Shown: positions 1-64,000 of the stretch, in pieces
How the letters are laid out: each line of letters starts with the position of its first letter
Numbering within the stretch: position 1 is the stretch's first letter
Source of the DNA: Xanthobacter sp. YC-JY1
GTDB taxonomy: Bacteria; Pseudomonadota; Alphaproteobacteria; Rhizobiales; Xanthobacteraceae
Direction of reading: 5' to 3'
Length of the DNA: 64,000 nt
NCBI RefSeq assembly: GCF_021730305.1
Contig: NZ_CP032674.1
Span: forward strand, 4,263,001-4,327,000
Made by a program: the position numbers and the translations under genes
The notes under the pieces: generated by a model
The model's input: the letters and a program-made list of their open reading frames with translations, nothing else
Told to the model about the DNA's origin: nothing
The model's database searches: none

Positions 1-9
1 GAACCGTGC

Positions 10-927
10 TCAGTGGCCGGTTCCGGCCTGATCGCCCCCGGCCGACCTCGCCAGACGGACGATGGCATCCGCCACCCTCCGGTGGAGGCTCGCCGGCAGA
101 TGGTGGCCCATGCCCTCGATCAGCAGGAATTCGGCGCCGGGGATCGAAGCCGCGGTGTCCGCGCCGCAGGCCGGCGGGATCAGCGGATCGCACGCGCCGT
201 GGATGACGAGCGCGGGCACGGCGATGGTCGCGAGCCGGGCGCGGCGGTCCCCCGCCACGACCATGGCGGCGAGCTGCCGGCCCACTCCCCGGGGATCATG
301 GGCGCGTCGCGCCTCCTCCAGCACGAGGGAGCGGTGTGCGCCGTCATCCACCGGATGCGCCGGGCCGGCGATGCGGTGGGCGAAGGCGAGGCTGTGGGCC
401 ACGAAGCCCGCTTCGTCCATCACCGGATCGGGCGCGGGGCGCATCATCATGGCAAGAACGTCCGGCTCGGCCTGGGGCAGCGCCGGATTGCCAGTGCCTG
501 ACATGATCGAGGTGAGGGAGAGCACCCGGCCGGGATGCTCGCTCGACATGATCTGCGCGATCATGCCGCCCATGGAGAGGCCAACCACATGCGCCCGGGG
601 GATGGCGAGGGCATCGAGCAGGCCCACCGCGTCGGCCGCCATGTCGTGAAGGGTGTAGGGAACCTCCGGCCGCCGCCCCGCCATCAGCCCGGCAACAAGC
701 GCGCCGAGGTCCGGCGGCGCGTGCTGGTCGAGATGGGTCGAGCCGCCAGCATCGCGATTGTCGAAGCGGATCACGCGAAAGCCGTACCCCGCGAGGGCCG
801 CGCAGAACGCATCCGGCCAACGGATCATCTGAACGCCGAGGCCGGCGATCAACAGGATTGCCTCGCCGTCCAGCGGGCCGAAGCTGTCGAAGGCGATGTC
901 GAGACCGTTGGCTTTCACGCGGGGCAT
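10..927 (-). CDS. Alpha/beta hydrolase
   Basis: A 305-residue soluble alpha/beta-hydrolase-fold protein, complete within the window. The nucleophile elbow GLSMGG lies at about residues 116-121 with Ser118 as likely nucleophile. The oxyanion region is near residue 28 (LIAGLG), the acid is probably Asp in HGACDPLIPP, and the catalytic His is in GMGHHLP near the C terminus. No signal peptide or membrane segment is visible. Family members hydrolyse esters, lactones or C-C bonds, and the substrate cannot be told from sequence. It lies 67 bp downstream of the tetR gene on the same strand, so it may share that transcript or use its own promoter in the gap. The fold is certain; the substrate is unknown. 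Confidence 0.9.
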   Translation of the reverse strand: MPRVKANGLDIAFDSFGPLDGEAILLIAGLGVQMIRWPDAFCAALAGYGFRVIRFDNRDAGGSTHLDQHAPPDLGALVAGLMAGRRPEVPYTLHDMAADAVGLLDALAIPRAHVVGLSMGGMIAQIMSSEHPGRVLSLTSIMSGTGNPALPQAEPDVLAMMMRPAPDPVMDEAGFVAHSLAFAHRIAGPAHPVDDGAHRSLVLEEARRAHDPRGVGRQLAAMVVAGDRRARLATIAVPALVIHGACDPLIPPACGADTAASIPGAEFLLIEGMGHHLPASLHRRVADAIVRLARSAGGDQAGTGH

Positions 928-988
928 GGCGACGTCCGGAAGAGAGGGTCCGCCATTAATACCCGGACGAAATCATAGTCAATATTAT

Positions 989-1005
989 CCGGATTAAATT
1001 TCCGG
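989..1005. promoter_or_regulatory. AT-rich inverted repeat before the hydrolase gene
   Basis: CCGGA-TTAAATT-TCCGG is a perfect 5-bp inverted repeat in an unusually AT-rich patch (about 955-1005). It overlaps the tetR stop codon and lies about 60 bp upstream of the hydrolase start. It could be an operator or part of the hydrolase promoter. No function can be shown from sequence. Confidence 0.25.
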
Positions 1006-1578
1006 TTTGGTCTGCCCCAGAACCACCGCCAGCGCATCGGCGAGACCGCGCTCCAGCGAGCCGCCCGGTCCCTCCGTCAGGACGGGAAGTTCCAGCACGT
1101 CGCGCAGGATGCTGAATCCCATCAGCAGCGCCGCCGCCAGCGCCGCGCGCTGCGTGGCGTTGGCGTCAAGCTGCGTGCCCAGGGGCGCCACGAAGTCCTC
1201 GATCACCACCGCGCGCAGCACCGCCGCCGCCTTCGGGCTGGTGAGGGAGTGGATCAGGATGCCCATCGGCCCGGCCTCGCAGCCTGCGTCCGCCTTGGAT
1301 TTCGACACCACATGGGCCGCCAGCATCCGGGCCGGATCAGTGCCGAGATCATCGAGGAACTTCTCGGTCTGCATTACCCGCTTCACCGCCGCATGGAACA
1401 GCTGCTCCTTGGAACCGAAGGCGCGATGCACATAGGCAACGTCCACGCCGGCGTCGGCGGCGATCTCGCGCAGCCCGGTCTGGTCATAGGACTGCCGCGA
1501 GAACCGCCCGACGGCCGCCTCCAGAATGCGCTCCCGCCCTGAAGCGGGAGCCGAGCTGTCACGGGTCTTGGTCATCAC
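994..1578 (-). CDS. TetR/AcrR family transcriptional regulator
   Basis: A 194-residue one-component regulator. Residues about 15-62 form the TetR helix-turn-helix (RERILEAAVGRF, then GLREIAADAGVDVAYVHRAFGSKEQLF). The C-terminal part is an all-helical ligand domain of a TetR subfamily. It is divergent from the RND efflux operon that starts at 1833, the usual arrangement for a local efflux repressor. An inverted repeat at 1625-1640 lies 47 bp upstream of its start. Two adjacent ATG codons are possible starts. I infer repression of the efflux operon, of itself and perhaps of the hydrolase downstream. The inducer is unknown. Confidence 0.9.
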   Translation of the reverse strand: MMTKTRDSSAPASGRERILEAAVGRFSRQSYDQTGLREIAADAGVDVAYVHRAFGSKEQLFHAAVKRVMQTEKFLDDLGTDPARMLAAHVVSKSKADAGCEAGPMGILIHSLTSPKAAAVLRAVVIEDFVAPLGTQLDANATQRAALAAALLMGFSILRDVLELPVLTEGPGGSLERGLADALAVVLGQTKPEI

Positions 1579-1624
1579 ATCCGTCCTCGTCCGGCCTCAA
1601 GGCGTAGGAGGCTGCGGGCGAGAG

Positions 1625-1665
1625 GTCAACACCTGTTGACTTCGGCCTGCGGCTCGCGCTACAGG
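1625..1665 (+). promoter_or_regulatory. Probable TetR operator overlapping the efflux-operon promoter
   Basis: GTCAACA-CC-TGTTGAC (1625-1640) has 7-bp inverted-repeat arms typical in size for a TetR operator. Its right arm overlaps TTGACT (1636-1641), a good -35 hexamer, followed after 18 bp by TACAGG (1660-1665) as a possible -10. Binding here would block the plus-strand promoter of the RND operon. This is inference from position and symmetry. Confidence 0.45.
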
Positions 1666-1832
1666 GATAGCAGAACCGAGGGGCGCGAGGTTCCGCAGCG
1701 GAGTTTTCCATGTCTGTGCACCGGCGCGCGCCCCCTGAAGATGCATCTCCTGGACATGTGCCCCCCGACCGCGCCGCAGGGCGCGGCTGCGGCGCGGCGC
1801 GCCGGGTCATGAACAGAACGGCCTGATCCCCC

Positions 1833-3011
1833 ATGCAATCCCTGTATCGCGCGCCGGCAGCGAACGCCGGAGCGGGCGACCGTTCGCCTGTGCGACGGCC
1901 GACGGCCGCGCTGATCTGCATCCTCGCCCTCGCGGGCCTGCTCGCCGCTTGCGACGGGCAGGGAACGGCGAAGGGTGCGCCGAAGGAGGCATCCCACACG
2001 ACAGCCATGTCGACGCGGCCCGCCCTCGTCGTCCGGGCCATGGCCGTCACGGTTGCCGATCGCGCCACCTCCGTCTCGCTGACGGGGGACGTCGAGGCCA
2101 AGGTCCTCACCCAGCTTTCCTTCCGGGTCGGCGGGCGGGTCTCGGAGCGGCTGGTGGACGTGGGCGCCCACGTCGCCGCCGGCGACCTTCTCGCGCGGGT
2201 CGATCCCACCGAGCAGCAGGCCGACCTCGACGCTGCGACGGCCGCCGTCTCGGCCGCGGAATCCCGGCTGCGCGTCGCCACGTCCAATCTCGATCGGCAG
2301 TCGACGCTGCTCGCCAAGGGCTACACCACCCGCGCCGCCTATGATCAGGCGACGGAGACGGCGGGCGCGGCGGAAAGCGCGCTGGAGACCGCGCGCGCCC
2401 AGCTCGGAACGGCGCGGGATGCGCTGGGCTATGCCGAGTTGCGCGCCCGCGCGGCCGGCATCATCACCGCCCGCACGTTTGAGGTGGGACAGGTGGTGCA
2501 GCCCGCCCAGTCGGTGTTCACGCTGGCCGAGGACGGCACGCGCGATGCGGTGTTCGACGTCTATGAGACCTTCTTCCGCAACAGCGAGACCGACCGCATC
2601 AGGATCTCGCTGGTCTCCGATCCCAAGGTCGCAGCGGACGGGCGCGTGCGGGAGGTCTCGCCGGTCATCGATGCCAGCAACGGCACCGTGCGGGTGAAGG
2701 TGGCCATCGACGCGCCGGCGGACGTGATGGCCCTCGGCAGCCCGGTGACCGGAACGGTGACATGGAAGGCGACGCCCCGGATCGTCCTGCCCTGGAGCGC
2801 GCTGGCCTCCGACGGCGGGGCCCCCGCCGTCTGGCGGATCGATCCAAAGACCCGCGCGGTCTCCCTCGCCAAGGTCGCCGTGGAGGCCTTCGAGACCGGC
2901 TCCATCGTCATTTCCTCCGGGCTCGCGCCGGGAGACCTCGTGGTGGTGGACGGCGCCAAGCGCCTTAGCACCGGCCAGACCGTCGACTACACACTGGAGA
3001 GCGGCTCGTGA
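1833..3011 (+). CDS. RND efflux periplasmic adaptor (first of two), lipoprotein
   Basis: A 392-residue membrane-fusion protein of the HlyD/AcrA family. An unusually long N-terminal region (about 25 residues) precedes a hydrophobic segment ending in a lipobox, LLAAC, near residue 40, so the mature protein is probably lipid-anchored in the periplasm. It has the usual order: split lipoyl motif (LSFRVGGRVSERLVDVG, later GIITARTFEVGQVV), a coiled-coil hairpin rich in Ala/Glu (about 115-190), then beta-barrel and membrane-proximal domains. It is the first gene of a three-gene operon and its stop overlaps the next GTG start. The ATG at 1833 precedes the signal region; later starts are possible. Confidence 0.9.
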   Translation: MQSLYRAPAANAGAGDRSPVRRPTAALICILALAGLLAACDGQGTAKGAPKEASHTTAMSTRPALVVRAMAVTVADRATSVSLTGDVEAKVLTQLSFRVGGRVSERLVDVGAHVAAGDLLARVDPTEQQADLDAATAAVSAAESRLRVATSNLDRQSTLLAKGYTTRAAYDQATETAGAAESALETARAQLGTARDALGYAELRARAAGIITARTFEVGQVVQPAQSVFTLAEDGTRDAVFDVYETFFRNSETDRIRISLVSDPKVAADGRVREVSPVIDASNGTVRVKVAIDAPADVMALGSPVTGTVTWKATPRIVLPWSALASDGGAPAVWRIDPKTRAVSLAKVAVEAFETGSIVISSGLAPGDLVVVDGAKRLSTGQTVDYTLESGS

Positions 3012-4084
3012 GACACGCCCGCCTGATGCTGGTGCTTGCTTCCGCGGCCGCCCTCGCCGGCTGCAGCGAGCAGGCCGCTGCCCCCGCCGTTCCGCCCCGC
3101 CCGGTGCTCACGGCGGTGGTGCAGCCCATGTCCCGCGACGTGCTCGAAGTGGCCGGCACCATCGAGCCGCAGGTCCAGACGGACCTCAGCTTCCGCGTGC
3201 TCGGCCGGCTGCTCGCGCGGTCGGTGAACGTGGGCGACGTGGTCACGAAGGACCAGGTCGTCGCGGCCATCGACGACACGGCTTTGAAGCTCGCGGTGCG
3301 CTCCGCCCTCGCGGAGGTCGCCAACGCCCAGGCGCAGCTCACCAACGCATCCGGCACGGAGGACCGCCAGCGGACCCTGCTGGAGACCGCCGCCACCAGC
3401 CGGGCGACGTTCGAGACCGCCGAGCAGGGCCGCGCCGCCGCCGAGGCATCGCTGGCCCGCGCCCAGGCGAACCTCGTCAAGGCGCGCGAGCAGTTGGGCT
3501 ACGCGCAGCTCAAGGCCGAATTCGCCGGGGTCGTTACGGCGGTCGGCGCGGAGTTGGGACAGGTGGTTTCCCCCGGGCGCAGCGTCGTCACCATCGCGCG
3601 GCCTGATGTGCGCGAGGCGGTGGTGGATATCGGCGAGGACTTCATCGGCGATATCAGCATCGGATCGCCGTTCCAGCTCAGCCTCCAGCTCGATGGGGCG
3701 CCCGTCGCCACCGGTCGGGTGCGCGAGATCGCGCCCCAGGCCGACAGCGTGACCCGCACCCGCCGCGTGCGCATCACCCTCGACAACCCGCCCGAGGCGT
3801 TCCGGCTCGGCGCGACCGTCGCGGCCCGCCCCGCCGGCAGCCTCGCGTCGGATCTGTTCATTCCCGGATCTGCCGTGTTCACCCGCGACGGCAAGTCCTT
3901 CGTCTGGCGCGTCACGGCGGAGGACCGGACGGTCCACGCCCAGGAGATCACCGCGTCCGCCGCTTCCGGCGACAAGGCGCGGGTGACCGCGGGACTGGAA
4001 GCGGGAACCCGCCTCGTGACGGCCGGCGTGCACAGCCTGTCCGAGGGTCAGAAAGTCCGTCTAGCGCAGGATGCCCAGCCGTGA
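3008..4084 (+). CDS. RND efflux periplasmic adaptor (second), lipoprotein
   Basis: A 358-residue membrane-fusion protein, paralogous to the preceding one. The N terminus has a lipoprotein signal ending LAGCSEQ at about residues 17-23. The lipoyl half-motifs LSFRVLGRLLARSVNVG and GVVTAVGAELGQVV flank a coiled-coil hairpin. It starts with GTG, which overlaps the TGA of the first adaptor, and its own TGA overlaps the GTG of the pump gene, so the three genes are translationally coupled. Two different adaptors for one pump is the arrangement known in Pseudomonas aeruginosa TriABC, where both adaptors are needed. The mature protein would be held at the inner membrane by its lipid. Confidence 0.9.
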   Translation: MRHARLMLVLASAAALAGCSEQAAAPAVPPRPVLTAVVQPMSRDVLEVAGTIEPQVQTDLSFRVLGRLLARSVNVGDVVTKDQVVAAIDDTALKLAVRSALAEVANAQAQLTNASGTEDRQRTLLETAATSRATFETAEQGRAAAEASLARAQANLVKAREQLGYAQLKAEFAGVVTAVGAELGQVVSPGRSVVTIARPDVREAVVDIGEDFIGDISIGSPFQLSLQLDGAPVATGRVREIAPQADSVTRTRRVRITLDNPPEAFRLGATVAARPAGSLASDLFIPGSAVFTRDGKSFVWRVTAEDRTVHAQEITASAASGDKARVTAGLEAGTRLVTAGVHSLSEGQKVRLAQDAQP

Positions 4085-7000
4085 AGTCGTTCAACCTGTC
4101 CGACTGGGCGCTCGAGCACCGCTCGCTCGTCTGGTACTTCATGCTCGCCTTCGTCCTCGCGGGCTTCATGTCCTATTTGCAGCTCGGCCGCGAGGAGGAC
4201 CCCGCCTTCACCATCAAGACCATGGTGATCCAGGCGCAATGGCCCGGCGCATCGGCGCAGGAGATGACGCGGCAGGTCACCGACCGCATCGAGAAGAAGC
4301 TCGAGGAGCTTGAGGCGCTGGACTACACCCGCAGCCTCACCGTGCCGGGCCAGACGACGATCTTCGTCAACCTGCGCGACACAACCAAGGCGCGCGATGT
4401 GGTGCCCACCTGGCTGCAGGTGCGCAACATGGTCAACGACATCCGCGGCACCTTCCCGCAGGGGGTGACGGGACCGCAATTCAACGACCGGTTCGGTGAC
4501 GTCTACGGCAACATCTACGCCTTCACCAGCGACGGGCTCACCCAGCGCCAGCTGCGCGACCGGGTGGAGGAGGTGCGCGCGCAGGTGCTCACCGTGCCCA
4601 ATGTCGGCCGCGTGGACATCATCGGCGCGCAAGACGAGGTGATCTTCCTCGAATTCTCCACCCGCAAGATGGCCGCCCTCGACATCGACCAGCGCGCGGT
4701 CCTCACCTCGCTCCAGGCGCAGAACGCGCTGGTGCCCTCGGGCGTGCTGCAGGCCGGGCCGGAGCGCATCGCCGTGCGCGTCAACGGCCGCTTCTCCTCC
4801 GAGGAGAGCCTCAAGGCGATCAATCTGCGGATCAACGGCCGCTTCTTCCCCCTCACCGACATCGCCACCATCCGGCGCGGCTATGTGGACCCGCCGCAGT
4901 CGCTGTTCCGCTTCAACGGCGAGCCCGCCATCGGCCTCGCCATCGGCATGAAGGCCGGCGCCAACCTTCTGCAGTTCGGCGAGGCGCTGAAGGCGGAGAT
5001 GACGCGCATCGAGGCCGACCTGCCGGTGGGGGTCGGCGTGCATCTCGTCTCCGATCAGCCGCAGATCGTGGAAGAGGCCGTGGGCGGCTTCACCCGCGCG
5101 CTGATGGAGGCGGTCATCATCGTGCTCGCCATCAGCTTCGTCAGCCTCGGGCTGCGGGCGGGCCTGGTGGTGGCGATCTCGATCCCGCTGGTGCTCGCCA
5201 TCACCTTCATGGTGATGGCCTATACCGGCATCTCGCTCCAGCGCATCTCGCTGGGCGCGCTCATCATCGCCCTCGGCCTGCTGGTGGACGACGCCATGAT
5301 CGCGGTGGAGATGATGGTGGCGCGGCTGGAGGCCGGCGACACGCTGCGAAAGGCCGCCACCTACGTCTACACCTCGACGGCGTTTCCCATGCTCTCGGGC
5401 ACGCTGGTGACGGTGGCCGGCTTCATTCCCATCGGCCTCAACAATTCCAACGCCGGCGAATTCACCTTCACCCTGTTCGTCGTCATCGCGGTGTCGCTGC
5501 TGGTGTCGTGGCTGGTGGCGGTGCTGTTCACCCCGCTCCTCGGCGTCGCGATCCTGCCGAAGAGCCTGCCGCATCACAAGGAAGGCGGCGGCCGCTTCGC
5601 CCGCGCGTTCGCGTGGGTCCTGAAGCGCGCCATGCTGTGGCGCTGGACCACCATCGGCGTGACGGTGCTGGTCTTCATCCTCTCCCTCGCCGGCATGGGC
5701 CTGGTGCAGCAGCAGTTCTTCCCGTCCTCCGACCGCAGGGAGCTGATCGTCGACTGGAACCTGCCGCAGAACGCCTCCATCGCCGAGACCAACGCCCAGA
5801 TGGCGCGTTTCGAGCAGGAGGTGCTGAAGGGCAATCCCGACATCGACCACTGGTCCACCTATGTGGGCACGGGCGCCCCCCGCTTCGTGCTGCCGGTGGA
5901 CGTGCAGCCGGCGGATGTGGCGTTCGGCCAGACGATCATCGTCACCAAGGGCCTGGAGGAGCGCAACCGCCTGAAGGGGCAGTTCCAGGCCTATCTCGAC
6001 AAGGCCATGCCGGGCACCGACGCCTTCGTCCACTTCCTCGACATCGGCCCGCCCGTCGGCCGTCCGGTGCAGTACAGGGTGAGCGGGCCGGACATCCAGC
6101 AGGTGCGCAGCTACGCCCTCGACTTCGCCAGCGTCATGCGCGGCAACCCGCACCTCGGCAACGTGGTGTTCGACTGGATGGAGCCCGCCCGCGTCATCAA
6201 GGTGGACGTGCTCCAGGACAAGGCGCGTCAGCTGGGCGTGACCTCGGAGGACATTGCCGGCGCGCTCAACGGCGTGCTGGACGGCACCGCCATCACCCAG
6301 GTGCGGGACGACATCTATCTCGTGACCGTGCTCGGCCGCGCCAATGCGCAGGAGCGCCAGTCCATCGAAACCCTGCGCGACCTGCAGCTGCCCGGCTCGG
6401 GCGGACGCTCCGTGCCGCTCGCGGCGGTCGCGACCCTGCGCTACGAGATCGAGCAGCCCACCATCTGGCGGCGCTCGCGGCTGCCGACCATCACGGCCAA
6501 GGCCGGCATCATCGATACGGCCCAGCCGAACACGGTGGTGGAGCAGCTGACGCCCGCGGTCGCGGCCTTCAACGCGAAGCTGCCGCCCGGCTATCGCGTC
6601 GTCATCGGCGGCGCGGTGGAGGAGAGCCAGAAGAGCCAGGCCCCCATCCTCGCGGTGATGCCGCTGATGCTGTTCATCATGGCCACCATCCTGATGATCC
6701 AGCTGCAGAGCTTCCAGCGGCTGGTGCTGGTGTTCGCCGTCGCACCGCTGGCGCTGATCGGGGTGGTCGCCGCGCTGGTACCGAGCGGCGCGCCGCTGGG
6801 CTTCGTCGCCATCCTGGGTGTGCTGGCGCTCATCGGCATCCTCATCCGCAACTCGGTGATCCTGATCGTGCAGATCGAGCAGCTGCGCGCCGAGGGCCGA
6901 CCGCCCTGGGACGCGGTGCGGGAGGCGACCGAGCACCGCATGCGGCCCATCATGCTCACGGCGGCGGCGGCGAGCCTCGGCCTCATCCCCATCGCCCGCG

Positions 7001-7146
7001 AGGTGTTCTGGGGGCCGATGGCCTACGCCATGATGGGCGGGATCATCGTGGGAACGGTGCTGACGCTGCTGTTCCTGCCGGCGCTCTATGTCGCCTGGTT
7101 CCGGATTCCCGCGCCGAAGGCAGGGGATGGCGCGCAGGCCGGCTGA
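4081..7146 (+). CDS. RND family efflux pump, TriC-like
   Basis: A 1021-residue inner-membrane proton-driven exporter of the HAE1 RND family, of normal length. An N-terminal helix is followed by GREEDPAFTIKTMVIQ, a motif shared with TriC-type pumps. It has two large periplasmic loops and two six-helix blocks. The TM4 motif GLLVDDAMIAVEMM carries the paired aspartates used for proton relay. The second half ends in GPMAYAMMGGIIVGT and LFLPALYVAWF. It starts with GTG inside the stop of the second adaptor. No TolC-like outer-membrane partner is in this window, so it probably uses one encoded elsewhere. The substrate is unknown; TriC exports triclosan, but the likeness by eye does not prove that here. 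Confidence 0.93.
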   Translation: MKSFNLSDWALEHRSLVWYFMLAFVLAGFMSYLQLGREEDPAFTIKTMVIQAQWPGASAQEMTRQVTDRIEKKLEELEALDYTRSLTVPGQTTIFVNLRDTTKARDVVPTWLQVRNMVNDIRGTFPQGVTGPQFNDRFGDVYGNIYAFTSDGLTQRQLRDRVEEVRAQVLTVPNVGRVDIIGAQDEVIFLEFSTRKMAALDIDQRAVLTSLQAQNALVPSGVLQAGPERIAVRVNGRFSSEESLKAINLRINGRFFPLTDIATIRRGYVDPPQSLFRFNGEPAIGLAIGMKAGANLLQFGEALKAEMTRIEADLPVGVGVHLVSDQPQIVEEAVGGFTRALMEAVIIVLAISFVSLGLRAGLVVAISIPLVLAITFMVMAYTGISLQRISLGALIIALGLLVDDAMIAVEMMVARLEAGDTLRKAATYVYTSTAFPMLSGTLVTVAGFIPIGLNNSNAGEFTFTLFVVIAVSLLVSWLVAVLFTPLLGVAILPKSLPHHKEGGGRFARAFAWVLKRAMLWRWTTIGVTVLVFILSLAGMGLVQQQFFPSSDRRELIVDWNLPQNASIAETNAQMARFEQEVLKGNPDIDHWSTYVGTGAPRFVLPVDVQPADVAFGQTIIVTKGLEERNRLKGQFQAYLDKAMPGTDAFVHFLDIGPPVGRPVQYRVSGPDIQQVRSYALDFASVMRGNPHLGNVVFDWMEPARVIKVDVLQDKARQLGVTSEDIAGALNGVLDGTAITQVRDDIYLVTVLGRANAQERQSIETLRDLQLPGSGGRSVPLAAVATLRYEIEQPTIWRRSRLPTITAKAGIIDTAQPNTVVEQLTPAVAAFNAKLPPGYRVVIGGAVEESQKSQAPILAVMPLMLFIMATILMIQLQSFQRLVLVFAVAPLALIGVVAALVPSGAPLGFVAILGVLALIGILIRNSVILIVQIEQLRAEGRPPWDAVREATEHRMRPIMLTAAAASLGLIPIAREVFWGPMAYAMMGGIIVGTVLTLLFLPALYVAWFRIPAPKAGDGAQAG

Positions 7147-7164
7147 GCCGGCCGGCACCAGGGA

Positions 7165-7290
7165 TCATCGGGCCGCCGATCCGGCCGGCCCGATGCGCCT
7201 GCCGGACCCCGGATCGAACAGGTGCAGCCTGTCCACAGCGGCACCAGCGGCCGCGCCACGACGGAATTGAGCTTGGGCTTCTCCATATTG
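7165..7290 (-). pseudogene. Possible remnant of a sugar-type ABC ATPase C terminus
   Basis: The gap 7147-7459 (about 310 bases) holds no convincing intact gene. On the minus strand one frame ending in TGA at 7165 reads AAVDRLHLFDPGSGRRIG, which strongly resembles the last residues of MalK/UgpC-type ABC ATPases (xxRLHLFDxxTGxRI). Upstream the same frame loses similarity, so only a degraded tail seems to remain. The rest of the gap, up to the start of the next gene at 7460, shows nothing recognisable. The call rests on one short motif and could be chance. Confidence 0.3.
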
Positions 7291-7459
7291 CCTTCGACGC
7301 TGCCTTCCCGCACATCTACGCCCCCGCCCAGCGGCGGGCCGGGATCGCGGAAATCATGGATGTGTTGGATGTGTTGAAGGTGCACGGCGCGCATGGGGGC
7401 GCGGCCTTCCACCTCGCCATGCCGATCCCCGGCGAGAACGTCGAGAGGGGACAGCGGGC

Positions 7460-8008
7460 ATGAGCGAGCGGAATCCGAAGGCCGAGGGGACCGCCAGCCG
7501 GGCAGCCGCCCTGAAGGGGATGGCCATCCGGCAGGCGCGCAGCTTCGTCGTGCTGTTCCTGTATCTGTGGGTGCTGCTCGGCCTGTTCGTGCTCAATCAG
7601 GCGCTGGTGGAGCGCGCGCACGGCGACACGGTCACCTTCCAGGGCTTCGCCTTCCTCAACGCGCTGGTGCTCGCCAAGGTGATGCTGGTGATCGAGGAAC
7701 TGGAGGTCGCCCGCTGGCTCAGGGGCCGGCCGCTCATCCTGGTCATCTTCTACGAGGCGGCGATCTGCACCCTGTTCTTCCTCGTCTTCCACGTCATCGA
7801 GCGGTCGGTGATCGCCAAGTTCAGCGGCCATGCCATCACCGCCCACGACATCGAAGTCGGCGGCGGCGGGCTGGTGGGGGCGCTGATCGTCTCGATCATC
7901 CTGTTCGTGTCCCTGCTGCCGTTCTTCGCCTTCAAGAATGTCACGCGCGCCATCGGCGCGGAGCGGATGCGGCAGATCCTGTTCAGCCGCCACGCCGCCA
8001 CCGACTGA
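7460..8008 (+). CDS. Conserved hypothetical inner-membrane protein
   Basis: A 182-residue protein with about four predicted transmembrane segments: about residues 30-48 (VVLFLYLWVLLGLFVL), 62-78, 92-112 (LILVIFYEAAICTLFFLVF) and 138-158 (LVGALIVSIILFVSLLPFF). Both ends are charged and probably cytoplasmic. I do not recognise the family. It lies alone between the efflux operon and the convergent acetolactate decarboxylase gene, with only 15 bp between the stops. No enzyme or transport motif is apparent. Confidence 0.75.
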   Translation: MSERNPKAEGTASRAAALKGMAIRQARSFVVLFLYLWVLLGLFVLNQALVERAHGDTVTFQGFAFLNALVLAKVMLVIEELEVARWLRGRPLILVIFYEAAICTLFFLVFHVIERSVIAKFSGHAITAHDIEVGGGGLVGALIVSIILFVSLLPFFAFKNVTRAIGAERMRQILFSRHAATD

Positions 8009-8023
8009 GGCGGCGGGCGCCGC

Positions 8024-8857
8024 CTAGCTGTGCGAGCGCTCCACGCTGCTGAGGGTGGCCGCCACGTCCTGATCGAGGTTCGCCTTCAGGAAGTGCTCGG
8101 TCTCGGGCAGGATGAGGTGGAAGTCGGTGAGGTTCTCCACCGCGATCTTCAGCGGCCCCGCCTCCACCTCCAGCACGTGCCCGCCCTGGCTGCGATCGTC
8201 CGAGAGGAAGTGGAAGTGATAGCCCTCCACGCTGAATTCGGCGGAATAAGCGGGCGACCAGATGCCCACCAGCGTGCCGTCCACATCCTCGAAGGTGAAT
8301 TCGCTCTGGGTCTTCGCCGCATCGGCCAGCAAGGTGCCGGGCTTGGGCGGGCACACGGCGCGGGCCTTCACGCGCTTGAAGCGCCCGTCGAGCCGCACGG
8401 CGTGGAAGATGTTGTTGGAGGAGCGGAAGCAGTCGCAGGCGGCGCCGAGGCCGTCGAAGCTGGAGACGCCCTCGGTCTCCCCCACCTGATCGGCGGAAAA
8501 GCGAGTCACCACGGCGAAGGGCGAGCCGGCATCGGCCGGCGCCTCATGCACCTCGCCGCCGGCCCGCGCCTGGAAGGCCTTGCCATCCAGCACCACCATC
8601 TCGCCGTCGAGCCCGGCGAAGGTGCCGAGGCCGAAATCGCCGTGCTCCAGCAGCGCGCCGACACTGACCTCCCGGTCATAGACCCCCGCCACCAGCGCGC
8701 CGGAGGTGGAGATCTGGAACACCGTGTGCACCTCGGCCTTCAGGCGATCGGCGAGGATGGCGCGGATGTGCGCGCCGAGGTCCTTGCCCGAGCGGGCCGC
8801 CTCCTGTTCCAGCGCGGTCTTGAGGGAGAGCGGAAGATCGATCTCTATGCGCGGCAT
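8024..8857 (-). CDS. Alpha-acetolactate decarboxylase with N-terminal ribbon-helix-helix-like segment
   Basis: A 277-residue protein. Residues about 45-277 match alpha-acetolactate decarboxylase, which converts 2-acetolactate to acetoin. Seen motifs are FQISTSGALVAGVYDREVS, LEHGDFGLGTFAGLDGEM and the metal-binding YHFHFLSDDRSQGGHVL. Residues 1-44 (RIEIDLPLSLKTALEQEAAR and following) have the strand-helix-helix pattern of an Arc/CopG-type ribbon-helix-helix, which the classical enzyme lacks. I chose the ATG at 8857 because GGAGAG lies about 10 bases upstream and the segment begins there. A start at 9004 would add a signal-peptide-like stretch, which fits poorly in front of such a segment. No acetolactate synthase gene is nearby. 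Confidence 0.85.
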   Translation of the reverse strand: MPRIEIDLPLSLKTALEQEAARSGKDLGAHIRAILADRLKAEVHTVFQISTSGALVAGVYDREVSVGALLEHGDFGLGTFAGLDGEMVVLDGKAFQARAGGEVHEAPADAGSPFAVVTRFSADQVGETEGVSSFDGLGAACDCFRSSNNIFHAVRLDGRFKRVKARAVCPPKPGTLLADAAKTQSEFTFEDVDGTLVGIWSPAYSAEFSVEGYHFHFLSDDRSQGGHVLEVEAGPLKIAVENLTDFHLILPETEHFLKANLDQDVAATLSSVERSHS

Positions 8858-9028
8858 GGGGTCCGTCTCTCCGGTCGTCTCAGAGGCAACGGCCCCCAAG
8901 AGCAGATTCAGGGCGCCGAGGCAAACGGGCACGCGCCGGCGAACCGCCATCTCGAGCGGGGTCATTCTTGATTCGGCGGGCGGGCGAACCCATACTGGCG
9001 GCATTGCTATAGCCAGTGGATTTTTGCC

Positions 9029-9217
9029 ATGCCCTTGAAGGAAGAGGATATTCAGCCCGGCAAGTGCTACAAGACGAAGGGCCTCGACAATTACAAGGTC
9101 ATCTCCATGACCCGCGGCATCGTCACCTACGTCACCTGGACCTCACCCCTGCGGATCAATGTGGGCGTGAAGCAGTTCGCCGATGCCGTCTACAAGGAAG
9201 TGCCCTGCCCCAAATAG
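9029..9217 (+). CDS. Small conserved-looking protein of unknown function
   Basis: A 62-residue acid-base balanced soluble protein starting MPLKEEDIQPGKCYKT and ending VPCPK. It is rich in short beta-strand-like stretches (YKVISMTRGIVTYVTW) and has two cysteines. No domain is recognised. It lies in the divergent space between acetolactate decarboxylase and the glycosyltransferase. Its codon use has the usual strong third-position GC bias, which supports it being real. A GGA precedes the ATG by about 9 bases. Confidence 0.6.
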   Translation: MPLKEEDIQPGKCYKTKGLDNYKVISMTRGIVTYVTWTSPLRINVGVKQFADAVYKEVPCPK

Positions 9218-9321
9218 CGGCAACCCTCCCGCCCGATCAGGCGGGGTCCCCGCGAGACAGGAATGTTGCGGTGCCGCATCGACGTCGCGCGCCCGTGCAG
9301 GTATAGCTGGGAAACGCCCCC

Positions 9322-9951
9322 GTGAGAACGTTTCCCGTGCTGTCCGCCGTCATCGCAACGCACAATTCCGAGCGCCGGCTCGTACCGGTGCTGTCTGCGC
9401 TCGTCCAGGGCGTGACGGCCGGCGTGCTGAGCGACGTGACGCTGGCGGATTCCGGCTCCACCGACGGCACCGCCACCATCGCCGATGCGGCCGGCTGCAA
9501 CTTCTTCAAGGGCGCGCAGGATCTCGGCCTCCGGCTGAAGCAGGGCACGGCGCAGGGCCGGGGCTCCTGGCTTCTCTTCCTCACCGATGGCTCGATGCTG
9601 GAGGAAGGCTGGCCGCGCGAGGTGCTGGCCTTCATCGAGACCGCCCAGCGGCGCGGACAGGCCGACCGGCTCGCCGCCACCTTCCGCCTCGCCGTGGATG
9701 GCTACGGCCTGCGCCCCCGCCTCGGCGAGGCCATGGCCGCCGCGCGCCTGGCCGTCATCGGCCTACCGGTGCCGGGACAGGGGCTGCTGATCTCCCGCCG
9801 CTACTATGACAGGCTCGGCGGCCATCCCCAGGGCTCCAAGGCCGAGCGCCGCCTCGTCGCCCGCATCGGCCGCCGCCACATCCATGTGCTGCGCCCGCAC
9901 GTTCTGCTGCCCGAGACGGGCAAGGCGCCCGCGCTTATTCCAGAAAACTGA
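9322..9951 (+). CDS. Family 2-like glycosyltransferase
   Basis: A 209-residue GT-A fold protein with a GTG start. The N terminus SAVIATHNSERRLVPVLSAL and the acidic motif LADSGSTDGT (about residues 43-52) are typical nucleotide-sugar-binding elements of family 2 glycosyltransferases. LLFLTDGSML (about 76-85) may stand for the DxD region, although only one Asp is kept. It is shorter than typical GT2 enzymes, and no membrane segment is seen. Its last 17 bases overlap the 3' end of the convergent bicupin gene. Acceptor and donor are unknown. Confidence 0.75.
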   Translation: MRTFPVLSAVIATHNSERRLVPVLSALVQGVTAGVLSDVTLADSGSTDGTATIADAAGCNFFKGAQDLGLRLKQGTAQGRGSWLLFLTDGSMLEEGWPREVLAFIETAQRRGQADRLAATFRLAVDGYGLRPRLGEAMAAARLAVIGLPVPGQGLLISRRYYDRLGGHPQGSKAERRLVARIGRRHIHVLRPHVLLPETGKAPALIPEN

Positions 9952-10888
9952 AGCCCATGGTGCGGGCGTGATAGTGCAGCCCGCCATCCTGCACGATGAG
10001 GAACAGCGCGCGTTCGCTACCCGCATTGTAGTGGGAGTGCGGGGCGCCGGGGGGCGTCACCAGCGTCGCCCACTGGCTCCACGGGCAGCGGACACCATCC
10101 ACCATGGAATGGCAGTTCTCGCCCTGCAGCACGAGGGTGATGGCCGCTGAATTGTGCCGGTGCGCCCGCTGGTGTTCGCCGGGCGGCAGCGTGTTCAGCG
10201 AGAGGGTCAGGCTCGGCAGGATGTTGCGCGCCGCCGCCTGCGGCTCGGACGAGAAGATGAGGGCGATGCCCGAGGTCTGGGCGTTCTGGGCGTGGTCGTA
10301 GATGATGTCGACCTGCCGGGCGATCTCGGCGGCCGGATAGTGCACCACCGCCACCGGCCGGCGCGCCTCGTCCGGCGGCAGGTCGCCGTTGAGGGCGAGC
10401 TGCGGCTCGTTCGATACCACCCACATCACGAGCTGTTCCGCACCGGCGGTGATCCGCGCGGGCGAGCCCGGCAGCAGGAACACGTCGCCCGGCGCAACGG
10501 AGAGGCTCTCGCCGAGGCAGTCCACCTGCCCCCGCCCCGCGATCACGTACCAGATGGAGCCGGTGGCCCGCAGGTCCACGGTGAAGCGCGCGCCCGCCGC
10601 CACCACCGCATAGCGCGCCAGCATCAGCGGCGTGGTAGCGGGGAAGGCGCAGGCCATGGCGTCCGACTGGTCGCAGGGGATGAAGCCAGTGGTCGCACCT
10701 TCCGCCAGCGCCCGCGCGGGCTCGTCCGTGAACAGGCGGCTGGGCACCGGCGGCAGCTTGATGTTGAAGGCGTTGCCCGAGTTGAAATAGCGCGCCCGCG
10801 CCTCGGCCGGGCTGTGGGGCGCGGCCGGATGCTGGGCCGGCAGGTCGGCCATATCGGGCTTTTGGCTGAGGGCGGCGGGCTGGCTCAT
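9935..10888 (-). CDS. Bicupin protein, gentisate-dioxygenase-like fold
   Basis: A 317-residue protein with two cupin domains. The first (about 130-185) contains SIWYVIAGRGQVDC and APGDVFLLPGSPARI. The second (about 225-300) contains PGEHQRAHRHNSAAITLVLQ and TPPGAPHSHYN, whose histidines could hold a metal. It ends TMGFSFLE. The layout is like gentisate 1,2-dioxygenase-type bicupins, but likeness to that enzyme is distant, and ureidoglycine aminohydrolase is another bicupin to consider. The ATG at 10888 overlaps the TGA of the upstream amidohydrolase (ATGA), so the two are coupled. It is the last gene of the minus arm of the GntR-centred cluster. Confidence 0.8.
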   Translation of the reverse strand: MSQPAALSQKPDMADLPAQHPAAPHSPAEARARYFNSGNAFNIKLPPVPSRLFTDEPARALAEGATTGFIPCDQSDAMACAFPATTPLMLARYAVVAAGARFTVDLRATGSIWYVIAGRGQVDCLGESLSVAPGDVFLLPGSPARITAGAEQLVMWVVSNEPQLALNGDLPPDEARRPVAVVHYPAAEIARQVDIIYDHAQNAQTSGIALIFSSEPQAAARNILPSLTLSLNTLPPGEHQRAHRHNSAAITLVLQGENCHSMVDGVRCPWSQWATLVTPPGAPHSHYNAGSERALFLIVQDGGLHYHARTMGFSFLE

Positions 10889-12135
10889 GATGCGGTCTCC
10901 TCGGCAACCAGTTCCCCCAGCACGTCGGCCAGCACCTGCGTGCCGGCGGCGAGGTGGGCGGGCTCGGCGAATTCGTGCTCGGCGTGGGAGACGCCGTCGC
11001 GGCAGGGAATGAAGATCATGGCGCTGGGGCACACCTTGGCGAGGTGCCGCGCATCGTGTCCCGCAGCGGAGAGGATCGGCATGGCGGGAATGGCGTGGCG
11101 CACGGCCGCCGCCGTGATCTTCGTCATCAGGCCGGCATCGAAGCCGTTGGGCGGCGCATCCACGAGGCGGGTGAGGGCGAGGCCGCAGGGCGCCGTCTCC
11201 TCCGCGCAGATGGCCTCGAAGCGCGCGCCGAGCAGATCCAGCGCCGCGCCGTCGGGATGGCGCAAGTCGACCCGGAAGGTGACGCGGGCCGGCACGACGG
11301 AGGGGGCGTTGGGCTCCATCACGAGACGACCGATGGTGAACATCACCTGGTCGTCATGGCCGCCGACCTCGGGATAGAGCCGGTGGGCCATGCGGGCGAA
11401 GGCAGCAAGGGCATCGCGCCGCTCGGCCATGGCCAGCGTGCCGGCATGGCCGGGACTGCCTTCGATGACCCCTTCCCACGTCTTCTTGCCCTGGATGCCG
11501 GTGACGACGCCCACCACCTTGCCCTCAGCCTCCAGCACTGGCCCCTGCTCGATGTGCAGTTCCAGATAGGCGGCGACGGGAAAGCCGAGCGGCAGGCGCG
11601 GCAGATCGGGGAAGGCGGCGTGGAGCGCATCCAGCGCCGTGGCGACGCTGACGCCCTCCGCATCGGTGACGGCGCGGATCTCGGCGAGGGAACGCACGCC
11701 GGCGAAGGCTTCCGAGCCCATCATGCCGGGGGCGAAGCGGGAGCCCTCCTCATTCATCCAGGCGACGATTGTGAGGTCACGACGCGGGGTCACGCCCGCG
11801 CGCTTCAGCGTCACGACCGCTTCCAGCGCCGCCATCACCCCGGCCGCGCCATCATATTTGCCGCCGGTGGGCTGGGTATCGATGTGGCTGCCGGCGAGCA
11901 CCGGCGGCAGGGCACGGTCGGCGCCGGGCAGCGTGAGGAAGAGGCTGCCGGCAGCGTCACACGCCGCCTCCAGCCCCTCCTCCTCGGCCCATGCGAGGAT
12001 GAGCCGCCACGCTTCGATCTCGCCATCGGTGAGCGCCTGCCGATCCACTCCGCCCTTGGGCAGCGCACCGATCTCGGCGAGCCGCATGAGGCGGGCCATG
12101 AGGCGTTCGGGAGAGATGGGCGGTGTTGTCGTCAT
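10885..12135 (-). CDS. M20-family amidohydrolase (allantoate / N-carbamoyl amino acid hydrolase type)
   Basis: A 416-residue Zn-dependent amidohydrolase of the AllC/HyuC subfamily. Seen motifs are AGSHIDTQPTGGKYDGAAG (about 80-98, first metal ligands), MNEEGSRFAPGMMGS (about 127-141, catalytic Glu pair), LELHIEQGPVLEAEG, and C-terminal AAGHDARHLAKVCPSAMIFI with DGVSHAEHEF. This subfamily cleaves the carbamoyl or ureido group from allantoate, N-carbamoyl amino acids or beta-ureidopropionate. The start at 12135 gives the usual family length. It couples to the bicupin gene by a 4-base overlap and lies in a catabolic cluster, so a ureido- or amide-containing intermediate is likely. Confidence 0.87.
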   Translation of the reverse strand: MTTTPPISPERLMARLMRLAEIGALPKGGVDRQALTDGEIEAWRLILAWAEEEGLEAACDAAGSLFLTLPGADRALPPVLAGSHIDTQPTGGKYDGAAGVMAALEAVVTLKRAGVTPRRDLTIVAWMNEEGSRFAPGMMGSEAFAGVRSLAEIRAVTDAEGVSVATALDALHAAFPDLPRLPLGFPVAAYLELHIEQGPVLEAEGKVVGVVTGIQGKKTWEGVIEGSPGHAGTLAMAERRDALAAFARMAHRLYPEVGGHDDQVMFTIGRLVMEPNAPSVVPARVTFRVDLRHPDGAALDLLGARFEAICAEETAPCGLALTRLVDAPPNGFDAGLMTKITAAAVRHAIPAMPILSAAGHDARHLAKVCPSAMIFIPCRDGVSHAEHEFAEPAHLAAGTQVLADVLGELVAEETAS

Positions 12136-12144
12136 GCCATGCCT

Positions 12145-12311
12145 CGTGTCCCGGCCGACTGGAGCGCAGCGCAAGGAGAGCCGGGACCCAGCGCAAGGAC
12201 CTGCCGAAGGCGCAACACCCCTGCCGCCGCAGGGGTCTTGACCGCTGCGCGGACGTTTCTCCTGGGTCCCGGCTCGGCGCTCCGGCTCTGCCGTCGTTGG
12301 TCCGGGACACG
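12145..12311. repeat. Imperfect palindromic intergenic repeat, type A
   Basis: A 167-bp nested palindrome filling the gap between two genes of the minus arm. Outer arms CGTGTCCCGG (12145-12154) and CCGGGACACG (12302-12311); inner arms GAGCCGGGACCCA (12178-12190) and TGGGTCCCGGCTC (12263-12275); central hairpin ACCCCTGC-CGCC-GCAGGGGT (12217-12236). It resembles repeats common between genes in Bradyrhizobiaceae and Xanthobacteraceae. It could fold in RNA and affect processing or termination. Confidence 0.7.
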
Positions 12312-12336
12312 CGTGCGCGCGGCGCTCATCATCGCC

Positions 12337-13242
12337 TCACGCAGTGCGCATGATCTGGCCGGGGATGGCTCGCGGATCGCGCGGCATCCACTTGCCGGCC
12401 TCTACCTGCGCGATGAATTCGGCGAGCTGGGCGTTGAACAGCGCCGGCTCCTCCAGGTTCAGCGTGTGCCCGGCCTTGGGGAAGACGCTGAGGCCGCAGG
12501 CGGGGATCACCTTCTTCAGGTAGATGCCCGGCTGGAGGCAGTGGTCGTCCTCGTCGCCCACCATGACGAGGGTGGGCACCATCATCTTCTTCAGGCCCTC
12601 TTCCAGATCCCAGAAGGAAGGCCGGCGCGCCTGCACGCCGCGCATGGTCATGGCCGCGCCGATATCCGAATGGGTGGCGAGGCGGTCGGCGAACTCGCGC
12701 CAGCCGCGGGGGTCCTTCACCTCGAACTGCACGCGGCTCGCGCCCAGCGCGTAGATCTTGGAGAATTCCTTCGCGCCCAGCTTCTCGAAATTCTCGGCCA
12801 CGGCCAGCGACACGCCGCGGAAATATTCCTCGTGCTCCTTCTCGCAGCCATAGCCCGCGCCGGCGACGGTGAGGGAGAGCGCGCGCTCGGGCGTGCGCAG
12901 GCCGAAATGCACCGTGCAGAAGCCGCCCATGGAGAGGCCGACGATGTGCGCCTTCTCGATGCCGAGGCCGTCCAGCACCGCCACCGCATCATCCGCCGCG
13001 ATAGCCTGCGAATAGGCCTCCACATCGGTGGGGATATCGGAGGGCGCATAGCCGCGTGCGGCGTAGGTGATGCAGCGGTGGCGGCGGGCGAAGAACCGCA
13101 TCTGCGGCTCCCAGCTCATGTGATTGCCGCCGAATTCGTGGATGAAGAGGATGGGCGTGCCCTGCCCCGCCTCCTCCACATGGAGCTTCACGCCGTCCTT
13201 GGCGGTGACCTTATGGGTGGCGGTGAGGTCTGCGTAAGTCAT
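12337..13242 (-). CDS. Alpha/beta hydrolase of the catabolic cluster
   Basis: A 301-residue soluble alpha/beta hydrolase. The oxyanion motif HEFGGNHMSWEPQ is near residue 33, the nucleophile elbow GLSMGG is near residues 101-106, the acid is probably Asp in VGDEDDHC, and the His is in KAGHTLNLEEP. Likeness to amide- and lactone-cleaving ring-fission hydrolases is general only. The ATG at 13242 begins MTYADL and gives the usual length; an extended frame runs back into the palindromic repeat and is not credible as protein. Position between the aminotransferase and the M20 amidohydrolase suggests a hydrolytic step in the same pathway. Confidence 0.85.
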   Translation of the reverse strand: MTYADLTATHKVTAKDGVKLHVEEAGQGTPILFIHEFGGNHMSWEPQMRFFARRHRCITYAARGYAPSDIPTDVEAYSQAIAADDAVAVLDGLGIEKAHIVGLSMGGFCTVHFGLRTPERALSLTVAGAGYGCEKEHEEYFRGVSLAVAENFEKLGAKEFSKIYALGASRVQFEVKDPRGWREFADRLATHSDIGAAMTMRGVQARRPSFWDLEEGLKKMMVPTLVMVGDEDDHCLQPGIYLKKVIPACGLSVFPKAGHTLNLEEPALFNAQLAEFIAQVEAGKWMPRDPRAIPGQIMRTA

Positions 13243-13283
13243 GGCAATGGTCCCTTTGGGGGAAATCGTCGAACTTTCTGAAC

Positions 13284-13393
13284 CGTCATGCCCGGCCTTG
13301 TGTTGGGCATCCACGTCGGGCCGGTGGGAAACGCGTCTGGCAGTCATTCCAGGCCCCGCGACGTGGATGGCCGGGACGGGCCCGGCCATGACG
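13284..13393. repeat. Palindromic intergenic repeat, type B, copy 1
   Basis: An imperfect palindrome with outer arms CGTCATGCCCGGCC (13284-13297) and GGCCCGGCCATGACG (13379-13393), and inner arms ATCCACGTCG (13309-13318) and CGACGTGGAT (13359-13368). Two further copies of the same pattern lie at 18111 and 30331. It sits between two genes of the minus arm. Confidence 0.7.
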
Positions 13394-13404
13394 ACAACAA
13401 ACCC

Positions 13405-14538
13405 TCAGAACTGCGCCGGCACGTCGTTCAGCGTGCGGGCCTCGGCCACCAGCGATGGCAGCAGCTCCACGAAGCGGTCGGCCCACTCTTCCGGAACGGA
13501 GGTCGACACCTTGATGAAGCGGTCGCCGAAGCGGGCGGTGTGATAGGTGCCCTGGCGGATCATGAGATCCTTGCGGCGGGCCGCCTCCACCAGCGCCTCG
13601 GGACGGATGCCGGCAGCCTGCGTCTCGATGACGAGGAAGTTGCCGTGGGAGGGATAGACCGGCACGCTCAGGCCCTCGATGGCGAGGGCGGCATCGTGGA
13701 TCTTCGCCTTGTTGGCGCGATCGATGCGGCGCACCGTCTGCATCCATTCCGGCTTCACCTTCAGCCCCGCCTCCGCCGCGCGCTGGGCGAGGACGCTTGC
13801 GCCGAGCACCGAGGTGGTGCGGGCCGAGCAGGCGTCGAGCAGTTCGGGCGCGCCCACCAGCGCGCCGATGCGCATGCCGGCCAGCCCCAGCCACTTGGAG
13901 AAGGAGAGCGACACCAGCGCGCGGTCCGGCGCCGCGAGCAGCGCGGGATAATGGCCGTCGGCGAAGTCGCGATAGGTGCAGTCGTGCACCAGCAGCGCGC
14001 CGCAATCCTTGGCGATCTCGCAGAACGCCTCGATCTCCTCGCGGGTGTAGCGGATACCGAGGGGATTGTTGGGATCCACGAGATAGATGATGGCGGTGCG
14101 CTCATCCACGTTGGCCTTCAGCGCCTCGGGGGTGAGCTTGTAGTTCACGGCGGGATCGTAGATCGGGATCTCGATCACCTCGGCGCCCATCTGGCTGGCG
14201 AACAGGCACGGCCACTTCCAGGTGGGATCGGTGGTGACGAAGGTGGTGCCCGGCCGGCAGTGGGCGCGGCACACCAGGGCCAGCGCATTCACCCCGCCTT
14301 CGGTGATGAGCGCTTCCGCGCCCGGCGTGCCGAGGTCGTCCACGATGGCGGCGCGCAGCGCCTCGAAGCCCAGCGGGGGCGCATAGGCATTGTATTCCTG
14401 CGCGCGGATGGAGGCGATCATGGCCTCTTCCACGGCGGGATGGGCGGCGATGTGGTTGGTGTTCTGGCCCATCCACATCAGGCCGGGGGTGGAGAACAGA
14501 GTGTCGAAATAGCGGTTGCGCAGCCGGGCGGAGGACAT
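13405..14538 (-). CDS. Class I/II PLP-dependent aminotransferase
   Basis: A 377-residue fold-type I aminotransferase. The PLP-binding lysine is in SFSKWLGLAGMRIG (about residues 226-239). Other landmarks are NAYAPPLGFEALRAAI near the N terminus, VDPNNPLGIRYTREEIEAF (about 154-172, the NP motif), and the conserved Arg in the C-terminal small domain. It transfers an amino group between an amino acid and a keto acid; the substrate is unknown. It lies between the SDR and alpha/beta hydrolase genes of the GntR cluster, 65 bp after the SDR gene. Family assignment is firm. Confidence 0.88.
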   Translation of the reverse strand: MSSARLRNRYFDTLFSTPGLMWMGQNTNHIAAHPAVEEAMIASIRAQEYNAYAPPLGFEALRAAIVDDLGTPGAEALITEGGVNALALVCRAHCRPGTTFVTTDPTWKWPCLFASQMGAEVIEIPIYDPAVNYKLTPEALKANVDERTAIIYLVDPNNPLGIRYTREEIEAFCEIAKDCGALLVHDCTYRDFADGHYPALLAAPDRALVSLSFSKWLGLAGMRIGALVGAPELLDACSARTTSVLGASVLAQRAAEAGLKVKPEWMQTVRRIDRANKAKIHDAALAIEGLSVPVYPSHGNFLVIETQAAGIRPEALVEAARRKDLMIRQGTYHTARFGDRFIKVSTSVPEEWADRFVELLPSLVAEARTLNDVPAQF

Positions 14539-14603
14539 GAAGGCAGTTTCCTCGAAAGGGAGGCCGGCGCCCGCCGTCGCGGCGGCGCCGGCAAACGGGT
14601 GCG

Positions 14604-15383
14604 TCAGATGACCGAGCCGCGGGCGGAGATGCCGCCGTCGATGGTCACGTTGGTGCCGGTGATATAGCCGGCGCGCGGCGAGGCGAGGAAGGCGACGAGA
14701 TCGGCCACTTCCTCGGCGGTGGCGGGGCGCTTGCCGGGATACTTGTCGAACAGCTCCTCCCAGCGCTCCTCGGCGCCGAGCATGTCGATGGCCTTGCGCT
14801 TCATGATCTTGAGCATGCGGTCGGTGGCGACGGGGCCGGGATTCACGCCCACCACGCGCACGCCGTCATTCAGGCTCGCGCCGCCGAGCGCCTTGGTGAA
14901 GCTCATGAGCGCGGCATTGCCGGTGGAGCCGGCGATGTAGCTCGCATCCCAGTTCTCGCCGGAATTGCCGATGACGTTGACGATCACGCCGTCCTTGCCG
15001 CGCATGCGGGAATAATAGGCGCGCGAGAGCGTGATGTAGCCGAAGACCTTGAGGTCGAAGCCGCGGCGCCAGGCGGCGTCGTCCACCACGTCCAGCGAGC
15101 CGGCGGGGATGTCGCCGGCATTGTTGACGAGGATGTCCACGTCGCCCACGTCGGCCGCCAGCTTCTCCATGGCCTGCGTGGAGCCGAGGTCCACCGCATA
15201 AATCGACACCTTCACGCCGTGGGCGGCCTCGATCTCGGCCTTGGCCTCGGCGAGTGCCTCACCATTGCGGGCGGCGAGATGGAGATGGCAACCCTCCTGC
15301 GCGAACACGCGGGCCGTCGCAAGGCCGATGCCCTTGGAGGCGCCGGTGATGAGGGCGGTCTTTTCGGTGAGGTCGAGCTTCAA
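14604..15383 (-). CDS. Short-chain dehydrogenase/reductase with atypical active site
   Basis: A 259-residue SDR with the NAD(P)-binding TGASKGIG motif (about residues 12-19), ILVNNAGD (about 83-90) and a typical C-terminal GYITGTNVTIDGG. The catalytic region reads ENWDASYIAGSTGNAALMSF: the Tyr is present, but the expected Lys four residues later is Ser. I chose the TTG at 15383, which has GGAG 8-10 bases upstream and gives the normal length; an ATG at 15461 would add an unlikely N terminus. It is the first enzyme gene after gntR on this arm. It probably oxidises or reduces a pathway alcohol or ketone, but the altered motif leaves activity uncertain. Confidence 0.83.
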   Translation of the reverse strand: MKLDLTEKTALITGASKGIGLATARVFAQEGCHLHLAARNGEALAEAKAEIEAAHGVKVSIYAVDLGSTQAMEKLAADVGDVDILVNNAGDIPAGSLDVVDDAAWRRGFDLKVFGYITLSRAYYSRMRGKDGVIVNVIGNSGENWDASYIAGSTGNAALMSFTKALGGASLNDGVRVVGVNPGPVATDRMLKIMKRKAIDMLGAEERWEELFDKYPGKRPATAEEVADLVAFLASPRAGYITGTNVTIDGGISARGSVI

Positions 15384-15427
15384 GTTTGCATCTCCGCTGG
15401 GCAGATGGCGCCGATGAGGTCGCCAAA

Positions 15428-15462
15428 TTGGATATACAAACTCTAGCAATATGCATACCAAG
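15428..15462. promoter_or_regulatory. Possible GntR operators before the SDR gene
   Basis: In an AT-rich stretch between gntR and the SDR gene are TTGGATATACAAA (15428-15440) and ATGCATACCAAG (15451-15462). Both resemble the TTGT-TATACAA half-site pattern bound by FCD-type GntR regulators. The stretch is also the only likely promoter region for the minus arm below gntR. Inference only. Confidence 0.35.
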
Positions 15463-15485
15463 AAATTCGAAAAACACGCACGGCA

Positions 15486-16205
15486 TCACCCGTAGGCGGC
15501 AAGAAAGTCCAGCAGATCGTCGCCGAGCAGGTTCACATGGTCGCGCATGGCGCGCTGGGCCGCCTCGTCATCATGAGCGCGGATGGCGGCGATGACCTCG
15601 CCATGTTCTTTCAATGTCTTGGGAATCCGGCTCGGGCGATGGGTCACGCGGCGGCGATAGGCGGCCACCTGGTTGCGCAGCCGGCGGGTCTGGTCGGCGA
15701 GGAAGCCGTTGCAGGAGGCCTCGTAAACGGCTTCGTGGAACTCCTGGTTCACATCATAGAAGAGGTCGACATCGCCTGAGGCGCTAACGTCCTCCAGCCG
15801 CTTGTGAATCGCCTCGATTCGGCCGAGCTGCGCGGGGTTTGCACGGCGGGCGGCGAGGCGCGCGCACAGGCCTTCCAGCTCCGCCATCACCTGAAACATC
15901 TCGATGAGGCTTTGCGCGGAAATGGTGCGCACCACGGCCCCCTGCCGGCCGCGCAATTCCACCAAATGGCTTGCGGCCAACAGCCGGAACGCCTCGCGCA
16001 CCGGCGTGCGGGAAACGCCGAATTGCTCGGCCAGCTCCTGCTCGTCCAGCTTCGAACCCGGCTCCAGACGGCCGGAGGAAATATCGGCTTCCAGCGCCCG
16101 GCGGATGCGATCGGCCAAGGTCTCGCCCGGCGCGCCGGAGCGGCCATTCTGGTCAAGGGGCAGGCAGGTGCTGCCTTCTTGTGCACTCATGATAGCCATT
16201 TGCAT
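15486..16205 (-). CDS. GntR family regulator, FCD type
   Basis: A 239-residue regulator. Residues about 25-90 are the GntR winged helix (ADRIRRALEADISSGRLEPG, SKLDEQELAEQFGVSRTPVREAFRLLA). Residues about 100-225 are the all-helical FCD effector domain, with metal-binding histidines likely in FYDVNQEFHEAVYEAS and around HGEVIAAIRAHD. Family members usually repress catabolic genes and are released by an organic acid. It lies between the two divergent arms of the 9.9-22.2 kb cluster. Starts at ATG 16205, 16196 or 16190 are all possible; I use the longest. Confidence 0.88.
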   Translation of the reverse strand: MQMAIMSAQEGSTCLPLDQNGRSGAPGETLADRIRRALEADISSGRLEPGSKLDEQELAEQFGVSRTPVREAFRLLAASHLVELRGRQGAVVRTISAQSLIEMFQVMAELEGLCARLAARRANPAQLGRIEAIHKRLEDVSASGDVDLFYDVNQEFHEAVYEASCNGFLADQTRRLRNQVAAYRRRVTHRPSRIPKTLKEHGEVIAAIRAHDDEAAQRAMRDHVNLLGDDLLDFLAAYG

Positions 16206-16220
16206 TCTCGAAATTGCAGT

Positions 16221-16233
16221 TCAGTATACATCA
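16221..16233. promoter_or_regulatory. Possible GntR operator in the divergent promoter
   Basis: TCAGTATACATCA, centred on GTATAC, lies between gntR (start 16205) and the divergent ABC ATPase gene (start about 16368). It matches the core of FadR/FCD-type sites loosely and is similar to the elements at 15428-15462. It would let the regulator control itself and the transporter arm. Confidence 0.35.
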
Positions 16234-16367
16234 ACGCGACCGCGGCATCCATTCTGAGGGCTCCGGAAGGCGCGACGTTCCGTTACCTTCACTGGTTGAC
16301 GCCCGCCGCGCCGTCCATAGAGTGTCCTTGCAAGAAGTGTGGCATGTCGATTGCTAGCAGGGAAGGC

Positions 16368-17281
<914 letters not shown>

Positions 17282-17282
<1 letters not shown>

Positions 17283-18070
17283 TGGCCGCGCTCCAGAACA
17301 CGCATGCCGAAAAGCCCGCCGCCATGGACGCCGCCGAATGGGAGGCGCGCGTCGCGCTCGCCGCCTGCTACCGCATGGTCGCGAAGCTCGGCATGGACGA
17401 CCTCATCTACAACCACATCTCCATGCGGGTGCCGGGGCATGAGGAGCAGTTCCTGCTCAACCCCTATGGCCTCCTCTTCGACGAGATCACCGCATCGAGC
17501 CTGGTGAAGATCGACATCGAGGGGCGCAAGATCGACAACACGCCCTACGAGATCAATCTCGCAGCCTTCGTCATCCACGCGGCGATTCACAAGACCGGCT
17601 CGGACGCCGCCTGCGTGCTGCACACCCATTCGGATGCGAGCGTCGCCGTCTCCGGGCAGGAAGAGGGGCTGCTGCCGCTCTCCCAGTTCGCCATGCGCTT
17701 CTACAACCGGCAGGCGTTCCACGATTACGAGGGCGTCGCCATCGACATGGACGAGCAGGACCGCCTCGTCGCGGACCTCGGCGCGCACAAGGTGATGCTG
17801 ATGCGCAACCACGGCATCCTCACCGTGGGCCGCACGCCCGGCGAAGCCTTCATGTTGCTTTATTATTTCGAGCGCGCGGCGCGCATCCAGCTCGCCATGC
17901 AGGCGGCCTGCGCTTCCGGCGTGAAGCTGGTGATGCCGCCGCACGAGGTTTGCGAGAAGGCCGCGCGCCAGTTCTGGGAGATGCAGGGCGACATCCTTGT
18001 TCCCGGCGAGCGCGAATGGCCCGCTTTGATGCGCCAGCTCGACCGCGCCGACCCGAGCTACCGGAGCTGA
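17282..18070 (+). CDS. Class II aldolase/adducin-like protein
   Basis: A 262-residue member of the class II aldolase/adducin fold. Metal ligands are expected in ACVLHTHSDASVAVS (about residues 115-129, HxH) and in the later LMRNHGILTVG (about 175-185). GMDDLIYNHISMRVPG is typical of the N-terminal part. The fold includes sugar-phosphate aldolases, epimerases and some decarboxylases, and no specific reaction can be read off. The gene sits unusually inside an ABC importer operon, between the ATPase and binding-protein genes. This suggests it acts on the imported compound. Confidence 0.85.
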
Positions 18071-18110
18071 GCGGCATGGCGCGGCTCTTTCCCCCTTGCT
18101 GCGCCATCCC

Positions 18111-18203
18111 CCGCCTCGTGCGGGGGATCCACCTCGTTGCGTATCCGACGCTGGAAGCCCTGATGCCAGCCCGGCCGCACCGTGGATCCCCCGCACAAGG
18201 CGG
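18111..18203. repeat. Palindromic intergenic repeat, type B, copy 2
   Basis: Arms CCGCCTCGTGCGGGGGATCCAC (split: CCGCCTCGTG and CGGGGGATCCAC, 18111-18132) and GTGGATCCCCCGCACAAGG plus CGG (18182-18203). It lies in the 219-bp gap between the aldolase-like gene and the binding-protein gene, inside the plus-arm operon. It may set relative expression of the genes on either side. Confidence 0.7.
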
Positions 18204-18289
18204 AGGATGACCAAGCCAAAGAGCATGACGTCCTTTTCACAGACAAAAACACCAAGAACGCCCCCGACCTTCCAGCGGAGACACAAGAC

Positions 18290-19312
18290 ATGATCCCTCG
18301 CCGTACGTTCCTTTCCACCCTCGCGGCCGGCGCCGCGCTGCTGTCCACCGCCGTCGGCGCGCTGCCGGCGCTCGCGGCTGATCCGGTGCCCGCCACGCTG
18401 CGCCTCAAGTGGCTGCCGCAGGCCCAGTTCGCCGGCTTCTACGTCGCCGTGGCCAAGGGCTACTACAAGGCCGAGGGCATCGACCTCACCATCAATCCGG
18501 GCGGCCCCAACATCCTCGCGGAAAACCTCGTCGCCACCGGCGCCGACACGTTCGGCCTCTCGGGCGGCCTCGACAGCGTGTTCGCCGCCCGCGACAAGGG
18601 CCTGCCGGTGGTGTGCGTCGGCATCTCCCACCAGATGACGCCCTTCGTCTTCGTGGCGCGCGCCGACGGCCCCATCAAGACCCTCCAGGACTTCAAGGGC
18701 AAGAAGGTCACCACCTGGTTCACCGGCGCGAACCACGTGCTCAAGGCGATGCTGACCAAGAACGGCATCGATCCCGCGCTGGTGGATATCCAGCCCCAGC
18801 AGGTGAGCGTGACGCCGTTCGTGGACGGGCAGGTCGATGTCATCACCGCCACGCGCTACAACGAGTACTACACGATCAAGACCCGCATGGGCGAAGAGAA
18901 GCTCCGCACCTTCGTGGCGGAGGATTCCGGCATCACCTTCCCGCGTGACACGCTGATCGTCTCGGAGACCACCGCCAAGGAGAAGCCGGAGCTGGTGAAG
19001 GCCTTCCTGCGCGCCTCCATCAAGGGCTGGAAGGATGCCTTCTCCGATCCCAAGGGCGCGGTGGACACCATCATGAAGGCCGCCCCCACGCTGGACCGCG
19101 CCCACCAGGAGTTCCAGCTCGCCGAGGCCGCCAAGCTGATGACGGCCGGCACGGTAAAGCAGAACGGCCTGTTCTGGATCGACATGGACGCGGTGAAGAT
19201 CACCCAGCAGCTCTTCCTCGACGCCAAGGTCATCTCCAAGCCCGTCGACCTCGACGCCACCTTCAACCGCTCCTTCCTCGAAGCCATCCCGGTGGCGGAC
19301 CGCCGTCCGTGA
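18290..19312 (+). CDS. ABC transporter substrate-binding protein, NMT1/THI5-like, Tat-exported
   Basis: A 340-residue periplasmic binding protein. The N terminus carries a twin-arginine motif PRRTFLST and a hydrophobic stretch ending ALPALA, about 28 residues. The mature part begins with LRLKWLPQAQFAGFYVAVAK, the hallmark of the NMT1/THI5-like group that includes binding proteins for thiamine-pyrimidine precursors, riboflavin and sulfonates. An aromatic-rich pocket is likely. GGAG lies about 10 bases before the ATG. Its stop overlaps the GTG of the permease gene. The ligand is unknown; a small heterocycle is plausible from the family. Confidence 0.88.
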   Translation: MIPRRTFLSTLAAGAALLSTAVGALPALAADPVPATLRLKWLPQAQFAGFYVAVAKGYYKAEGIDLTINPGGPNILAENLVATGADTFGLSGGLDSVFAARDKGLPVVCVGISHQMTPFVFVARADGPIKTLQDFKGKKVTTWFTGANHVLKAMLTKNGIDPALVDIQPQQVSVTPFVDGQVDVITATRYNEYYTIKTRMGEEKLRTFVAEDSGITFPRDTLIVSETTAKEKPELVKAFLRASIKGWKDAFSDPKGAVDTIMKAAPTLDRAHQEFQLAEAAKLMTAGTVKQNGLFWIDMDAVKITQQLFLDAKVISKPVDLDATFNRSFLEAIPVADRRP

Positions 19313-20115
19313 GCGCGGCAACCCTCCAGTCCCCGGCCGCACGGCCGGGGACCTCCCCGCTCGTCACGGCGCTCTTCCGCGCCGTGCGCGGGCTCGCCAC
19401 CCTCCTCGCCGTGCTGGCGGCGGTGGAGGGGCTCGTCGTCGTCCTCAACGTGAAGCCCTGGTACGTGCCGCGGCCGACCTTGGTGCTGAACGCCATCCTC
19501 GCGACGCCCGAGCCCTATGTGCAGGGCTTCCTGCGCACCCTCACCGAGACGCTGATGGGCTTCACCTCGGGGGCGATCTTCGGCGTGGGCATCGCCATCG
19601 TCTTCTTCCGCGCGCGGGTGCTGCGCGAACTCATCTTCCCGGTGTTCGTGGTCTCGCAGACCATCCCGGTCATCGCCTTCGGCGCGCTGGTGGTGCTGTG
19701 GTTCGGCAACACGCTCATCGCCAAGGCCGCAATCTCCTTCTACCTCACCTTCTTTCCGGTGACGGTGAACGCGCTGCTCGGCCTTGAGAGCGTGGACCCG
19801 CGCCAGGAGGCGCTGATGCGCTCCTTCGGCGCCAGCCGCTTCCAACTCCTCACCCGGCTGCAACTGCCAGCGGCGCTGCCGCAGATTTTCGTGGCGCTGC
19901 GCCTCGCCTCGGCGCTGTCGCTGGTGGGCGCCATCGTCGGCGAGTGGTTCGGCGACACGGTGGGCCTCGGCGTGCTGCTGCTTCAGGGCATGTACAACGA
20001 GAACGTCGTCGCCATCTGGGCCGCCATCGCCATGTGCGCGCTCTTGGGCACCGGCTTCTATGCCGTGGTTGCGGCGGCCGAGCGCGCCCTCGTCTTCTGG
20101 GGGGCCGAACAATGA
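19309..20115 (+). CDS. ABC transporter permease (first)
   Basis: A 268-residue inner-membrane protein with about six helices. The cytoplasmic EAA-type loop is SVDPRQEALMRSFGASRFQLL (about 162-182; shown in part), followed by LQLPAALPQIF. GTG start inside the stop of the binding-protein gene. It pairs with the next permease to form a heterodimeric channel of the SsuC/TauC/ThiX family. Confidence 0.9.
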   Translation: MSAATLQSPAARPGTSPLVTALFRAVRGLATLLAVLAAVEGLVVVLNVKPWYVPRPTLVLNAILATPEPYVQGFLRTLTETLMGFTSGAIFGVGIAIVFFRARVLRELIFPVFVVSQTIPVIAFGALVVLWFGNTLIAKAAISFYLTFFPVTVNALLGLESVDPRQEALMRSFGASRFQLLTRLQLPAALPQIFVALRLASALSLVGAIVGEWFGDTVGLGVLLLQGMYNENVVAIWAAIAMCALLGTGFYAVVAAAERALVFWGAEQ

Positions 20116-20864
20116 GCGCGCCCAAATCCTCCCGCGCGCTCCAGCGCGGCGCCCTCGGCATGGTCCTGCTGGTCGTCGCCTGGGAAGGCGTCGCCCGTGG
20201 CTTCAATCTGCCGGCCTATACGCTGCCCTCGGTTAGCGCCATCCTCGGCAGCATCTTCGACCACCGCTCGACCCTGTTCCTCGCTGGGGCCTACACCTTC
20301 GCCGAGGCGCTCTCGGGCTACGTCATCGGCGCGCTCATCGGCATCGGGCTGGCGGTGGTCATCACCCTCATCCCGATGACGCGCAACGCCATCGTGCCGG
20401 TGGCCACCTCCATCAATTCGGTGCCGGTGGTGGCGTGGTCGCCGCTCATCCTTCTGTGGTTCGGCATCGGCATGCCGTCGAAGGTGGTGATGGTGGCGCT
20501 CGCCGTCTCCTTCACCGTCTTCCTCTCGGCCCTCGCCGGCCTCGACCGGGTGGACCGCCGCTCCGTGGACCTGATGCGCTCGTTCGGGGCGGGGCGGCTC
20601 GCCATCCTGTTCCGCCTGCGCCTTCCCACCGCGCTGCCGCTGATCGCGGCGGGCCTGCGCGTCTCCACCGTGCGCGCGGTCATCGTCGCCATCGTCACCG
20701 AGATGCTGGGCGCCTATGACGGCCTCGGCTGGGTGATCTACCAGGCGGTGCTGCAGGTGGATTTCGTGAAGGTGTGGTCGGCCATCTTCATCGCCTCGGC
20801 CGCAAGCCTCGCCTTCTTCGGCCTCGTCGGCCTCGCCGAACGGCGGCTGGTGTTCTGGAAGTAG
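20112..20864 (+). CDS. ABC transporter permease (second)
   Basis: A 250-residue permease paralogous to the preceding gene, with which it overlaps by 4 bases (ATGA). About six helices. The ATPase-contacting loop is VDRRSVDLMRSFGAGRLAI (about 147-165), followed by LRLPTALPLIAAGLR. Two permeases, one ATPase and one binding protein complete the importer. The stop codon is 5 bases before the monooxygenase start. Confidence 0.9.
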   Translation: MSAPKSSRALQRGALGMVLLVVAWEGVARGFNLPAYTLPSVSAILGSIFDHRSTLFLAGAYTFAEALSGYVIGALIGIGLAVVITLIPMTRNAIVPVATSINSVPVVAWSPLILLWFGIGMPSKVVMVALAVSFTVFLSALAGLDRVDRRSVDLMRSFGAGRLAILFRLRLPTALPLIAAGLRVSTVRAVIVAIVTEMLGAYDGLGWVIYQAVLQVDFVKVWSAIFIASAASLAFFGLVGLAERRLVFWK

Positions 20865-20869
20865 AGATC

Positions 20870-22168
20870 ATGACCCGCAAGATGCATTTCGGCCTGTTCC
20901 TGCTGGGAACGGGGAGCCACATCGCCGGATGGCGCGTGCCGGGCGCCGTCGACACGTTCGAGGACATCGAGGCGGTGCGCCGCATCGCGGCCACCGCCGA
21001 GCGCGGGCTGTTCGACCTCATCTTCATGGGCGACAACCTCAACGCCGATCCGTCCGCGCACCCCTCCTACACCGCCCGCCTCGAACCGCTGACGCTGCTC
21101 TCCGCCGTCGCCGGCGCGACGAAGCACATCGGCCTCGGCGGCACGGTCTCCACCACCTATTCCGACCCCTATACGGTCGCCCGCGCCTTCGCCTCGCTGG
21201 ACCACATTTCCGGTGGCCGCGCGGTGTGGAACGCCGTCACCACCGCCGCCCCGGCCGCCGCCGCGAATTTCGGCACCCAGCATCCGGACCATTCCAAGCG
21301 CTACGAGATCGCCGGCGAATTCCTCGACGTGGTGAAGGGCCTGTGGGACTGCTGGGCGGACGACGCCATCGTCGCCAACCGGGAGACGGGCCTCTATATC
21401 GACCCCGCCAAGGTGAAGGCGCTCGACCATGAGGGCGAGTTCTTCAAGGTGAAGGGGCCGCTCAACATCTCCCGCGCGCCGCAGGGGCACCCCATCATCT
21501 CGCAGGCCGGCGGCTCGGAGCCCGGCCAGCAGCTCGCAGCGCGAACGGCGGACATCGTGTTCGCCGTGGTGCAGGACATGGCGGAGGCGCAGGCCGGCTA
21601 CAAGTCGCTGAAGGATCGCCTGCCCGCCCTCGGCCGCAAGCCCGAGGATGTCTGCGTGCTGCCGGGCGTGATGCCGGTGGTGGGCCGCACGGCACAGGAG
21701 GCGCGCGAGAAGCTCGCCGAGCTGATGCGCTTCGTGGACGCGAAGAACGCTCTGGGCATGCTCTCCGAGCGCTTCGGCACGGACATGAGCGCCTACGACC
21801 TCGACGGCCCCATCCCGGACCTGCCCGAGGCCGACACCTACAAGTCGTTCACCGGCGTCATGCTGGCCAAGGCCAAGCGCGAGGGCGGCACCCTGCGCGA
21901 CGTCTACAACATGGTCGCCGCCGCCCGCGGCCACTGGGTGCTGGTGGGCTCGGCGGAGGAGGTGGCCGACACGCTCCAGCTCTGGTTCGAGAGCGGGGCT
22001 GCGGATGGATTCAACGTGATGCCGCCCTATTTCCCCGACGCGTTCGACGATTTCGTCGATCTGGTCATCCCGATCCTGCAGGAGCGCGGCCTGTTCCGCA
22101 CCGCCTATGAGGGACCGACCCTGCGCCACCTGCTGGGACTGGAGCGGCCGGCCAATCCCAATTTCTGA
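20870..22168 (+). CDS. FMN-dependent luciferase-like monooxygenase, NtaA/SnaA/DszA type
   Basis: A 432-residue flavin monooxygenase of the bacterial-luciferase superfamily. Landmarks are MHFGLFLLGTGSHIAGWR at the start, AERGLFDLIFMGDN (about 42-55), STTYSDPYTVARAFASLDHI (about 94-113), SGGRAVWNAVTT (about 114-125) and GSEPGQQLAARTADIVF (about 211-227). The family uses reduced FMN from a separate reductase to oxidise nitrilotriacetate, EDTA, dibenzothiophene sulfone and similar compounds, and relatives such as RutA open pyrimidine rings. No flavin reductase is adjacent. Last gene of the plus arm, so it probably attacks the imported compound first. Confidence 0.88.
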   Translation: MTRKMHFGLFLLGTGSHIAGWRVPGAVDTFEDIEAVRRIAATAERGLFDLIFMGDNLNADPSAHPSYTARLEPLTLLSAVAGATKHIGLGGTVSTTYSDPYTVARAFASLDHISGGRAVWNAVTTAAPAAAANFGTQHPDHSKRYEIAGEFLDVVKGLWDCWADDAIVANRETGLYIDPAKVKALDHEGEFFKVKGPLNISRAPQGHPIISQAGGSEPGQQLAARTADIVFAVVQDMAEAQAGYKSLKDRLPALGRKPEDVCVLPGVMPVVGRTAQEAREKLAELMRFVDAKNALGMLSERFGTDMSAYDLDGPIPDLPEADTYKSFTGVMLAKAKREGGTLRDVYNMVAAARGHWVLVGSAEEVADTLQLWFESGAADGFNVMPPYFPDAFDDFVDLVIPILQERGLFRTAYEGPTLRHLLGLERPANPNF

Positions 22169-22191
22169 GCCGGGGCTGGCCTTTCCTTCGC

Positions 22192-22224
22192 CGCGGTGAT
22201 GGGCCAAACAAGTCCGTCACCGCG
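22192..22224 (+). terminator. Hairpin after the monooxygenase gene
   Basis: CGCGGTGA (22192-22199) and TCACCGCG (22217-22224) form a perfect 8-bp stem 24 bases after the monooxygenase stop. There is no T run, so it may be a Rho-aided terminator or a transcript-protecting hairpin at the end of the ABC operon. Confidence 0.4.
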
Positions 22225-22239
22225 CCCCAGGGATCGCCC

Positions 22240-22641
22240 ATGTCCTCCGTTCCTCCCCCCATGCTGCTCTCTTGGCTCCGGCCGGGAGGGCCGGTGCTGA
22301 AGGTGCTCGCCGCCACCTGCTGCCTCGTCATCACCGTGCTGTCGCTGCTGCCGGGGAACGAGCGTCCGCACACCGGCTATTCCGGCAACATGGAGCACGT
22401 CGCCGCCTATATCGGCACCGCCGGCTTCGTCGCGCTGGCGCTGCTACGATGGCGCGTAGCGACGATCGTCTTCGCCTTCTCGGCGGCGTCCGCCTTCTTC
22501 GAGATCTGCCAGATCTGGATTCCCGGCCGGACATCATTGGTGGAAAACTGGGTCGCCAGCACGCTCGGCGCGTTCGTCGGCGCCGTCGCCGCGCGCTTTA
22601 TCGTGCTGCCTCTGATGCAGGCGTGGCTCGCCCGCCGCTAA
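22240..22641 (+). CDS. VanZ-like small membrane protein
   Basis: A 133-residue protein with about four hydrophobic segments (about 19-38, 52-66, 70-86 and 103-125). Typical VanZ-like landmarks are LSLLPGNERP, NMEHVAAYIGTAGF and FFEICQIWIPGRTSLVENWVAS (about 86-107; shown in part). VanZ proteins are small membrane proteins of unclear function, some tied to glycopeptide resistance. It stands alone after the monooxygenase operon and converges with the PCuAC gene. Confidence 0.78.
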   Translation: MSSVPPPMLLSWLRPGGPVLKVLAATCCLVITVLSLLPGNERPHTGYSGNMEHVAAYIGTAGFVALALLRWRVATIVFAFSAASAFFEICQIWIPGRTSLVENWVASTLGAFVGAVAARFIVLPLMQAWLARR

Positions 22642-22656
22642 GAGCGGGCACGCCGC

Positions 22657-23203
22657 TCACTGCCCCAGCGGGTGGTGCATCTTGTCGATGGCGGTCGCGC
22701 CGATGGCCTTCGATCTTGTACTGGATCTTGACCTTGCCGGCCTTCTCGAAAGTCAGCGTGGCGTCCATCATCTCACCCTCCTTGAGCTGCTCCTTCAGGT
22801 CGATGAAGACGAGGTGATGGCTGCTTGGCTCGAGCACGAGGGTGCCGCCGGCCGGAATCTCCAGCCCGCCCTTGATGGGCATCATGCGCATCAGGCCATC
22901 CTTCATGGTCATCTCCTGCAGTTCCACGCGCCGGGTGAAGGGCGCGAAGGCGGAGACCAGGCGGTCGGGCGTCGTGCCGGAATTGTGGATGGCGACATAG
23001 CCGGCCCCCATGTCCGAGCCGAGCGGGGTCGCCCGCGCCCAGGGGTGGTCGATGAGCAGGTCGCCGACCTTGTATTCATGGGCCAGAAGCTGCTGCGCCG
23101 AGACGAGCAGCAGGCAGAGCGCGAAGAGCGTCGCGGCAAGGATTTCCTCGCCATAGAAGCGGCCAGCCAAGCGGCTGCGCCGCGGGTGCGGACGTTGGGT
23201 CAT
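22657..23203 (-). CDS. PCu(A)C-type periplasmic copper chaperone, with apparent frameshift near 22707
   Basis: A periplasmic copper-binding cupredoxin-like protein that would deliver copper to oxidases. The N terminus has a hydrophobic export segment (about 20-41, ATLFALCLLLVSAQQLLA). The domain is recognised by DHPWARATPLGSDMGAGYVA, HNSGTTPDRLVSAFAPF and VELQEMTMKDGLMRMMPI. The copper motif is normally HxM in this last stretch; here His is Gln. After KIE the open frame turns into an unlikely basic tail and runs to 22598. Removing one G of the GG at 22707-22708 restores AIGATAIDKMHHPLGQ and a stop at 22657. The strong ribosome site GGAGGAAAC precedes the ATG at 23203. A real mutation or a sequencing error are both possible. 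Confidence 0.8.
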
Positions 23204-23305
23204 GTTTCCTCCGGAAATGCGATCCGCCTTGGCGGACGTGTGCGTCTGGTCGGCGGCCGAGGCGGTGAACGCCTCAGGCCCAGGAAGCCTCGAGCGCAGG
23301 TCGCA

Positions 23306-23665
23306 TCAGGCCGGGGGCGCGCGAGCCGGAGGGAGCGGTCGCGCCGGTGCCAGTCGGACGGCGACGCCATCGCCGCTCCCACGGACCGGCGCAGCGTGAC
23401 CTTCAGGCAGGTGCGGCGCTGGCGGCGGCGGGCCTTCCAGCGCGTCAAGGATAAGGCAGGCGCCGATGCAGCAATCGTCGGCGGAGATCGCGTGGCCGGA
23501 CACCCCGCCACTGTCCACATGCGCCGCCGAGACCGCGCAGAGCGTGCCCTCGCCCGTGCCGGCAACGGCCCCACCCGCCAGCCCCGCCAGTAGCAGCTGA
23601 AGGACCAGCACATAGGCGCTCAGGATCGCAATCGTCACGCGCGAGGCGGGACGCGGGGCTGCCAT
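23306..23665 (-). CDS. DUF2946-like small exported protein
   Basis: A 119-residue protein with an N-terminal hydrophobic segment (about 10-30, [20 protein letters not shown]), then LCAVSA, the cysteine cluster [10 protein letters not shown] (about 62-71) and a Pro-rich tail ending ARAPPA. These features resemble the DUF2946 group, often found beside copper or PCuAC genes. ATG 23665 is preceded by GAGG about 9 bases upstream; an in-frame ATG at 23722 is possible. It is 102 bp upstream of the PCuAC gene on the same strand and divergent from the COG0523 gene. A role in metal handling is inferred from context only. Confidence 0.65.
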
Positions 23666-23787
23666 GTTGGAGGCCTCAGGCGGCGCAAATCGCGCACGAA
23701 TCGAGCTTGCCATCGTCTTCAACAGACGAAAAGCACCGTCGTTACGGCACCTTGCTGCGCGCCTTGACGCACGCCCGGATCGCTTTA

Positions 23788-23804
23788 TTGATACATTATA
23801 TCAA
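23788..23804. promoter_or_regulatory. Candidate Zur (zinc uptake regulator) operator
   Basis: TTGATA-CATTA-TATCAA is a perfect 6-bp inverted repeat in an AT-rich island between the divergent DUF2946-like gene and the ZigA-type GTPase gene, 44 bp before the latter's start. Zur boxes are AT-rich palindromes of similar size, and genes of this GTPase class are usual Zur targets. Inference. Confidence 0.45.
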
Positions 23805-23847
23805 TTCTTGCGCGCATCATGTGTGCGCCTGTGTCCGGAGCCTGCCC

Positions 23848-25086
<1,239 letters not shown>

Positions 25087-25099
25087 GCCCAACGAAACA

Positions 25100-25122
25100 G
25101 GGAGGGACCTGAGGCCCCTCCC
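25100..25122. terminator. Hairpin between convergent genes
   Basis: GGGAGGG (25100-25106) and CCCTCCC (25116-25122) form a 7-bp GC stem with a 9-base loop in the 43-bp gap between the converging COG0523 and mmsA genes. Only a short pyrimidine tract follows. A bidirectional terminator is plausible. Confidence 0.45.
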
Positions 25123-25129
25123 CTTTCGC

Positions 25130-26629
<1,500 letters not shown>

Positions 26630-26641
26630 GATGCGCCTCCC

Positions 26642-26673
26642 GTTTGAATTGCCTCCGTGATGGCGCTTCAAAC
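26642..26673. promoter_or_regulatory. Inverted repeat in the mmsA / lysR intergenic region
   Basis: GTTTGAA (26642-26648) and TTCAAAC (26667-26673) are 7-bp inverted arms separated by 18 bp, 13 bp before mmsA. TGCTATAGT (26686-26694) is a likely extended -10 for the LysR gene. The repeat may be the LysR binding site or an mmsA leader hairpin. Confidence 0.35.
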
Positions 26674-26725
26674 GACGCGCAGCAATGCTATAGTCCGAGC
26701 AGCTGTTGTGCGAAAATTGTAGCCC

Positions 26726-27628
26726 ATGAATCTCCCCCTCGACTGGGACCACCTGCGCGTCTTCCTCGCTGTCGCCCGGCGCGGGCAATTGCTGGCCGCC
26801 GCACGGCAGCTGGCGCTGAACCACGCCACCATCGCCCGCCGGCTCGATGCGCTGGAGGCGGCGCTGGGCAGCCCGCTGTTCGACCGCCGCCCCACCGGCT
26901 GCGTCCTCACCCAGGCGGGCGAGCGGCTGATGCCGGCGGCGGAACGGGTGGAGGCGGAGATGCTGGGCATCGCCGAGCGCTTCCGCAAGGAGGAGGCCGA
27001 GGTCTCCGGCACCGTGCGCATCGGCGCGCCGGACGGGCTCGGCAATTATTTCCTCGCCGCCGAGCTGGGGCGGCTCGCGCTGCTCCATCCCCATCTGGTG
27101 GTGGAGCTGGTGCCGCTGCCGCGCACCTTCTCCCTCTCCCGGCGCGAGGCGGACCTCGCCATCGTGCTCGACCGGCCCACCGAGGGCCGCCTCACCGTCT
27201 CGCGCCTCACCGACTACACGCTGGGCGCCTATGCCGCCGCCAGCTACATCGCCGCTTTTGGCGCGCCGGAGAGCGAGGCGGACCTTGCCGGCCGGCGGGT
27301 GGTAACTGGGGTGGAAGACCTCGCCTATGCCTCGGCGCTGGATTATTCCGGCGTGCTGGAGAAGCACGGCGGCCAGCCCTTCCGCTGCGCCAGCGTCACC
27401 GGCCAGATGGAGGCGGTGCGCTCCGGCGCCGGCATCGGCGTGCTGCACGATTTTGCCGCCGCCTATTATGGCGACGCGCTGGTGCGCATCCTGCCGCGCA
27501 TCGCCTTCCGCCGCAGCTATTTCCTGCTCGCCCATCCCGACACGGTGGAGGTGCGCCGCATCGCCACCGTGCGCGCCTTCCTCGCCCGCCGCTTCCGCGA
27601 GGAACGCGCCCGCTTCATCGCCGAATGA
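26726..27628 (+). CDS. LysR family regulator (first of paralogous pair)
   Basis: A 300-residue LysR-type regulator. Residues about 6-66 form the winged helix ([41 protein letters not shown]). Residues about 92-295 form the two-lobed effector domain, starting [20 protein letters not shown]. It is divergent from mmsA, 96 bp apart, so mmsA is the likely target. Its protein is clearly paralogous to the LysR gene at 27615: GAPDGLG versus [23 protein letters not shown] versus [20 protein letters not shown] and LTDYTL in both. The two genes meet tail to tail with a 14-bp overlap. Confidence 0.9.
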
Positions 27629-28508
27629 ACTGCGCGCGGTCCGCCCGAACGGCGGCGGTGATGGCATCGAGCACCGCCCGCACCCGGGCGAGGTGGGCGA
27701 GATCGTCATGCACGGAGAGCCAGTAGCTGCGGGTGAGGCGCACCTGCTCGTCCAGCAGCGGCAGAAGGTTCTTATGGGGCGCCGCGAGGAAGGCCGGCAG
27801 CACGCCGATGGCGGCGCCGGAGAGCACCGCATTCACCTGCGCGATGACGCTGGTGGAGCGGATGACCGGCTTCAGCTCCACCCCCGGCCCCAATTGCGAG
27901 AAGTCGAGGGCGCGGGTGAAGAGCAGTTCCGGGATGTAGCCGGCGAGCACGTGGTCCTTCAGGTTATCCACCGTTGCCGGCCGCCCGCGCCGGTCGAGAT
28001 AGGCCTGCGTGCCGTAGAGCTGCAGCGTGTAGTCGGTGAGCTTGCGCACCCTGACCTGCCCGGCGATGGGGCGGTCCAGCGTGATGGCGATGTCCACCTC
28101 CCGGCTCGCCAGCGAATAGGACCGCGGCAGGGCGACCAGCTCCGTCTCCAGCTTCGGATTGTCGGCCGAGAGCGCGGCGAGCCGCGCCGCGAGATAGCCC
28201 ACCCCCAGCCCCTCCGGCGCGCCCACGCGCACCCGCCCCGTGGGCTGGCGCTCGCCCTCGCCGAGGCCGGTGATCTTGCGCAGCACGAGGGATTCCATCT
28301 CCTCCGCCGCCTGCGCCAGCTTCTGCCCCTCCTCGGTGATGAGGGTCCGCCGCCCGGCGCGGGTGACGAGGGGGGCGCCCACCGCCGCCTCCAGCCGCGC
28401 GACCCGCCGGCCCACCGTGGTATCGTCCAGCCCCAGCGCCCGCCCGGCGCCGGCCATGCGCCCGGTGCGGACAAGCTGGAGGAAGATGCGCAGGTCGTCC
28501 CAATCCAT
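27615..28508 (-). CDS. LysR family regulator (second of paralogous pair)
   Basis: A 297-residue LysR-type regulator with the winged helix at about residues 3-62 ([40 protein letters not shown]) and effector domain from about residue 90. It is paralogous to the converging LysR gene. It is divergent from the GMC oxidoreductase gene, with a perfect 24-bp inverted repeat between them, so it probably controls that gene and itself. The effector may be a small acid or aldehyde related to the one sensed by its paralogue. This is inference from layout. Confidence 0.9.
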
Positions 28509-28538
28509 GATGCGGTGAAGTCCCTGCGGGTATTGAGG

Positions 28539-28562
28539 CCATCCTGCAAAAATGCAGGATGG
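28539..28562. promoter_or_regulatory. Perfect inverted repeat, candidate LysR operator
   Basis: CCATCCTGCA-AAAA-TGCAGGATGG has 10-bp perfect arms. It lies 31 bp before the LysR gene start and 76 bp before the GMC gene start, the usual place for a LysR recognition site that serves both. The protein frame through it is not credible, so it is intergenic. Confidence 0.55.
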
Positions 28563-28637
28563 ATCGGAAACTATCGTCCTTGCGTGCAGAAATCCAAGCT
28601 GGGATCACCAGCGGAGAGAAACAAGCGGGAGGCGCCG

Positions 28638-30278
28638 GTGGAACGGCTCGAAGGGGATTACGACTATATCGTCGTCGGCGCCGGCACGGCCGGCTGCATC
28701 GTTGCCAACCGCCTCTCGGCCGATCCGCGCACTCGCGTGCTGCTGCTGGAAGCCGGCGGGCGGGACAACTGGATCTGGTTCCACATTCCCGTCGGCTATC
28801 TCTTCGCCATCGGCAATCCGCGCGCCGACTGGATGTTCAAGACCGATGCCGAGCCCGGGCTGAACGGCCGGTCCCTCAATTATCCCCGCGGCAAGGTCAT
28901 CGGCGGCTGCTCGGCCATCAATGCCATGATCTCCATGCGCGGCCAGTCGGCGGACTATGACCACTGGCGCCAGCTTGGCCTTTCCGGCTGGGGCTGGGAG
29001 GACGTGCTGCCGGCCTTCAAGTCGCTGGAGGACCATTTCCTCGGCGCCAGCGACATTCACGGCTCGGGCGGCGGCTGGCGCATCGAGCCGCCGCGCATCG
29101 AATGGGACGTGCTGAACGCGGTGGCCAACGCCGCCACCGAACTCGGCATCCGCAAGGTGCCGGACTTCAACACCGGCGACAACGAGGGCGTCGGATACTT
29201 CCATGTGAACCAGAAGTTCGGCCGCCGCTGGTCCTCCGCGCGCGGCTTCCTGAAGCCTGCCCTCGGCCGCCCCAATCTCCGGCTGGAGACGGACGTGCTG
29301 GCCGACCGCCTCATCATCGAGAACGGCCGCGCCGTGGGCGTGCGCTATCGCCAGAACGGGCGCTGGATCGAGGCGCGCTCCCGCGGCGAGGTCATCCTCA
29401 CCGCCGGATCCATCGGTTCGGTGCAGATCCTCCAGCGCTCGGGCGTCGGGCCGGGCGAGTGGCTCGCCGAGCGTGGCGTCGAAACGGTGCTGGACCGGCA
29501 GGGGGTGGGGCGCAATCTGCAGGATCATCTCCAGCAGCGGGCCATCTACAAAGTCTCCGGCATCCGCACCCTGAACGAGACCTATTATTCCCTGCCCCGC
29601 CGCGCCCTGATGGGCGTGGACTACGCCCTGCGCCGGCGCGGGCCGCTCACCATGGCGCCCTCCCAGCTCGGCATCTTCACCAGGTCCGATCCGCATCAGG
29701 AGCGGGCGAACATCCAGTTCCACGTGCAGCCGCTCTCGCTCGACAAGTTCGGCGAGCCGCTACACCGTTTCCCGGCCATCACCGTGGCGGCGTGCAACCT
29801 GCGCCCCACCTCGCGCGGCGTCGTGCGCATCGCCAATGCCGATCCCGAGGCAAAGCCGCAAATCGCGCCGCATTACCTCACCACCGAGGAAGACCGGCAG
29901 GTGGCGGCGGACGCCATCCGCGTCACCCGCCGCCTCATGCGCCAGCAGGCGCTGGCCCCCTACCGGCCGGAGGAATATCTGCCCGGTCCGTCCGTGGGCG
30001 ACGACGATGCCTCGCTCGCCAAGGCGGCGGGCGATATCGGCACCACCATCTTCCATCCCGTGGGCACGGCGAAGATGGGGCGCGTGGACGACCCCATGGC
30101 GGTGGTGGACGAGCGCCTGCGCTTCATCGGCCTCGGAGGCCTGCGCGTGATCGACGCCTCCATCATGCCCACCATCACATCCGGCAACACCAACACCCCC
30201 ACCGCGATGATCGCGGAGAAGGGCGCGCGGCTGGCTCTTGAGGATGCGCGGGCCGGAGCCAGTTCGGCGGCGGCGTGA
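28638..30278 (+). CDS. GMC family FAD-dependent oxidoreductase (choline/alcohol dehydrogenase-like)
   Basis: A 546-residue flavoenzyme. The FAD-binding GxGxxG is IVVGAGTAGCIVANRLS (about residues 11-27). GMC signatures are NYPRGKVIGGCSAINAMI (about 83-100) and TAGSIGSVQILQRSGVGP (about 256-273). The C-terminal catalytic His-Asn region is FHPVGTAKMG (about 475) and TITSGNTNTPTAMIAEKGA (about 515-533). The family oxidises primary alcohols to aldehydes. GTG start at 28638 with GGGAGG about 7 bases upstream; the longer open frame crosses the antisense of the LysR gene. The substrate is unknown; a polyethylene-glycol, choline or aliphatic alcohol is possible. Confidence 0.9.
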   Translation: MERLEGDYDYIVVGAGTAGCIVANRLSADPRTRVLLLEAGGRDNWIWFHIPVGYLFAIGNPRADWMFKTDAEPGLNGRSLNYPRGKVIGGCSAINAMISMRGQSADYDHWRQLGLSGWGWEDVLPAFKSLEDHFLGASDIHGSGGGWRIEPPRIEWDVLNAVANAATELGIRKVPDFNTGDNEGVGYFHVNQKFGRRWSSARGFLKPALGRPNLRLETDVLADRLIIENGRAVGVRYRQNGRWIEARSRGEVILTAGSIGSVQILQRSGVGPGEWLAERGVETVLDRQGVGRNLQDHLQQRAIYKVSGIRTLNETYYSLPRRALMGVDYALRRRGPLTMAPSQLGIFTRSDPHQERANIQFHVQPLSLDKFGEPLHRFPAITVAACNLRPTSRGVVRIANADPEAKPQIAPHYLTTEEDRQVAADAIRVTRRLMRQQALAPYRPEEYLPGPSVGDDDASLAKAAGDIGTTIFHPVGTAKMGRVDDPMAVVDERLRFIGLGGLRVIDASIMPTITSGNTNTPTAMIAEKGARLALEDARAGASSAAA

Positions 30279-30330
30279 GAGCGACCGCGCCGTTGTGATC
30301 GCCCGTCCGTCCCTTCCCCCTGAACAGCTG

Positions 30331-30437
30331 TCATCGCCCGCCTCGTGCGGGCGATCCACGGATGGTCTGGTGGGGTGCCCGGATCACATCGAGCGGACAC
30401 GCGAAAGGGGTGGATCCCCCGGACAAGCCGGGGATGA
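30331..30437. repeat. Palindromic intergenic repeat, type B, copy 3
   Basis: Arms TCATCGCCCGCCTCGTGCGG plus GCGATCCAC (30331-30359) and GTGGATCCCCC plus GGACAAGCCGGGGATGA (30410-30437). It shares CGCCTCGTGCGGG and GATCCAC with copy 2 at 18111. It fills the gap between converging GMC and AMP-ligase genes, where it could end transcription on both strands. Confidence 0.7.
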
Positions 30438-30496
30438 CGGTGATGGCGGGAAAGGGCCGCTCCCGGTCTTAACCCGCCGCCCAAGCTCCCCCTTCC

Positions 30497-32029
30497 CTAC
30501 CCCCTGAGCGCGCGGCGCATCACCTTGCCGGAGCCGGTGCGGGGCAGTTCCTCGATGAAGACATAAGAGCGGGGGCGCTTGTACTCGGCGAGGTGCTCTG
30601 CGGCATAGGCTTCGAGCGCCGCCGCATCGGCCTCGGCTCCCGCCTGCAGCACGACGAAGGCGGTGACGAGGGAGACGTCTCCCGATTGCACCTCCGCCAC
30701 CGCCACCTCGGCCACGTCCGGATGGGCGGCAAGCGCGCGCTCCACCTCTTCCGGCGCCACGCGATAGCCAAAGGCGTTCATCTGGTCGTCGGCGCGGCCC
30801 TCGTACCAGAGGTAGCCGTCCGCATCGAAGCGGGCGAGATCGCCGGTGAGGAACCACTCGCCGCGCATCGCCGCCGCCGTCTCGTCCGGCAGTCCCCAAT
30901 AGCCGAGCATCAGGCCGGGATCGGAGCGATGCACCGCGAGAACGCCGGTGTCGCCCGCCGGAAGCGGGTGGAGGGCGTCCGGGGCCTCGCCCTCGGGCGG
31001 CAGCACGACGACCCGCCGCCCAGCCTGCGGCTTGCCGGGACTGCCCGGCCGGGTGGGCACCGCGGGGCCGGAGGAGACGTAGGTGGAAATCTCGCTCATC
31101 CCCAGCGCCTCGTAGAGCGGGCGCCCCGTCGCCGCCACCCACTCTGTGTGCAGCGCCGCCTTCAGCGCCTCCCCGGCGGTGAGGCCATGGCGCAAAGCGG
31201 GGAAGCGGTCGGGCGTGATGTCGGCATATTTCAGGATGCGCCGGTAGAGGCCGGGCACGGCGGCAAACTGGGTCGCGCCGGTCTCCTCCAACAGATCGAG
31301 CCACGCACCCGGCGGGCGATCGCCGAGATGGACGATGCTGGTCGCCCCCACCGCCCACGGGTCCATGAGGCCGACGCCCAGCGTATAGGTCCAGTTGAAC
31401 GCACCGGCGTGGAAGAGCAGGTCGTCGCCCTTCAGGTCATGCCAGCCGGCGCGCATGGGAATGCGCCCGAGCCCCACCCGCTGGGCATGGGCGACGCCCT
31501 TGGGGCGCCCGCTGGTGCCGGAGGTGAAGACCAGGAAGGCGAGGTCGTCCGCCCCCGTGTCGGCGAAATTCATGGCCGATGCCGCGCCCAGCCGATCCAT
31601 GCCGGCGGCATCGATGACGCCAACGCCCGCGCGCGGCGCCGGCATCACGCCCGAACTGTCGCCCACCACCAGGGCCGCGCCGGAATCATCGAGGATCATC
31701 TCCACCTCGTGCGCCGTGAGCATGGTCGAGGTGGGAATGGGCGCGAGCCCGGCGGCGATGGCGCCGAAGAACATCAGCGGGAATTGCGAGGTGTTGCCCA
31801 CCCGAAGCAGTACCCGCGAGCCGCGCGGCAGGCCGTATCCGGCAAAGCCGCCGGCCACGCGCAGCACGGCCTCCCGCAATTCACCGTAGCTCCACCGCTC
31901 GATGATGCGGCCCTTCGGCCCCTCGGCCACCAGCAAGGCCGGCTTGTCTGCCGCCGCGCCCGCCCCGGTGAGGCAGAAGCGGGCGAGGTTGAAGGGATGC
32001 GGGGCAGCCTGATTCACGGTGTCGGTCAT
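30497..32029 (-). CDS. AMP-dependent acyl-CoA synthetase / ligase
   Basis: A 510-residue ANL-superfamily enzyme that activates a carboxylic acid as acyl-AMP and transfers it to CoA. The P-loop-like motif is LVFTSGTSGRPKGVAHAQRV (about 155-174). The adenine motif is YEALGMSEISTYVSSG (about 285-300), the catalytic Asp is in WFLTGDLARFDADGYLWYEG, and the hinge and Lys are in ELPRTGSGKVMRRALRG at the end. It is closest in style to benzoate/acyl-CoA ligases. The start at 32029 was chosen for length; 32056 is possible. No CoA-pathway partner is adjacent, so the acid is unknown. Domains and length are complete. Confidence 0.88.
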   Translation of the reverse strand: MTDTVNQAAPHPFNLARFCLTGAGAAADKPALLVAEGPKGRIIERWSYGELREAVLRVAGGFAGYGLPRGSRVLLRVGNTSQFPLMFFGAIAAGLAPIPTSTMLTAHEVEMILDDSGAALVVGDSSGVMPAPRAGVGVIDAAGMDRLGAASAMNFADTGADDLAFLVFTSGTSGRPKGVAHAQRVGLGRIPMRAGWHDLKGDDLLFHAGAFNWTYTLGVGLMDPWAVGATSIVHLGDRPPGAWLDLLEETGATQFAAVPGLYRRILKYADITPDRFPALRHGLTAGEALKAALHTEWVAATGRPLYEALGMSEISTYVSSGPAVPTRPGSPGKPQAGRRVVVLPPEGEAPDALHPLPAGDTGVLAVHRSDPGLMLGYWGLPDETAAAMRGEWFLTGDLARFDADGYLWYEGRADDQMNAFGYRVAPEEVERALAAHPDVAEVAVAEVQSGDVSLVTAFVVLQAGAEADAAALEAYAAEHLAEYKRPRSYVFIEELPRTGSGKVMRRALRG

Positions 32030-32149
32030 GGTGCGATCATGGCTGGCGCGCCCCACCCACGCCAGCGCGATTGCAAAGCTTCACGTTGGTATCACCACCA
32101 TGCCGGAACAGCGCCGAGGACGCCTGCCGCACGACACCCTCACTGACGC

Positions 32150-32166
32150 AAAAATCCCATTGGGAT
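32150..32166 (-). terminator. Possible terminator of the MocR gene
   Basis: On the minus strand ATCCCA-A-TGGGAT is followed by TTTTT, 32 bases after the MocR stop codon. The stem is short (about 5 bp once a loop is allowed). It could instead be a small operator-like palindrome upstream of the AMP-ligase gene. Confidence 0.35.
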
Positions 32167-32197
32167 CAGGCCGTTGAGGTGCCGCCCGCAGGCGCAT

Positions 32198-33679
32198 CTA
32201 CAGCGCGCCGCGCAGGCGGTGGATGCCAGCCTCGATCTGCTCCTCGGCCAGGGAGGCGTAGCCGAGCAGCAGCCAGTCGTTGCTCACGTCGGCGGTGCCG
32301 TATTCATGCCCGCCGCCGTTCTGGATGGTGTAGAGGCCGACATTGCGGCTCTTGGCCAGCGCCGCCATCTGGTGGGCGCGCGGCATGCCCGGCGGCAGCT
32401 TCCAGGCGAGGTGGGTGCCCGCCTCCGTGCCGCGCAGTTCCACCCGCCCGAACGCATCGCGCAGGGCGGAGACCAGCACGTTGCGCCGCTGCTGGTAGCG
32501 CAGCCGCACCCGCCGCAGGTGGCGTACGAAGCCGCCGGTGTGGAGGAATTCGGCCAGCGCCGCCTGTTCCAGCCACACATGCCCGTTGTCGAGCAGCGCC
32601 TTCGCCGCCCCCGCCGCCGGGGCGAGGTGATCGGGGAAGATGGCGAAGCCCGTGCGCAGCCCCGCGCCCAGTGATTTGGAGAAGGTGCCGAGATAGATCA
32701 CGTTCTCCGGGCTCATGGCCTTGAGCGCCGGCAGCAGCATGCCGCCATAGTGGAACTCGCTGTCGTAATCGTCCTCGATCAGATAGGCGCCGGTCCGGTC
32801 GGCCCAGGCGAGCAATTGCTGGCGCCGCTCCAGCGAGAGCACGCCCCCCATGGGGTATTGGTGGGAGGGCATCACATAAGCGAGCTGCGCTGCCACGCCG
32901 GCGAGGCGCGACGTGTCGATGCCGTGCTCATCCACCGGCAGCGGGTGGAGGTGCATGTTGACGCTCTCGAACAGATAGGCGGCGCCCTGGCTGCAGGGAT
33001 TCTCCACCACCACCGCGTCGCCCTCCCGCGCCAGCACCCGCAGCGCGAGGTTGAGGGCGAGCTGGGCGCCGGCGACGATCACCACCTGTTCGGGACGCAC
33101 ATGGATGTCGCGCATCACCGCCACATGGTCGGCGATGGCGGTGCGCAGGGCCATGAGGCCGCAGGGATCGCCATATTCGGTCAGGTTGTGCCCGGCCACG
33201 GCGAGGGCATGCAGCACGAGGCGCCGCCACGTCTTCAGCGGGAAGGCGCGCGGATCGGTGCGCTGGGGCCAGAAATCGATGGGGATGCGGCTGGTGTTGA
33301 GGATGGAATGGGGCCGGCCGGTGAAGGCGGCGGGCGCCAGCTTCTCGGGCGAGCGCCGCTCCGCCGGAGCCGGCGCCTCCGCGCGCACCGACACAGCCGA
33401 GGCGGACGCGCTCACCGACGCGCTCATGGCTGTTTCGGGAACCACCGCCGCCACATAGGTCCCGACCATGGGGCGGGTGACGAGATAGCCCTCGTTGATC
33501 AGCCGCTCATAGGCGAACGTCACCGAATTGCGGGAGACGCCGAGCTGCTGGGCGAGATGGCGGGAGGACGGCACCGCCGCCTCGGCCTTCAGCCGCCCAT
33601 CCAGGATCTGCTGGCGGATCTGCTCGAAGAGCTGTTCCTGAAGGCTCAGAGTGGAGGCGCGGTCGAGGGAGATCAGCAC
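32198..33679 (-). CDS. MocR/PdxR-type regulator (GntR helix fused to aminotransferase-like domain)
   Basis: A 493-residue two-domain regulator. Residues about 8-75 are a GntR winged helix (LQEQLFEQIRQQILDGRLKA, then SRHLAQQLGVSRNSVTFAYE). After a linker rich in Ala, Pro and Ser comes a fold-type I aminotransferase-like domain (about 130-490) with the PLP lysine in IYLGTFSKSLGAGLRTGF. Such proteins sense PLP or PLP adducts of amines such as GABA or taurine. The start is taken as GTG 33679, since the longer open frame crosses the antisense of the cinA-like gene. Divergent from the CinA-like gene, with direct repeats in between that may be its binding sites. Confidence 0.88.
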   Translation of the reverse strand: MLISLDRASTLSLQEQLFEQIRQQILDGRLKAEAAVPSSRHLAQQLGVSRNSVTFAYERLINEGYLVTRPMVGTYVAAVVPETAMSASVSASASAVSVRAEAPAPAERRSPEKLAPAAFTGRPHSILNTSRIPIDFWPQRTDPRAFPLKTWRRLVLHALAVAGHNLTEYGDPCGLMALRTAIADHVAVMRDIHVRPEQVVIVAGAQLALNLALRVLAREGDAVVVENPCSQGAAYLFESVNMHLHPLPVDEHGIDTSRLAGVAAQLAYVMPSHQYPMGGVLSLERRQQLLAWADRTGAYLIEDDYDSEFHYGGMLLPALKAMSPENVIYLGTFSKSLGAGLRTGFAIFPDHLAPAAGAAKALLDNGHVWLEQAALAEFLHTGGFVRHLRRVRLRYQQRRNVLVSALRDAFGRVELRGTEAGTHLAWKLPPGMPRAHQMAALAKSRNVGLYTIQNGGGHEYGTADVSNDWLLLGYASLAEEQIEAGIHRLRGAL

Positions 33680-33725
33680 GGGGTCGCATCTCTTTGGTCC
33701 GGGCAACACCGCATGTTGGCACCTA

Positions 33726-33773
33726 TTGGGGCCAGTTGCGAGAGGGCCAGTCGCTGACGGCGTTTTGGGGCCA
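33726..33773. promoter_or_regulatory. Direct repeats in the MocR upstream region
   Basis: TTGGGGCCA occurs at 33726-33734 and again at 33765-33773, 39 bp apart, with GGGCCAG at 33744-33750 between them. Widely spaced direct repeats upstream of their own gene are typical binding sites for MocR regulators such as GabR. Inference. Confidence 0.4.
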
Positions 33774-33877
33774 CCCCTGCCGCTTGCTTGACTTGACCGG
33801 TGGGGGACAACCATTTTCACCGTCGACGCGCGTGCTTTGCTGAATTGGCGGCCGCGCCCGCATCTGAGGCGACACTT

Positions 33878-34402
33878 ATGCCCGACACCGCTTTGCTCCA
33901 GGCGGACGAAACCCTGTTTCCCGCGCCCCTCCTCACACTTGCCGCAGATGTGCTGGCGGCCGCGCGGGCGCGGAACATCCGGCTTGCCGCCGCCGAGACG
34001 GTGACCTCCGGCCTTGTCGCCGCCTGCCTCACCTCGGTGTCCGGCGCCTCGGAGATCTTCGAGCGGGGCTATGTGCTCTACCATTCCTCCGCCAAGGCCA
34101 CCGGCCTCGATGTGCCGGCCGCCGTCTCCGCCGCCCATGGCGCGGTGAGCGCGGAGGTCACGCGCGGCCTCGCCCAGGGCCTGCTCGGCCATTCCGAGGC
34201 GGGCGCCACCGTCGCCATCACCGGCTATGCCGGGCCCGGCGGCGGCAATGCGGTCAATCCCGTGGGCACCATCTTCATCGCGGTGGCCACCCGGGACGGC
34301 GGGCTCGCGGAAGAACGCCACGTCTTCCCCGGCAGCCGGGACAATGTGCGCCTCTGCGCCGTGCAGGCGGCCCTCGCTCTGCTCAAGTCCCAGCTCGCCT
34401 GA
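33878..34402 (+). CDS. CinA C-terminal domain protein, possibly inactive amidohydrolase variant
   Basis: A 174-residue stand-alone CinA_C domain. Its best known activity is nicotinamide mononucleotide deamidation (PncC) in NAD salvage. The fold is recognised by FERGYVLYHSSAKATGLDV (about 57-75) and ITGYAGPGGGNAVNPVGTIFIAV (about 115-137; shown in part), matching AITGIAGPxGG in the family. The usual active-site stretch AESCTGG reads AETVTSG here, so the nucleophilic Ser is replaced by Thr. The Lys in SSAKATGL is kept. A gap of 10 bp to the following COG0523 gene suggests an operon. Confidence 0.82.
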   Translation: MPDTALLQADETLFPAPLLTLAADVLAAARARNIRLAAAETVTSGLVAACLTSVSGASEIFERGYVLYHSSAKATGLDVPAAVSAAHGAVSAEVTRGLAQGLLGHSEAGATVAITGYAGPGGGNAVNPVGTIFIAVATRDGGLAEERHVFPGSRDNVRLCAVQAALALLKSQLA

Positions 34403-34412
34403 CGCGCCGCGC

Positions 34413-35372
34413 ATGAGCGACATTCCGGTCGTCCTCGTCACCGGCTTCCTCGGTGCCGGCAAGACGACCCTGCTCAACGATCTCCTGAAGCGCCCGGCCT
34501 TCCGCGACACCGCCGTCATCATCAACGAGGCGGGCGACGCCGGCATCGACCATGCGCTCATCGAGACCGGCAGCGACGAGGTGATGCTGCTCGAGGGCGG
34601 CTGCATCTGCTGCCGCATGAAGGGCTCGCTCAACGCCACGCTCAACGGCCTGTTGCGCCGCCGCGCCATGGACGACTTCGCCTTCCGCCGGGTGGTGGTG
34701 GAAACGAGCGGCCTCGCCGATCCCGCGCCGGTGCTCCATGCGCTGATCGCCGATCCGCTGTTCAACCGGCATTTCTCCATCGCCGGCGTGACCACGGTGG
34801 TGGATGCCGCAAACTTCGCCTCAACCCTCGCCCATCATCCCGAGGGGATGACGCAGGTGGCCCTCGCCGACCGCATCCTCATCAGCAAGGCGGACCTCGC
34901 CACCGCCGACCAGCTCGCCGCCGCCGAGCGCGAGGTGGCGATGCTCAATCCGCTGGCGGAATGCCATGTGCTGCCGGCGTCGGCGCGCGACGGCACGCTG
35001 CTGTGGATCGACCCGCGCGAGACGCCGCGCCCGCTCAGCCGACGCTTCTCGGCCACCGGCGTCGGCCATGCGGTGACCACCGCCTCCCTCGCCTTCCCCG
35101 GCCGCCTCACCCAGGACCAGGTGGACGCCTGGCTCGACCGGGTGAGTGACCTGTTCGGCGCCGCCTTGCTGCGCCTCAAGGGCATCCTGCATCTGGAAGA
35201 GGTGCCGCAGCCGGTGGTGCTGCACGGGGTGCAGGGGCTGGTCTATTCCCCCGGCCTCCTCGCCAACGCGGCGGGGGACGAGAACCGCATGGTGCTCATC
35301 GCCCGCGGCATCGAGGAGCAGGACCTCGCCGACGCGCTGACCCTGCTCGCCGGAATGGCGCGCCCCGAGTGA
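34413..35372 (+). CDS. COG0523 GTPase, short CobW/YjiA-like class
   Basis: A 319-residue G3E GTPase. Walker A is [16 protein letters not shown] (about residues 10-25), the CxCC metal motif is GGCICCRMKGSL (about 63-74), switch-like ETSGLADPAPVLHAL is at about 94-108, and the base-recognition motif is SKAD in LISKADLAT. The C-terminal domain (about 210-319) has RLKGILHLEEVPQPVVLHGVQ. Its metal and client are unknown; family members serve cobalt, nickel, zinc or iron enzymes. Since a cobalt-type nitrile hydratase is encoded 28 kb away, a link is possible but not supported by position. It differs in length and C terminus from the ZigA-type paralogue at 23848. Confidence 0.88.
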   Translation: MSDIPVVLVTGFLGAGKTTLLNDLLKRPAFRDTAVIINEAGDAGIDHALIETGSDEVMLLEGGCICCRMKGSLNATLNGLLRRRAMDDFAFRRVVVETSGLADPAPVLHALIADPLFNRHFSIAGVTTVVDAANFASTLAHHPEGMTQVALADRILISKADLATADQLAAAEREVAMLNPLAECHVLPASARDGTLLWIDPRETPRPLSRRFSATGVGHAVTTASLAFPGRLTQDQVDAWLDRVSDLFGAALLRLKGILHLEEVPQPVVLHGVQGLVYSPGLLANAAGDENRMVLIARGIEEQDLADALTLLAGMARPE

Positions 35373-35436
35373 GACCCTAGGCACCCGGGACTGGCCCGCT
35401 CGGCCCTCGATCGAAGACCGAGGCCGGTGGCACCAA

Positions 35437-35931
35437 TTACCCGCCGTTGGCCTGGACGCACTGGTTGACGCGGGCCCACGCTTCCTTGGCGCGCTTGCCG
35501 AGATTGACCGTCCCCACATCCTCGGAATCCGGCAGCGAGAACTGGTAGGCGCCGGCGGCCACGATATGGTCGATGGCCACGAATGGCATGGTGAACCACA
35601 TGCGCGTGCCATCTGCACCGCCCGGCACCGTCCATTCCAGCATGCCGCGCGGCTTGCCGGGGACGTTGACGATGGTGCCCTTGAAGTCGCCCTTGCGGCC
35701 CTCGGCCTTGACGCTCATGTAGACGTGGCCATCGGTGCGCCGGGCAATGATGTCGTCACGGTTGCCGACCTTGCGCGTGGCGCGGCAATTGATGATGCCG
35801 GATTTCTCCGTGGTGGCGGTGAAGGTCCAGCCATCGAAGCCCGCTCCATAGGGCTTGACCTGAGCCTGCGCCCCCGAGCTGGTGGCGAGCGTGGCGGCGA
35901 CGGCGAGCGCGGCGAGAATACCCGTCTTCAT
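35437..35931 (-). CDS. Exported protein of unknown function
   Basis: A 164-residue protein with a clear Sec signal peptide (LAALAVAATLATSSGAQAQ, cleavage after about residue 24). The mature part is rich in beta strands with two cysteines (IINCRATRK and NQCVQANGG) that could form a disulfide. Some likeness to the IalB/invasion-associated locus B style of periplasmic protein is seen (short, beta-rich, paired cysteines), but it is not firm. It converges on the COG0523 gene; an imperfect GC-rich hairpin lies in the 64-bp gap. Confidence 0.75.
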   Translation of the reverse strand: MKTGILAALAVAATLATSSGAQAQVKPYGAGFDGWTFTATTEKSGIINCRATRKVGNRDDIIARRTDGHVYMSVKAEGRKGDFKGTIVNVPGKPRGMLEWTVPGGADGTRMWFTMPFVAIDHIVAAGAYQFSLPDSEDVGTVNLGKRAKEAWARVNQCVQANGG

Positions 35932-36221
35932 GTGCGGCCTTCATAAGGTGAAAGGTGGCGGGACGGCCTGATGGCACTGGATCTTGCCGAGCCCGAACCA
36001 TGGTCAAGCTCCAGCAGGGCCATGTTTATGAAACGCCGGCTGAATGCAAGTTGAACGAAGCGTGGCCGAATTGCGCGAAAAGCCGCCCGCGCACCCTCGC
36101 CCCGCCCGCAACTGGCCCCATGGGCCGGACTGGCTCCATAAGCCTGTAACAAGCCGGCGCTACCGCGTGTCCCTCCCCGCCCCTAGCGTTCGTGGACAGG
36201 ATGGAAACGAGCGAGACCGCA

Positions 36222-36971
36222 ATGGCCAGCACTTTTTCGGCGAAGACCTTTTCCGGCACCGTGGGCATCGTCCCCGCCCTCGACATCGAGACGCAGGAGA
36301 AGTTCGATGCGGTGGTGAAGGCGACGAGCGGCGTGCCCGGCGTCGCCGGCTACAAGCTCGGCCTCACCAGCGTGCTGCGCCATGGCCTGAAAGAGTCCAT
36401 GCGGCGGGTGCGCGACCTCACCGACCTGCCCATCCTCTACGACCACCAGAAGGCCGGCCCGGACATGCCGGACATGGCGAAGAAGTTCACCGCCCTCTGC
36501 GCCGAGGCCGAGGTGGACGGGCTCATCCTTTTCCCCGTTGCCGGCCCCACTGCGGTGGACGGCTTCGTCGGCGAGGCGCTGAAGGCCGGCATCGCGCCGG
36601 TGGTGGGCGGCGAGATCCCGGTCGCCGACTATGGCGTCTCCGGCGGCGGCTACCTCCTCGACAATGCGCTGGACCTCATCCTGGAGCGCTCGGTCCAGGG
36701 CGGCGCCGATCATTTCGTCCTGCCCGCGCACGATGCCGCGAAGGTCACGCGCTGGTCGCGCTGGATCGCGGCGAACGTGAAGAACCCGCTGGTATTCCTC
36801 ACCGGCTTCGGCTCGCTGGGCGGCACCATCGAGGGGGCGTTCGCCGCCGCCGAAGCCTGCCCGCGCCGCTTCGCCATCGTCGGCCGCCTCATCACCGAGG
36901 CGAAGGACCCGGCCGCCGCCGCCACCGCGCTCTATGAGAAGATGCAGGCGCTGGAGGCAACGGCGCCATGA
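36222..36971 (+). CDS. Orotidine-5'-phosphate decarboxylase-like (HUMPS superfamily) protein
   Basis: A 249-residue TIM-barrel protein of the OMP decarboxylase family, which removes CO2 from orotidine 5'-phosphate. Landmarks are GIVPALDIETQEKFDAVV (about 15-32), GYKLGLTSVLRHGLKESM (about 43-60) and the phosphate-binding end VGRLITEAKDPAAAATAL. The catalytic DxKxxD of true PyrF reads YDHQKAGPD here, keeping Asp, Lys and Asp with different spacing. I chose ATG 36222, which has GAGCGAGA just upstream, over 36192 (GTG) and 36201. It heads a same-strand run and overlaps the aldehyde dehydrogenase start by 4 bases. Not in a pyrimidine-synthesis context, so recruitment to another pathway is likely. 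Confidence 0.75.
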   Translation: MASTFSAKTFSGTVGIVPALDIETQEKFDAVVKATSGVPGVAGYKLGLTSVLRHGLKESMRRVRDLTDLPILYDHQKAGPDMPDMAKKFTALCAEAEVDGLILFPVAGPTAVDGFVGEALKAGIAPVVGGEIPVADYGVSGGGYLLDNALDLILERSVQGGADHFVLPAHDAAKVTRWSRWIAANVKNPLVFLTGFGSLGGTIEGAFAAAEACPRRFAIVGRLITEAKDPAAAATALYEKMQALEATAP

Positions 36972-38425
36972 ACGCCGTGCTGCCGTCCCTCCACCGCGAG
37001 CCCTTCGTGGGCGGACGCTTCGTGCCCGCCATGGGCGGCGGCGTCGAGGCGCTGGTCGATCCCTGGACGGGCACGCCCCTCGCCGAGGTCGCGCTGGCGG
37101 GTCCGGTGGAGGTGGAGGCGGCGATCCGCATGGCGCGCCATGCCTTCGATGCCGGCGACTGGCCCCATCTTCCGCCCGTGGACCGCGGCGCGGTGCTCCA
37201 CCGCATCGCGGCCGGGATCACGGCACGGCAGGACAAGTTTGCGCAGATCGAGGCGGTGAACGCCGGCAAGCCCATCTCCGGCGCCCTGCGCGAGGTGGAA
37301 GGGGCGATCCGCGTCTTCACTTATTATGCCGGGGCCATGGACAAGGTGTTCGGCGACACCATCCCCCTCGGCAAGGATCTTCTGGATTTCACCCTGCGCG
37401 AGCCCCTGGGCGTGGTGGCGCAGATCGTGCCGTGGAACTTCCCGCTGCTCGGCGCCTCTTGGAAGCTCGCGCCCGCGCTTGCCGCCGGCTGCGCCGCCAT
37501 CCTGAAGCCCGCGCCTCTGACGCCGCTCACCGCCCTGCTCCTTGCCGAAGTGTGCCGCGAGGCGGGCGTGCCCGACGGCTTCCTCTCCATGCTGCCCGGC
37601 GGCGCGGACGTGGGGCGGCGGTTGGCGGAGGACCCGCGCATCGACGGCATTTCGTTCACCGGCTCCACCGCCGTGGGGTCGGAAGTGATGCGGCTGGCCT
37701 CCGCTTCCATCAAGCGCGTGGCGCTGGAACTCGGCGGCAAGAACGCCGCTTTGGTCTTCGCCGATGCCGACATGGAGAAGGCAGCAGCGAGCGCGGTGGC
37801 CTCGGGATTCGGCAATGCCGGCCAGTCCTGCTCCGCCCGCTCGCGCCTTCTGGTGGAGCGCGGCGCGCTGGAGCCCTTCGCCCGTGCCTTCACCGCTGCG
37901 GCCGCCAAGCTGAAAACCGGCAAGGCGCTGGACCCCGCGACCAATCTCGGCCCGCTCATCTCCGCCTCTCACCGCGATGCCGTGGACCGTACCGTGGCGC
38001 TGGCGCGGGAAGCCGGCGCGGACCTCGTGAGCGGCGGGGTGATGCCCGAGGGCGACGGGTTCTTCTACCCGCCCACCATCCTCTCGGGCGTGGGGCCGGA
38101 CAATCCCGCCTTCAGCCGGGAGATCTTTGGCCCGGTCTGCTCGCTCACGCCGTTCGACAGCGAGGCCGAGGCCATCGCGCTGGCCAATGACAGCGACTAT
38201 GGTCTCAATGGCTCCGTCTGGTGCCGCGACATCGGCCGGGCGCTCCGGGTGGCGCGGGCCATGCGCACCGGCATGGTGGCGGTGAACGGCCTGCCGAGCG
38301 CCTCGAAGACCAGCGTGTTCGCGCCTTTCGGCGGCTACAAGCGCTCCGGCATCGGCCGTGAGCTTGGCCTACAGGCGCTGGATTTCTACTGCGAGATCAA
38401 GAACGTGGTGGTGGACCTCACCTAG
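36968..38425 (+). CDS. NAD(P)-dependent aldehyde dehydrogenase
   Basis: A 485-residue class I-type aldehyde dehydrogenase. Cofactor-binding IVPWNFPLLGASWKLAPALA is at about 152-171, SFTGSTAVG at about 229-237, the general-base Glu in LELGGKNAALVFADAD (about 254-269), and the catalytic Cys in GNAGQSCSARSR (about 280-291). The C terminus PFGGYKRSGIGRELG is intact. It oxidises an aldehyde to the acid, with substrate unknown. The start overlaps the stop of the OMP-decarboxylase-like gene (ATGA), so the two are co-translated. Confidence 0.9.
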   Translation: MNAVLPSLHREPFVGGRFVPAMGGGVEALVDPWTGTPLAEVALAGPVEVEAAIRMARHAFDAGDWPHLPPVDRGAVLHRIAAGITARQDKFAQIEAVNAGKPISGALREVEGAIRVFTYYAGAMDKVFGDTIPLGKDLLDFTLREPLGVVAQIVPWNFPLLGASWKLAPALAAGCAAILKPAPLTPLTALLLAEVCREAGVPDGFLSMLPGGADVGRRLAEDPRIDGISFTGSTAVGSEVMRLASASIKRVALELGGKNAALVFADADMEKAAASAVASGFGNAGQSCSARSRLLVERGALEPFARAFTAAAAKLKTGKALDPATNLGPLISASHRDAVDRTVALAREAGADLVSGGVMPEGDGFFYPPTILSGVGPDNPAFSREIFGPVCSLTPFDSEAEAIALANDSDYGLNGSVWCRDIGRALRVARAMRTGMVAVNGLPSASKTSVFAPFGGYKRSGIGRELGLQALDFYCEIKNVVVDLT

Positions 38426-38544
38426 CGGAAGACAAAAGGAGCCACCGTCGGCGGGCTGGACCCATCGTTGCGTCGGCGGCTGGCTCTCAATGCCCGGCAA
38501 ATGGCGTTGCTAACTTTTTGAACAGAGCGAAAGGCAAGGCGCGT

Positions 38545-39801
38545 ATGGCCATCGCAATCGTCGGCGGAACCATGATCGACGGCACGGGGGCGGACCCGGT
38601 GCCGAATGCGGTCGTGGTGATCGAGGAAGGGCGCATCGTCGCCGCCGGCCCCGAGAGCCGGGTGAGCGTGCCAGCGGGCGCCCAGAAACTCGACGCGGCG
38701 GGGCGCACCGTGCTGCCCGGCTTCATCGACACCCATGTCCACGGCACCTACCGCGCCCGCGACATGCGCCAGCACCTCTTGAACACGCCCACCTACAACG
38801 TGCTGAAATCCATCGAGGTGTTCCGCGAGACCATCGCCTGCGGCATCACCACCGCGCGCGACATGGGCGGTGCCGATGCCGGCTTCCGGCAGGCCATCGA
38901 GGAAGGCATCATCGACGGGCCGCGCCTGTTCATCTCGCTGGGCATGGTCTCGCAGACCGGCGGCCATGGCGACTACTGGCTCCCCGCCGGCATGCGCATC
39001 CAGAAGCGCGCCTGGCTCCCCCACACGGTGGCGGACGGGGTGGAAGAGATCCGCCGCCTGGTGCGCGAGCTTCTCATGCGCGGCGCCGACTTCATCAAGA
39101 TCTGCGCCACCGGCGGCATCACCTCGGTGACCGACAGCTGGGACGAGCCGCAATTCACCATTGAGGAGATTTCCACCGCCGTCTCCGAGGCCGCCGCCAA
39201 GGGCAAGCGCGTGGCCGTACATGCCGAGGGCCTCGCCGGCATCAAGAATGCGGTGAATGCCGGCATCCACTCGCTGGAGCACGGCTGGTTCATGGACGAG
39301 GAGAGCGTGGACCGCATGATCGCGGGCGGCATCTGGTGGGTGCCGACGCTGGCCCTGGTGCCGCTCTCCATCGAACATCGCCGCAAAAACACCGCTTGGG
39401 CCAGTCACCAATTGGGCCAGGAGGACGTGAAGGACGCGCAGATCTATTCGCTGATGCAGACGCAGATCCCCCTCTGGAAGGAGGCGGTGAAGCGCGGCGT
39501 GAAGGTGGCCATGGGCACCGACCAGTCGCACCGCCTGCTGGTGGGCGAGAACATGGCCGAACTCGCCTTCATGGTGGACTGGCTCGGCATGTCGCCCATG
39601 GAGGTGATCGTCGCCTCCACCACCAAGGCGGCGGAATGCATCGAGCAGCCGAACCTCGGCGCGCTGAAGGCGGGCTGCATGGCCGACGTGCTGGTGCTGG
39701 ACGGCGATCCGCTCGCCGACATCCGCATCCTGGAGCAGCGCGACCGCCTGCATCTGGTGATGAAGGGCGGAAAGGCCTTCACGAACCGGCTCGACGGCTG
39801 A
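38545..39801 (+). CDS. Metal-dependent amidohydrolase
   Basis: A 418-residue amidohydrolase-superfamily TIM barrel. The first metal motif HVH is in GFIDTHVHGTYRA (about residues 56-68). The likely carboxylated or bridging Lys is in GADFIKICATGGITS (about 174-188). Later metal histidines are in VAVHAEGLAGI (about 219-229) and HSLEHGWFMDEES (about 239-251), and the catalytic Asp is in AMGTDQSHR (about 321-329). The subgroup includes prolidase-like and cyclic-amide hydrolases, and the substrate is unknown. ATG 38545 was chosen since IAIVGGTMIDGTG begins the usual beta domain. 119 bp separate it from the aldehyde dehydrogenase gene. Confidence 0.87.
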   Translation: MAIAIVGGTMIDGTGADPVPNAVVVIEEGRIVAAGPESRVSVPAGAQKLDAAGRTVLPGFIDTHVHGTYRARDMRQHLLNTPTYNVLKSIEVFRETIACGITTARDMGGADAGFRQAIEEGIIDGPRLFISLGMVSQTGGHGDYWLPAGMRIQKRAWLPHTVADGVEEIRRLVRELLMRGADFIKICATGGITSVTDSWDEPQFTIEEISTAVSEAAAKGKRVAVHAEGLAGIKNAVNAGIHSLEHGWFMDEESVDRMIAGGIWWVPTLALVPLSIEHRRKNTAWASHQLGQEDVKDAQIYSLMQTQIPLWKEAVKRGVKVAMGTDQSHRLLVGENMAELAFMVDWLGMSPMEVIVASTTKAAECIEQPNLGALKAGCMADVLVLDGDPLADIRILEQRDRLHLVMKGGKAFTNRLDG

Positions 39802-39805
39802 GCGC

Positions 39806-39850
39806 TGTCGATAAAATGATTTTGTCAATTGATATAGTAGAAAACAACTG
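39806..39850 (+). promoter_or_regulatory. AT-rich probable promoter before the NadC-like gene
   Basis: A 45-base strongly AT-rich island in an otherwise GC-rich run. It contains TATAGT (39833-39838) as a possible -10 and the palindrome TCAATTGA just before it. It suggests that the NadC-like gene and those after it can be transcribed separately from the upstream three genes. Confidence 0.4.
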
Positions 39851-39898
39851 CTAGGCAGCATCACAGAGCCGGGCCGGGAGCGCCCCAGGAGCCGTTTA

Positions 39899-40789
39899 AT
39901 GAAGTTGAACCGCTTTATGATCCGGCCTCTCGTCGAGCTGGGCCTTCGCGAGGAGTTAAGCTCCGGCGATACAACCGGAGGCTTTCTCGTCGGCGACGAT
40001 CCGGTTCAGACGGCCAATATCTACGCCAAGGCGAACGGGATCGTCTGCGGCATGCTGTTCGCCGACGAGACCATCCGTTCCATCGAGCCCGATGCGCGCA
40101 TCGAATGGCTGGTGGAGGACGGCGCCACGGTGGAGCCCGGCACCGTGCTGATGCGGGTGCAGGCGCGCGCCTCCACCTTCTTCGTCATCGAGCGCTCGGC
40201 CCTCGACTGGCTGCAGCAGATGAGCGGCATCGCCACCAAGACGCGCCGCTATGCCGAGCTGGTGAAGCACACCGGCGTACGCATCACCGACACCCGCAAG
40301 GGCTGGCCGGGCCTGCGCATGGTGCAGAAATATGCCGTGCGTGTGGGCGGCGCCCACAACCACATCTTCAACCTCGCCAATTGCGTGCTGGTGAAGGACA
40401 ACCACATCAAGATCGCCGGCTCCATCACCGAGGCGGTGAAGATCCTGCGGGCGAGCGCGCAGCACACCTTCAAGTTCGAGGTGGAGTGCGAGAGCCTGGA
40501 GATGGTTCAGGAGGCGCTGGATGCCGGCGTCGAGATCATCATGTTCGACAACATGGACCTCGACGAAATGCGCGAGGGCCTGAAGCTGACCAAGGGCCGC
40601 GCCATGACCGAGGCGTCCGGCGGCATCAACGAGACCACCATCGTACCCATCGCGGAGCTTGGTGTGGACGTGATCTCCATCGGCGACCTCACCCACACGG
40701 TGAAGGCCCTCGACATCAGCCTCGATGTGCGGGACATCAAGCCGAGCGCTCAGCGGACCATCGACCGCCTCAAGCAGCTCTCGAACTGA
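39899..40789 (+). CDS. NadC-like type II phosphoribosyltransferase with altered substrate pocket
   Basis: A 296-residue protein of the quinolinate phosphoribosyltransferase family, which joins quinolinate to PRPP and releases CO2. Landmarks are SSGDTT (21-26), ERSALDWLQQMSGIAT (99-113 region), RITDTRKGWPGLRMVQKYAV (128-147), GGAHNHIFNL (150-159) and LVKDNHIKIAG (164-174). True NadC reads DTRKTTPGLR and GGGxNHR. Here TT is GW, and the Arg of NHR that binds a quinolinate carboxylate is Ile. PRPP-binding residues (Arg/Lys of DTRK, Lys of KDNH) are kept. AGGAG precedes the ATG. Away from nadA/nadB, it probably uses a different heterocyclic acid. ModD is another NadC-like family to consider. Confidence 0.83.
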   Translation: MKLNRFMIRPLVELGLREELSSGDTTGGFLVGDDPVQTANIYAKANGIVCGMLFADETIRSIEPDARIEWLVEDGATVEPGTVLMRVQARASTFFVIERSALDWLQQMSGIATKTRRYAELVKHTGVRITDTRKGWPGLRMVQKYAVRVGGAHNHIFNLANCVLVKDNHIKIAGSITEAVKILRASAQHTFKFEVECESLEMVQEALDAGVEIIMFDNMDLDEMREGLKLTKGRAMTEASGGINETTIVPIAELGVDVISIGDLTHTVKALDISLDVRDIKPSAQRTIDRLKQLSN

Positions 40790-40802
40790 ACACAGGCGGG
40801 CC

Positions 40803-41570
40803 ATGCGCGGGGACATGCCCTTTCGTCTGAGGCCGGGAACGGAGACCTTCGTCTTCGACCTCGACGATACCTTGTACCCGCGCTCCGCCGGCCTGCACGG
40901 CCAGATGCTCGCCCGCGTCTGGCTGTTCATCCAGGAATTGACCGGCTGCACGCCGGAAGAGGCGGCGGCGCTGCACGCGCACTATTACGAGACCTACGGC
41001 ACCTCCCTCGTCGGGCTCCAGCGCCACCACGCGGTGAAGCCGCAGGATTTCCTCGCCTTCGTCCACGAGATCGACCTCTCCGTTCTCGCCGAAAACGCGG
41101 AGCTGCGCCTCGCGCTGGAAGCCCTGCCCGGCCGGCGCCTCGTCTTCACCAACGGCTCGCGCGCCCATGCCGAGCGGGTGCTGGAGCGCCTCGGCATATC
41201 CGACCTGTTCGAGGGCGTGTGCGACATCGCCGCCTGCGACTATATCGGCAAGCCCGAGCGCGCCGCCTACGACACGCTCGTCGGCCGGCACGGCGTCGCG
41301 CCGGACCGCGCCATCATGTTTGACGACCGCGCAGTGAACCTCGCCGTGCCCCACGCGCTGGGCATGCAGACGGTGCTGATCGGCGATCACGGCCTTCCCG
41401 AGACGCCGGACGCCGCGCACGTCCATTTCCATTCCCTCGCGCTAGCGCCCGTGCTCGCCCAGATCGAGCCGCGCACGCCCCCGATACCGACGCCAAAGGC
41501 CGCACAAAGCCTTCATAAGGGCCCGCAAAATAAGGGCTCATCAACGACCGACCTTCCTCAGGAGCCATGA
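40803..41570 (+). CDS. HAD hydrolase, pyrimidine 5'-nucleotidase-like
   Basis: A 255-residue HAD-superfamily phosphatase. Motif I is FVFDLDDTLYP (about 16-26, DxDxT), motif II is LVFTNGS (about 115-121), motif III Lys is in YIGKPERAAYD, and motif IV is IMFDDRAVNLAVPHALGM. The FDLDDTLYP and TNGS forms match the SDT1-like pyrimidine 5'-nucleotidase group, which dephosphorylates nucleoside monophosphates. The last 30 residues are low in complexity and probably unstructured. The gene starts 13 bp after the NadC-like gene, and its stop overlaps the binding-protein ATG. ATG 40815 is an alternative start. Confidence 0.85.
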   Translation: MRGDMPFRLRPGTETFVFDLDDTLYPRSAGLHGQMLARVWLFIQELTGCTPEEAAALHAHYYETYGTSLVGLQRHHAVKPQDFLAFVHEIDLSVLAENAELRLALEALPGRRLVFTNGSRAHAERVLERLGISDLFEGVCDIAACDYIGKPERAAYDTLVGRHGVAPDRAIMFDDRAVNLAVPHALGMQTVLIGDHGLPETPDAAHVHFHSLALAPVLAQIEPRTPPIPTPKAAQSLHKGPQNKGSSTTDLPQEP

Positions 41571-42700
41571 TGATGCACGCCCGTCTCACGCGCCTACTCA
41601 TCGCCGCCACTGCCGTCTCGCTCGCCGCCGCGCCCGCCTTCGCGGCCGACGTGAAGCTCGGCATCGTGCAGTCCACCTCGGGCGGCTCGGCCGCCCTCTA
41701 CGGCACCATGCAGAAGAACGGCGCGGAGCTGGCTGCCGCCGAGATCAACGCCTCCGGCAAGCTCGGCGACCTCAAGCTGGTGCCCGTCCACCAGGACGAT
41801 GCCGGCGATCGCGGCCAGACCGTCAACATCTTCCAGCGGCTCATCAACCAGGACAAGGTGACGGTCATCTTCGGGCCGACGCTGACCACCTCGGCCTTCG
41901 CCGCGGACCCCATCGCCAACGCCGCCAAGGTGCCGGTGATCGCCTCGTCCAACACCGCCCCCGGCGTGCCGGCCATCGGCGAATACATCTTCCGCACCAG
42001 CGCGCCCGAGGCGGCGGTGTTCCCCGGCGTGCTCGCCTATGCGGTGAAGCGCTACCAGCCGAAGACCGCGGCGCAGATCTACGGCATCGACGACGTGCTG
42101 ATGAAGGCCGCCTACGGCGTGCACAAGGCCGCCCTCGACAAGGCCGGCATCAAGGTGGTGGCCACCGAGACCTTCCAGAAGGGCGACGTGGACTATTCCG
42201 CCCAGCTCACCAAGATCAAGGCAGCCAACCCCGACATCATCGTCGTCGGCGGCCTCGCGGAAGAGACTGCCAACATCGTGCGGCAGGCCCGCCAGCTCGG
42301 CATTCCGCAGTCCACCGTCTTCCTCGGCGCCAACGCCGCCATCTCCACCAAGCTCAACGACCTCGCCGGTCCCGCCGCGCAGGGCTTCCTCGTGGGCTCG
42401 GGCTGGTTCATCGACTTCGACACGCCCGCCAACAAGGCGTTCGTGGAGGCCTACAAGGCCAAGTACGGCAACGCCCCGGACACCTTCGCCGCCCAGGCCC
42501 ACGCCGCCGTGACCATCTTCGCCGATGCGGTGAAGCGCGCGGGTGGCGTCTCCGATCCGGCGAAGCTGCGCGCCGCCATCGCCGACACCAAGGACCTCCA
42601 GACCGTGCTCGGCCCCTTCTCCTTCGACAAGGACCGCGAGCCGGTGCTGGTCGCCAAGGTGCTGGAGCTGAAGGACGGCAAGTTCCAGCTCGCCCAGTGA
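41567..42700 (+). CDS. Branched-chain amino acid-type ABC substrate-binding protein
   Basis: A 377-residue periplasmic binding protein of the LivJ/LivK family. The signal peptide is LLIAATAVSLAAAPAFAA (cleavage near residue 26). The mature part begins DVKLGIVQSTSGGSAALYG and contains FGPTLTTSAFAADPIANAAK and GSGWFIDFDTPANKAF. Three consecutive ATGs occur at 41567, 41570 and 41573; AGGAG spacing favours the second or third. First gene of a five-gene importer. The family binds amino acids, amides, aromatic acids and other small organics, so valine or leucine should not be assumed. Confidence 0.9.
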   Translation: MMMHARLTRLLIAATAVSLAAAPAFAADVKLGIVQSTSGGSAALYGTMQKNGAELAAAEINASGKLGDLKLVPVHQDDAGDRGQTVNIFQRLINQDKVTVIFGPTLTTSAFAADPIANAAKVPVIASSNTAPGVPAIGEYIFRTSAPEAAVFPGVLAYAVKRYQPKTAAQIYGIDDVLMKAAYGVHKAALDKAGIKVVATETFQKGDVDYSAQLTKIKAANPDIIVVGGLAEETANIVRQARQLGIPQSTVFLGANAAISTKLNDLAGPAAQGFLVGSGWFIDFDTPANKAFVEAYKAKYGNAPDTFAAQAHAAVTIFADAVKRAGGVSDPAKLRAAIADTKDLQTVLGPFSFDKDREPVLVAKVLELKDGKFQLAQ

Positions 42701-42728
42701 TCCACCGGCCCGTCCGGGGGATCAGCGC

Positions 42729-43613
42729 ATGACCACCTTCCTGCAGCAGGTCGTGAACGGGCTTTCGCTCGGCTCGATCTATGCCGTCTTCGCCATCGGC
42801 TGCACGCTGATCTTCGGCGTGCTGAACATCGTGAACCTGGCGCAGGGTGCCTTCTTCATGGTGGGCGCCTATCTGGGGCTCGAGATCGCCCTCCTCGGCC
42901 TGCCGCTGCCTCTGGCGCTCCTCGTGGCGCTGGTGGGCGGCGGCGTGCTTGGCATGGCGTCCGAGCTTCTCGTCTTCCGCGTGCTCCGGCTGCGCGGCGG
43001 GCACAAATGGATGGGCCTGGTCGCCAGCCTCGCCCTCGCCCGCCTGCTGGTGGGCGTCGCGCAGGAGGTGTTCGGCACCGCCGTCCACGGCTATCCGCCC
43101 AACCCCTTCACCGCCATCGTGTGGGAGATCGGCGGCGTGCGCGTGCAGCTGCTGCAGGTCATCGTGGTGATCACCGCGGTGATCCTCATGGGCATCCTCG
43201 GCTTCACCCTGCAGAAGACCTCGGTGGGCCGCGCCATCCGCACGGTCGCCTTCTCGGAGGACGTGGCCCGCATCGTCGGCGTGGAGGTGGGGCGCACCAT
43301 CCTCATCACCTTCTTCATCGCCGGCGCGCTGGCGGGGGCGGCCGGCGTGCTGCTGGGCCTCCTCTTCAACGTGGTCTCTCCCTTCATGGGCGAGCACATG
43401 CTGGTGAAGGGCCTCACCGTGATGATCCTCGGCGGCCTCGGCAACATCCCCGGCGCGGTGGCCGGCGGCTTCCTGCTGGGTCTCGTGGAGGTGTTCTCCG
43501 TCGCCTATGTCTCGTCGGCCTTCCGGGATGCCATCGGCTTCGGGCTCATCTTCCTGATCCTGCTGGTGAAGCCCACGGGCCTCTTCTCCGGCTTCGAGGA
43601 GCGGCGCGCATGA
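42729..43613 (+). CDS. Liv-type ABC transporter permease LivH
   Basis: A 294-residue inner-membrane permease with about eight helices. It starts FLQQVVNGLSLGSIYAVFAI and has GVLNIVNLAQGAFFMVGAYL (about 31-50), both typical of LivH. The conserved GRAIRTVAFSEDVARIVGVE is at about 170-189, and GLTVMILGGLGNIPGAVAGG is at about 222-241. It starts 28 bp after the binding-protein gene and overlaps the LivM start by 4 bases. Confidence 0.9.
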   Translation: MTTFLQQVVNGLSLGSIYAVFAIGCTLIFGVLNIVNLAQGAFFMVGAYLGLEIALLGLPLPLALLVALVGGGVLGMASELLVFRVLRLRGGHKWMGLVASLALARLLVGVAQEVFGTAVHGYPPNPFTAIVWEIGGVRVQLLQVIVVITAVILMGILGFTLQKTSVGRAIRTVAFSEDVARIVGVEVGRTILITFFIAGALAGAAGVLLGLLFNVVSPFMGEHMLVKGLTVMILGGLGNIPGAVAGGFLLGLVEVFSVAYVSSAFRDAIGFGLIFLILLVKPTGLFSGFEERRA

Positions 43614-44491
43614 TGGCCGCCCTCGACGGATTTCTCGCCAGCTACGGCAACCTCGTGAACTTGTGCCTGCTGAACACCCTGCTCGCCTACGGCGTGTGGC
43701 TGGCGCTGGCGGCCAACATGTTCACGCTGGGCACCGGCGGCTTCATGGCGGTGGGCGCCTATTGCAGCGTCTATTTCACCATGCAGCTCGGCGCGCCCTT
43801 CGCCGTGGCGGTGGTGGCGGGCGGGCTGCTGGCGGCGGCGGTCGCGCTCGTCATCGGCGCGCCGGTGCTGCGGCTGAGGGGCGATTACTTCATGCTCGCC
43901 ACCTTCGCCTTCACCGAGGTGGTGCGCGTGATCGCGCTCAACTGGGACGCCGTCACCGGCGGCGCCATCGGCATCTACGGCATCCCGCGCTACACCGAGA
44001 CATGGCAGCTGGTGCTGCTGGTTCTCATCGCGCTCTATTTCGTCTTCGCCCTGCGGCGCTCCTATTTCGGCCGGTCCATCGCGGCCATCCGGCAGGACGA
44101 CGTGATGAGCGAGGCCATGGGCGTCAACGTGTTCGGCCAGCGCCTGTCGCTGTTCGTCGCCTCCGGCTTCGTCAGCGGCGGCGTGGGGGGCCTTGCGGCG
44201 CATCTCAACTTCTTCGTCGGCCCCTCGGACTTCGGCCTGCTGCGCAGCGTGGATGCCCTCGCCTACCCCATCCTCGGCGGCGTGAACGCGCTCTTGGGGC
44301 CGATGGTGGGCGCCATCTTCACCACCCTGCTGCCGGAGCTGCTGCGCTTCTCCAGCCAGTGGCGGGAGATCCTGATGGGCCTCCTCATCCTCGCGGTGGT
44401 GCTGTTCCTGCCCGGCGGGGCGATGTCGCTCCTGCGCTGGCGGCCGCGCAAGGCGGCGGCCCGCCGGCCCTCCACCCAGGGAGCCGAATGA
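43610..44491 (+). CDS. Liv-type ABC transporter permease LivM
   Basis: A 293-residue inner-membrane permease with about eight helices. Landmarks are FTLGTGGFMAVGAYCSVYFT (about 38-57), LRLRGDYFMLATFAFTEVVR (about 86-105), RRSYFGRSIAAIRQDDVMSE (about 145-164, ATPase-contact loop) and YPILGGVNALLGPMVGAIF. Two tandem ATGs at 43610 and 43613 are possible starts. It pairs with LivH as the channel. Confidence 0.9.
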   Translation: MMAALDGFLASYGNLVNLCLLNTLLAYGVWLALAANMFTLGTGGFMAVGAYCSVYFTMQLGAPFAVAVVAGGLLAAAVALVIGAPVLRLRGDYFMLATFAFTEVVRVIALNWDAVTGGAIGIYGIPRYTETWQLVLLVLIALYFVFALRRSYFGRSIAAIRQDDVMSEAMGVNVFGQRLSLFVASGFVSGGVGGLAAHLNFFVGPSDFGLLRSVDALAYPILGGVNALLGPMVGAIFTTLLPELLRFSSQWREILMGLLILAVVLFLPGGAMSLLRWRPRKAAARRPSTQGAE

Positions 44492-45261
44492 TGGCGGCGG
44501 CGGAACTCGAACTCTGGCAAGTGGCCAAGCGCTTCCAAGGCGTGGTGGCGGTGGACAGCGTGTCGCTGACCGCCGCCGCCGGAAAGGTGACGGCCCTCAT
44601 CGGCCCGAACGGCTCCGGCAAGACCACCACCATGAACATGATCACCGGCCTCTATCCCACCGACGCCGGCCACATCCGCCTCGATGGCGTGGACATCGCC
44701 CGCCTCGCCCCGCACAAGGTGGCGGCGCTGGGCGTTGCCCGCACCTTCCAGAACATCCGCCTGCTGGCGAGCGAGACGACGCTTGACAACGTGCTCCTCG
44801 GCGCCCACCGACACCAGTCCGCCAGCCTGCTCGACGTGCTGCTCGGCCTGCCGGCGGTGAAGCGCAGCGAGACGCGGGAGAAGGCGCGCTGCGAGGCGCT
44901 GCTCGATCTCGTGGGCATCGCCGCTCTGCGCGACGTGGCCGTGGGTGGCCTCTCCTACGGCGACCGGCGCCGGGTGGAGATCGCCCGCGCCCTCGCCACC
45001 CAGCCGCGCCTGCTGCTGCTGGACGAGCCGGCGGCGGGCATGAACTTCGCCGAGAAGCGCGCGCTGGCCGACCTCGTGCTCGCCATCCGCGACATGGGGA
45101 TCACCGTGCTCCTCATCGAGCACGACATCGAGTTCGTGGCCCGGGTGAGCGACCATATCGTGGTGCTCAATTTCGGCCGCGAGATCGCCGCCGGCACACC
45201 GGAGGAGGTGCGCCGCATGCCGAGCGTGATCGAGGCCTATCTGGGGACCGAGGATGCTTGA
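44488..45261 (+). CDS. Liv-type ABC transporter ATPase LivG
   Basis: A 257-residue ATPase. Walker A is GPNGSGKTTTMNMITGLYPT, the Q-loop region is VARTFQNIRLLASETTL, the signature is LSYGDRRRVEIARAL, Walker B is LLLLDEPAAGMN, and the H-loop is LIEHDIEFV. These are the standard LivG forms. The start overlaps the LivM stop (ATGATG at 44488-44493). Works with LivF on the cytoplasmic side. Confidence 0.92.
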   Translation: MMAAAELELWQVAKRFQGVVAVDSVSLTAAAGKVTALIGPNGSGKTTTMNMITGLYPTDAGHIRLDGVDIARLAPHKVAALGVARTFQNIRLLASETTLDNVLLGAHRHQSASLLDVLLGLPAVKRSETREKARCEALLDLVGIAALRDVAVGGLSYGDRRRVEIARALATQPRLLLLDEPAAGMNFAEKRALADLVLAIRDMGITVLLIEHDIEFVARVSDHIVVLNFGREIAAGTPEEVRRMPSVIEAYLGTEDA

Positions 45262-45982
45262 GCTCGTCAAGGTCACCTCCGGCTACGGGTCCGTCGCGGC
45301 CGTCGAGGACATCGACATCACCGTTCCCGCCGGCGCCTGCGTCTGCCTCATCGGCGCCAATGGTGCGGGCAAGACGACGACGCTGCTCACCATCTGCGGC
45401 CTCGTGCGCGCCTTCTCCGGCACCGTGCGCATCGAGGGGCGGGACATGACCGCCCGCCCCGCAGACAGGATCGTCCGCGCCGGCGTGTCGCTGGTGCCCG
45501 AGGGACGGCGGGTGGTGGCCTCCATGTCGGTGGAGGACAATCTGAAGGTCGGCGCCTATGTGCGCGGCGGCGATCCGGCCATCGCCGACGACATGGAGCT
45601 GATCTACACCCGCTTTCCCCGCCTCAAGGAGCGCCGCTTCCAATATGCCGGCTCCCTCTCCGGCGGCGAGCAGCAGATGCTGGCCATGGGCCGGGCGCTG
45701 ATGGCGCGGCCCAAGCTGCTGCTGCTGGACGAGCCATCCATGGGCCTTGCCCCCCATGTGGTGAACGACATCTTCGCCACCATCGCCGACATCAACGCCA
45801 AGGGCACGACCGTGCTGCTGGTGGAGCAGAACGCCCGCAAGGCACTTTCCGTCGCCAGCTACGGCTATGTGATGGAGCACGGACGCATCCTGTTCGCCGA
45901 CACCGCCGAGGCGCTGGCCCGCGACCCGCGCGTCATCGCCGCCTATCTCGGCATGCGGGCGGCGGAGACGGCTTCAGCCTGA
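45254..45982 (+). CDS. Liv-type ABC transporter ATPase LivF
   Basis: A 242-residue ATPase. Walker A is GANGAGKTTTLLTICGLV, LVPEGRRVVASMSVEDNL is the diagnostic LivF stretch, the signature is LSGGEQQMLAMGRAL, and Walker B is LLLLDEPSMGLAP. It overlaps the LivG gene by 8 bp and is the last gene of the 36.2-46.0 kb run. The 48-bp gap to the converging SulP gene has no clear terminator. Confidence 0.92.
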   Translation: MLELVKVTSGYGSVAAVEDIDITVPAGACVCLIGANGAGKTTTLLTICGLVRAFSGTVRIEGRDMTARPADRIVRAGVSLVPEGRRVVASMSVEDNLKVGAYVRGGDPAIADDMELIYTRFPRLKERRFQYAGSLSGGEQQMLAMGRALMARPKLLLLDEPSMGLAPHVVNDIFATIADINAKGTTVLLVEQNARKALSVASYGYVMEHGRILFADTAEALARDPRVIAAYLGMRAAETASA

Positions 45983-45993
45983 GTACCGCTTCC

Positions 45994-46048
45994 GCTCAGG
46001 CGCCGCGCGGGCTTTCCTAGTTGCCCTCGCTCATGCGCCGCGCGGGCT
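45994..46048. repeat. Direct repeat at the end of the SulP gene
   Basis: GCTCAGGCGCCGCGCGGGCT (45994-46013) and GCTCATGCGCCGCGCGGGCT (46029-46048) differ at one base. The second encodes the SulP C terminus and stop; the first lies just beyond. This looks like a short local duplication of the gene end. Confidence 0.5.
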
Positions 46049-47746
46049 GAGAGCCTCGCCGCTCGCCTCGAAGGCGCGATAGGCGTCGTCGAGATCATCG
46101 AAGATCATGTCCGGGCCGATGGCATCGAGCAGCCCCGCGCGGTCGAGCAGGGTGCGGACCTCGTCGTGCATCTCGGCGATGCCGAACTTGAGGCCGCGGC
46201 GCTCCAGTTCCGCACGCACCTCCTCCAGCGCCGCGGCGGCGGTGGAATCCACCTGCGTGATGGCACTGGCGTCCAGCACCAGCCAGCGTGTGCCGCCGAC
46301 CAGAGTGTCGGCGATGGCGTCGATGCGGCCCTGCATGCGGTCGGCATTGAAGAACAGAAGATCGCCCTGGATGAGCACGATGGCGAGCCCCGGCACCTGC
46401 CGCGCGTCGGCCCGCCGGTGCAGCTTGTAGAAGCCCTCGTGGCCCGGCACCCGCCCGAGCAGCGCGTCGCGCGGATACATCATCTTGTGCAGCAGGTAGG
46501 CGAAGGTCGCGCCGATGGCGATCAGCACGCCGTTCAGCACACCCAGGCTGATGGGCGCGAACAGCGCGATCATGGCGAAGGCGAACTCCATGCGGCTGAT
46601 GCGCCATAGCTGGCGCAGGGCCGGCAGGTCCACGAGGCTCAAAGCGGCCGAGATCAGGATCGCCCCCAGCGCCGGAATGGGCAGGATGGCGAGCGCCGGC
46701 TGGAGAAAAAGCACGATGGCGAGCAGCGCCAGCGCCGCCACCACGCTGGCCAGCTGCGAGCGTCCACCCACGCTGGCATTCACCGCCGTACGGGAATCCG
46801 AGGCGGTGATGGGGAAGGCGGCGAACAGGCCGGCCGCGACGTTGGCGGCTCCGAAACCCACCATCTCGCGGTTGGCATCCACCGGATAGCCGCCGCGCTC
46901 GCCGAAGCTGCGCGCCGTGACGATGCCGGCCGCGAAGCTGACGAGGAAGATCGCCGCCGCGCCGATGAGCAATTGGTCGATCGCCGCGCCGCCCCCGGCC
47001 GGCAGCGCCAGCGCAGGCAGGCTGGAGGGGATCGACCCCACCACGGCGATACCGCGCCCCTCGAAATCGAACAGCGCGGAGAGCACCACCGAGAGCACCA
47101 CGACCACCACCTGCCCCGGCACCGGCAGGCGCGTGCGGCGCACGAGATGGAGCACGGCGAACATGCCGAGCGCCAGAAGCAGCGAGGGCCAGTGCACCTC
47201 ATGCGCCTTGCGCACCAGCTCGATGACCGGTGCGACGAGCCCGTCCCCGATGATGGGAATGCCGGTGACGCGCTTCAGCTGCCCGACGAGGATGGACAGC
47301 GAGATACCGGCGAAGAAGCCCACCAGGATCGGCCGTGACAGGAAGGTGGAAAGCACCCCCAGCCCCACCAGCCGCGCGGCGAAATAATAGCCGCCGACCA
47401 CGAGGGCGATGAGGGCGGCGACCCCCGGCTTGTCGATGGCCGCGAGGTCCGGCATTCCGGCGAGCACGGCCGCGAGCACGGTGATGGTCGCCGCATCCGG
47501 CCCCACCACCAGCTGGCGTGACGGGCCGAACACCGCATAGGCAATGAGCGGCGCGATGGAGGCGTAAAGCCCCGTCTGCGGCGGCAGGCCGGCGATGGCG
47601 GGATAGGCGATGGCGCTCGGCAAGCCCACCGCGGCAATGGCGAGCCCCGCGGCGACATCCGTCTTGATCCAGCCTGGCCGATATCCGGCGAAGCTCGCCA
47701 GCAGCGTCCGTGGGGCTTCTTGAGAGGACGCGCTGTCCGCTGCCAC
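46031..47746 (-). CDS. SulP family anion transporter with STAS domain
   Basis: A 571-residue inner-membrane protein of normal SulP length. The membrane domain (about 20-420) has the sulfate-transporter signature near PSAIAYPAIAGLPPQTGLYA (about 39-58) and the proline-rich VVGPDAATITVLAA. The C-terminal STAS domain (about 440-560) includes VLIQGDLLFFNADRMQGRI and LVLDASAITQVDSTAAAALE. Members carry sulfate, bicarbonate or dicarboxylates. No carbonic anhydrase or sulfur gene is adjacent, so the ion is unknown. Divergent from the DUF2165 gene across 187 bp. Confidence 0.9.
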   Translation of the reverse strand: MAADSASSQEAPRTLLASFAGYRPGWIKTDVAAGLAIAAVGLPSAIAYPAIAGLPPQTGLYASIAPLIAYAVFGPSRQLVVGPDAATITVLAAVLAGMPDLAAIDKPGVAALIALVVGGYYFAARLVGLGVLSTFLSRPILVGFFAGISLSILVGQLKRVTGIPIIGDGLVAPVIELVRKAHEVHWPSLLLALGMFAVLHLVRRTRLPVPGQVVVVVLSVVLSALFDFEGRGIAVVGSIPSSLPALALPAGGGAAIDQLLIGAAAIFLVSFAAGIVTARSFGERGGYPVDANREMVGFGAANVAAGLFAAFPITASDSRTAVNASVGGRSQLASVVAALALLAIVLFLQPALAILPIPALGAILISAALSLVDLPALRQLWRISRMEFAFAMIALFAPISLGVLNGVLIAIGATFAYLLHKMMYPRDALLGRVPGHEGFYKLHRRADARQVPGLAIVLIQGDLLFFNADRMQGRIDAIADTLVGGTRWLVLDASAITQVDSTAAAALEEVRAELERRGLKFGIAEMHDEVRTLLDRAGLLDAIGPDMIFDDLDDAYRAFEASGEALSPRGA

Positions 47747-47933
47747 CGGTCAATCTCCGTCCGCCGGCATGAACGCCGCCGGGCTGGCGGGACCATGCCA
47801 CAGGCAGGGACGGCCCGGAAAGTCCGTCAAAACCCGGCGTTGCCCTCCTGCGCGCACCGCCTTGCCTCCCGGGCTGCCGCTTCTAGAATCGCCGCGGGAG
47901 CCGCATCAAGGCGGCGAGGCGGGGGCAGGAACG

Positions 47934-48428
47934 ATGGTTCTGATCCGGCTGTGCAAGATCGCCCTCGTGGCGACGATCGCCGTCTTCTTCACGCTGGTCG
48001 CCTTCGGCAACATCACGGACTACGGGACGAACTGGGCCTTCGTCCAGCACGTGCTGGCCATGGATACCATCTTCCCGGACTCCACGCTGCGATGGCGGGC
48101 GATTACCGACGAGCGGCTCCAGACCGCAGCCTATGTCGCGATCATCGCCACGGAGGGGGCCATCGCCCTCGTGCTGTGGGCTGGCGTCGTGCGGATGTTG
48201 GCCGCGATCCGCACACCGGGCTTCCGCCGCGCCCGCGCGACGGCCGTGCTCGGGCTCTCCCTCGGCATCCTGCTCTATGGGGGCGGGTTCGTCGTCATCG
48301 GCGGCGAATGGTTCGCCATGTGGCAGTCGAAGACCTGGAACGGTCAATCCACGGCCTTCGCCTTCATCGGCTGGATCTCCGCCGTGCTCATCATCCTCCT
48401 CCTGCCGGAGCAGGAGGAGGAGCACTGA
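47934..48428 (+). CDS. DUF2165 family small membrane protein
   Basis: A 164-residue inner-membrane protein with about four helices (about 6-24, 62-84, 100-124 and 140-158). ALVATIAVFFTLVAFGNITDYGTNW (about 9-33; shown whole only here in part: FGNITDYGTNW) and WFAMWQSKTWNGQ are the typical DUF2165 stretches. The C-terminal EQEEEH is acidic. GGGGCAGGA precedes the ATG at 47934. Function unknown. Converges on the binding-protein gene with 4 bp between stops. Confidence 0.85.
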   Translation: MVLIRLCKIALVATIAVFFTLVAFGNITDYGTNWAFVQHVLAMDTIFPDSTLRWRAITDERLQTAAYVAIIATEGAIALVLWAGVVRMLAAIRTPGFRRARATAVLGLSLGILLYGGGFVVIGGEWFAMWQSKTWNGQSTAFAFIGWISAVLIILLLPEQEEEH

Positions 48429-48432
48429 GCCG

Positions 48433-49668
48433 TTACTTCACCAGCGGGCAGTTGCCGGCCGCGAGGGGGCGGAAGGCCTTGTCGGCGGGAACGGTGGCGA
48501 TGAGCTTGTAGAAGTCGTACGGCCCCTTGGATTCCGCCGGGCTCTTCACCTCGAACAGGTGCATGTCGTGGATGGCGCGGCCGTCCGGGCGCACCGCCCC
48601 CTTGCCGAACAGCGGATCGTCGGTGGGAATGGCCTTCATGGCCTCCACCACCTTGGCGCCGTCCTTGGCGCTACCCACCTTCTCCACCGCCTTCAGATAG
48701 TGCAGCAGCCCGGCATAGACGCCGGCATGGACCATGTTGGGATAACGCCCGCCATTGGCCTCGGCGAAACGCTTGGCGAAGGAGCGGGTCTGGTCGTTCA
48801 GGTCCCAGTAGAAGGCCTCCGACAGGAACAGGCCCTGCGCCGTCTCCAGCCCCAGCGCGCTGATGTCGTTGAGCACCATGAGCATGGCGACGAGCTTCTG
48901 CCCGGCCTTGACGATGCCGAACTCGGACGCCTGCTTCACCGCGTTGATGGTATCCGCCCCGGCGCTGCCGAGGCCGATCACCTTGGCGCCCGACGCCTGG
49001 CCCTGGAGCAGGAAGGAAGACAGGTCGGAGGTGCCGAGCGGGTGCCTGACGGTGCCGAGGATCTTGCCGCCGGCCGCCTTGATGGCCTCGCCCGCGTCGC
49101 GCTCCAGCGCATGACCGAAGGCATAGTCCACCGAGATGAAGTACCAGGTGTTGCCACCCGCCTTGGTCACGGCGGTGCCGACCGTGTTGGCCTGGGCCCA
49201 GGTGTCGTAGGTCCAGTGGACGGTGTTGGGCGAGCAATCCTTGCCGGTGAGGTCGGAGGTGCCACCGCCGGAGATGATCGCCACCTTGTTCTTCTGCCTG
49301 GCGATGCCGCTGACACCCAGCGCCACCGCGGAATTCGGCACGTCCAGCACCGCGTCCACGCCGTCCGTGTCGAACCACTGGCGGGTGACGTTCACGCCGA
49401 TGTCAGCCTTGTTCTGGTGGTCGGCGGCGACCAGCTCGATGGGCATGCCGGCGACCTTGCCGCCGAAATCGGCGATGGCCATCTTCGCCGCCACCACCGA
49501 TCCGGCACCGGCGAAGTCCGCCTGCACGCCGGCCTGGTCGTTGAGCACGCCCACCTTAACGCTCTCGGCGCTCGCGCCGCCGGGGAAGGCCGCGCAGACG
49601 AGGGCGGCCAGCGCGGTCGAGGCCAAAGCGGACCTCAGTGTCCCGGACCTTGCAGTCTTCCTGGGCAT
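48433..49668 (-). CDS. Liv-type ABC substrate-binding protein, orphan
   Basis: A 411-residue periplasmic binding protein of the LivK-like family. The signal peptide is STALAALVCAAFPGGASA (cleavage near residue 34). The mature part begins SVKVGVLNDQAGVQADFAG; landmarks are VAADHQNKADIGVNVTRQW and YDTWAQANTVGTAV. It is the third gene of the LacI-controlled minus-strand operon, but no permease or ATPase gene lies with it. It may use the Liv permease encoded at 42.7-46.0 kb or another one. The ligand is probably the substrate or precursor of the adjacent dehydratase. Confidence 0.88.
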   Translation of the reverse strand: MPRKTARSGTLRSALASTALAALVCAAFPGGASAESVKVGVLNDQAGVQADFAGAGSVVAAKMAIADFGGKVAGMPIELVAADHQNKADIGVNVTRQWFDTDGVDAVLDVPNSAVALGVSGIARQKNKVAIISGGGTSDLTGKDCSPNTVHWTYDTWAQANTVGTAVTKAGGNTWYFISVDYAFGHALERDAGEAIKAAGGKILGTVRHPLGTSDLSSFLLQGQASGAKVIGLGSAGADTINAVKQASEFGIVKAGQKLVAMLMVLNDISALGLETAQGLFLSEAFYWDLNDQTRSFAKRFAEANGGRYPNMVHAGVYAGLLHYLKAVEKVGSAKDGAKVVEAMKAIPTDDPLFGKGAVRPDGRAIHDMHLFEVKSPAESKGPYDFYKLIATVPADKAFRPLAAGNCPLVK

Positions 49669-49697
49669 TTCAAACCTCCCGATCCTGTCTGTTCGTT

Positions 49698-49753
49698 CTT
49701 GTTTGTCGAAGGCGTTCAGGGCCGCCTTGTTTGTCGTCGGCCCTCAGGGCCGC
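49698..49753. repeat. 28-bp tandem duplication at the end of the dehydratase gene
   Basis: Two abutting 28-bp units (49698-49725 and 49726-49753) share CTTGTTTGTCG at one end and TCAGGGCCGC at the other, 24 of 28 bases identical. The second unit contains the stop codon and last codons of the dehydratase gene; the first lies in the gap before the binding-protein gene. Confidence 0.6.
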
Positions 49754-51450
49754 ATGGGCTTCAGCACGGCGCCCTTGGAGAGCGGCTGCACCATGGCCGC
49801 ATACTGGCCGAGCCAGCCGCGGATCTGGCTGTGGTCCGGCGCACGCCACACCGCGCGGCGGGCGGCCAGCTCGCTCTCGGAGACTTCGAGATCGACACGG
49901 CGGGCGCCAATGTCGATGGAGATGACATCGCCCTCGGCGACGAGGCCCAGCGGCCCGCCTTCCGCCGCCTCGGGCATCACCTGGCCGATGGTGATGCCGC
50001 TGTTGAGGCCGGAGAGTTCGCCATCGGTCACCACCGCGACACCGGCGCCGAGACCCGCACCGATCAGGGCCGCCATGAAGCTCGCCGCGAACACCGTGCC
50101 CGGTCCGCCCTTCGGCCCGAGGCCGCGCAGCACCACCACGTCGCCGGGCTTGATGGAGTGGGTTTCCAGCGCCTTGATGGCGACGGCCTCATCCTCGAAC
50201 ACCCGCGCCTTGCCGGAGAAGGTGCGCACTTCCGCCGGCACGGCGGAGACCTTCACCACCGCACCATCCGGCGCGAGGGTGCCACGCAGGATGGTGAGGC
50301 CCGGCTCGTGGCGGAAGGGATCGGCTAGCGGGCGGATGAAGACGCGGTCGGGCTCCGGGACGTCGGCGAGGTTCTCGCCTAGCGTCTTGCCGGTGACGGT
50401 CATCACCGACAGATCGAGCACGTCGCTGAGCTCGCGCATCACGCCCCGGCAGCCGCCGGCCCGGTCGAGATCCTCGATGCGGTGGGGCCCGTTGGGCCGC
50501 ACGGTGGTGATCTGGGGCGTGTCATTCAGCGCCTCCAGCTCGGCCACGATGTCGATGTCCATCTCGGCTTCGGAGGCAGTGGCCGCGAGATGGCGCACGC
50601 AGTTCACCGAGCATCCCGTCGCCACCGCCACGCGCAGCGCATTGCGGAACGCGGCGGGGGTGAGGATCTGCCGCGGCCGGATGTCCTTGAGGATGAGGTC
50701 GACGATGGCGGCACCCGCGCGGGCGGCATTCTCCATCAGCGCCTGCGAGCCGGCGCGGATGGGCGCGCTGCGCGGATGGGCCATACCGAGCGCTTCGGAG
50801 AGCACATGCATGGTGTTGGCGGTGGCAAGGCCGGCGCACACGCCCGGCCCGGTGATGGCACTGCAGGTCATCGCCTTGAGGTCCGCCAGCGAGATGGACC
50901 CTGCCTTCAGCGAGCCGACGCTCTTGTAGACCTCCTCGATGTCCACTTCCTTGCCTGCGCAGAGCCCGCCGAGCTGGTAGCCACAGGGCAGCACCACGGA
51001 CGGCACGTTCAGCCGCGCGGCGGCCATCAGCTGGCCGGGGGTGGTCTTGTCGCAGGAGGCGAGCAGCACCATGCCGTCCAGCTCCGCGCCTTCCACCTGC
51101 ACCTCGATGTCGTTCACCAGAAGATCGCGGCTCGGCATCAAATAGCGCGCCTGCCGGCCCGCGCTGGTGACGAAATCGGACGGGGCCACGGTGCGGATCT
51201 CGAAGGGCAGGCCGCCGGCATCGCGGATCGCCTGCTCCACCACGCGGCACACATCGTCGAGATGCGCGTAGCAGACCGACAGCTTGCTGGAACTGTTGAC
51301 GATGGCGATCTTCGGCTTCAGCAGGTCTTCCTCGCTGTAGCCCATGGCGAGCCACTGGGCACGGCGCACCGCCCAGCGGGTGGTGCCCGGCTCGAAATTG
51401 CTGCGCAGCGTCGGCTGCAACGCGGACTTGGGCTGTTCGGCGTCGGACAT
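49744..51450 (-). CDS. IlvD/Edd family dehydratase, sugar-acid type
   Basis: A 568-residue Fe-S dehydratase of the dihydroxyacid/sugar-acid family. Cluster cysteines are expected in SVCYAHLDDV (about 58), LASCDKTTPGQLMAA (about 130) and TGCSVNCVRHLAATASEAEM (about 275-295) or nearby GPGVCAGLATANTMHVLSEA (about 195-214). MAHPRSAPIRAG and the C-terminal DGELSGLNSGITIGQVMPEA are typical. It is likelier a sugar-acid dehydratase than the valine-pathway IlvD because it is in a LacI-controlled catabolic operon with an importer binding protein. Start at ATG 51450, 17 bp after the FAD oxidoreductase gene. Confidence 0.88.
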   Translation of the reverse strand: MSDAEQPKSALQPTLRSNFEPGTTRWAVRRAQWLAMGYSEEDLLKPKIAIVNSSSKLSVCYAHLDDVCRVVEQAIRDAGGLPFEIRTVAPSDFVTSAGRQARYLMPSRDLLVNDIEVQVEGAELDGMVLLASCDKTTPGQLMAAARLNVPSVVLPCGYQLGGLCAGKEVDIEEVYKSVGSLKAGSISLADLKAMTCSAITGPGVCAGLATANTMHVLSEALGMAHPRSAPIRAGSQALMENAARAGAAIVDLILKDIRPRQILTPAAFRNALRVAVATGCSVNCVRHLAATASEAEMDIDIVAELEALNDTPQITTVRPNGPHRIEDLDRAGGCRGVMRELSDVLDLSVMTVTGKTLGENLADVPEPDRVFIRPLADPFRHEPGLTILRGTLAPDGAVVKVSAVPAEVRTFSGKARVFEDEAVAIKALETHSIKPGDVVVLRGLGPKGGPGTVFAASFMAALIGAGLGAGVAVVTDGELSGLNSGITIGQVMPEAAEGGPLGLVAEGDVISIDIGARRVDLEVSESELAARRAVWRAPDHSQIRGWLGQYAAMVQPLSKGAVLKPMRP

Positions 51451-51467
51451 GAAACGTCCCTGTCTCG

Positions 51468-52799
51468 TCAGTTGAGCTGAGCCCCGAGCGCGTTGAGCGC
51501 GGCGCGGATGTCGGAGCCGGAGGGCTGCGCCGCCGGATTGTCGCAGAGCTGGTCGGCGACGAGGCCCATGGCCTGCCCGTAGCCGAAGCACTGGGCGGTG
51601 ACGCGGGCCGAGGCCATGGCCTCGTGCTCGGCCGAAAGGCAGCGCCCCGCCATCACGAGCCCCGTTCCGGTGGCGGGCAGGAAGCAACCGAGGGGGATCT
51701 CGTAATAATCATCGAGGATCCAGTGCAGCTTCGGCTTCTCGCCGGAATGCAGCTCGATGGGCCATGGCGAGCGGCAGATGCCGTCCGCGCGCTTGCGGGC
51801 GGAGGTCACATCCTCGTTCTTCAGGAGGTCGCGGCCGACGATCTGCCAGGTCTGGCGAATGCCCACCTGCACGCCGGTGTCGTTGACGAAGGAGGCCTCG
51901 CAGCCGGCGATGTGGTCGCGGATGAAACGCGCATATTCGCGCACCTGCTTGCGCCCCTCGATCTCCGCCTCGCTGAGGTCGGCAATGCGGGTGGCGTCCA
52001 GCTCGCGCCCGTCCGCGCCGACGATACGCGTGGCGTTGCAGATCAGCTCGCCGGGGCGGGGCGTGGGGAAGAGGAAGATCTTGGCGCGCGGCAGGCGGTA
52101 GGCGCCGGAGGCGTTCAGCTCCTGGATGAGCTTCATCACCCGTTCGTCGAGGATGGAATCCGGCCCATGCGCAGCGAGGAAGCGCGCCATGTCCACGCCC
52201 AGGATCCGGAAGATCATGGTTGGGTTCTGGATGGCGCCGTCGCGGCCTTTGGTGAGCGCTCGCCCCGCCATGGCCGCCACGTCCGCATCGCCGGAGGCGT
52301 CCACGGTGATTCTGGCGCGGACCTCCAGCGGCCCCTGCTTGGTGAAGGCGGTGACACCCCTCACATGGTCGCCCTCGGCGAGGACGCCAGTGACGGTCAC
52401 GTGGTAGAGCACGCGGATGTTGCCCTCGGCGCCGAGCAGCGCGTCGCTCGCCTCGCGCCAGACCAGCGGATCGTGCACCCGCACATAGGTCTTGCCGTAT
52501 TGCACCGGGCCGGTGAGCCCGCCGCGCGCTTCCATCCCCGCGATGAACTCGTCCACGAAGCCGTGGACCACCTGCTCCGGCTCTGCGTTGCGGCGGTCGG
52601 ACGCCGCATAGAGGCCGCAGATGGTGCCGGAGAGGCCCGCCACCGCCGCGCCGCCGCTGAAGCCGTAGCGCTCCAGCAGGATGACGCGCCGCCCCTGCCG
52701 GGCTGCCGCAACCGCGCAGGCTAGGCCCGCCGCGCCGCCGCCGACCACCAGCACGTCTGTTTCCAGAACCTCCGCGGCCCTTACGTCGGGCATTTCCAC
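51468..52799 (-). CDS. FAD-dependent oxidoreductase
   Basis: A 443-residue flavoprotein of the FAD_oxidored group. The dinucleotide motif is DVLVVGGGAAGLACAVAAAR (about residues 15-34), followed by ILLERYGFSGGAAVAGLSG (about 40-58) and TVDASGDADVAAMAGRAL (about 165-182). A C-terminal FAD contact is likely at VMAGRCLSAEHEAMASARV. It is the first gene of the LacI-controlled operon and lies directly behind two LacI operators. Substrate unknown; its partners suggest oxidation of a sugar acid or related hydroxy acid. Confidence 0.87.
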   Translation of the reverse strand: MEMPDVRAAEVLETDVLVVGGGAAGLACAVAAARQGRRVILLERYGFSGGAAVAGLSGTICGLYAASDRRNAEPEQVVHGFVDEFIAGMEARGGLTGPVQYGKTYVRVHDPLVWREASDALLGAEGNIRVLYHVTVTGVLAEGDHVRGVTAFTKQGPLEVRARITVDASGDADVAAMAGRALTKGRDGAIQNPTMIFRILGVDMARFLAAHGPDSILDERVMKLIQELNASGAYRLPRAKIFLFPTPRPGELICNATRIVGADGRELDATRIADLSEAEIEGRKQVREYARFIRDHIAGCEASFVNDTGVQVGIRQTWQIVGRDLLKNEDVTSARKRADGICRSPWPIELHSGEKPKLHWILDDYYEIPLGCFLPATGTGLVMAGRCLSAEHEAMASARVTAQCFGYGQAMGLVADQLCDNPAAQPSGSDIRAALNALGAQLN

Positions 52800-52816
52800 C
52801 CATCCTGTTTTTAATT

Positions 52817-52844
52817 GTTAGCGCTATCATTTGTTAGCGCTAAC
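52817..52844. promoter_or_regulatory. Twin LacI-family operators
   Basis: GTTAGCGCTAAC (52833-52844) is a perfect 12-bp palindrome, and GTTAGCGCTATC (52817-52828) is a copy with one change, 16 bp centre to centre. TTAGCGCTAA with central CG is the classic LacI-family half-site pair. Both lie between the FAD oxidoreductase gene (18 bp away) and the divergent lacI-type gene (68 bp away). Confidence 0.8.
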
Positions 52845-52911
52845 GTGCTGCTATTGTCAAGCAGGCGGCAGGCCATATGGTGAGCCGGGGTCAGTGGTGA
52901 CGGAATCGGCG

Positions 52912-53964
52912 ATGCGGCAGAAAAGGGGGGGACGGGCGGCGGGCGTCACCATGGAGGACGTGGCCCGCGTGGCGGGCGTCTCCGCCATGACGGTCTCGCG
53001 CGTGCTGCGCCAGCCGACCCTCGTGAACGCCGACCTCAAGGCCCGGGTGGAAGCGGCGATCCGCGAGACAGGCTACATCTACAATCTCGTCGCCTCCTCC
53101 CTCGCCTCCCAGCGCAGCGGCATCATCGCGCTGATCCTGCCGACGGTGGCGTCATCCATCTTCACCGACAGCGTGAAAGGGGTCTCCGACGTTGCCCGCA
53201 CCCATGCGGTGCAGATGATCATGGCGGAGACCAACTATTCCCCGGCCGAGGAGGAAAAGGTCATCGAGGCGCTGCTGCGGCGCCGGCCGGACGGCTTCGT
53301 CATCGTCGGCGTTTCCCACACCCGCGCCACGCGGGCCCTGCTGGAGAAATCCGGCGTGCCCGTGGTGGAGACCTGGGACAGCACGCCGACGCCCATCGAC
53401 AGCCTCGTGGGCCTCTCCAACTTCGATGCCATGAAGGCCATGACCGAGGCGCTGGTGGCGCAGGGCTTCCGCCGCATCGTCTTCGTCGGCACCGCGACCC
53501 CCGACCGCCGCGCCCAGATGCGCGCCAAGGGCTATGAGGCCGGCATCGCCGAAGCCGGACTCGGCGCACCGCTCATCCTCAATGCGGGCGATCTCACCAG
53601 CATGGAATCCGGCCGCATCGTCGCCGAGCGCATCGCGGCGCTGCGGCCCCGTCCGGACGCGGTGCTGTGCCTCAACGACGTGCTCGCGGCCGGCGCGCTG
53701 CTGGCGTTCCAGCGCATGGGCATCGCCGTGCCCGCGGATATCGCGGTCGCCGGCTTCGGCGGGCTCGATTTTTCGAGCCACCTCAACCCGTCGCTCTCCA
53801 CCGTGGACATCCCGCGCTACGAGATGGGCCAGAAGGCCGCCGAGATGCTGCTCGGCCGCATCGCCGGCACCGCCGCGCAGGGCGGCACCTGCGAGATGGG
53901 CTACCGGATCATGCTGCGCGAGAGCACCGGGGGCAGCCGCCCCACGGAGGCCAAGGCCTCCTGA
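52912..53964 (+). CDS. LacI family transcriptional repressor, GntR (gluconate)-like
   Basis: A 350-residue regulator. Residues about 15-60 are the LacI helix-turn-helix with hinge (TMEDVARVAGVSAMTVSRVL, then NLVASSLASQRSG). The rest is the periplasmic-binding-like sensor, with IALILPTVASSIFTDSVKGV, DGFVIVGVSHTRATRALL and VAGFGGLDFSSHLNPSLSTV. The style matches repressors of gluconate and other sugar-acid genes. ATG 52912 was used; an in-frame GTG at 52897 is possible. Divergent from the FAD oxidoreductase operon across the twin operators, which it most likely binds. Confidence 0.9.
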   Translation: MRQKRGGRAAGVTMEDVARVAGVSAMTVSRVLRQPTLVNADLKARVEAAIRETGYIYNLVASSLASQRSGIIALILPTVASSIFTDSVKGVSDVARTHAVQMIMAETNYSPAEEEKVIEALLRRRPDGFVIVGVSHTRATRALLEKSGVPVVETWDSTPTPIDSLVGLSNFDAMKAMTEALVAQGFRRIVFVGTATPDRRAQMRAKGYEAGIAEAGLGAPLILNAGDLTSMESGRIVAERIAALRPRPDAVLCLNDVLAAGALLAFQRMGIAVPADIAVAGFGGLDFSSHLNPSLSTVDIPRYEMGQKAAEMLLGRIAGTAAQGGTCEMGYRIMLRESTGGSRPTEAKAS

Positions 53965-53986
53965 CGGGCGCGTCCTGATCGGCCGC

Positions 53987-55597
53987 CTATCGCGGCGGAT
54001 CGACACCGATCCAGTGGCGCACCACCGGCGGCGCGTCGCCCTGGTGGAACGAGAGCACCTCCGCCTGCACGTCGGCATCGGCATGGGAGACCCGGCGGTG
54101 CTGGCGCCGATGCTCGGCCCAGGATTCCACCATGAACCACTCCAGCATCTCCTCCGGATTGGCGGAATCCTCGCTGATGCCCCAGGCATAGGCCCCGTCC
54201 CGGCGCCGGGCGGCAGAAAGGCGCTCCAGCGCCTTCAGGAAGGCTTCCCGGTCCGCCCGCGCCACCCGATACTCGATCAGGATCAGCACCGGCCCCCGGT
54301 CGTTGGGGATGGGCTCGGCCATGGCCGGCTCGGGCCAGTGCATGGAGGGCGTCAGATCGGCCTCGCCCGCGGGCAGCGGCATGCGGTGCATGATGAGGCC
54401 CACCACCGCGAGGCCGCCGGCCGCGATCACCAGAGCCGCCTGCAGCCCCACCGCCTGCGCCACGAGGCCCCAGGCGATGCTGCCGCCCGCCATCGCACCG
54501 TTGAAGACCGTGAGATAGACGGCGAGCGCCCGCCCCCGCACCCAATTGGGCAGGATGGACTGGGCGGTTGCGTTCAGCGTCGTCAGCGCGGTGATCCACG
54601 CCGCGCCCATGGCGAGCAGGATGGGCACCGCCAGCCAGCGCGGCGGAGCCAGCGCAAGGGCGACCGTCGCGACGGCGGTGACGAGCGAAGCGGCGAGGAT
54701 GAGCCCATCCGCCGAAAGTCGGCCGCGCAGCCGTGGCATCAGCAGCGCCCCGCCGATGGCGCCCACACCCACCGAACCGAGCAGCAGGCCGTAATAGGCC
54801 GCATCCCCCTTGAGCAGCCCGCGCGCGACCAGCGGCAACAGCGCCCAGACCGCGCTGGCGAAGGCGAAGAAGAAGGCCGAACGCAACAGGACGACATGCA
54901 TCTCCTTGCTGGACCGCGCATAGCGCAGCCCGGCCCGGAAGGCGCCGGGGAAGCGCTCGCCCAGTTCATCCTGCGGGGTGGCGGGCCGACGCCACCACAC
55001 GAGGGCGGCGATGACGAAGACGTAGCTCGCCACGTCCGCCCCATAGGTCACCGCCGCGCCGAAGGCGGCGAGCAGCACGCCGCCCAGCGCCGGGCCGATG
55101 GAGCGGGAAATGTTGATGCCGAGCGAGTTGAGCGCCACCGCGCTCTTCAGGTCCGACCGCGGCACCAGCTCCGGCACGATGGACTGCCAGGTGGGCGCCA
55201 TCAGCGCCGCGCCGATGCCGCCGAGAAAGGTGAGCGCGATCAGCGAGGAGACCGTCATCAGCCCGGTCAGCGACAGCAGCATCAGGACGCCGCTGACGCA
55301 TGCCAGCCCGATCTGGATGGCGATGAGAAAGCGCCGCCGGTCGAGGATGTCGGAGAGCACCCCGGCCGGCATGGCGAGCAGGAACACCGGCAGCATAGCC
55401 GCCGCCTGGATGGTCGCCACCGCCGCGGGCGAGGCGGAAAGATCGGTGACGATCCACGCGCTCGCCACGTCGCGCATGAAGCTGCCGGTATTGCCCAGCA
55501 CGGTCGCCACCCACAGCACGGCGAAGACCGGCCGCTTCAACGGGGCGAAGGCACCGGGCGCGGGCGCGGACGGCGGGGATGGGGGATTTTCGCTCAT
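53987..55597 (-). CDS. MFS transporter (MFS_3/EntS-like) with C-terminal ABM-like domain
   Basis: A 536-residue protein. Residues about 20-410 form a 12-helix major-facilitator transporter, with WVATVLGNTGSFMRDVASAW near the start and the loop motif GVLSDILDRRRFLIA (about 83-97). Residues about 434-536 are soluble, with VLILIEYRVARADREAFLKA, EWFMVESWAEHRRQHRRVSH and FHQGDAPPVVRHWIGVDPP, resembling a dimeric alpha/beta-barrel of the antibiotic-biosynthesis-monooxygenase type. The start is ATG 55597, which overlaps the stop of the DoxX gene (4 bp). Last gene of the 54-60 kb operon. Substrate unknown. Confidence 0.87.
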   Translation of the reverse strand: MSENPPSPPSAPAPGAFAPLKRPVFAVLWVATVLGNTGSFMRDVASAWIVTDLSASPAAVATIQAAAMLPVFLLAMPAGVLSDILDRRRFLIAIQIGLACVSGVLMLLSLTGLMTVSSLIALTFLGGIGAALMAPTWQSIVPELVPRSDLKSAVALNSLGINISRSIGPALGGVLLAAFGAAVTYGADVASYVFVIAALVWWRRPATPQDELGERFPGAFRAGLRYARSSKEMHVVLLRSAFFFAFASAVWALLPLVARGLLKGDAAYYGLLLGSVGVGAIGGALLMPRLRGRLSADGLILAASLVTAVATVALALAPPRWLAVPILLAMGAAWITALTTLNATAQSILPNWVRGRALAVYLTVFNGAMAGGSIAWGLVAQAVGLQAALVIAAGGLAVVGLIMHRMPLPAGEADLTPSMHWPEPAMAEPIPNDRGPVLILIEYRVARADREAFLKALERLSAARRRDGAYAWGISEDSANPEEMLEWFMVESWAEHRRQHRRVSHADADVQAEVLSFHQGDAPPVVRHWIGVDPPR

Positions 55598-56031
55598 GCT
55601 CGCTGTCCCTCCGCTTTGCCCGCCAGATCGTACCACGCCACCAGCACCAACGCGCCGGCGAGGCCGAGATGCTCGAAGAAGGCGTTGGCGGCGGCGAAAC
55701 GCTCGGCCCCCGCCATGCCCCAGAATCGGTTGGCGAGCAGGGTCGCCGCGACGGTGAATGCGGCGAGCGCCAGCGCGCCGGCCCAGCGCATGAGGCCGGA
55801 GAGGATCATGATCGGCGCGATGATCTCCAGCGCGATCACCCCGGCGGCGAGCGGGGCCGCCGGGGCAAGGCCGAAATGGGTCATTTCAGCGATGGCGCCG
55901 GGGAAATCCAGCGCCTTGGTGAGGCCGCCCTGCAGATAGGCCGAGGTCAGCGCGAGCAGCGCGAACGCCCGCACCGGCCGCGGCGACAGAAGCGGCCGGG
56001 CGGCCTGTGCGAGGCGGTCGGAAACGCCCAT
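55594..56031 (-). CDS. DoxX family membrane protein
   Basis: A 145-residue inner-membrane protein with about four helices (about 20-36, 60-77, 82-100 and 117-135). TSAYLQGGLTKALDFPGAI and GVIALEIIAPIMILSGLMRW are typical of the DoxX family. Members take part in thiosulfate oxidation or in redox protection. 3 bp separate it from the amidohydrolase gene upstream, and it overlaps the MFS gene by 4 bp, so the three are co-transcribed. Exact role unknown. Confidence 0.85.
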   Translation of the reverse strand: MGVSDRLAQAARPLLSPRPVRAFALLALTSAYLQGGLTKALDFPGAIAEMTHFGLAPAAPLAAGVIALEIIAPIMILSGLMRWAGALALAAFTVAATLLANRFWGMAGAERFAAANAFFEHLGLAGALVLVAWYDLAGKAEGQRA

Positions 56032-56034
56032 CGC

Positions 56035-57900
56035 TCAGAACGCCCAGCAGGCGCAGCCCAGCGCGCCGAAGAAGCTCTGCGGATCGCCCACCGGCACGCT
56101 TGCGCCCCATGCCCCCGCATGGGCGTGGCCGTGGACGCCGCAGGCCTTGGCGCAGCCGCAGGCGGCGGCGAAGGCGTATTTCTGCGCGCTGTCCTCCTTG
56201 CGCGGCTGGTAGCCGCCGAAGGTGCGCACCGGCGACCAGTCCGGCATGGCCGGCGGCAGCGGCGGCGCGAGGTCGCGGAAGGCGCCATCCCCATGCACCG
56301 GCACGCCGCCGAGCAGGGTCAGGACCGAGGTGATGTCCTGAATGCGGTCCTCGGACACGGAGAAGTAATCGTCCGAGAGCACGACGAGGTCGGCGAGCTG
56401 GCCGTCCTTGATCTGCCCCTTCTTGTCCGGCTCGCTGGAGAACCAGGTGTTGGCCTCGGTCCAGAGCCTGAGCGCGTCTTCCCGGTCCAGCCGGTTCGCT
56501 GGCGGATAGAGGGAGAGCCCGCCGAGCGTGCGGCCCGTCACCAGCCACGAGAGCGAGACCCAGGGATTGTAGGAGGCGACGCGGGTCGCATCCGTCCCCG
56601 CCCCCACCGGGATGCCGGCGTCCAGCATGCGGCGGATCGGCGGGGTGCGCTCGGCCGCCTTGGCGCCGTAGCGATCGACGAAATATTCGCCCTGATAGGC
56701 CATGCGATGCTGCACGGCGATGCCGCCGCCCAGCGCCGCGATGCGGTCGATGTTGCGGTCGGTGATGGTCTCCGCATGGTCGAAGAACCAGTTGAGGCCC
56801 TTGAGCGGCACGTCGGAATCGACCTTCTCGAACACGTCGAGGGCGCGCGAGATGGTCTCGTCATAGGTGGCGTGAAGGCGGAACGGCCAGCGGTTCTCGG
56901 CGAGCAGGCGCACCACCGGCTCGAGATCGCCCTCCATGGCGCCGGGCAGGTCCGGCCGTGCCACCTGGAAGTCCTCGAAGTCGGCAGCGGAATAGACCAG
57001 CATCTCGCCGGCGCCGTTGTGGCGATAGAGGTCGTCCCCCTGCCCCGGCGTGACGGTCTTCGACCAGCCGGCAAAATCCGCCAGCTCCGCCTTCGGCTTC
57101 TGGGTGAAGAGGTTGTAGGCGATGCGCACGGTGAGGATTCCCTCCCGGTGCAGATCCTCAATGACCGAATAGTCTTCCGGATAGTTCTGGAAGCCGCCGC
57201 CCGCATCGATCACCGAGGTGACGCCCAGGCGGTTCACCTCGCGCATGAAGTGGCGGGTGGAGTTCTTCTGGTATTCGGGCGGCAGCTTCGGCCCCTTGGC
57301 CAGCGTCGCGTAGAGGATGGTGGCGTTGGGCTTGGCCACCAGCAGGCCGGTGGGATTGCCGTTGGCATCGCGAATGATCTCGCCGGCGGGCGGATCGGGC
57401 GTGTCCTTGGTGTAGCCCACCACGCGCAGGGCGGCGGCGTTGAGCAAGGCGCGGTCGTAGAGATGCAGGATGAAGACCGGCGTGTCCGGGGAGACGGCGT
57501 TGATCTCCTCCAGCGTCGGCAGGCGCTTCTCGGCGAACTGGTGCTCGGTGAAGCCGCCCACCACGCGCACCCATTGGGGGGCCGGCGTGACGGCCACCTG
57601 ACGCTTCAGCATGTCCATGGCGTCGGCGAGCGAGCGCACGCCATCCCAGCGCAGCTCCATGTTGTAGTTCAGGCCGCCGCGGATGATATGCATGTGGCTG
57701 TCGATGAGGCCCGGGATCACCCGCCGGCCGCCTACGTCGATGATCCGTGTGGTCGTTCCGGCAAGCCGCATCGTGTCGGCGGTCGTGCCGGCGAACACGA
57801 TCACGCCGTCGCGCACCGCCACCGCCTCCGCCGTGGGATTGGTGCGGTCGAGGGTGGTCATCTTGCCGTTGAACAGGATGAGGTCGGCGATCTCGCTCAT
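56035..57900 (-). CDS. YtcJ-type amidohydrolase
   Basis: A 621-residue protein of the Amidohydro_3/YtcJ family. It starts LILFNGKMTTLDRTNPTAEA and has the first metal motif GLIDSHMHIIRGG (about 64-76). Other landmarks are FRLHATYDE (about 340), NWFFDHAETITDRNID (about 365-380) and AGTDATRVASYNPWVSLSWL (about 433-452). The C terminus has a Cys- and His-containing tail (FAAACGCAKACGVHGHAHAG, about 585-604) that is not part of the normal fold and could bind metal. The reaction in this family is largely unknown. 38 bp after the XapX gene. Confidence 0.87.
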   Translation of the reverse strand: MSEIADLILFNGKMTTLDRTNPTAEAVAVRDGVIVFAGTTADTMRLAGTTTRIIDVGGRRVIPGLIDSHMHIIRGGLNYNMELRWDGVRSLADAMDMLKRQVAVTPAPQWVRVVGGFTEHQFAEKRLPTLEEINAVSPDTPVFILHLYDRALLNAAALRVVGYTKDTPDPPAGEIIRDANGNPTGLLVAKPNATILYATLAKGPKLPPEYQKNSTRHFMREVNRLGVTSVIDAGGGFQNYPEDYSVIEDLHREGILTVRIAYNLFTQKPKAELADFAGWSKTVTPGQGDDLYRHNGAGEMLVYSAADFEDFQVARPDLPGAMEGDLEPVVRLLAENRWPFRLHATYDETISRALDVFEKVDSDVPLKGLNWFFDHAETITDRNIDRIAALGGGIAVQHRMAYQGEYFVDRYGAKAAERTPPIRRMLDAGIPVGAGTDATRVASYNPWVSLSWLVTGRTLGGLSLYPPANRLDREDALRLWTEANTWFSSEPDKKGQIKDGQLADLVVLSDDYFSVSEDRIQDITSVLTLLGGVPVHGDGAFRDLAPPLPPAMPDWSPVRTFGGYQPRKEDSAQKYAFAAACGCAKACGVHGHAHAGAWGASVPVGDPQSFFGALGCACWAF

Positions 57901-57938
57901 GGTGCGCGCCTTCTGCAGTGGGCGACGAGAATGAAAGC

Positions 57939-58226
57939 TCAGGATTTGGGAGGGGGCGTGTCGCCCGAGGCGGGCGCATCGGCCGCATCGCGCCGGCCCG
58001 GAAGCTGGCCCAGCACGTGGTCCTTGCAGTCGGCGAGGCCCACGGCACGGGCGAGGCCGTCGCCGTTCATCAGATGACGCGCCACCGGCAGGATCTGCTC
58101 GCCGACGAGAATGCCGAGCAGCCCCAGCAGCGCCACCACCGGCGGGGCCGGGGAGCGCACGTTGATGAGGCTGTAGACGATACCGACCAGCAGGCCGGCG
58201 CCCAGCGAGGCGAGATAGAGCTTCAT
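57939..58226 (-). CDS. XapX domain protein
   Basis: A 95-residue protein. The first half has two hydrophobic segments (LYLASLGAGLLVGIVYSLI, about 3-21, and VVALLGLLGILVGEQILP, about 30-47) with the typical RSPAPPVVALLGLLG and GEQILP of the XapX (DUF1427) family. The second half is soluble and ends in a Pro-rich tail. XapX proteins are small membrane proteins often encoded next to YtcJ-type and chloroperoxidase-type hydrolases. Function unknown. Confidence 0.87.
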   Translation of the reverse strand: MKLYLASLGAGLLVGIVYSLINVRSPAPPVVALLGLLGILVGEQILPVARHLMNGDGLARAVGLADCKDHVLGQLPGRRDAADAPASGDTPPPKS

Positions 58227-58287
58227 GGGCCCTCCGGGGGTTCGAACATCCGGCGCCGGCCGGGGGGAGGCCGGCGCCGGAAGGAGG

Positions 58288-59301
58288 TCACGCCTTGATG
58301 AAGGCGAGAAGGTCGGCGTTGATCACGTCCGCATGGGTGGTGCACATGCCGTGCGGATAGCCGGGATAGACCTTCAGCGTGCCATGCTTCAGCAGCTTGG
58401 CGGAGAGCAGCGCGCTGTCGGCGATGGGGACGATCTGGTCGTCATCGCCGTGCATCACGAGGGTGGGCACCTCGCACGCCTTCAGATCCGCGGTGAAGTC
58501 CGTCTCGGAGAAGGCCTTGATGCCGTCGTAATGGGCCTTGGCGCCGCCGGTCATGCCCTGACGCCACCAGTTCCAGATGGCGCCCTGGGAGACCTGCGCG
58601 CCCGGACGGTTGAAGCCGTAGAACGGGCCGGTCGGGACGTCGAGGAAGAACTGGGCGCGGTTGGCGGCGAGCGCCTTGCGGAAGCCGTCGAAGACCTCCA
58701 TGGGCAGGCCGCCGGGGTTGGATTCGGTCTTCAGCATGATGGGCGGCACGGCGCCGATCAGCACCAGCTTCGCGACGCGCGCCTTGCCGTGCTTCACGGT
58801 GTAGTGCAGCGCCTCGCCGCCGCCGGTGGAATGGCCGATGTGAACGGCATTCTTGAGGTCGAGATGGTCCATCACGGCCGCGGCGTCGGCGGCGTAGTGG
58901 TCCATGTCGTGGCCGTCGCTGACCTGGGTGGAGCGGCCATGGCCGCGGCGGTCGTGGGCGACCACGCGGTAGCCGTTGTTCACGAAGAACAGGAGCTGCG
59001 CGTCCCAGTCGTCCGAGGACAGGGGCCAGCCATGGTGGAAGACGATGGGCTGGGCGGTCTTCGGACCCCAGTCCTTGTAGAAGATCTCGACGCCGTCCTT
59101 GGTGGTCACGCTGGGCATGGGTTGAACTCCTTGGGGGGTAGAGACTGAGGGGTTGGAGGCTGCGAAGGCCGCGGCGGGAAAGTCGAGGCCGAGGGCGGCG
59201 GCGAGCGCCGCGGTGGCGCCGCCACCGAGCACGGTCCGGCGCGAGACAAGGGGGAACTGTTCCGGGAGGCGCGCGCCGCCCGGTGCATCACTTCCGGTCA
59301 T
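58288..59301 (-). CDS. Alpha/beta hydrolase, non-heme chloroperoxidase/arylesterase-like, Tat-exported
   Basis: A 337-residue protein. The N terminus has a twin-arginine motif SRRTVLGGG (about 20-28) and a hydrophobic stretch ending AAAFA, so it is probably exported folded. The mature part is a chloroperoxidase/arylesterase-type hydrolase: [15 protein letters not shown] (oxyanion region), [13 protein letters not shown], nucleophile elbow GHSTGGGE, Asp in HGDDDQIVP, and His in [17 protein letters not shown]. Cytoplasmic relatives lack the Tat signal. ATG 59301 was chosen because the longer open frame is out of place inside the upstream hydrolase gene. 11 bp after that gene. Confidence 0.9.
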
Positions 59302-59312
59302 GGTCTCGAACC

Positions 59313-59966
59313 TCAGTGGCCTTCGGAGGCGCCGAACATGGTCTTGGCGTAGATGATGCCGAGGCCGTAGGCGCCGCCATAGGTCTTGGCTATTCCCGTG
59401 GTCATGTCGTAGGTCGCGGTGCGGGCCCAGTCGCGCTGGAGCTCCAGCAGATACTGCAGCGAGGTCATGGGCCGGGCGCCAGCCTGGATCATCCGCTGCA
59501 TGGCGCGCTCGTGCGCCTCGTCGGAGACATCGCCGCAGGCATCGGCGATCACGTAGACCTCGAAGCCCTGCTCGATGGCCGACAAGGCCGGGCCGACGAT
59601 GCACACGCCGGTCCATAGGCCGGAGAGCACGATGCGGCCCTTGCCGATCTCGTTGACCCGGGCGATGACGGCTTCATCCTCCCAGGTGTTCATGGAGGTG
59701 CGGTCGAGCAGCTTCTCGCCCGGGAACGCATCGGTGATCTCGGAGAACATGGGGCCGGAGAAGCTCTTCTCGGCCACCGTGGTGAGGATGGTGGACACCC
59801 CGAAGCCAGCGGCGGCGCGGGCGACCAGAGCCGCATTGTTGCGCAGGTTCACGGCGTCGATGGACTTGGTCGCGAACGACATTTGCGACTGGAAGTCGAT
59901 CATGATCAGCGTATGGTCCTTCGGGGAAAGGAGCATACCGCCGGGGGCGGCGACTGCGTTGGGCAC
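59313..59966 (-). CDS. Cysteine hydrolase, YcaC/isochorismatase-like
   Basis: A 217-residue protein of the isochorismatase-like fold. The likely catalytic Asp is in [12 protein letters not shown] (about 20-31), the Lys in [13 protein letters not shown] (about 62-74), and the Cys in [18 protein letters not shown] (about 113-130). [20 protein letters not shown] is typical of YcaC, which belongs to a group of uncertain substrate. It is the first gene of the 54-60 kb operon and is divergent from the HxlR regulator 88 bp away. Confidence 0.9.
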
Positions 59967-59987
59967 GGTTCATCTCCTGTGTGAGAG

Positions 59988-60008
59988 CGGGCGCGAAGCT
60001 AGCGCCCG
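59988..60008. promoter_or_regulatory. Inverted repeat in the YcaC-like / HxlR divergent promoter
   Basis: CGGGCGC (59988-59994) and GCGCCCG (60002-60008) form a 7-bp inverted repeat between the divergent operon and the HxlR gene. ATTAGTTACT follows at about 60024-60033 and may be part of a promoter or an HxlR site. Role inferred from position. Confidence 0.35.
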
Positions 60009-60054
60009 ACTTGTGCTGAGACCATTAGTTACTGGCGGGATACCGGGCACATCC

Positions 60055-60417
60055 ATGAATTCCCAAGACAAAATCGAGCCGCAGGCAGACAAGGCGTGCA
60101 TGGCCGAACCCCTCCTGAAGTTCTTCGCTCAGGAGTGGATGGCACATGTGGTCGCGGCACTGTCGCGCCACGGCACACTGCGGTTCGGACAGCTCCGGCG
60201 AAGCTTGCCGGGGCCGATTTCGGCACGCGTCCTCTCTGCCCGGCTCAAGGCGCTTGAGGCCGGGGGATATGTGACGCGGCGGGAGATCGAGGGGCGGGTC
60301 CGTCAGGTGGAATACAGGCTGACGGACTCGGGTCGCGCCATCGACCTCCTTCTGTCGCAGGCGGAAACGGCCCTGTACCTCGAAGGCACGGCCGGCGCAC
60401 TGGCTAGCGGGCGCTGA
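60055..60417 (+). CDS. HxlR family transcriptional regulator
   Basis: A 120-residue winged-helix regulator. The N-terminal Cys that often senses electrophiles or oxidants is in DKACMAEPLLKFF (about residue 15). The DNA-binding part is LRFGQLRRSLPGPISARVLS (about 42-61), followed by RLKALEAGGYVTRREIEGR and VEYRLTDSGRAID. HxlR regulators such as YodB and QorR respond to reactive compounds. It is divergent from the 54-60 kb operon and probably represses it. Start at ATG 60055. Confidence 0.88.
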   Translation: MNSQDKIEPQADKACMAEPLLKFFAQEWMAHVVAALSRHGTLRFGQLRRSLPGPISARVLSARLKALEAGGYVTRREIEGRVRQVEYRLTDSGRAIDLLLSQAETALYLEGTAGALASGR

Positions 60418-60609
60418 CGGCGCCCACCTCTGGCGGTGGACCGCAGCATGTGGAGAACTTGAGCGGGGCAGTGCTCATCGGTTCGATCCCTTGCCGGAAG
60501 GCCCGAAGCGGGGCTGACGGGGCGGACTATGGCGTTGCAGCTGGAGCCCGTCTTGCCGAAAAGCCCGCATCCTTGAACGATGGGATTTCCCGAAGACGCC
60601 CCCGCTCGC

Positions 60610-61506
60610 TCAATGGCCGCGCCGCCACAGCCCCGGCGCCGATCCGGTGAGGCGCGTGAAGGTCCGTGTCATGTGACTCTGGTCGGAAAATCCGCAGGTG
60701 ATGGCGATGTCCGCCAGCGGCAGGCGGGAGCCGACGATGAGATTCCGCGCGCGCTCCACCCGCAGGTGAAGCATCCACTGGTAGGGCGTGAGCCCCGTTT
60801 CATCCCTGAAGCACTTGATGAAATGGCCGCGCGAGACGCCGCAGGCGGCCGCGATGTCGGAGATCAGCACGTTCCCGTCGAGCCCCGCGGCGAGCCGTTC
60901 CTTGGCGATGGCGAACTGGCGCGGCGAGAGGCCGCCGGGAATGCGCACCGCAGCGCCGTGATAGCGCGTGGCAAGATGGGTCTGGATGGCCGAGACCACC
61001 TGATCCAGGAACAGGGGCACCTGCCGCTCCGGCGCATCGAGCATGGGCAGAAGCGCCCGCGAAAGGTGCGCCAGCACAGGGTCTTGCGTGCCGGGGGTGC
61101 AGGAAACGCACTCCGCCAGCGGCAGGCCCATCTCGGTGAAGGTCTGGTGCAGCGCCCCGTGCGACACCTCCAGCAGGAAGAAGTCGAATCCCGTCTCGAT
61201 GTCGGCGCGATAGGTGTCGGAGAAGGAGCGGACATAGCAGCTGTCCGGCGCGAAATCATAGGCGGTCGCCACGCCATCGCCGAAGATGCGCCGGCGGTGC
61301 CCGCCAGAGAGTGCCACGCCCATCAGAAGGCCCCGGCCGCTCGGCGGGGTCTCGACCCGGCTCGTGGCCGAGCCCTCGTGCTGCTTGCGGTAGACGACGA
61401 AGCCGGTGCCGACCAGTTCCCTCTGGTCTTCGAGCGCCGCGACGGAACAGCCGAGGCTGTCGCGCCGGGTGATTCCACCGGGTGCCGCCGTGTCGAGTCG
61501 GGCCAT
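60610..61506 (-). CDS. AraC family transcriptional regulator
   Basis: A 298-residue regulator. The C-terminal part (about 195-298) has two helix-turn-helix units: VLISDIAAACGVSRGHFIKC and LPLADIAITCGFSDQSHMTR, with the typical TGLTPYQWMLHLRVERAR between. The N-terminal 190 residues resemble no cupin I can recognise but include a likely sensing domain with several cysteines (about 106-160). It lies between the HxlR gene and the HupE group. The 190 bp between 60418 and 60609 hold nothing recognisable. Its target is not clear. Confidence 0.87.
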   Translation of the reverse strand: MARLDTAAPGGITRRDSLGCSVAALEDQRELVGTGFVVYRKQHEGSATSRVETPPSGRGLLMGVALSGGHRRRIFGDGVATAYDFAPDSCYVRSFSDTYRADIETGFDFFLLEVSHGALHQTFTEMGLPLAECVSCTPGTQDPVLAHLSRALLPMLDAPERQVPLFLDQVVSAIQTHLATRYHGAAVRIPGGLSPRQFAIAKERLAAGLDGNVLISDIAAACGVSRGHFIKCFRDETGLTPYQWMLHLRVERARNLIVGSRLPLADIAITCGFSDQSHMTRTFTRLTGSAPGLWRRGH

Positions 61507-61642
61507 CTGAAGCCTCGGGGCTGGCTTGCTGGTGCGCGAACCTACACCAGAAGCGGGACGGGTAAAATGAAGCGGCGCTGACCTAAGCTGTAGACAAAGG
61601 TTTAAAGCCGGCGCCCGTGGGTGGGCGCCGGCTCCCGATCGT

Positions 61643-62266
61643 TCAGGCCGGGATCAGCTGGGTGACCACCGCCGACAGGCCGATGCCGAAGGCGGCGGCG
61701 CCGGCGAGGCGCGGGGCCAGAGACGTGGGGGTCCAGGCGCGGCCCGACGCGACGAGGGCGACACCCGCGCCGATTACCGACTGCACCACCGCGAGGCCGG
61801 CGAGATAGGCGACGAGCTGGGTCGGTTCGGCGCCCACGATGGACTCGCCATAAGCGTAGCCGTGGAACAGGCCGGCGATGGCGAACAGGCCGATCCACAC
61901 CCCGCGCGCAGGCTTTTCCCGGCCGGCGGCGAGCAGGCCGCCGATGGCCACCACGCTCAGCGCGATCACCGTCTCGGCGAACGGCAGGTTCACGAGCTGC
62001 ACATGCAGCATGACGCCGGCGATGGAGGCCACCACGAAGGCCACCGGCACGAAGGCGCCGAGCCCCATCACCCCGGCGATGAGGCCGGCGGCGACGATGA
62101 AGCCGAGATGGTCGAGACCGATCACCGGATGGGCGAGGCCGGAGATGAAGCCTTCGCCGAAGGTCGCGGGCAGCCGCCCGCCCATGGCGTGGTGCGCCTC
62201 GGCGGAGGTGGCGGCGAAGAGGGGAACGAGGGACAGGAGCGCGATCCTGCTGACGAGACGGGACAT
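61643..62266 (-). CDS. HupE/UreJ-type metal permease
   Basis: A 207-residue inner-membrane protein with an N-terminal signal or first helix (LLSLVPLFAATSAEAHHAMG) and about six helices. The family motif HPxxGxDHL is LAHPVIGLDHLGFIVAAG (about 45-62), and a second metal motif is GLFHGYAYGES (about 135-145). HupE and UreJ carry nickel or cobalt. Here it is the last gene of a cobalt-type nitrile hydratase cluster, so cobalt import is the likely role. 46 bp after the DUF1097 gene. Confidence 0.87.
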   Translation of the reverse strand: MSRLVSRIALLSLVPLFAATSAEAHHAMGGRLPATFGEGFISGLAHPVIGLDHLGFIVAAGLIAGVMGLGAFVPVAFVVASIAGVMLHVQLVNLPFAETVIALSVVAIGGLLAAGREKPARGVWIGLFAIAGLFHGYAYGESIVGAEPTQLVAYLAGLAVVQSVIGAGVALVASGRAWTPTSLAPRLAGAAAFGIGLSAVVTQLIPA

Positions 62267-62312
62267 GATGTTCTTCCTTGCTCTGGATGGTTGGAAACGA
62301 GGGGGACGGGTC

Positions 62313-62834
62313 TCAGACGGGGCTGCGCTCCGGCTGGAGCAGCGCCTGCCGGATGCGCGCCGCGCACAAGGCGGAGGCGTAGGCGAAGCAGGCGCCGAGG
62401 ATCATGGAGAAGGGCACCAGCAGAAGCGCGTTGCGGCCCGTGAGGGACAGCATCGCGGCCGGGGTGAAGGCGTCCGCGTTCTGAGTGAGGAACGCGAAGG
62501 TGGCGGCATAGCCGTAGGTCACGGCCGGGATGGAAGAGAACGCCGGGATGTAGGCGGCGAGGATGTAGAGGGCGATGGACAGCCCGACGATGACGGCGCC
62601 CACCGTCGGCCCAGGCGCGAGAGTGGCGAGGACGAGCCCCGTCGCCCATGCCACCGCGATGCCGAACACGTTCGAGACGATGGTGGTCCGGAACGCCGCG
62701 GCGTCGCCGCCGGAGTGGAAGAAGCACGCCCAGGCGATGAACGCCGCCCAGATGAGGAACGCCTGCGTGGACAGGAACAGCCAGGTGCACAGGCCTCCCA
62801 GCACGCCGACGCTCAGGGCCAGGGAAATGATCAT
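62313..62834 (-). CDS. DUF1097 family membrane protein
   Basis: A 173-residue protein with about five hydrophobic helices. LWLFLSTQAFLIWAAFIAWAC-type aromatic stretches near residues 17-40 and FHSGGDAAAFRTTIVSNVFG are typical for DUF1097. No signal peptide beyond the first helix. The start at ATG 62834 leaves out an unlikely 17-residue basic lead. Function unknown; members occur beside metal and nitrile genes. It lies between the hydratase accessory gene and hupE on the same strand. Confidence 0.8.
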   Translation of the reverse strand: MIISLALSVGVLGGLCTWLFLSTQAFLIWAAFIAWACFFHSGGDAAAFRTTIVSNVFGIAVAWATGLVLATLAPGPTVGAVIVGLSIALYILAAYIPAFSSIPAVTYGYAATFAFLTQNADAFTPAAMLSLTGRNALLLVPFSMILGACFAYASALCAARIRQALLQPERSPV

Positions 62835-62975
62835 GTCGAAGCCTCCGCTGAGGCGGTGAGACAAGCCTCTCCCGTTCCGGCGCACGGGTGGCGCGCCGGG
62901 GGCAAGAGACGGCGGTAGGTTGACGGCGATTTATGGCTGGCGTGGCGGCGGACCCGATGCGGCCCGCCGCCCGTC

Positions 62976-63314
62976 TCAGATCACCTCTTCGCGGGTCCGG
63001 TGGAGGAATTCCTCCGTCCTGCGATCCAGCTCCTCGGCGCTGACGAGGCCGCGCTCCAGAGCGAGCTTCTCGAACGCCGCCAGCCACTGCTGGTAGTAGT
63101 TCCACGTCTCGTCATCGGGCGCGTGGGACTTGTCCCAGGTGCCGATGGTGCCGATCAGGCTCTGGCGGAAGTCCTCCCACTGGTAGGCCTTGGCCTCGGC
63201 GAGGGCGAGAGCCATGCCGAAGGCGCGGCCCTGCCAGGGCTCCTCGAACTGGAGGCTCTCGCAATTGCGCGGGATGGCGCCACGCCCGTCGAGCGATTCC
63301 ACATAGATGTCCAT
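62976..63314 (-). CDS. Nitrile hydratase accessory protein (metal-loading type)
   Basis: A 112-residue protein like the small activators encoded next to cobalt-type nitrile hydratases, which resemble the N-terminal part of the beta subunit. Landmarks are FEEPWQGRAFGMALALAEAK (about 23-42), YQWEDFRQSLIGTIG (about 44-58) and WNYYQQWLAAFEKLALERG (about 71-89). Such proteins help insert cobalt by swapping the alpha subunit. 13 bp after the alpha-subunit gene, clearly in the same operon. Thiocyanate hydrolase beta/alpha pieces are related and cannot be excluded. Confidence 0.85.
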   Translation of the reverse strand: MDIYVESLDGRGAIPRNCESLQFEEPWQGRAFGMALALAEAKAYQWEDFRQSLIGTIGTWDKSHAPDDETWNYYQQWLAAFEKLALERGLVSAEELDRRTEEFLHRTREEVI

Positions 63315-63327
63315 GGCGGCGATCCCT

Positions 63328-63954
63328 TCAGGCGGAGACGAGGCCGAGACCCTGCATGGCCTCGGTGGAGACGAGGGCGGCGAGTTTCTCCTCGGGCCAG
63401 CCCTCGGTGCCGGCGGGCCGCTCGGGGATCACGAAGTAGCGCACCTGCGCGCTCGAATCCCAGATGTCGATCCTTTTGTCCTCGGGCAGGCTCACGCCGA
63501 AATCGGCGAGCACGCCGCGCGGCTCGCGCACGATGCGGGCGCGGAAGACGGGATCCTTGAACCAGTAGGGCGGCAGGCCGAGCAGCGGCCAGGGCCAGCA
63601 GGAGCACAGGGTGCAGCAGACCACGTTGTGCGCGGCCGTGGTGTTCTCCACCACGCGCAGGTTCTCGCCCTCGATGCCGTCCTTGAGGCCCAGTTCGGCG
63701 ATGGCCTTGTTGGCATCCGCGAGCAGGCGCGCCTTGAAGGCCGGATCGGTCCAGGCCTTGGCCACCACCTTGGCGCCGTTGAACGGCCCCATCTCGTGCT
63801 CGAAGAAGCGGATGACGCGATCGACCGTGTCGACGCCGATCATGCCCTTCTCGCGGAACAGGGATTCGAGGGCCTTGGTGCGGGCGGCGTAATAGCTCTC
63901 GCTCTCCCGCAGATGGTGATGATGTTCGTGGTCGTGATCGTGATCGTCGCTCAT
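63328..63954 (-). CDS. nthA: Nitrile hydratase alpha subunit, cobalt type
   Basis: A 208-residue catalytic subunit that hydrates nitriles to amides. The metal-binding CTLCSC is at residues 114-119, in the Thr-containing form that marks cobalt enzymes (iron enzymes have CSLCSC). It is followed by WPWPLLGLPPYWFKDP (120-135) and RARIVREPRGVLADFG (138-153). The Val normally before the motif is Cys113 here. The N terminus is very rich in His and Asp (residues 3-14), which may bind metal; that stretch is not usual. The ATG at 63954 overlaps a TGA of an upstream frame. Thiocyanate hydrolase gamma is a close relative and cannot be excluded. Confidence 0.88.
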   Translation of the reverse strand: MSDDHDHDHEHHHHLRESESYYAARTKALESLFREKGMIGVDTVDRVIRFFEHEMGPFNGAKVVAKAWTDPAFKARLLADANKAIAELGLKDGIEGENLRVVENTTAAHNVVCCTLCSCWPWPLLGLPPYWFKDPVFRARIVREPRGVLADFGVSLPEDKRIDIWDSSAQVRYFVIPERPAGTEGWPEEKLAALVSTEAMQGLGLVSA

Positions 63955-64000
63955 GATTTTCCGCTCTGGCTATTGGGCGCGAGGCCGGTTGTTGTGATGA
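63951..64000 (-). CDS. Partial upstream frame, possibly the hydratase beta subunit C terminus
   Basis: A short open frame runs in from the right edge and ends ITTTGLAPNSQSGKS before a TGA that overlaps the alpha-subunit ATG. In cobalt-type clusters the beta subunit usually comes first, so this may be its tail, but too little is visible to tell. Partial, cut by the window. Confidence 0.25.
   Translation of the reverse strand, partial: ITTTGLAPNSQSGKS

Follow-up and report, generated by a model that had tools for sequence, protein, structure and literature searches.

Gene content and regulation of the cluster

The window (the whole stretch of 64,000 nucleotides that was analysed) carries ten genes on the forward strand at 36222-45982, where neighbouring genes overlap or are at most about 120 bases apart. 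The first gene (36222..36971) encodes PyrFL, a protein of the OMP-decarboxylase/HUMPS family (Pfam OMPdecase, 37.6 bits, cut-off 27). It is followed by the genes of an aldehyde dehydrogenase (36968..38425; Pfam Aldedh, 533 bits), the amidohydrolase AHY (38545..39801; Pfam Amidohydro_1 and motif alignment), the quinolinate-phosphoribosyltransferase-like protein NadCL (39899..40789; Pfam QRPTase N and C domains; NCBIfam nadC, 299 bits, cut-off 198.4), and a HAD phosphatase of the pyrimidine 5'-nucleotidase family (40803..41570, where the start may be 40815; TIGR01993, 192 bits, cut-off 142.9). The importer genes encode a LivK-type substrate-binding protein (41567..42700; Pfam Peripla_BP_6), a LivH-type permease (42729..43613; Pfam BPD_transp_2), a LivM-type permease (43613..44491), a LivG-type ATPase (44488..45261; Pfam ABC_tran and BCA_ABC_TP_C), and a LivF-type ATPase (45254..45982; Pfam ABC_tran). 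The LivM-type permease is an open frame assigned by position, and a homologue occupies the same place in the other seven loci with a Liv set.

The set and order of these ten genes, as proposed in the first-pass annotation, were borne out by the Pfam and NCBIfam scans, with LivM as a frame. The limits given there were too narrow, as the conserved unit reaches about 4 kb further left. The additional members are a CobW-family GTPase that is a putative metal chaperone (34413..35372, forward strand; every score to NCBIfam CobW-type models below cut-off), a nucleotide-amidase-like protein with a PncC/CinA C-terminal domain, hereafter PncC (33878..34402, forward strand; Pfam CinA; NCBIfam PncC_domain, TIGR00199, 117.3 bits, cut-off 68.9), and a divergent MocR-type regulator with GntR DNA-binding and aminotransferase domains (32198..33673, reverse strand, start codon approximate; Pfam GntR and Aminotran_1_2). 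We take the CobW family to be the same as COG523. CobW homologues are present in 10 of the 11 genomes that carry PyrFL, and Pfam cobW matched the copies of Tistlia and Acuticoccus. The acyl-CoA ligase adjoining MocR (30497-32056) was excluded from the unit because its close match is limited to locus L004, and L025 has a 30% relative at its far end.

The earlier statement that no dedicated regulator is adjacent was wrong, since the MocR gene starts 2.5 kb upstream of PyrFL. MocR is present in 10/11 PyrFL carriers. It is divergent from the PncC gene in nine loci including the window and lies apart from PncC in Tistlia. A candidate MocR operator, GGKCCAGT-N14-TGGRRCCA, is located in the MocR-PncC intergenic region (33744..33773). 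The candidate operator is found in all nine loci with divergent MocR and PncC genes, seven of which served to derive the pattern. The near-identical pattern with one mismatch allowed has one match in the window against 0.02 expected. No exact site is found in Tistlia, the second Acuticoccus locus, and L044. When three mismatches are allowed, the matches number seven in the window (4.11 expected), three in Tistlia (1.19), one in the second Acuticoccus locus (0.96), and none in L044 (0.41).

A weaker candidate for a second operator lies before PyrFL (36131..36160, reverse strand). Its score of 16.6 bits is the second-best match in the 64 kb, and simulated windows reached 17.9 bits, and this second operator is suggestive only. 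The site is present in the window, L040, and L042, is faint in L004 and L006, and is not among the best three matches in L005, L041, L043, and L007. Three-mismatch matches also occur directly before AHY in two loci (L008 at 16884 and L022 at 8953) and between the aldehyde dehydrogenase and AHY genes in the window (38457); they are not significant.

Distribution of the cluster and its variant

PyrFL was found in 11 genomes and is rare in the three genome sets (2/397, 1/398, and 9/296 genomes). NadCL is present in all 11 of these genomes, in the same cluster in ten and on another contig in one (Acuticoccus). The outcome that the first-pass annotation had named as refuting, namely NadC-like and PyrF-like genes scattered and never together, was therefore not observed. 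The gene order is also that of three further Xanthobacter genomes, one MAG from the Xanthobacteraceae, Rhodopseudomonas sp. B29, and another two Xanthobacteraceae genomes. Because the order is identical in those genomes, the cluster is not due to chance, and the gene set and its conservation are established. The Tistlia locus has a TRAP importer instead of Liv. A HAD phosphatase above the TIGR01993 cut-off also occurs in L005 (175 bits), L006 (185), L022 (175), and L044 (169). The Tistlia locus has none of this type, and the HAD near that cluster fails to match TIGR01993.

A PRPP synthetase gene lies beside two clusters. These PRPP synthetases are 68% identical to the sole prs of the window's genome and may be housekeeping copies. 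Among the matches listed for the compared loci, no further enzyme recurs except the PRPP synthetase of those two. Carriage of the cluster on plasmids was rejected, as PyrFL has no match in 72,556 plasmid records; the plasmid-record matches to AHY (210 records) and NadCL (295 records) are all below 60% identity.

A variant cluster (L044) has genes for HisI-like and PsuG-like proteins in place of the amidohydrolase, PncC, and CobW, and its operon also has a lipase-like hydrolase. HisI, the PR-AMP cyclohydrolase of histidine biosynthesis, opens an N-phosphoribosylated six-membered ring. The HisI-like protein is encoded beside PyrFL in the variant operon and was not seen in the main type. It differs from HisI in scoring below the cut-off (85.9 bits, cut-off 126) and in the lack of any further his protein in the seven ORFs of L044 that were scanned. 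For the PsuG-like protein, no NCBIfam model gave a match at 1e-6. The variant is known from one draft genome that is 84% complete and 6% contaminated, and its NadCL is split over two frames.

Residues of the cluster enzymes

NadCL contains both QRPTase domains and scores above the nadC cut-off, except for the split variant copy, which stays below it. NadCL of the window shares 42% identity with the NadC of the same genome, where the ordinary nadC and a ModD-like gene lie elsewhere. The assignment of NadCL as ordinary NadC was rejected on account of the separate nadC copies and the changed residues, which upholds the earlier distinction between the two. Among the ten NadCL carriers searched, five have nadA plus a second nadC and three have neither. 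nadA is missing in five carriers; in the other five, the second nadC lies within 2 kb of nadA in four and on another contig in G1096. NadCL itself lacks a genomic partnership with nadA.

In the 13-row tree, NadCL is split from the four ordinary NadC with full support, and the variant row is on a very long branch. In the eight NadCL rows of full length, alignment with ordinary NadC shows the Lys after Arg139, the Glu of E-V-E, and the Asp-Asn of FDNM unchanged; we take these to match the residues of the porcine enzyme that hold ribose and phosphate. The equivalents of Arg105', Arg139, and Lys172 are retained in 9/9 NadCL rows, and the His161 equivalent is also common to NadCL and the NadC of de novo NAD synthesis. 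What sets NadCL apart from the latter, besides having no adjoining nadA, is the Arg162 equivalent, which is Ile in 8/8 main-type rows, Met in the variant, and Arg in 4/4 ordinary NadC. Further swaps in all nine rows are Thr to Gly after Arg-Lys and Asn to Asp in ERxxLN. The residue numbering was transferred to NadCL through primers given in PMC4065032. The same paper places Arg105', Arg139, and Lys172 on the C2-carboxylate side and describes Arg162 as binding the C3 carboxylate of quinolinate, and its Arg162 Ala mutant of the M. tuberculosis enzyme had no detectable activity (PMC4065032). The residues kept and lost suggest that the NadCL substrate has a carboxylate beside the ring nitrogen and none at C3. 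This argument is not airtight because the Arg139, His161, and Lys172 equivalents kept by NadCL also contact the 3-carboxyl in the porcine enzyme (PMC3633916), and a human mutant at the Arg162 equivalent reportedly retained 20% activity (PMC4726147).

The PyrFL profile matched OMP decarboxylase in the PDB (4lui, E 1.2e-6). PyrFL has the fold family of PyrF, and by alignment the Lys of the first strand is retained together with the Gly/Arg phosphate motifs. In contrast, its scores are far under the PyrF equivalog cut-offs (34.2 of 208 and 23.3 of 92.3 bits), and all nine rows have DHQKAGPDMPD, with two extra residues in the alignment, where PyrF has its catalytic motif DxKxxD. Decarboxylation by PyrFL is not assured because DHQKAGPD stands in place of DxKxxD. 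An ordinary pyrF lies elsewhere in the window's genome. This separate copy and the remodelled residues led us to reject PyrFL as ordinary PyrF, in agreement with the first-pass annotation. Orotate would be the simplest substrate for PyrFL together with a pyrimidine nucleotidase; it was judged less likely because the cell already possesses a PyrF and the PyrFL motif is remodelled. The separation of the cluster from nadA, nadC, and pyrF is a direct observation from sequence, as are the changed motifs of NadCL, PyrFL, and PncC.

The PncC motif is ETVT(S/A)G in the five proteins aligned (of ten known), with Thr replacing the Ser of the family. The other CinA of the window's genome, encoded elsewhere, has the motif ESCTGG, of which the Ser is catalytic. 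The AHY motifs HVH, IKICATGG, HAEG, EHG, and GTD are present in 5/5 aligned proteins, and the best PDB matches of AHY are amide- and peptide-cleaving amidohydrolases and their relatives.

Proposed pathway and alternative explanations

From these features we infer the substrate, direction, and chemistry of a pathway, namely the MocR-controlled catabolism of an imported N-heteroaromatic acid that would be processed while attached to ribose 5-phosphate (probability about 0.58). Liv, or TRAP in Tistlia, would import the carboxylate, NadCL would couple it to PRPP at the ring nitrogen, and PyrFL would decarboxylate the resulting ribotide in the manner of OMP decarboxylase, which acts next to an N-ribosyl. 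AHY, perhaps served by CobW, or in the variant the HisI-like protein would hydrolyse the N-substituted and now electrophilic ring, and the aldehyde dehydrogenase would oxidise the aldehyde that results. The fragments and ribose (phosphate) would be set free by the HAD phosphatase together with PncC or, in the variant, with the lipase-like hydrolase and PsuG; PRPP synthetase could recycle the ribose (phosphate). Phosphoribosylation by NadCL is the firmest of the proposed steps, and those from ring hydrolysis onwards form a working model.

An imported heterocyclic acid that is ribosylated, processed as a nucleotide, and freed again had already been suggested. Its phosphoribosyl part is strengthened by the PncC domain, the HisI-like and PsuG-like proteins of the variant, and the PRPP synthetase beside two clusters, since all of these are related to nucleotides and lie within or next to the clusters. 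The model leaves the release of base or ribose unexplained, as the main cluster showed no nucleosidase. More specifically, phosphoribosylation might tentatively be seen as activating an acid of the pyridine-2-carboxylate type to an N-ribosyl pyridinium nucleotide, followed by decarboxylation, hydrolytic ring opening without oxygen, and return of ribose phosphate to PRPP. Picolinate or dipicolinate would then be the first candidate substrates, and the activation would be the heterocycle counterpart of the CoA activation of benzoate. This version is weakened by the kept residues that contact the 3-carboxyl in the porcine enzyme.

Characterised MocR regulators govern PLP, GABA, taurine, and ectoine genes (PMC5320631). 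This precedent counts against the model, as the proposed pathway explains no amine. In common with the MocR regulons for the use of taurine, GABA, and ectoine, the cluster has MocR, an importer, and an aldehyde dehydrogenase, and TauR2 regulons also contain COG523 genes; in contrast, nadC, pyrF, cinA, phosphoribosyl, amidohydrolase, and Xanthobacter do not appear in the main text of that source (PMC5320631).

A biosynthetic role, in which an imported precursor would be turned into a modified nucleoside or a nucleotide-like cofactor and HAD would yield the free nucleoside, is unlikely. PsuG/IndA and HAD relatives are also found in pathways that make pigments and C-nucleosides, and the main cluster without a visible nucleosidase would suit such a product. 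However, a full importer, an aldehyde dehydrogenase, and MocR seem more typical of utilisation, and the PRPP synthetase of two loci is the only further enzyme to recur among the matches listed. Salvage to NAD or another cofactor, in which an imported pyridine carboxylate or amide would be ribosylated by NadCL and deamidated by PncC, is quite improbable. The nadC-level score of NadCL, the membership of PncC in the NMN-amidase family, and the partly retained residues around the 3-carboxyl of the porcine enzyme speak for salvage, and an extra source of NAD would help the three carriers without nadA or another nadC. Half of the ten carriers nevertheless have both, Arg162, whose Ala mutant of the M. 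tuberculosis enzyme had no detectable activity (PMC4065032), is replaced in every NadCL row, and salvage gives no evident role to the aldehyde dehydrogenase, AHY, and PyrFL. Ordinary aromatic-amide hydrolysis and aldehyde oxidation, with NadCL, PyrFL, and PncC as repurposed folds that no longer handle nucleotides, would agree with the changed PyrFL and PncC motifs and the amide- and peptide-cleaving relatives of AHY, but is also quite improbable given the presumed ribose- and phosphate-holding residues of NadCL, the Lys and phosphate motifs of PyrFL, and the presence in the operon of a 5'-nucleotidase, joined in the variant by HisI-like and PsuG-like proteins.

The catabolism proposed here resembles the C-P lyase (phn) pathway in one respect, as that substrate is also catabolised while attached to ribose phosphate, ending in PRPP (PMC9947105). 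The enzymes and the substrate class are different, and the cluster is not a member. No phn gene was found above cut-off in the cluster; the matches below cut-off are those of AHY to PhnM models, which are weak (30.1 of 565 bits) as for many amidohydrolases, and of LivG and LivF to phosphonate-transporter ATPases. No described pathway joining these genes was found in searches that covered listed titles and abstract openings of open-access papers.

The usual attack on aromatic N-heterocycles is made by oxygenases or molybdenum hydroxylases. If true, the proposed pathway would be a new principle of biodegradation, in which the logic of nucleotide synthesis lets an otherwise inert carboxylate leave and the ring be hydrolysed. 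It would also assign functions to genes named nadC or pyrF by similarity, and would caution that catabolic enzymes may lie behind names of this kind. More clusters of this type can be sought directly with the gene set and the candidate operator as markers.

Gene content and distribution of the cluster

The ten-gene run that the first-pass annotation had placed at 36222-45982 was confirmed with all ten genes in place. It encodes an OMP-decarboxylase-like protein (PyrF-like), an aldehyde dehydrogenase, an amidohydrolase, a quinolinate-phosphoribosyltransferase-like protein (NadC-like), a HAD protein, and the Liv importer. The host genome is 5.39 Mb (window at 4263001-4327000), and identity between its cluster proteins and their Xanthobacter aminoxidans (L004) counterparts is 92-99.7%. 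Comparison of the carriers extends the conserved unit leftward by a divergent MocR regulator, a PncC/CinA-type amidase (PncC), and a CobW GTPase. Of the window's flanking genes, those tested have counterparts, distant homologues aside, only in close relatives within Xanthobacter. All-against-all comparison of the loci exhibited, among the matches listed, a single additional shared gene, the PRPP synthetase that adjoins the clusters of a Xanthobacteraceae MAG and Rhodopseudomonas sp. B29. Both PRPP synthetases share 68% identity with the product of the only prs gene of the window's genome and are possibly housekeeping copies.

A small ORF with a start that resembles a signal peptide by eye lies between CobW and PyrF-like (35437-35931, minus strand) and was found again, among the compared loci, only in Xanthobacter (L004 and L040). 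Outside the cluster is a second CobW-family gene with a full CobW_C domain (23707-25086, plus strand). The window's right end carries genes of the nitrile hydratase alpha and beta-N types by Pfam (62976-63954, minus strand). Two N,N-dimethylformamidase-beta-like ORFs adjoin the Rhodopseudomonas cluster (L006:192-2072 and L006:2467-4788, plus strand).

PyrF-like homologs were identified in 9 of 296 genomes of the family sample, 2 of 397 of the order sample, and 1 of 398 of the phylum sample, the window's own genome included in each. One scan of an 84,980-species collection, able to detect only close relatives, yielded five loci (X. aminoxidans, the Xanthobacteraceae MAG, Rhodopseudomonas sp. 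B29, Acuticoccus mangrovi, and Tistlia consotensis). At E 1e-75, NadC-like turned up in a single genome of the 385 sampled from the class and in a single one of the 10 from the Acuticoccus family, and none of the genomes in these two samples has NadC-like without PyrF-like. After merging of duplicates, the carriers are 11 distinct genomes, all detected via PyrF-like; they are few and largely from one family (nine from the window's family, one from its order, and Tistlia, which lies outside).

NadC-like is present in all 11 carriers and within the cluster in 10, the Acuticoccus copy being on a separate contig from its cluster. MocR, PncC, CobW, and the amidohydrolase are present in 10 of 11 and were not seen in the variant cluster, whose contig is 11.5 kb. 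Ten of 11 also have a HAD homologue, which the Tistlia locus lacks, and eight of 11 have the Liv set. The Tistlia cluster has TRAP genes within it. A methyl-accepting chemotaxis protein, possibly a substrate sensor, is encoded there between MocR and PyrF-like (L008:7252-9873, plus strand).

Separation from NAD and pyrimidine synthesis

The best-supported statement, to which we give a probability of about 0.8, is that the cluster genes, in a role separate from de novo NAD and pyrimidine synthesis, act on a phosphoribosylated intermediate. NadC-like and PyrF-like are not the ordinary genes: the window's genome has its ordinary nadC at 4576014 (1.7 kb from nadA) and its ordinary pyrF at 5015005. 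It also has a ModD-like gene and an ordinary CinA.

A role of NadC-like in de novo NAD synthesis was weighed in ten carriers. Five have nadA, each with a second nadC (G000, G1165, G1285, G1290, and G1096). Two have a second nadC with nadA not found (G226 and G1373), and neither gene was found in three (G1095, G1097, and G1204), for which completeness is 96% for G1204 and 99% for the MAG (as G1202), with no figure for Tistlia. Such a role is hard to reconcile with this pattern, since NadC-like is retained without quinolinate synthase and also alongside NadC where quinolinate synthase is present.

The residues of NadC-like were compared with those of the Mycobacterium tuberculosis enzyme, with numbering mapped via the primer sequences in PMC4065032. 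In that enzyme, Arg162 and Arg139 bind the C3 carboxylate of quinolinate; Arg105', Lys172, and the main chain of residue 139 bind the C2 carboxylate, and the alanine mutants showed no detectable activity (PMC4065032). The alignment of nine NadC-like rows leaves out the L004 and L040 copies, which are at least 98% identical to that of the window. Arg105, Arg139, and Lys172 are retained in 9/9 rows. Arg162 is present in none (Ile in 8/8 main-type rows, Met in the variant), and Arg occupies this position in 4/4 ordinary NadC rows. The position after Arg139-Lys has changed from Thr to Gly, and the Asn of the ERxxLN motif to Asp, in all nine rows. This pattern fits a substrate that has a carboxylate adjoining the ring nitrogen but lacks one at C3. 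However, the equivalents of Arg139, His161, and Lys172 in the porcine enzyme with product also contact the 3-carboxyl (PMC3633916), and the mutant of the human equivalent of Arg162 is reported with 20% activity left (PMC4726147).

PyrF-like finds its best match among solved structures in OMP decarboxylases (4lui, E 1.2e-6), and the match takes in the first Lys and the Gly/Arg phosphate motifs. DHQKAGPDMPD replaces DxKxxD in 9/9 rows. PncC has Thr at the position of Ser in the genome's other CinA (5/5 aligned). Invariance of these motifs across genera speaks for altered function rather than decay.

Proposed role and the variant cluster

Breakdown of an imported acid is the most likely role of the cluster, and the model as stated, catabolism of an imported N-heteroaromatic acid via phosphoribosylated intermediates, is somewhat favoured. 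Its boldest form, in which we infer which acid is imported and how the ring is opened, is rather doubtful. No description of a comparable gene set was found in the open literature, within the limited reach of the search.

The variant comes from a single draft assembly within the family (G1373; completeness 84%, contamination 6%), on a contig of 11,485 bases (L044). Its genes share the same strand and comprise a PsuG/indigoidine-synthase-A-like gene (296 bits with Pfam; matched by no NCBIfam model at 1e-6), a lipase-like hydrolase, NadC-like (split over two frames, uncorrected), PyrF-like (53% identity to that of the window), a HisI-like protein (PRA-CH 62.9 bits, short of the NCBIfam cut-off for HisI), an aldehyde dehydrogenase, and HAD (TIGR01993). 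NadC-like, PyrF-like, the aldehyde dehydrogenase, and HAD form the core common to both types. Known HisI opens a six-membered ring bearing an N-linked phosphoribosyl group; on the basis of this chemistry, the amidohydrolase and the HisI-like protein would perform the same step, hydrolytic opening of the ribotide ring. Right of the window's cluster lies a gene for another Liv-type binding protein (48433-49668, minus strand); the protein shares 53% identity with the binding protein adjoining the variant cluster (L044:6767-8050, minus strand).

Candidate MocR operator

A 30-base candidate site, GGKCCAGT-N14-TGGRRCCA, is present between MocR and PncC (33744-33773 in the window) in 9/9 loci with that arrangement, a descriptive count, as the pattern was built from seven of them and the other two are near-identical to the window. 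The pattern matches nowhere else in the window with fewer than three mismatches, and a slightly stricter pattern with one mismatch allowed has one match in the window versus 0.02 expected. A weaker copy upstream of PyrF-like (36131-36160; 16.6 bits) is only suggestive as a second operator, because the best scores of 60 simulated windows (mean 9.8) reach 17.9 bits. TauR, a characterised MocR regulator, binds repeats with the consensus CTGGACYTAA (PMC5320631), and this consensus resembles the reverse strand of the candidate site.
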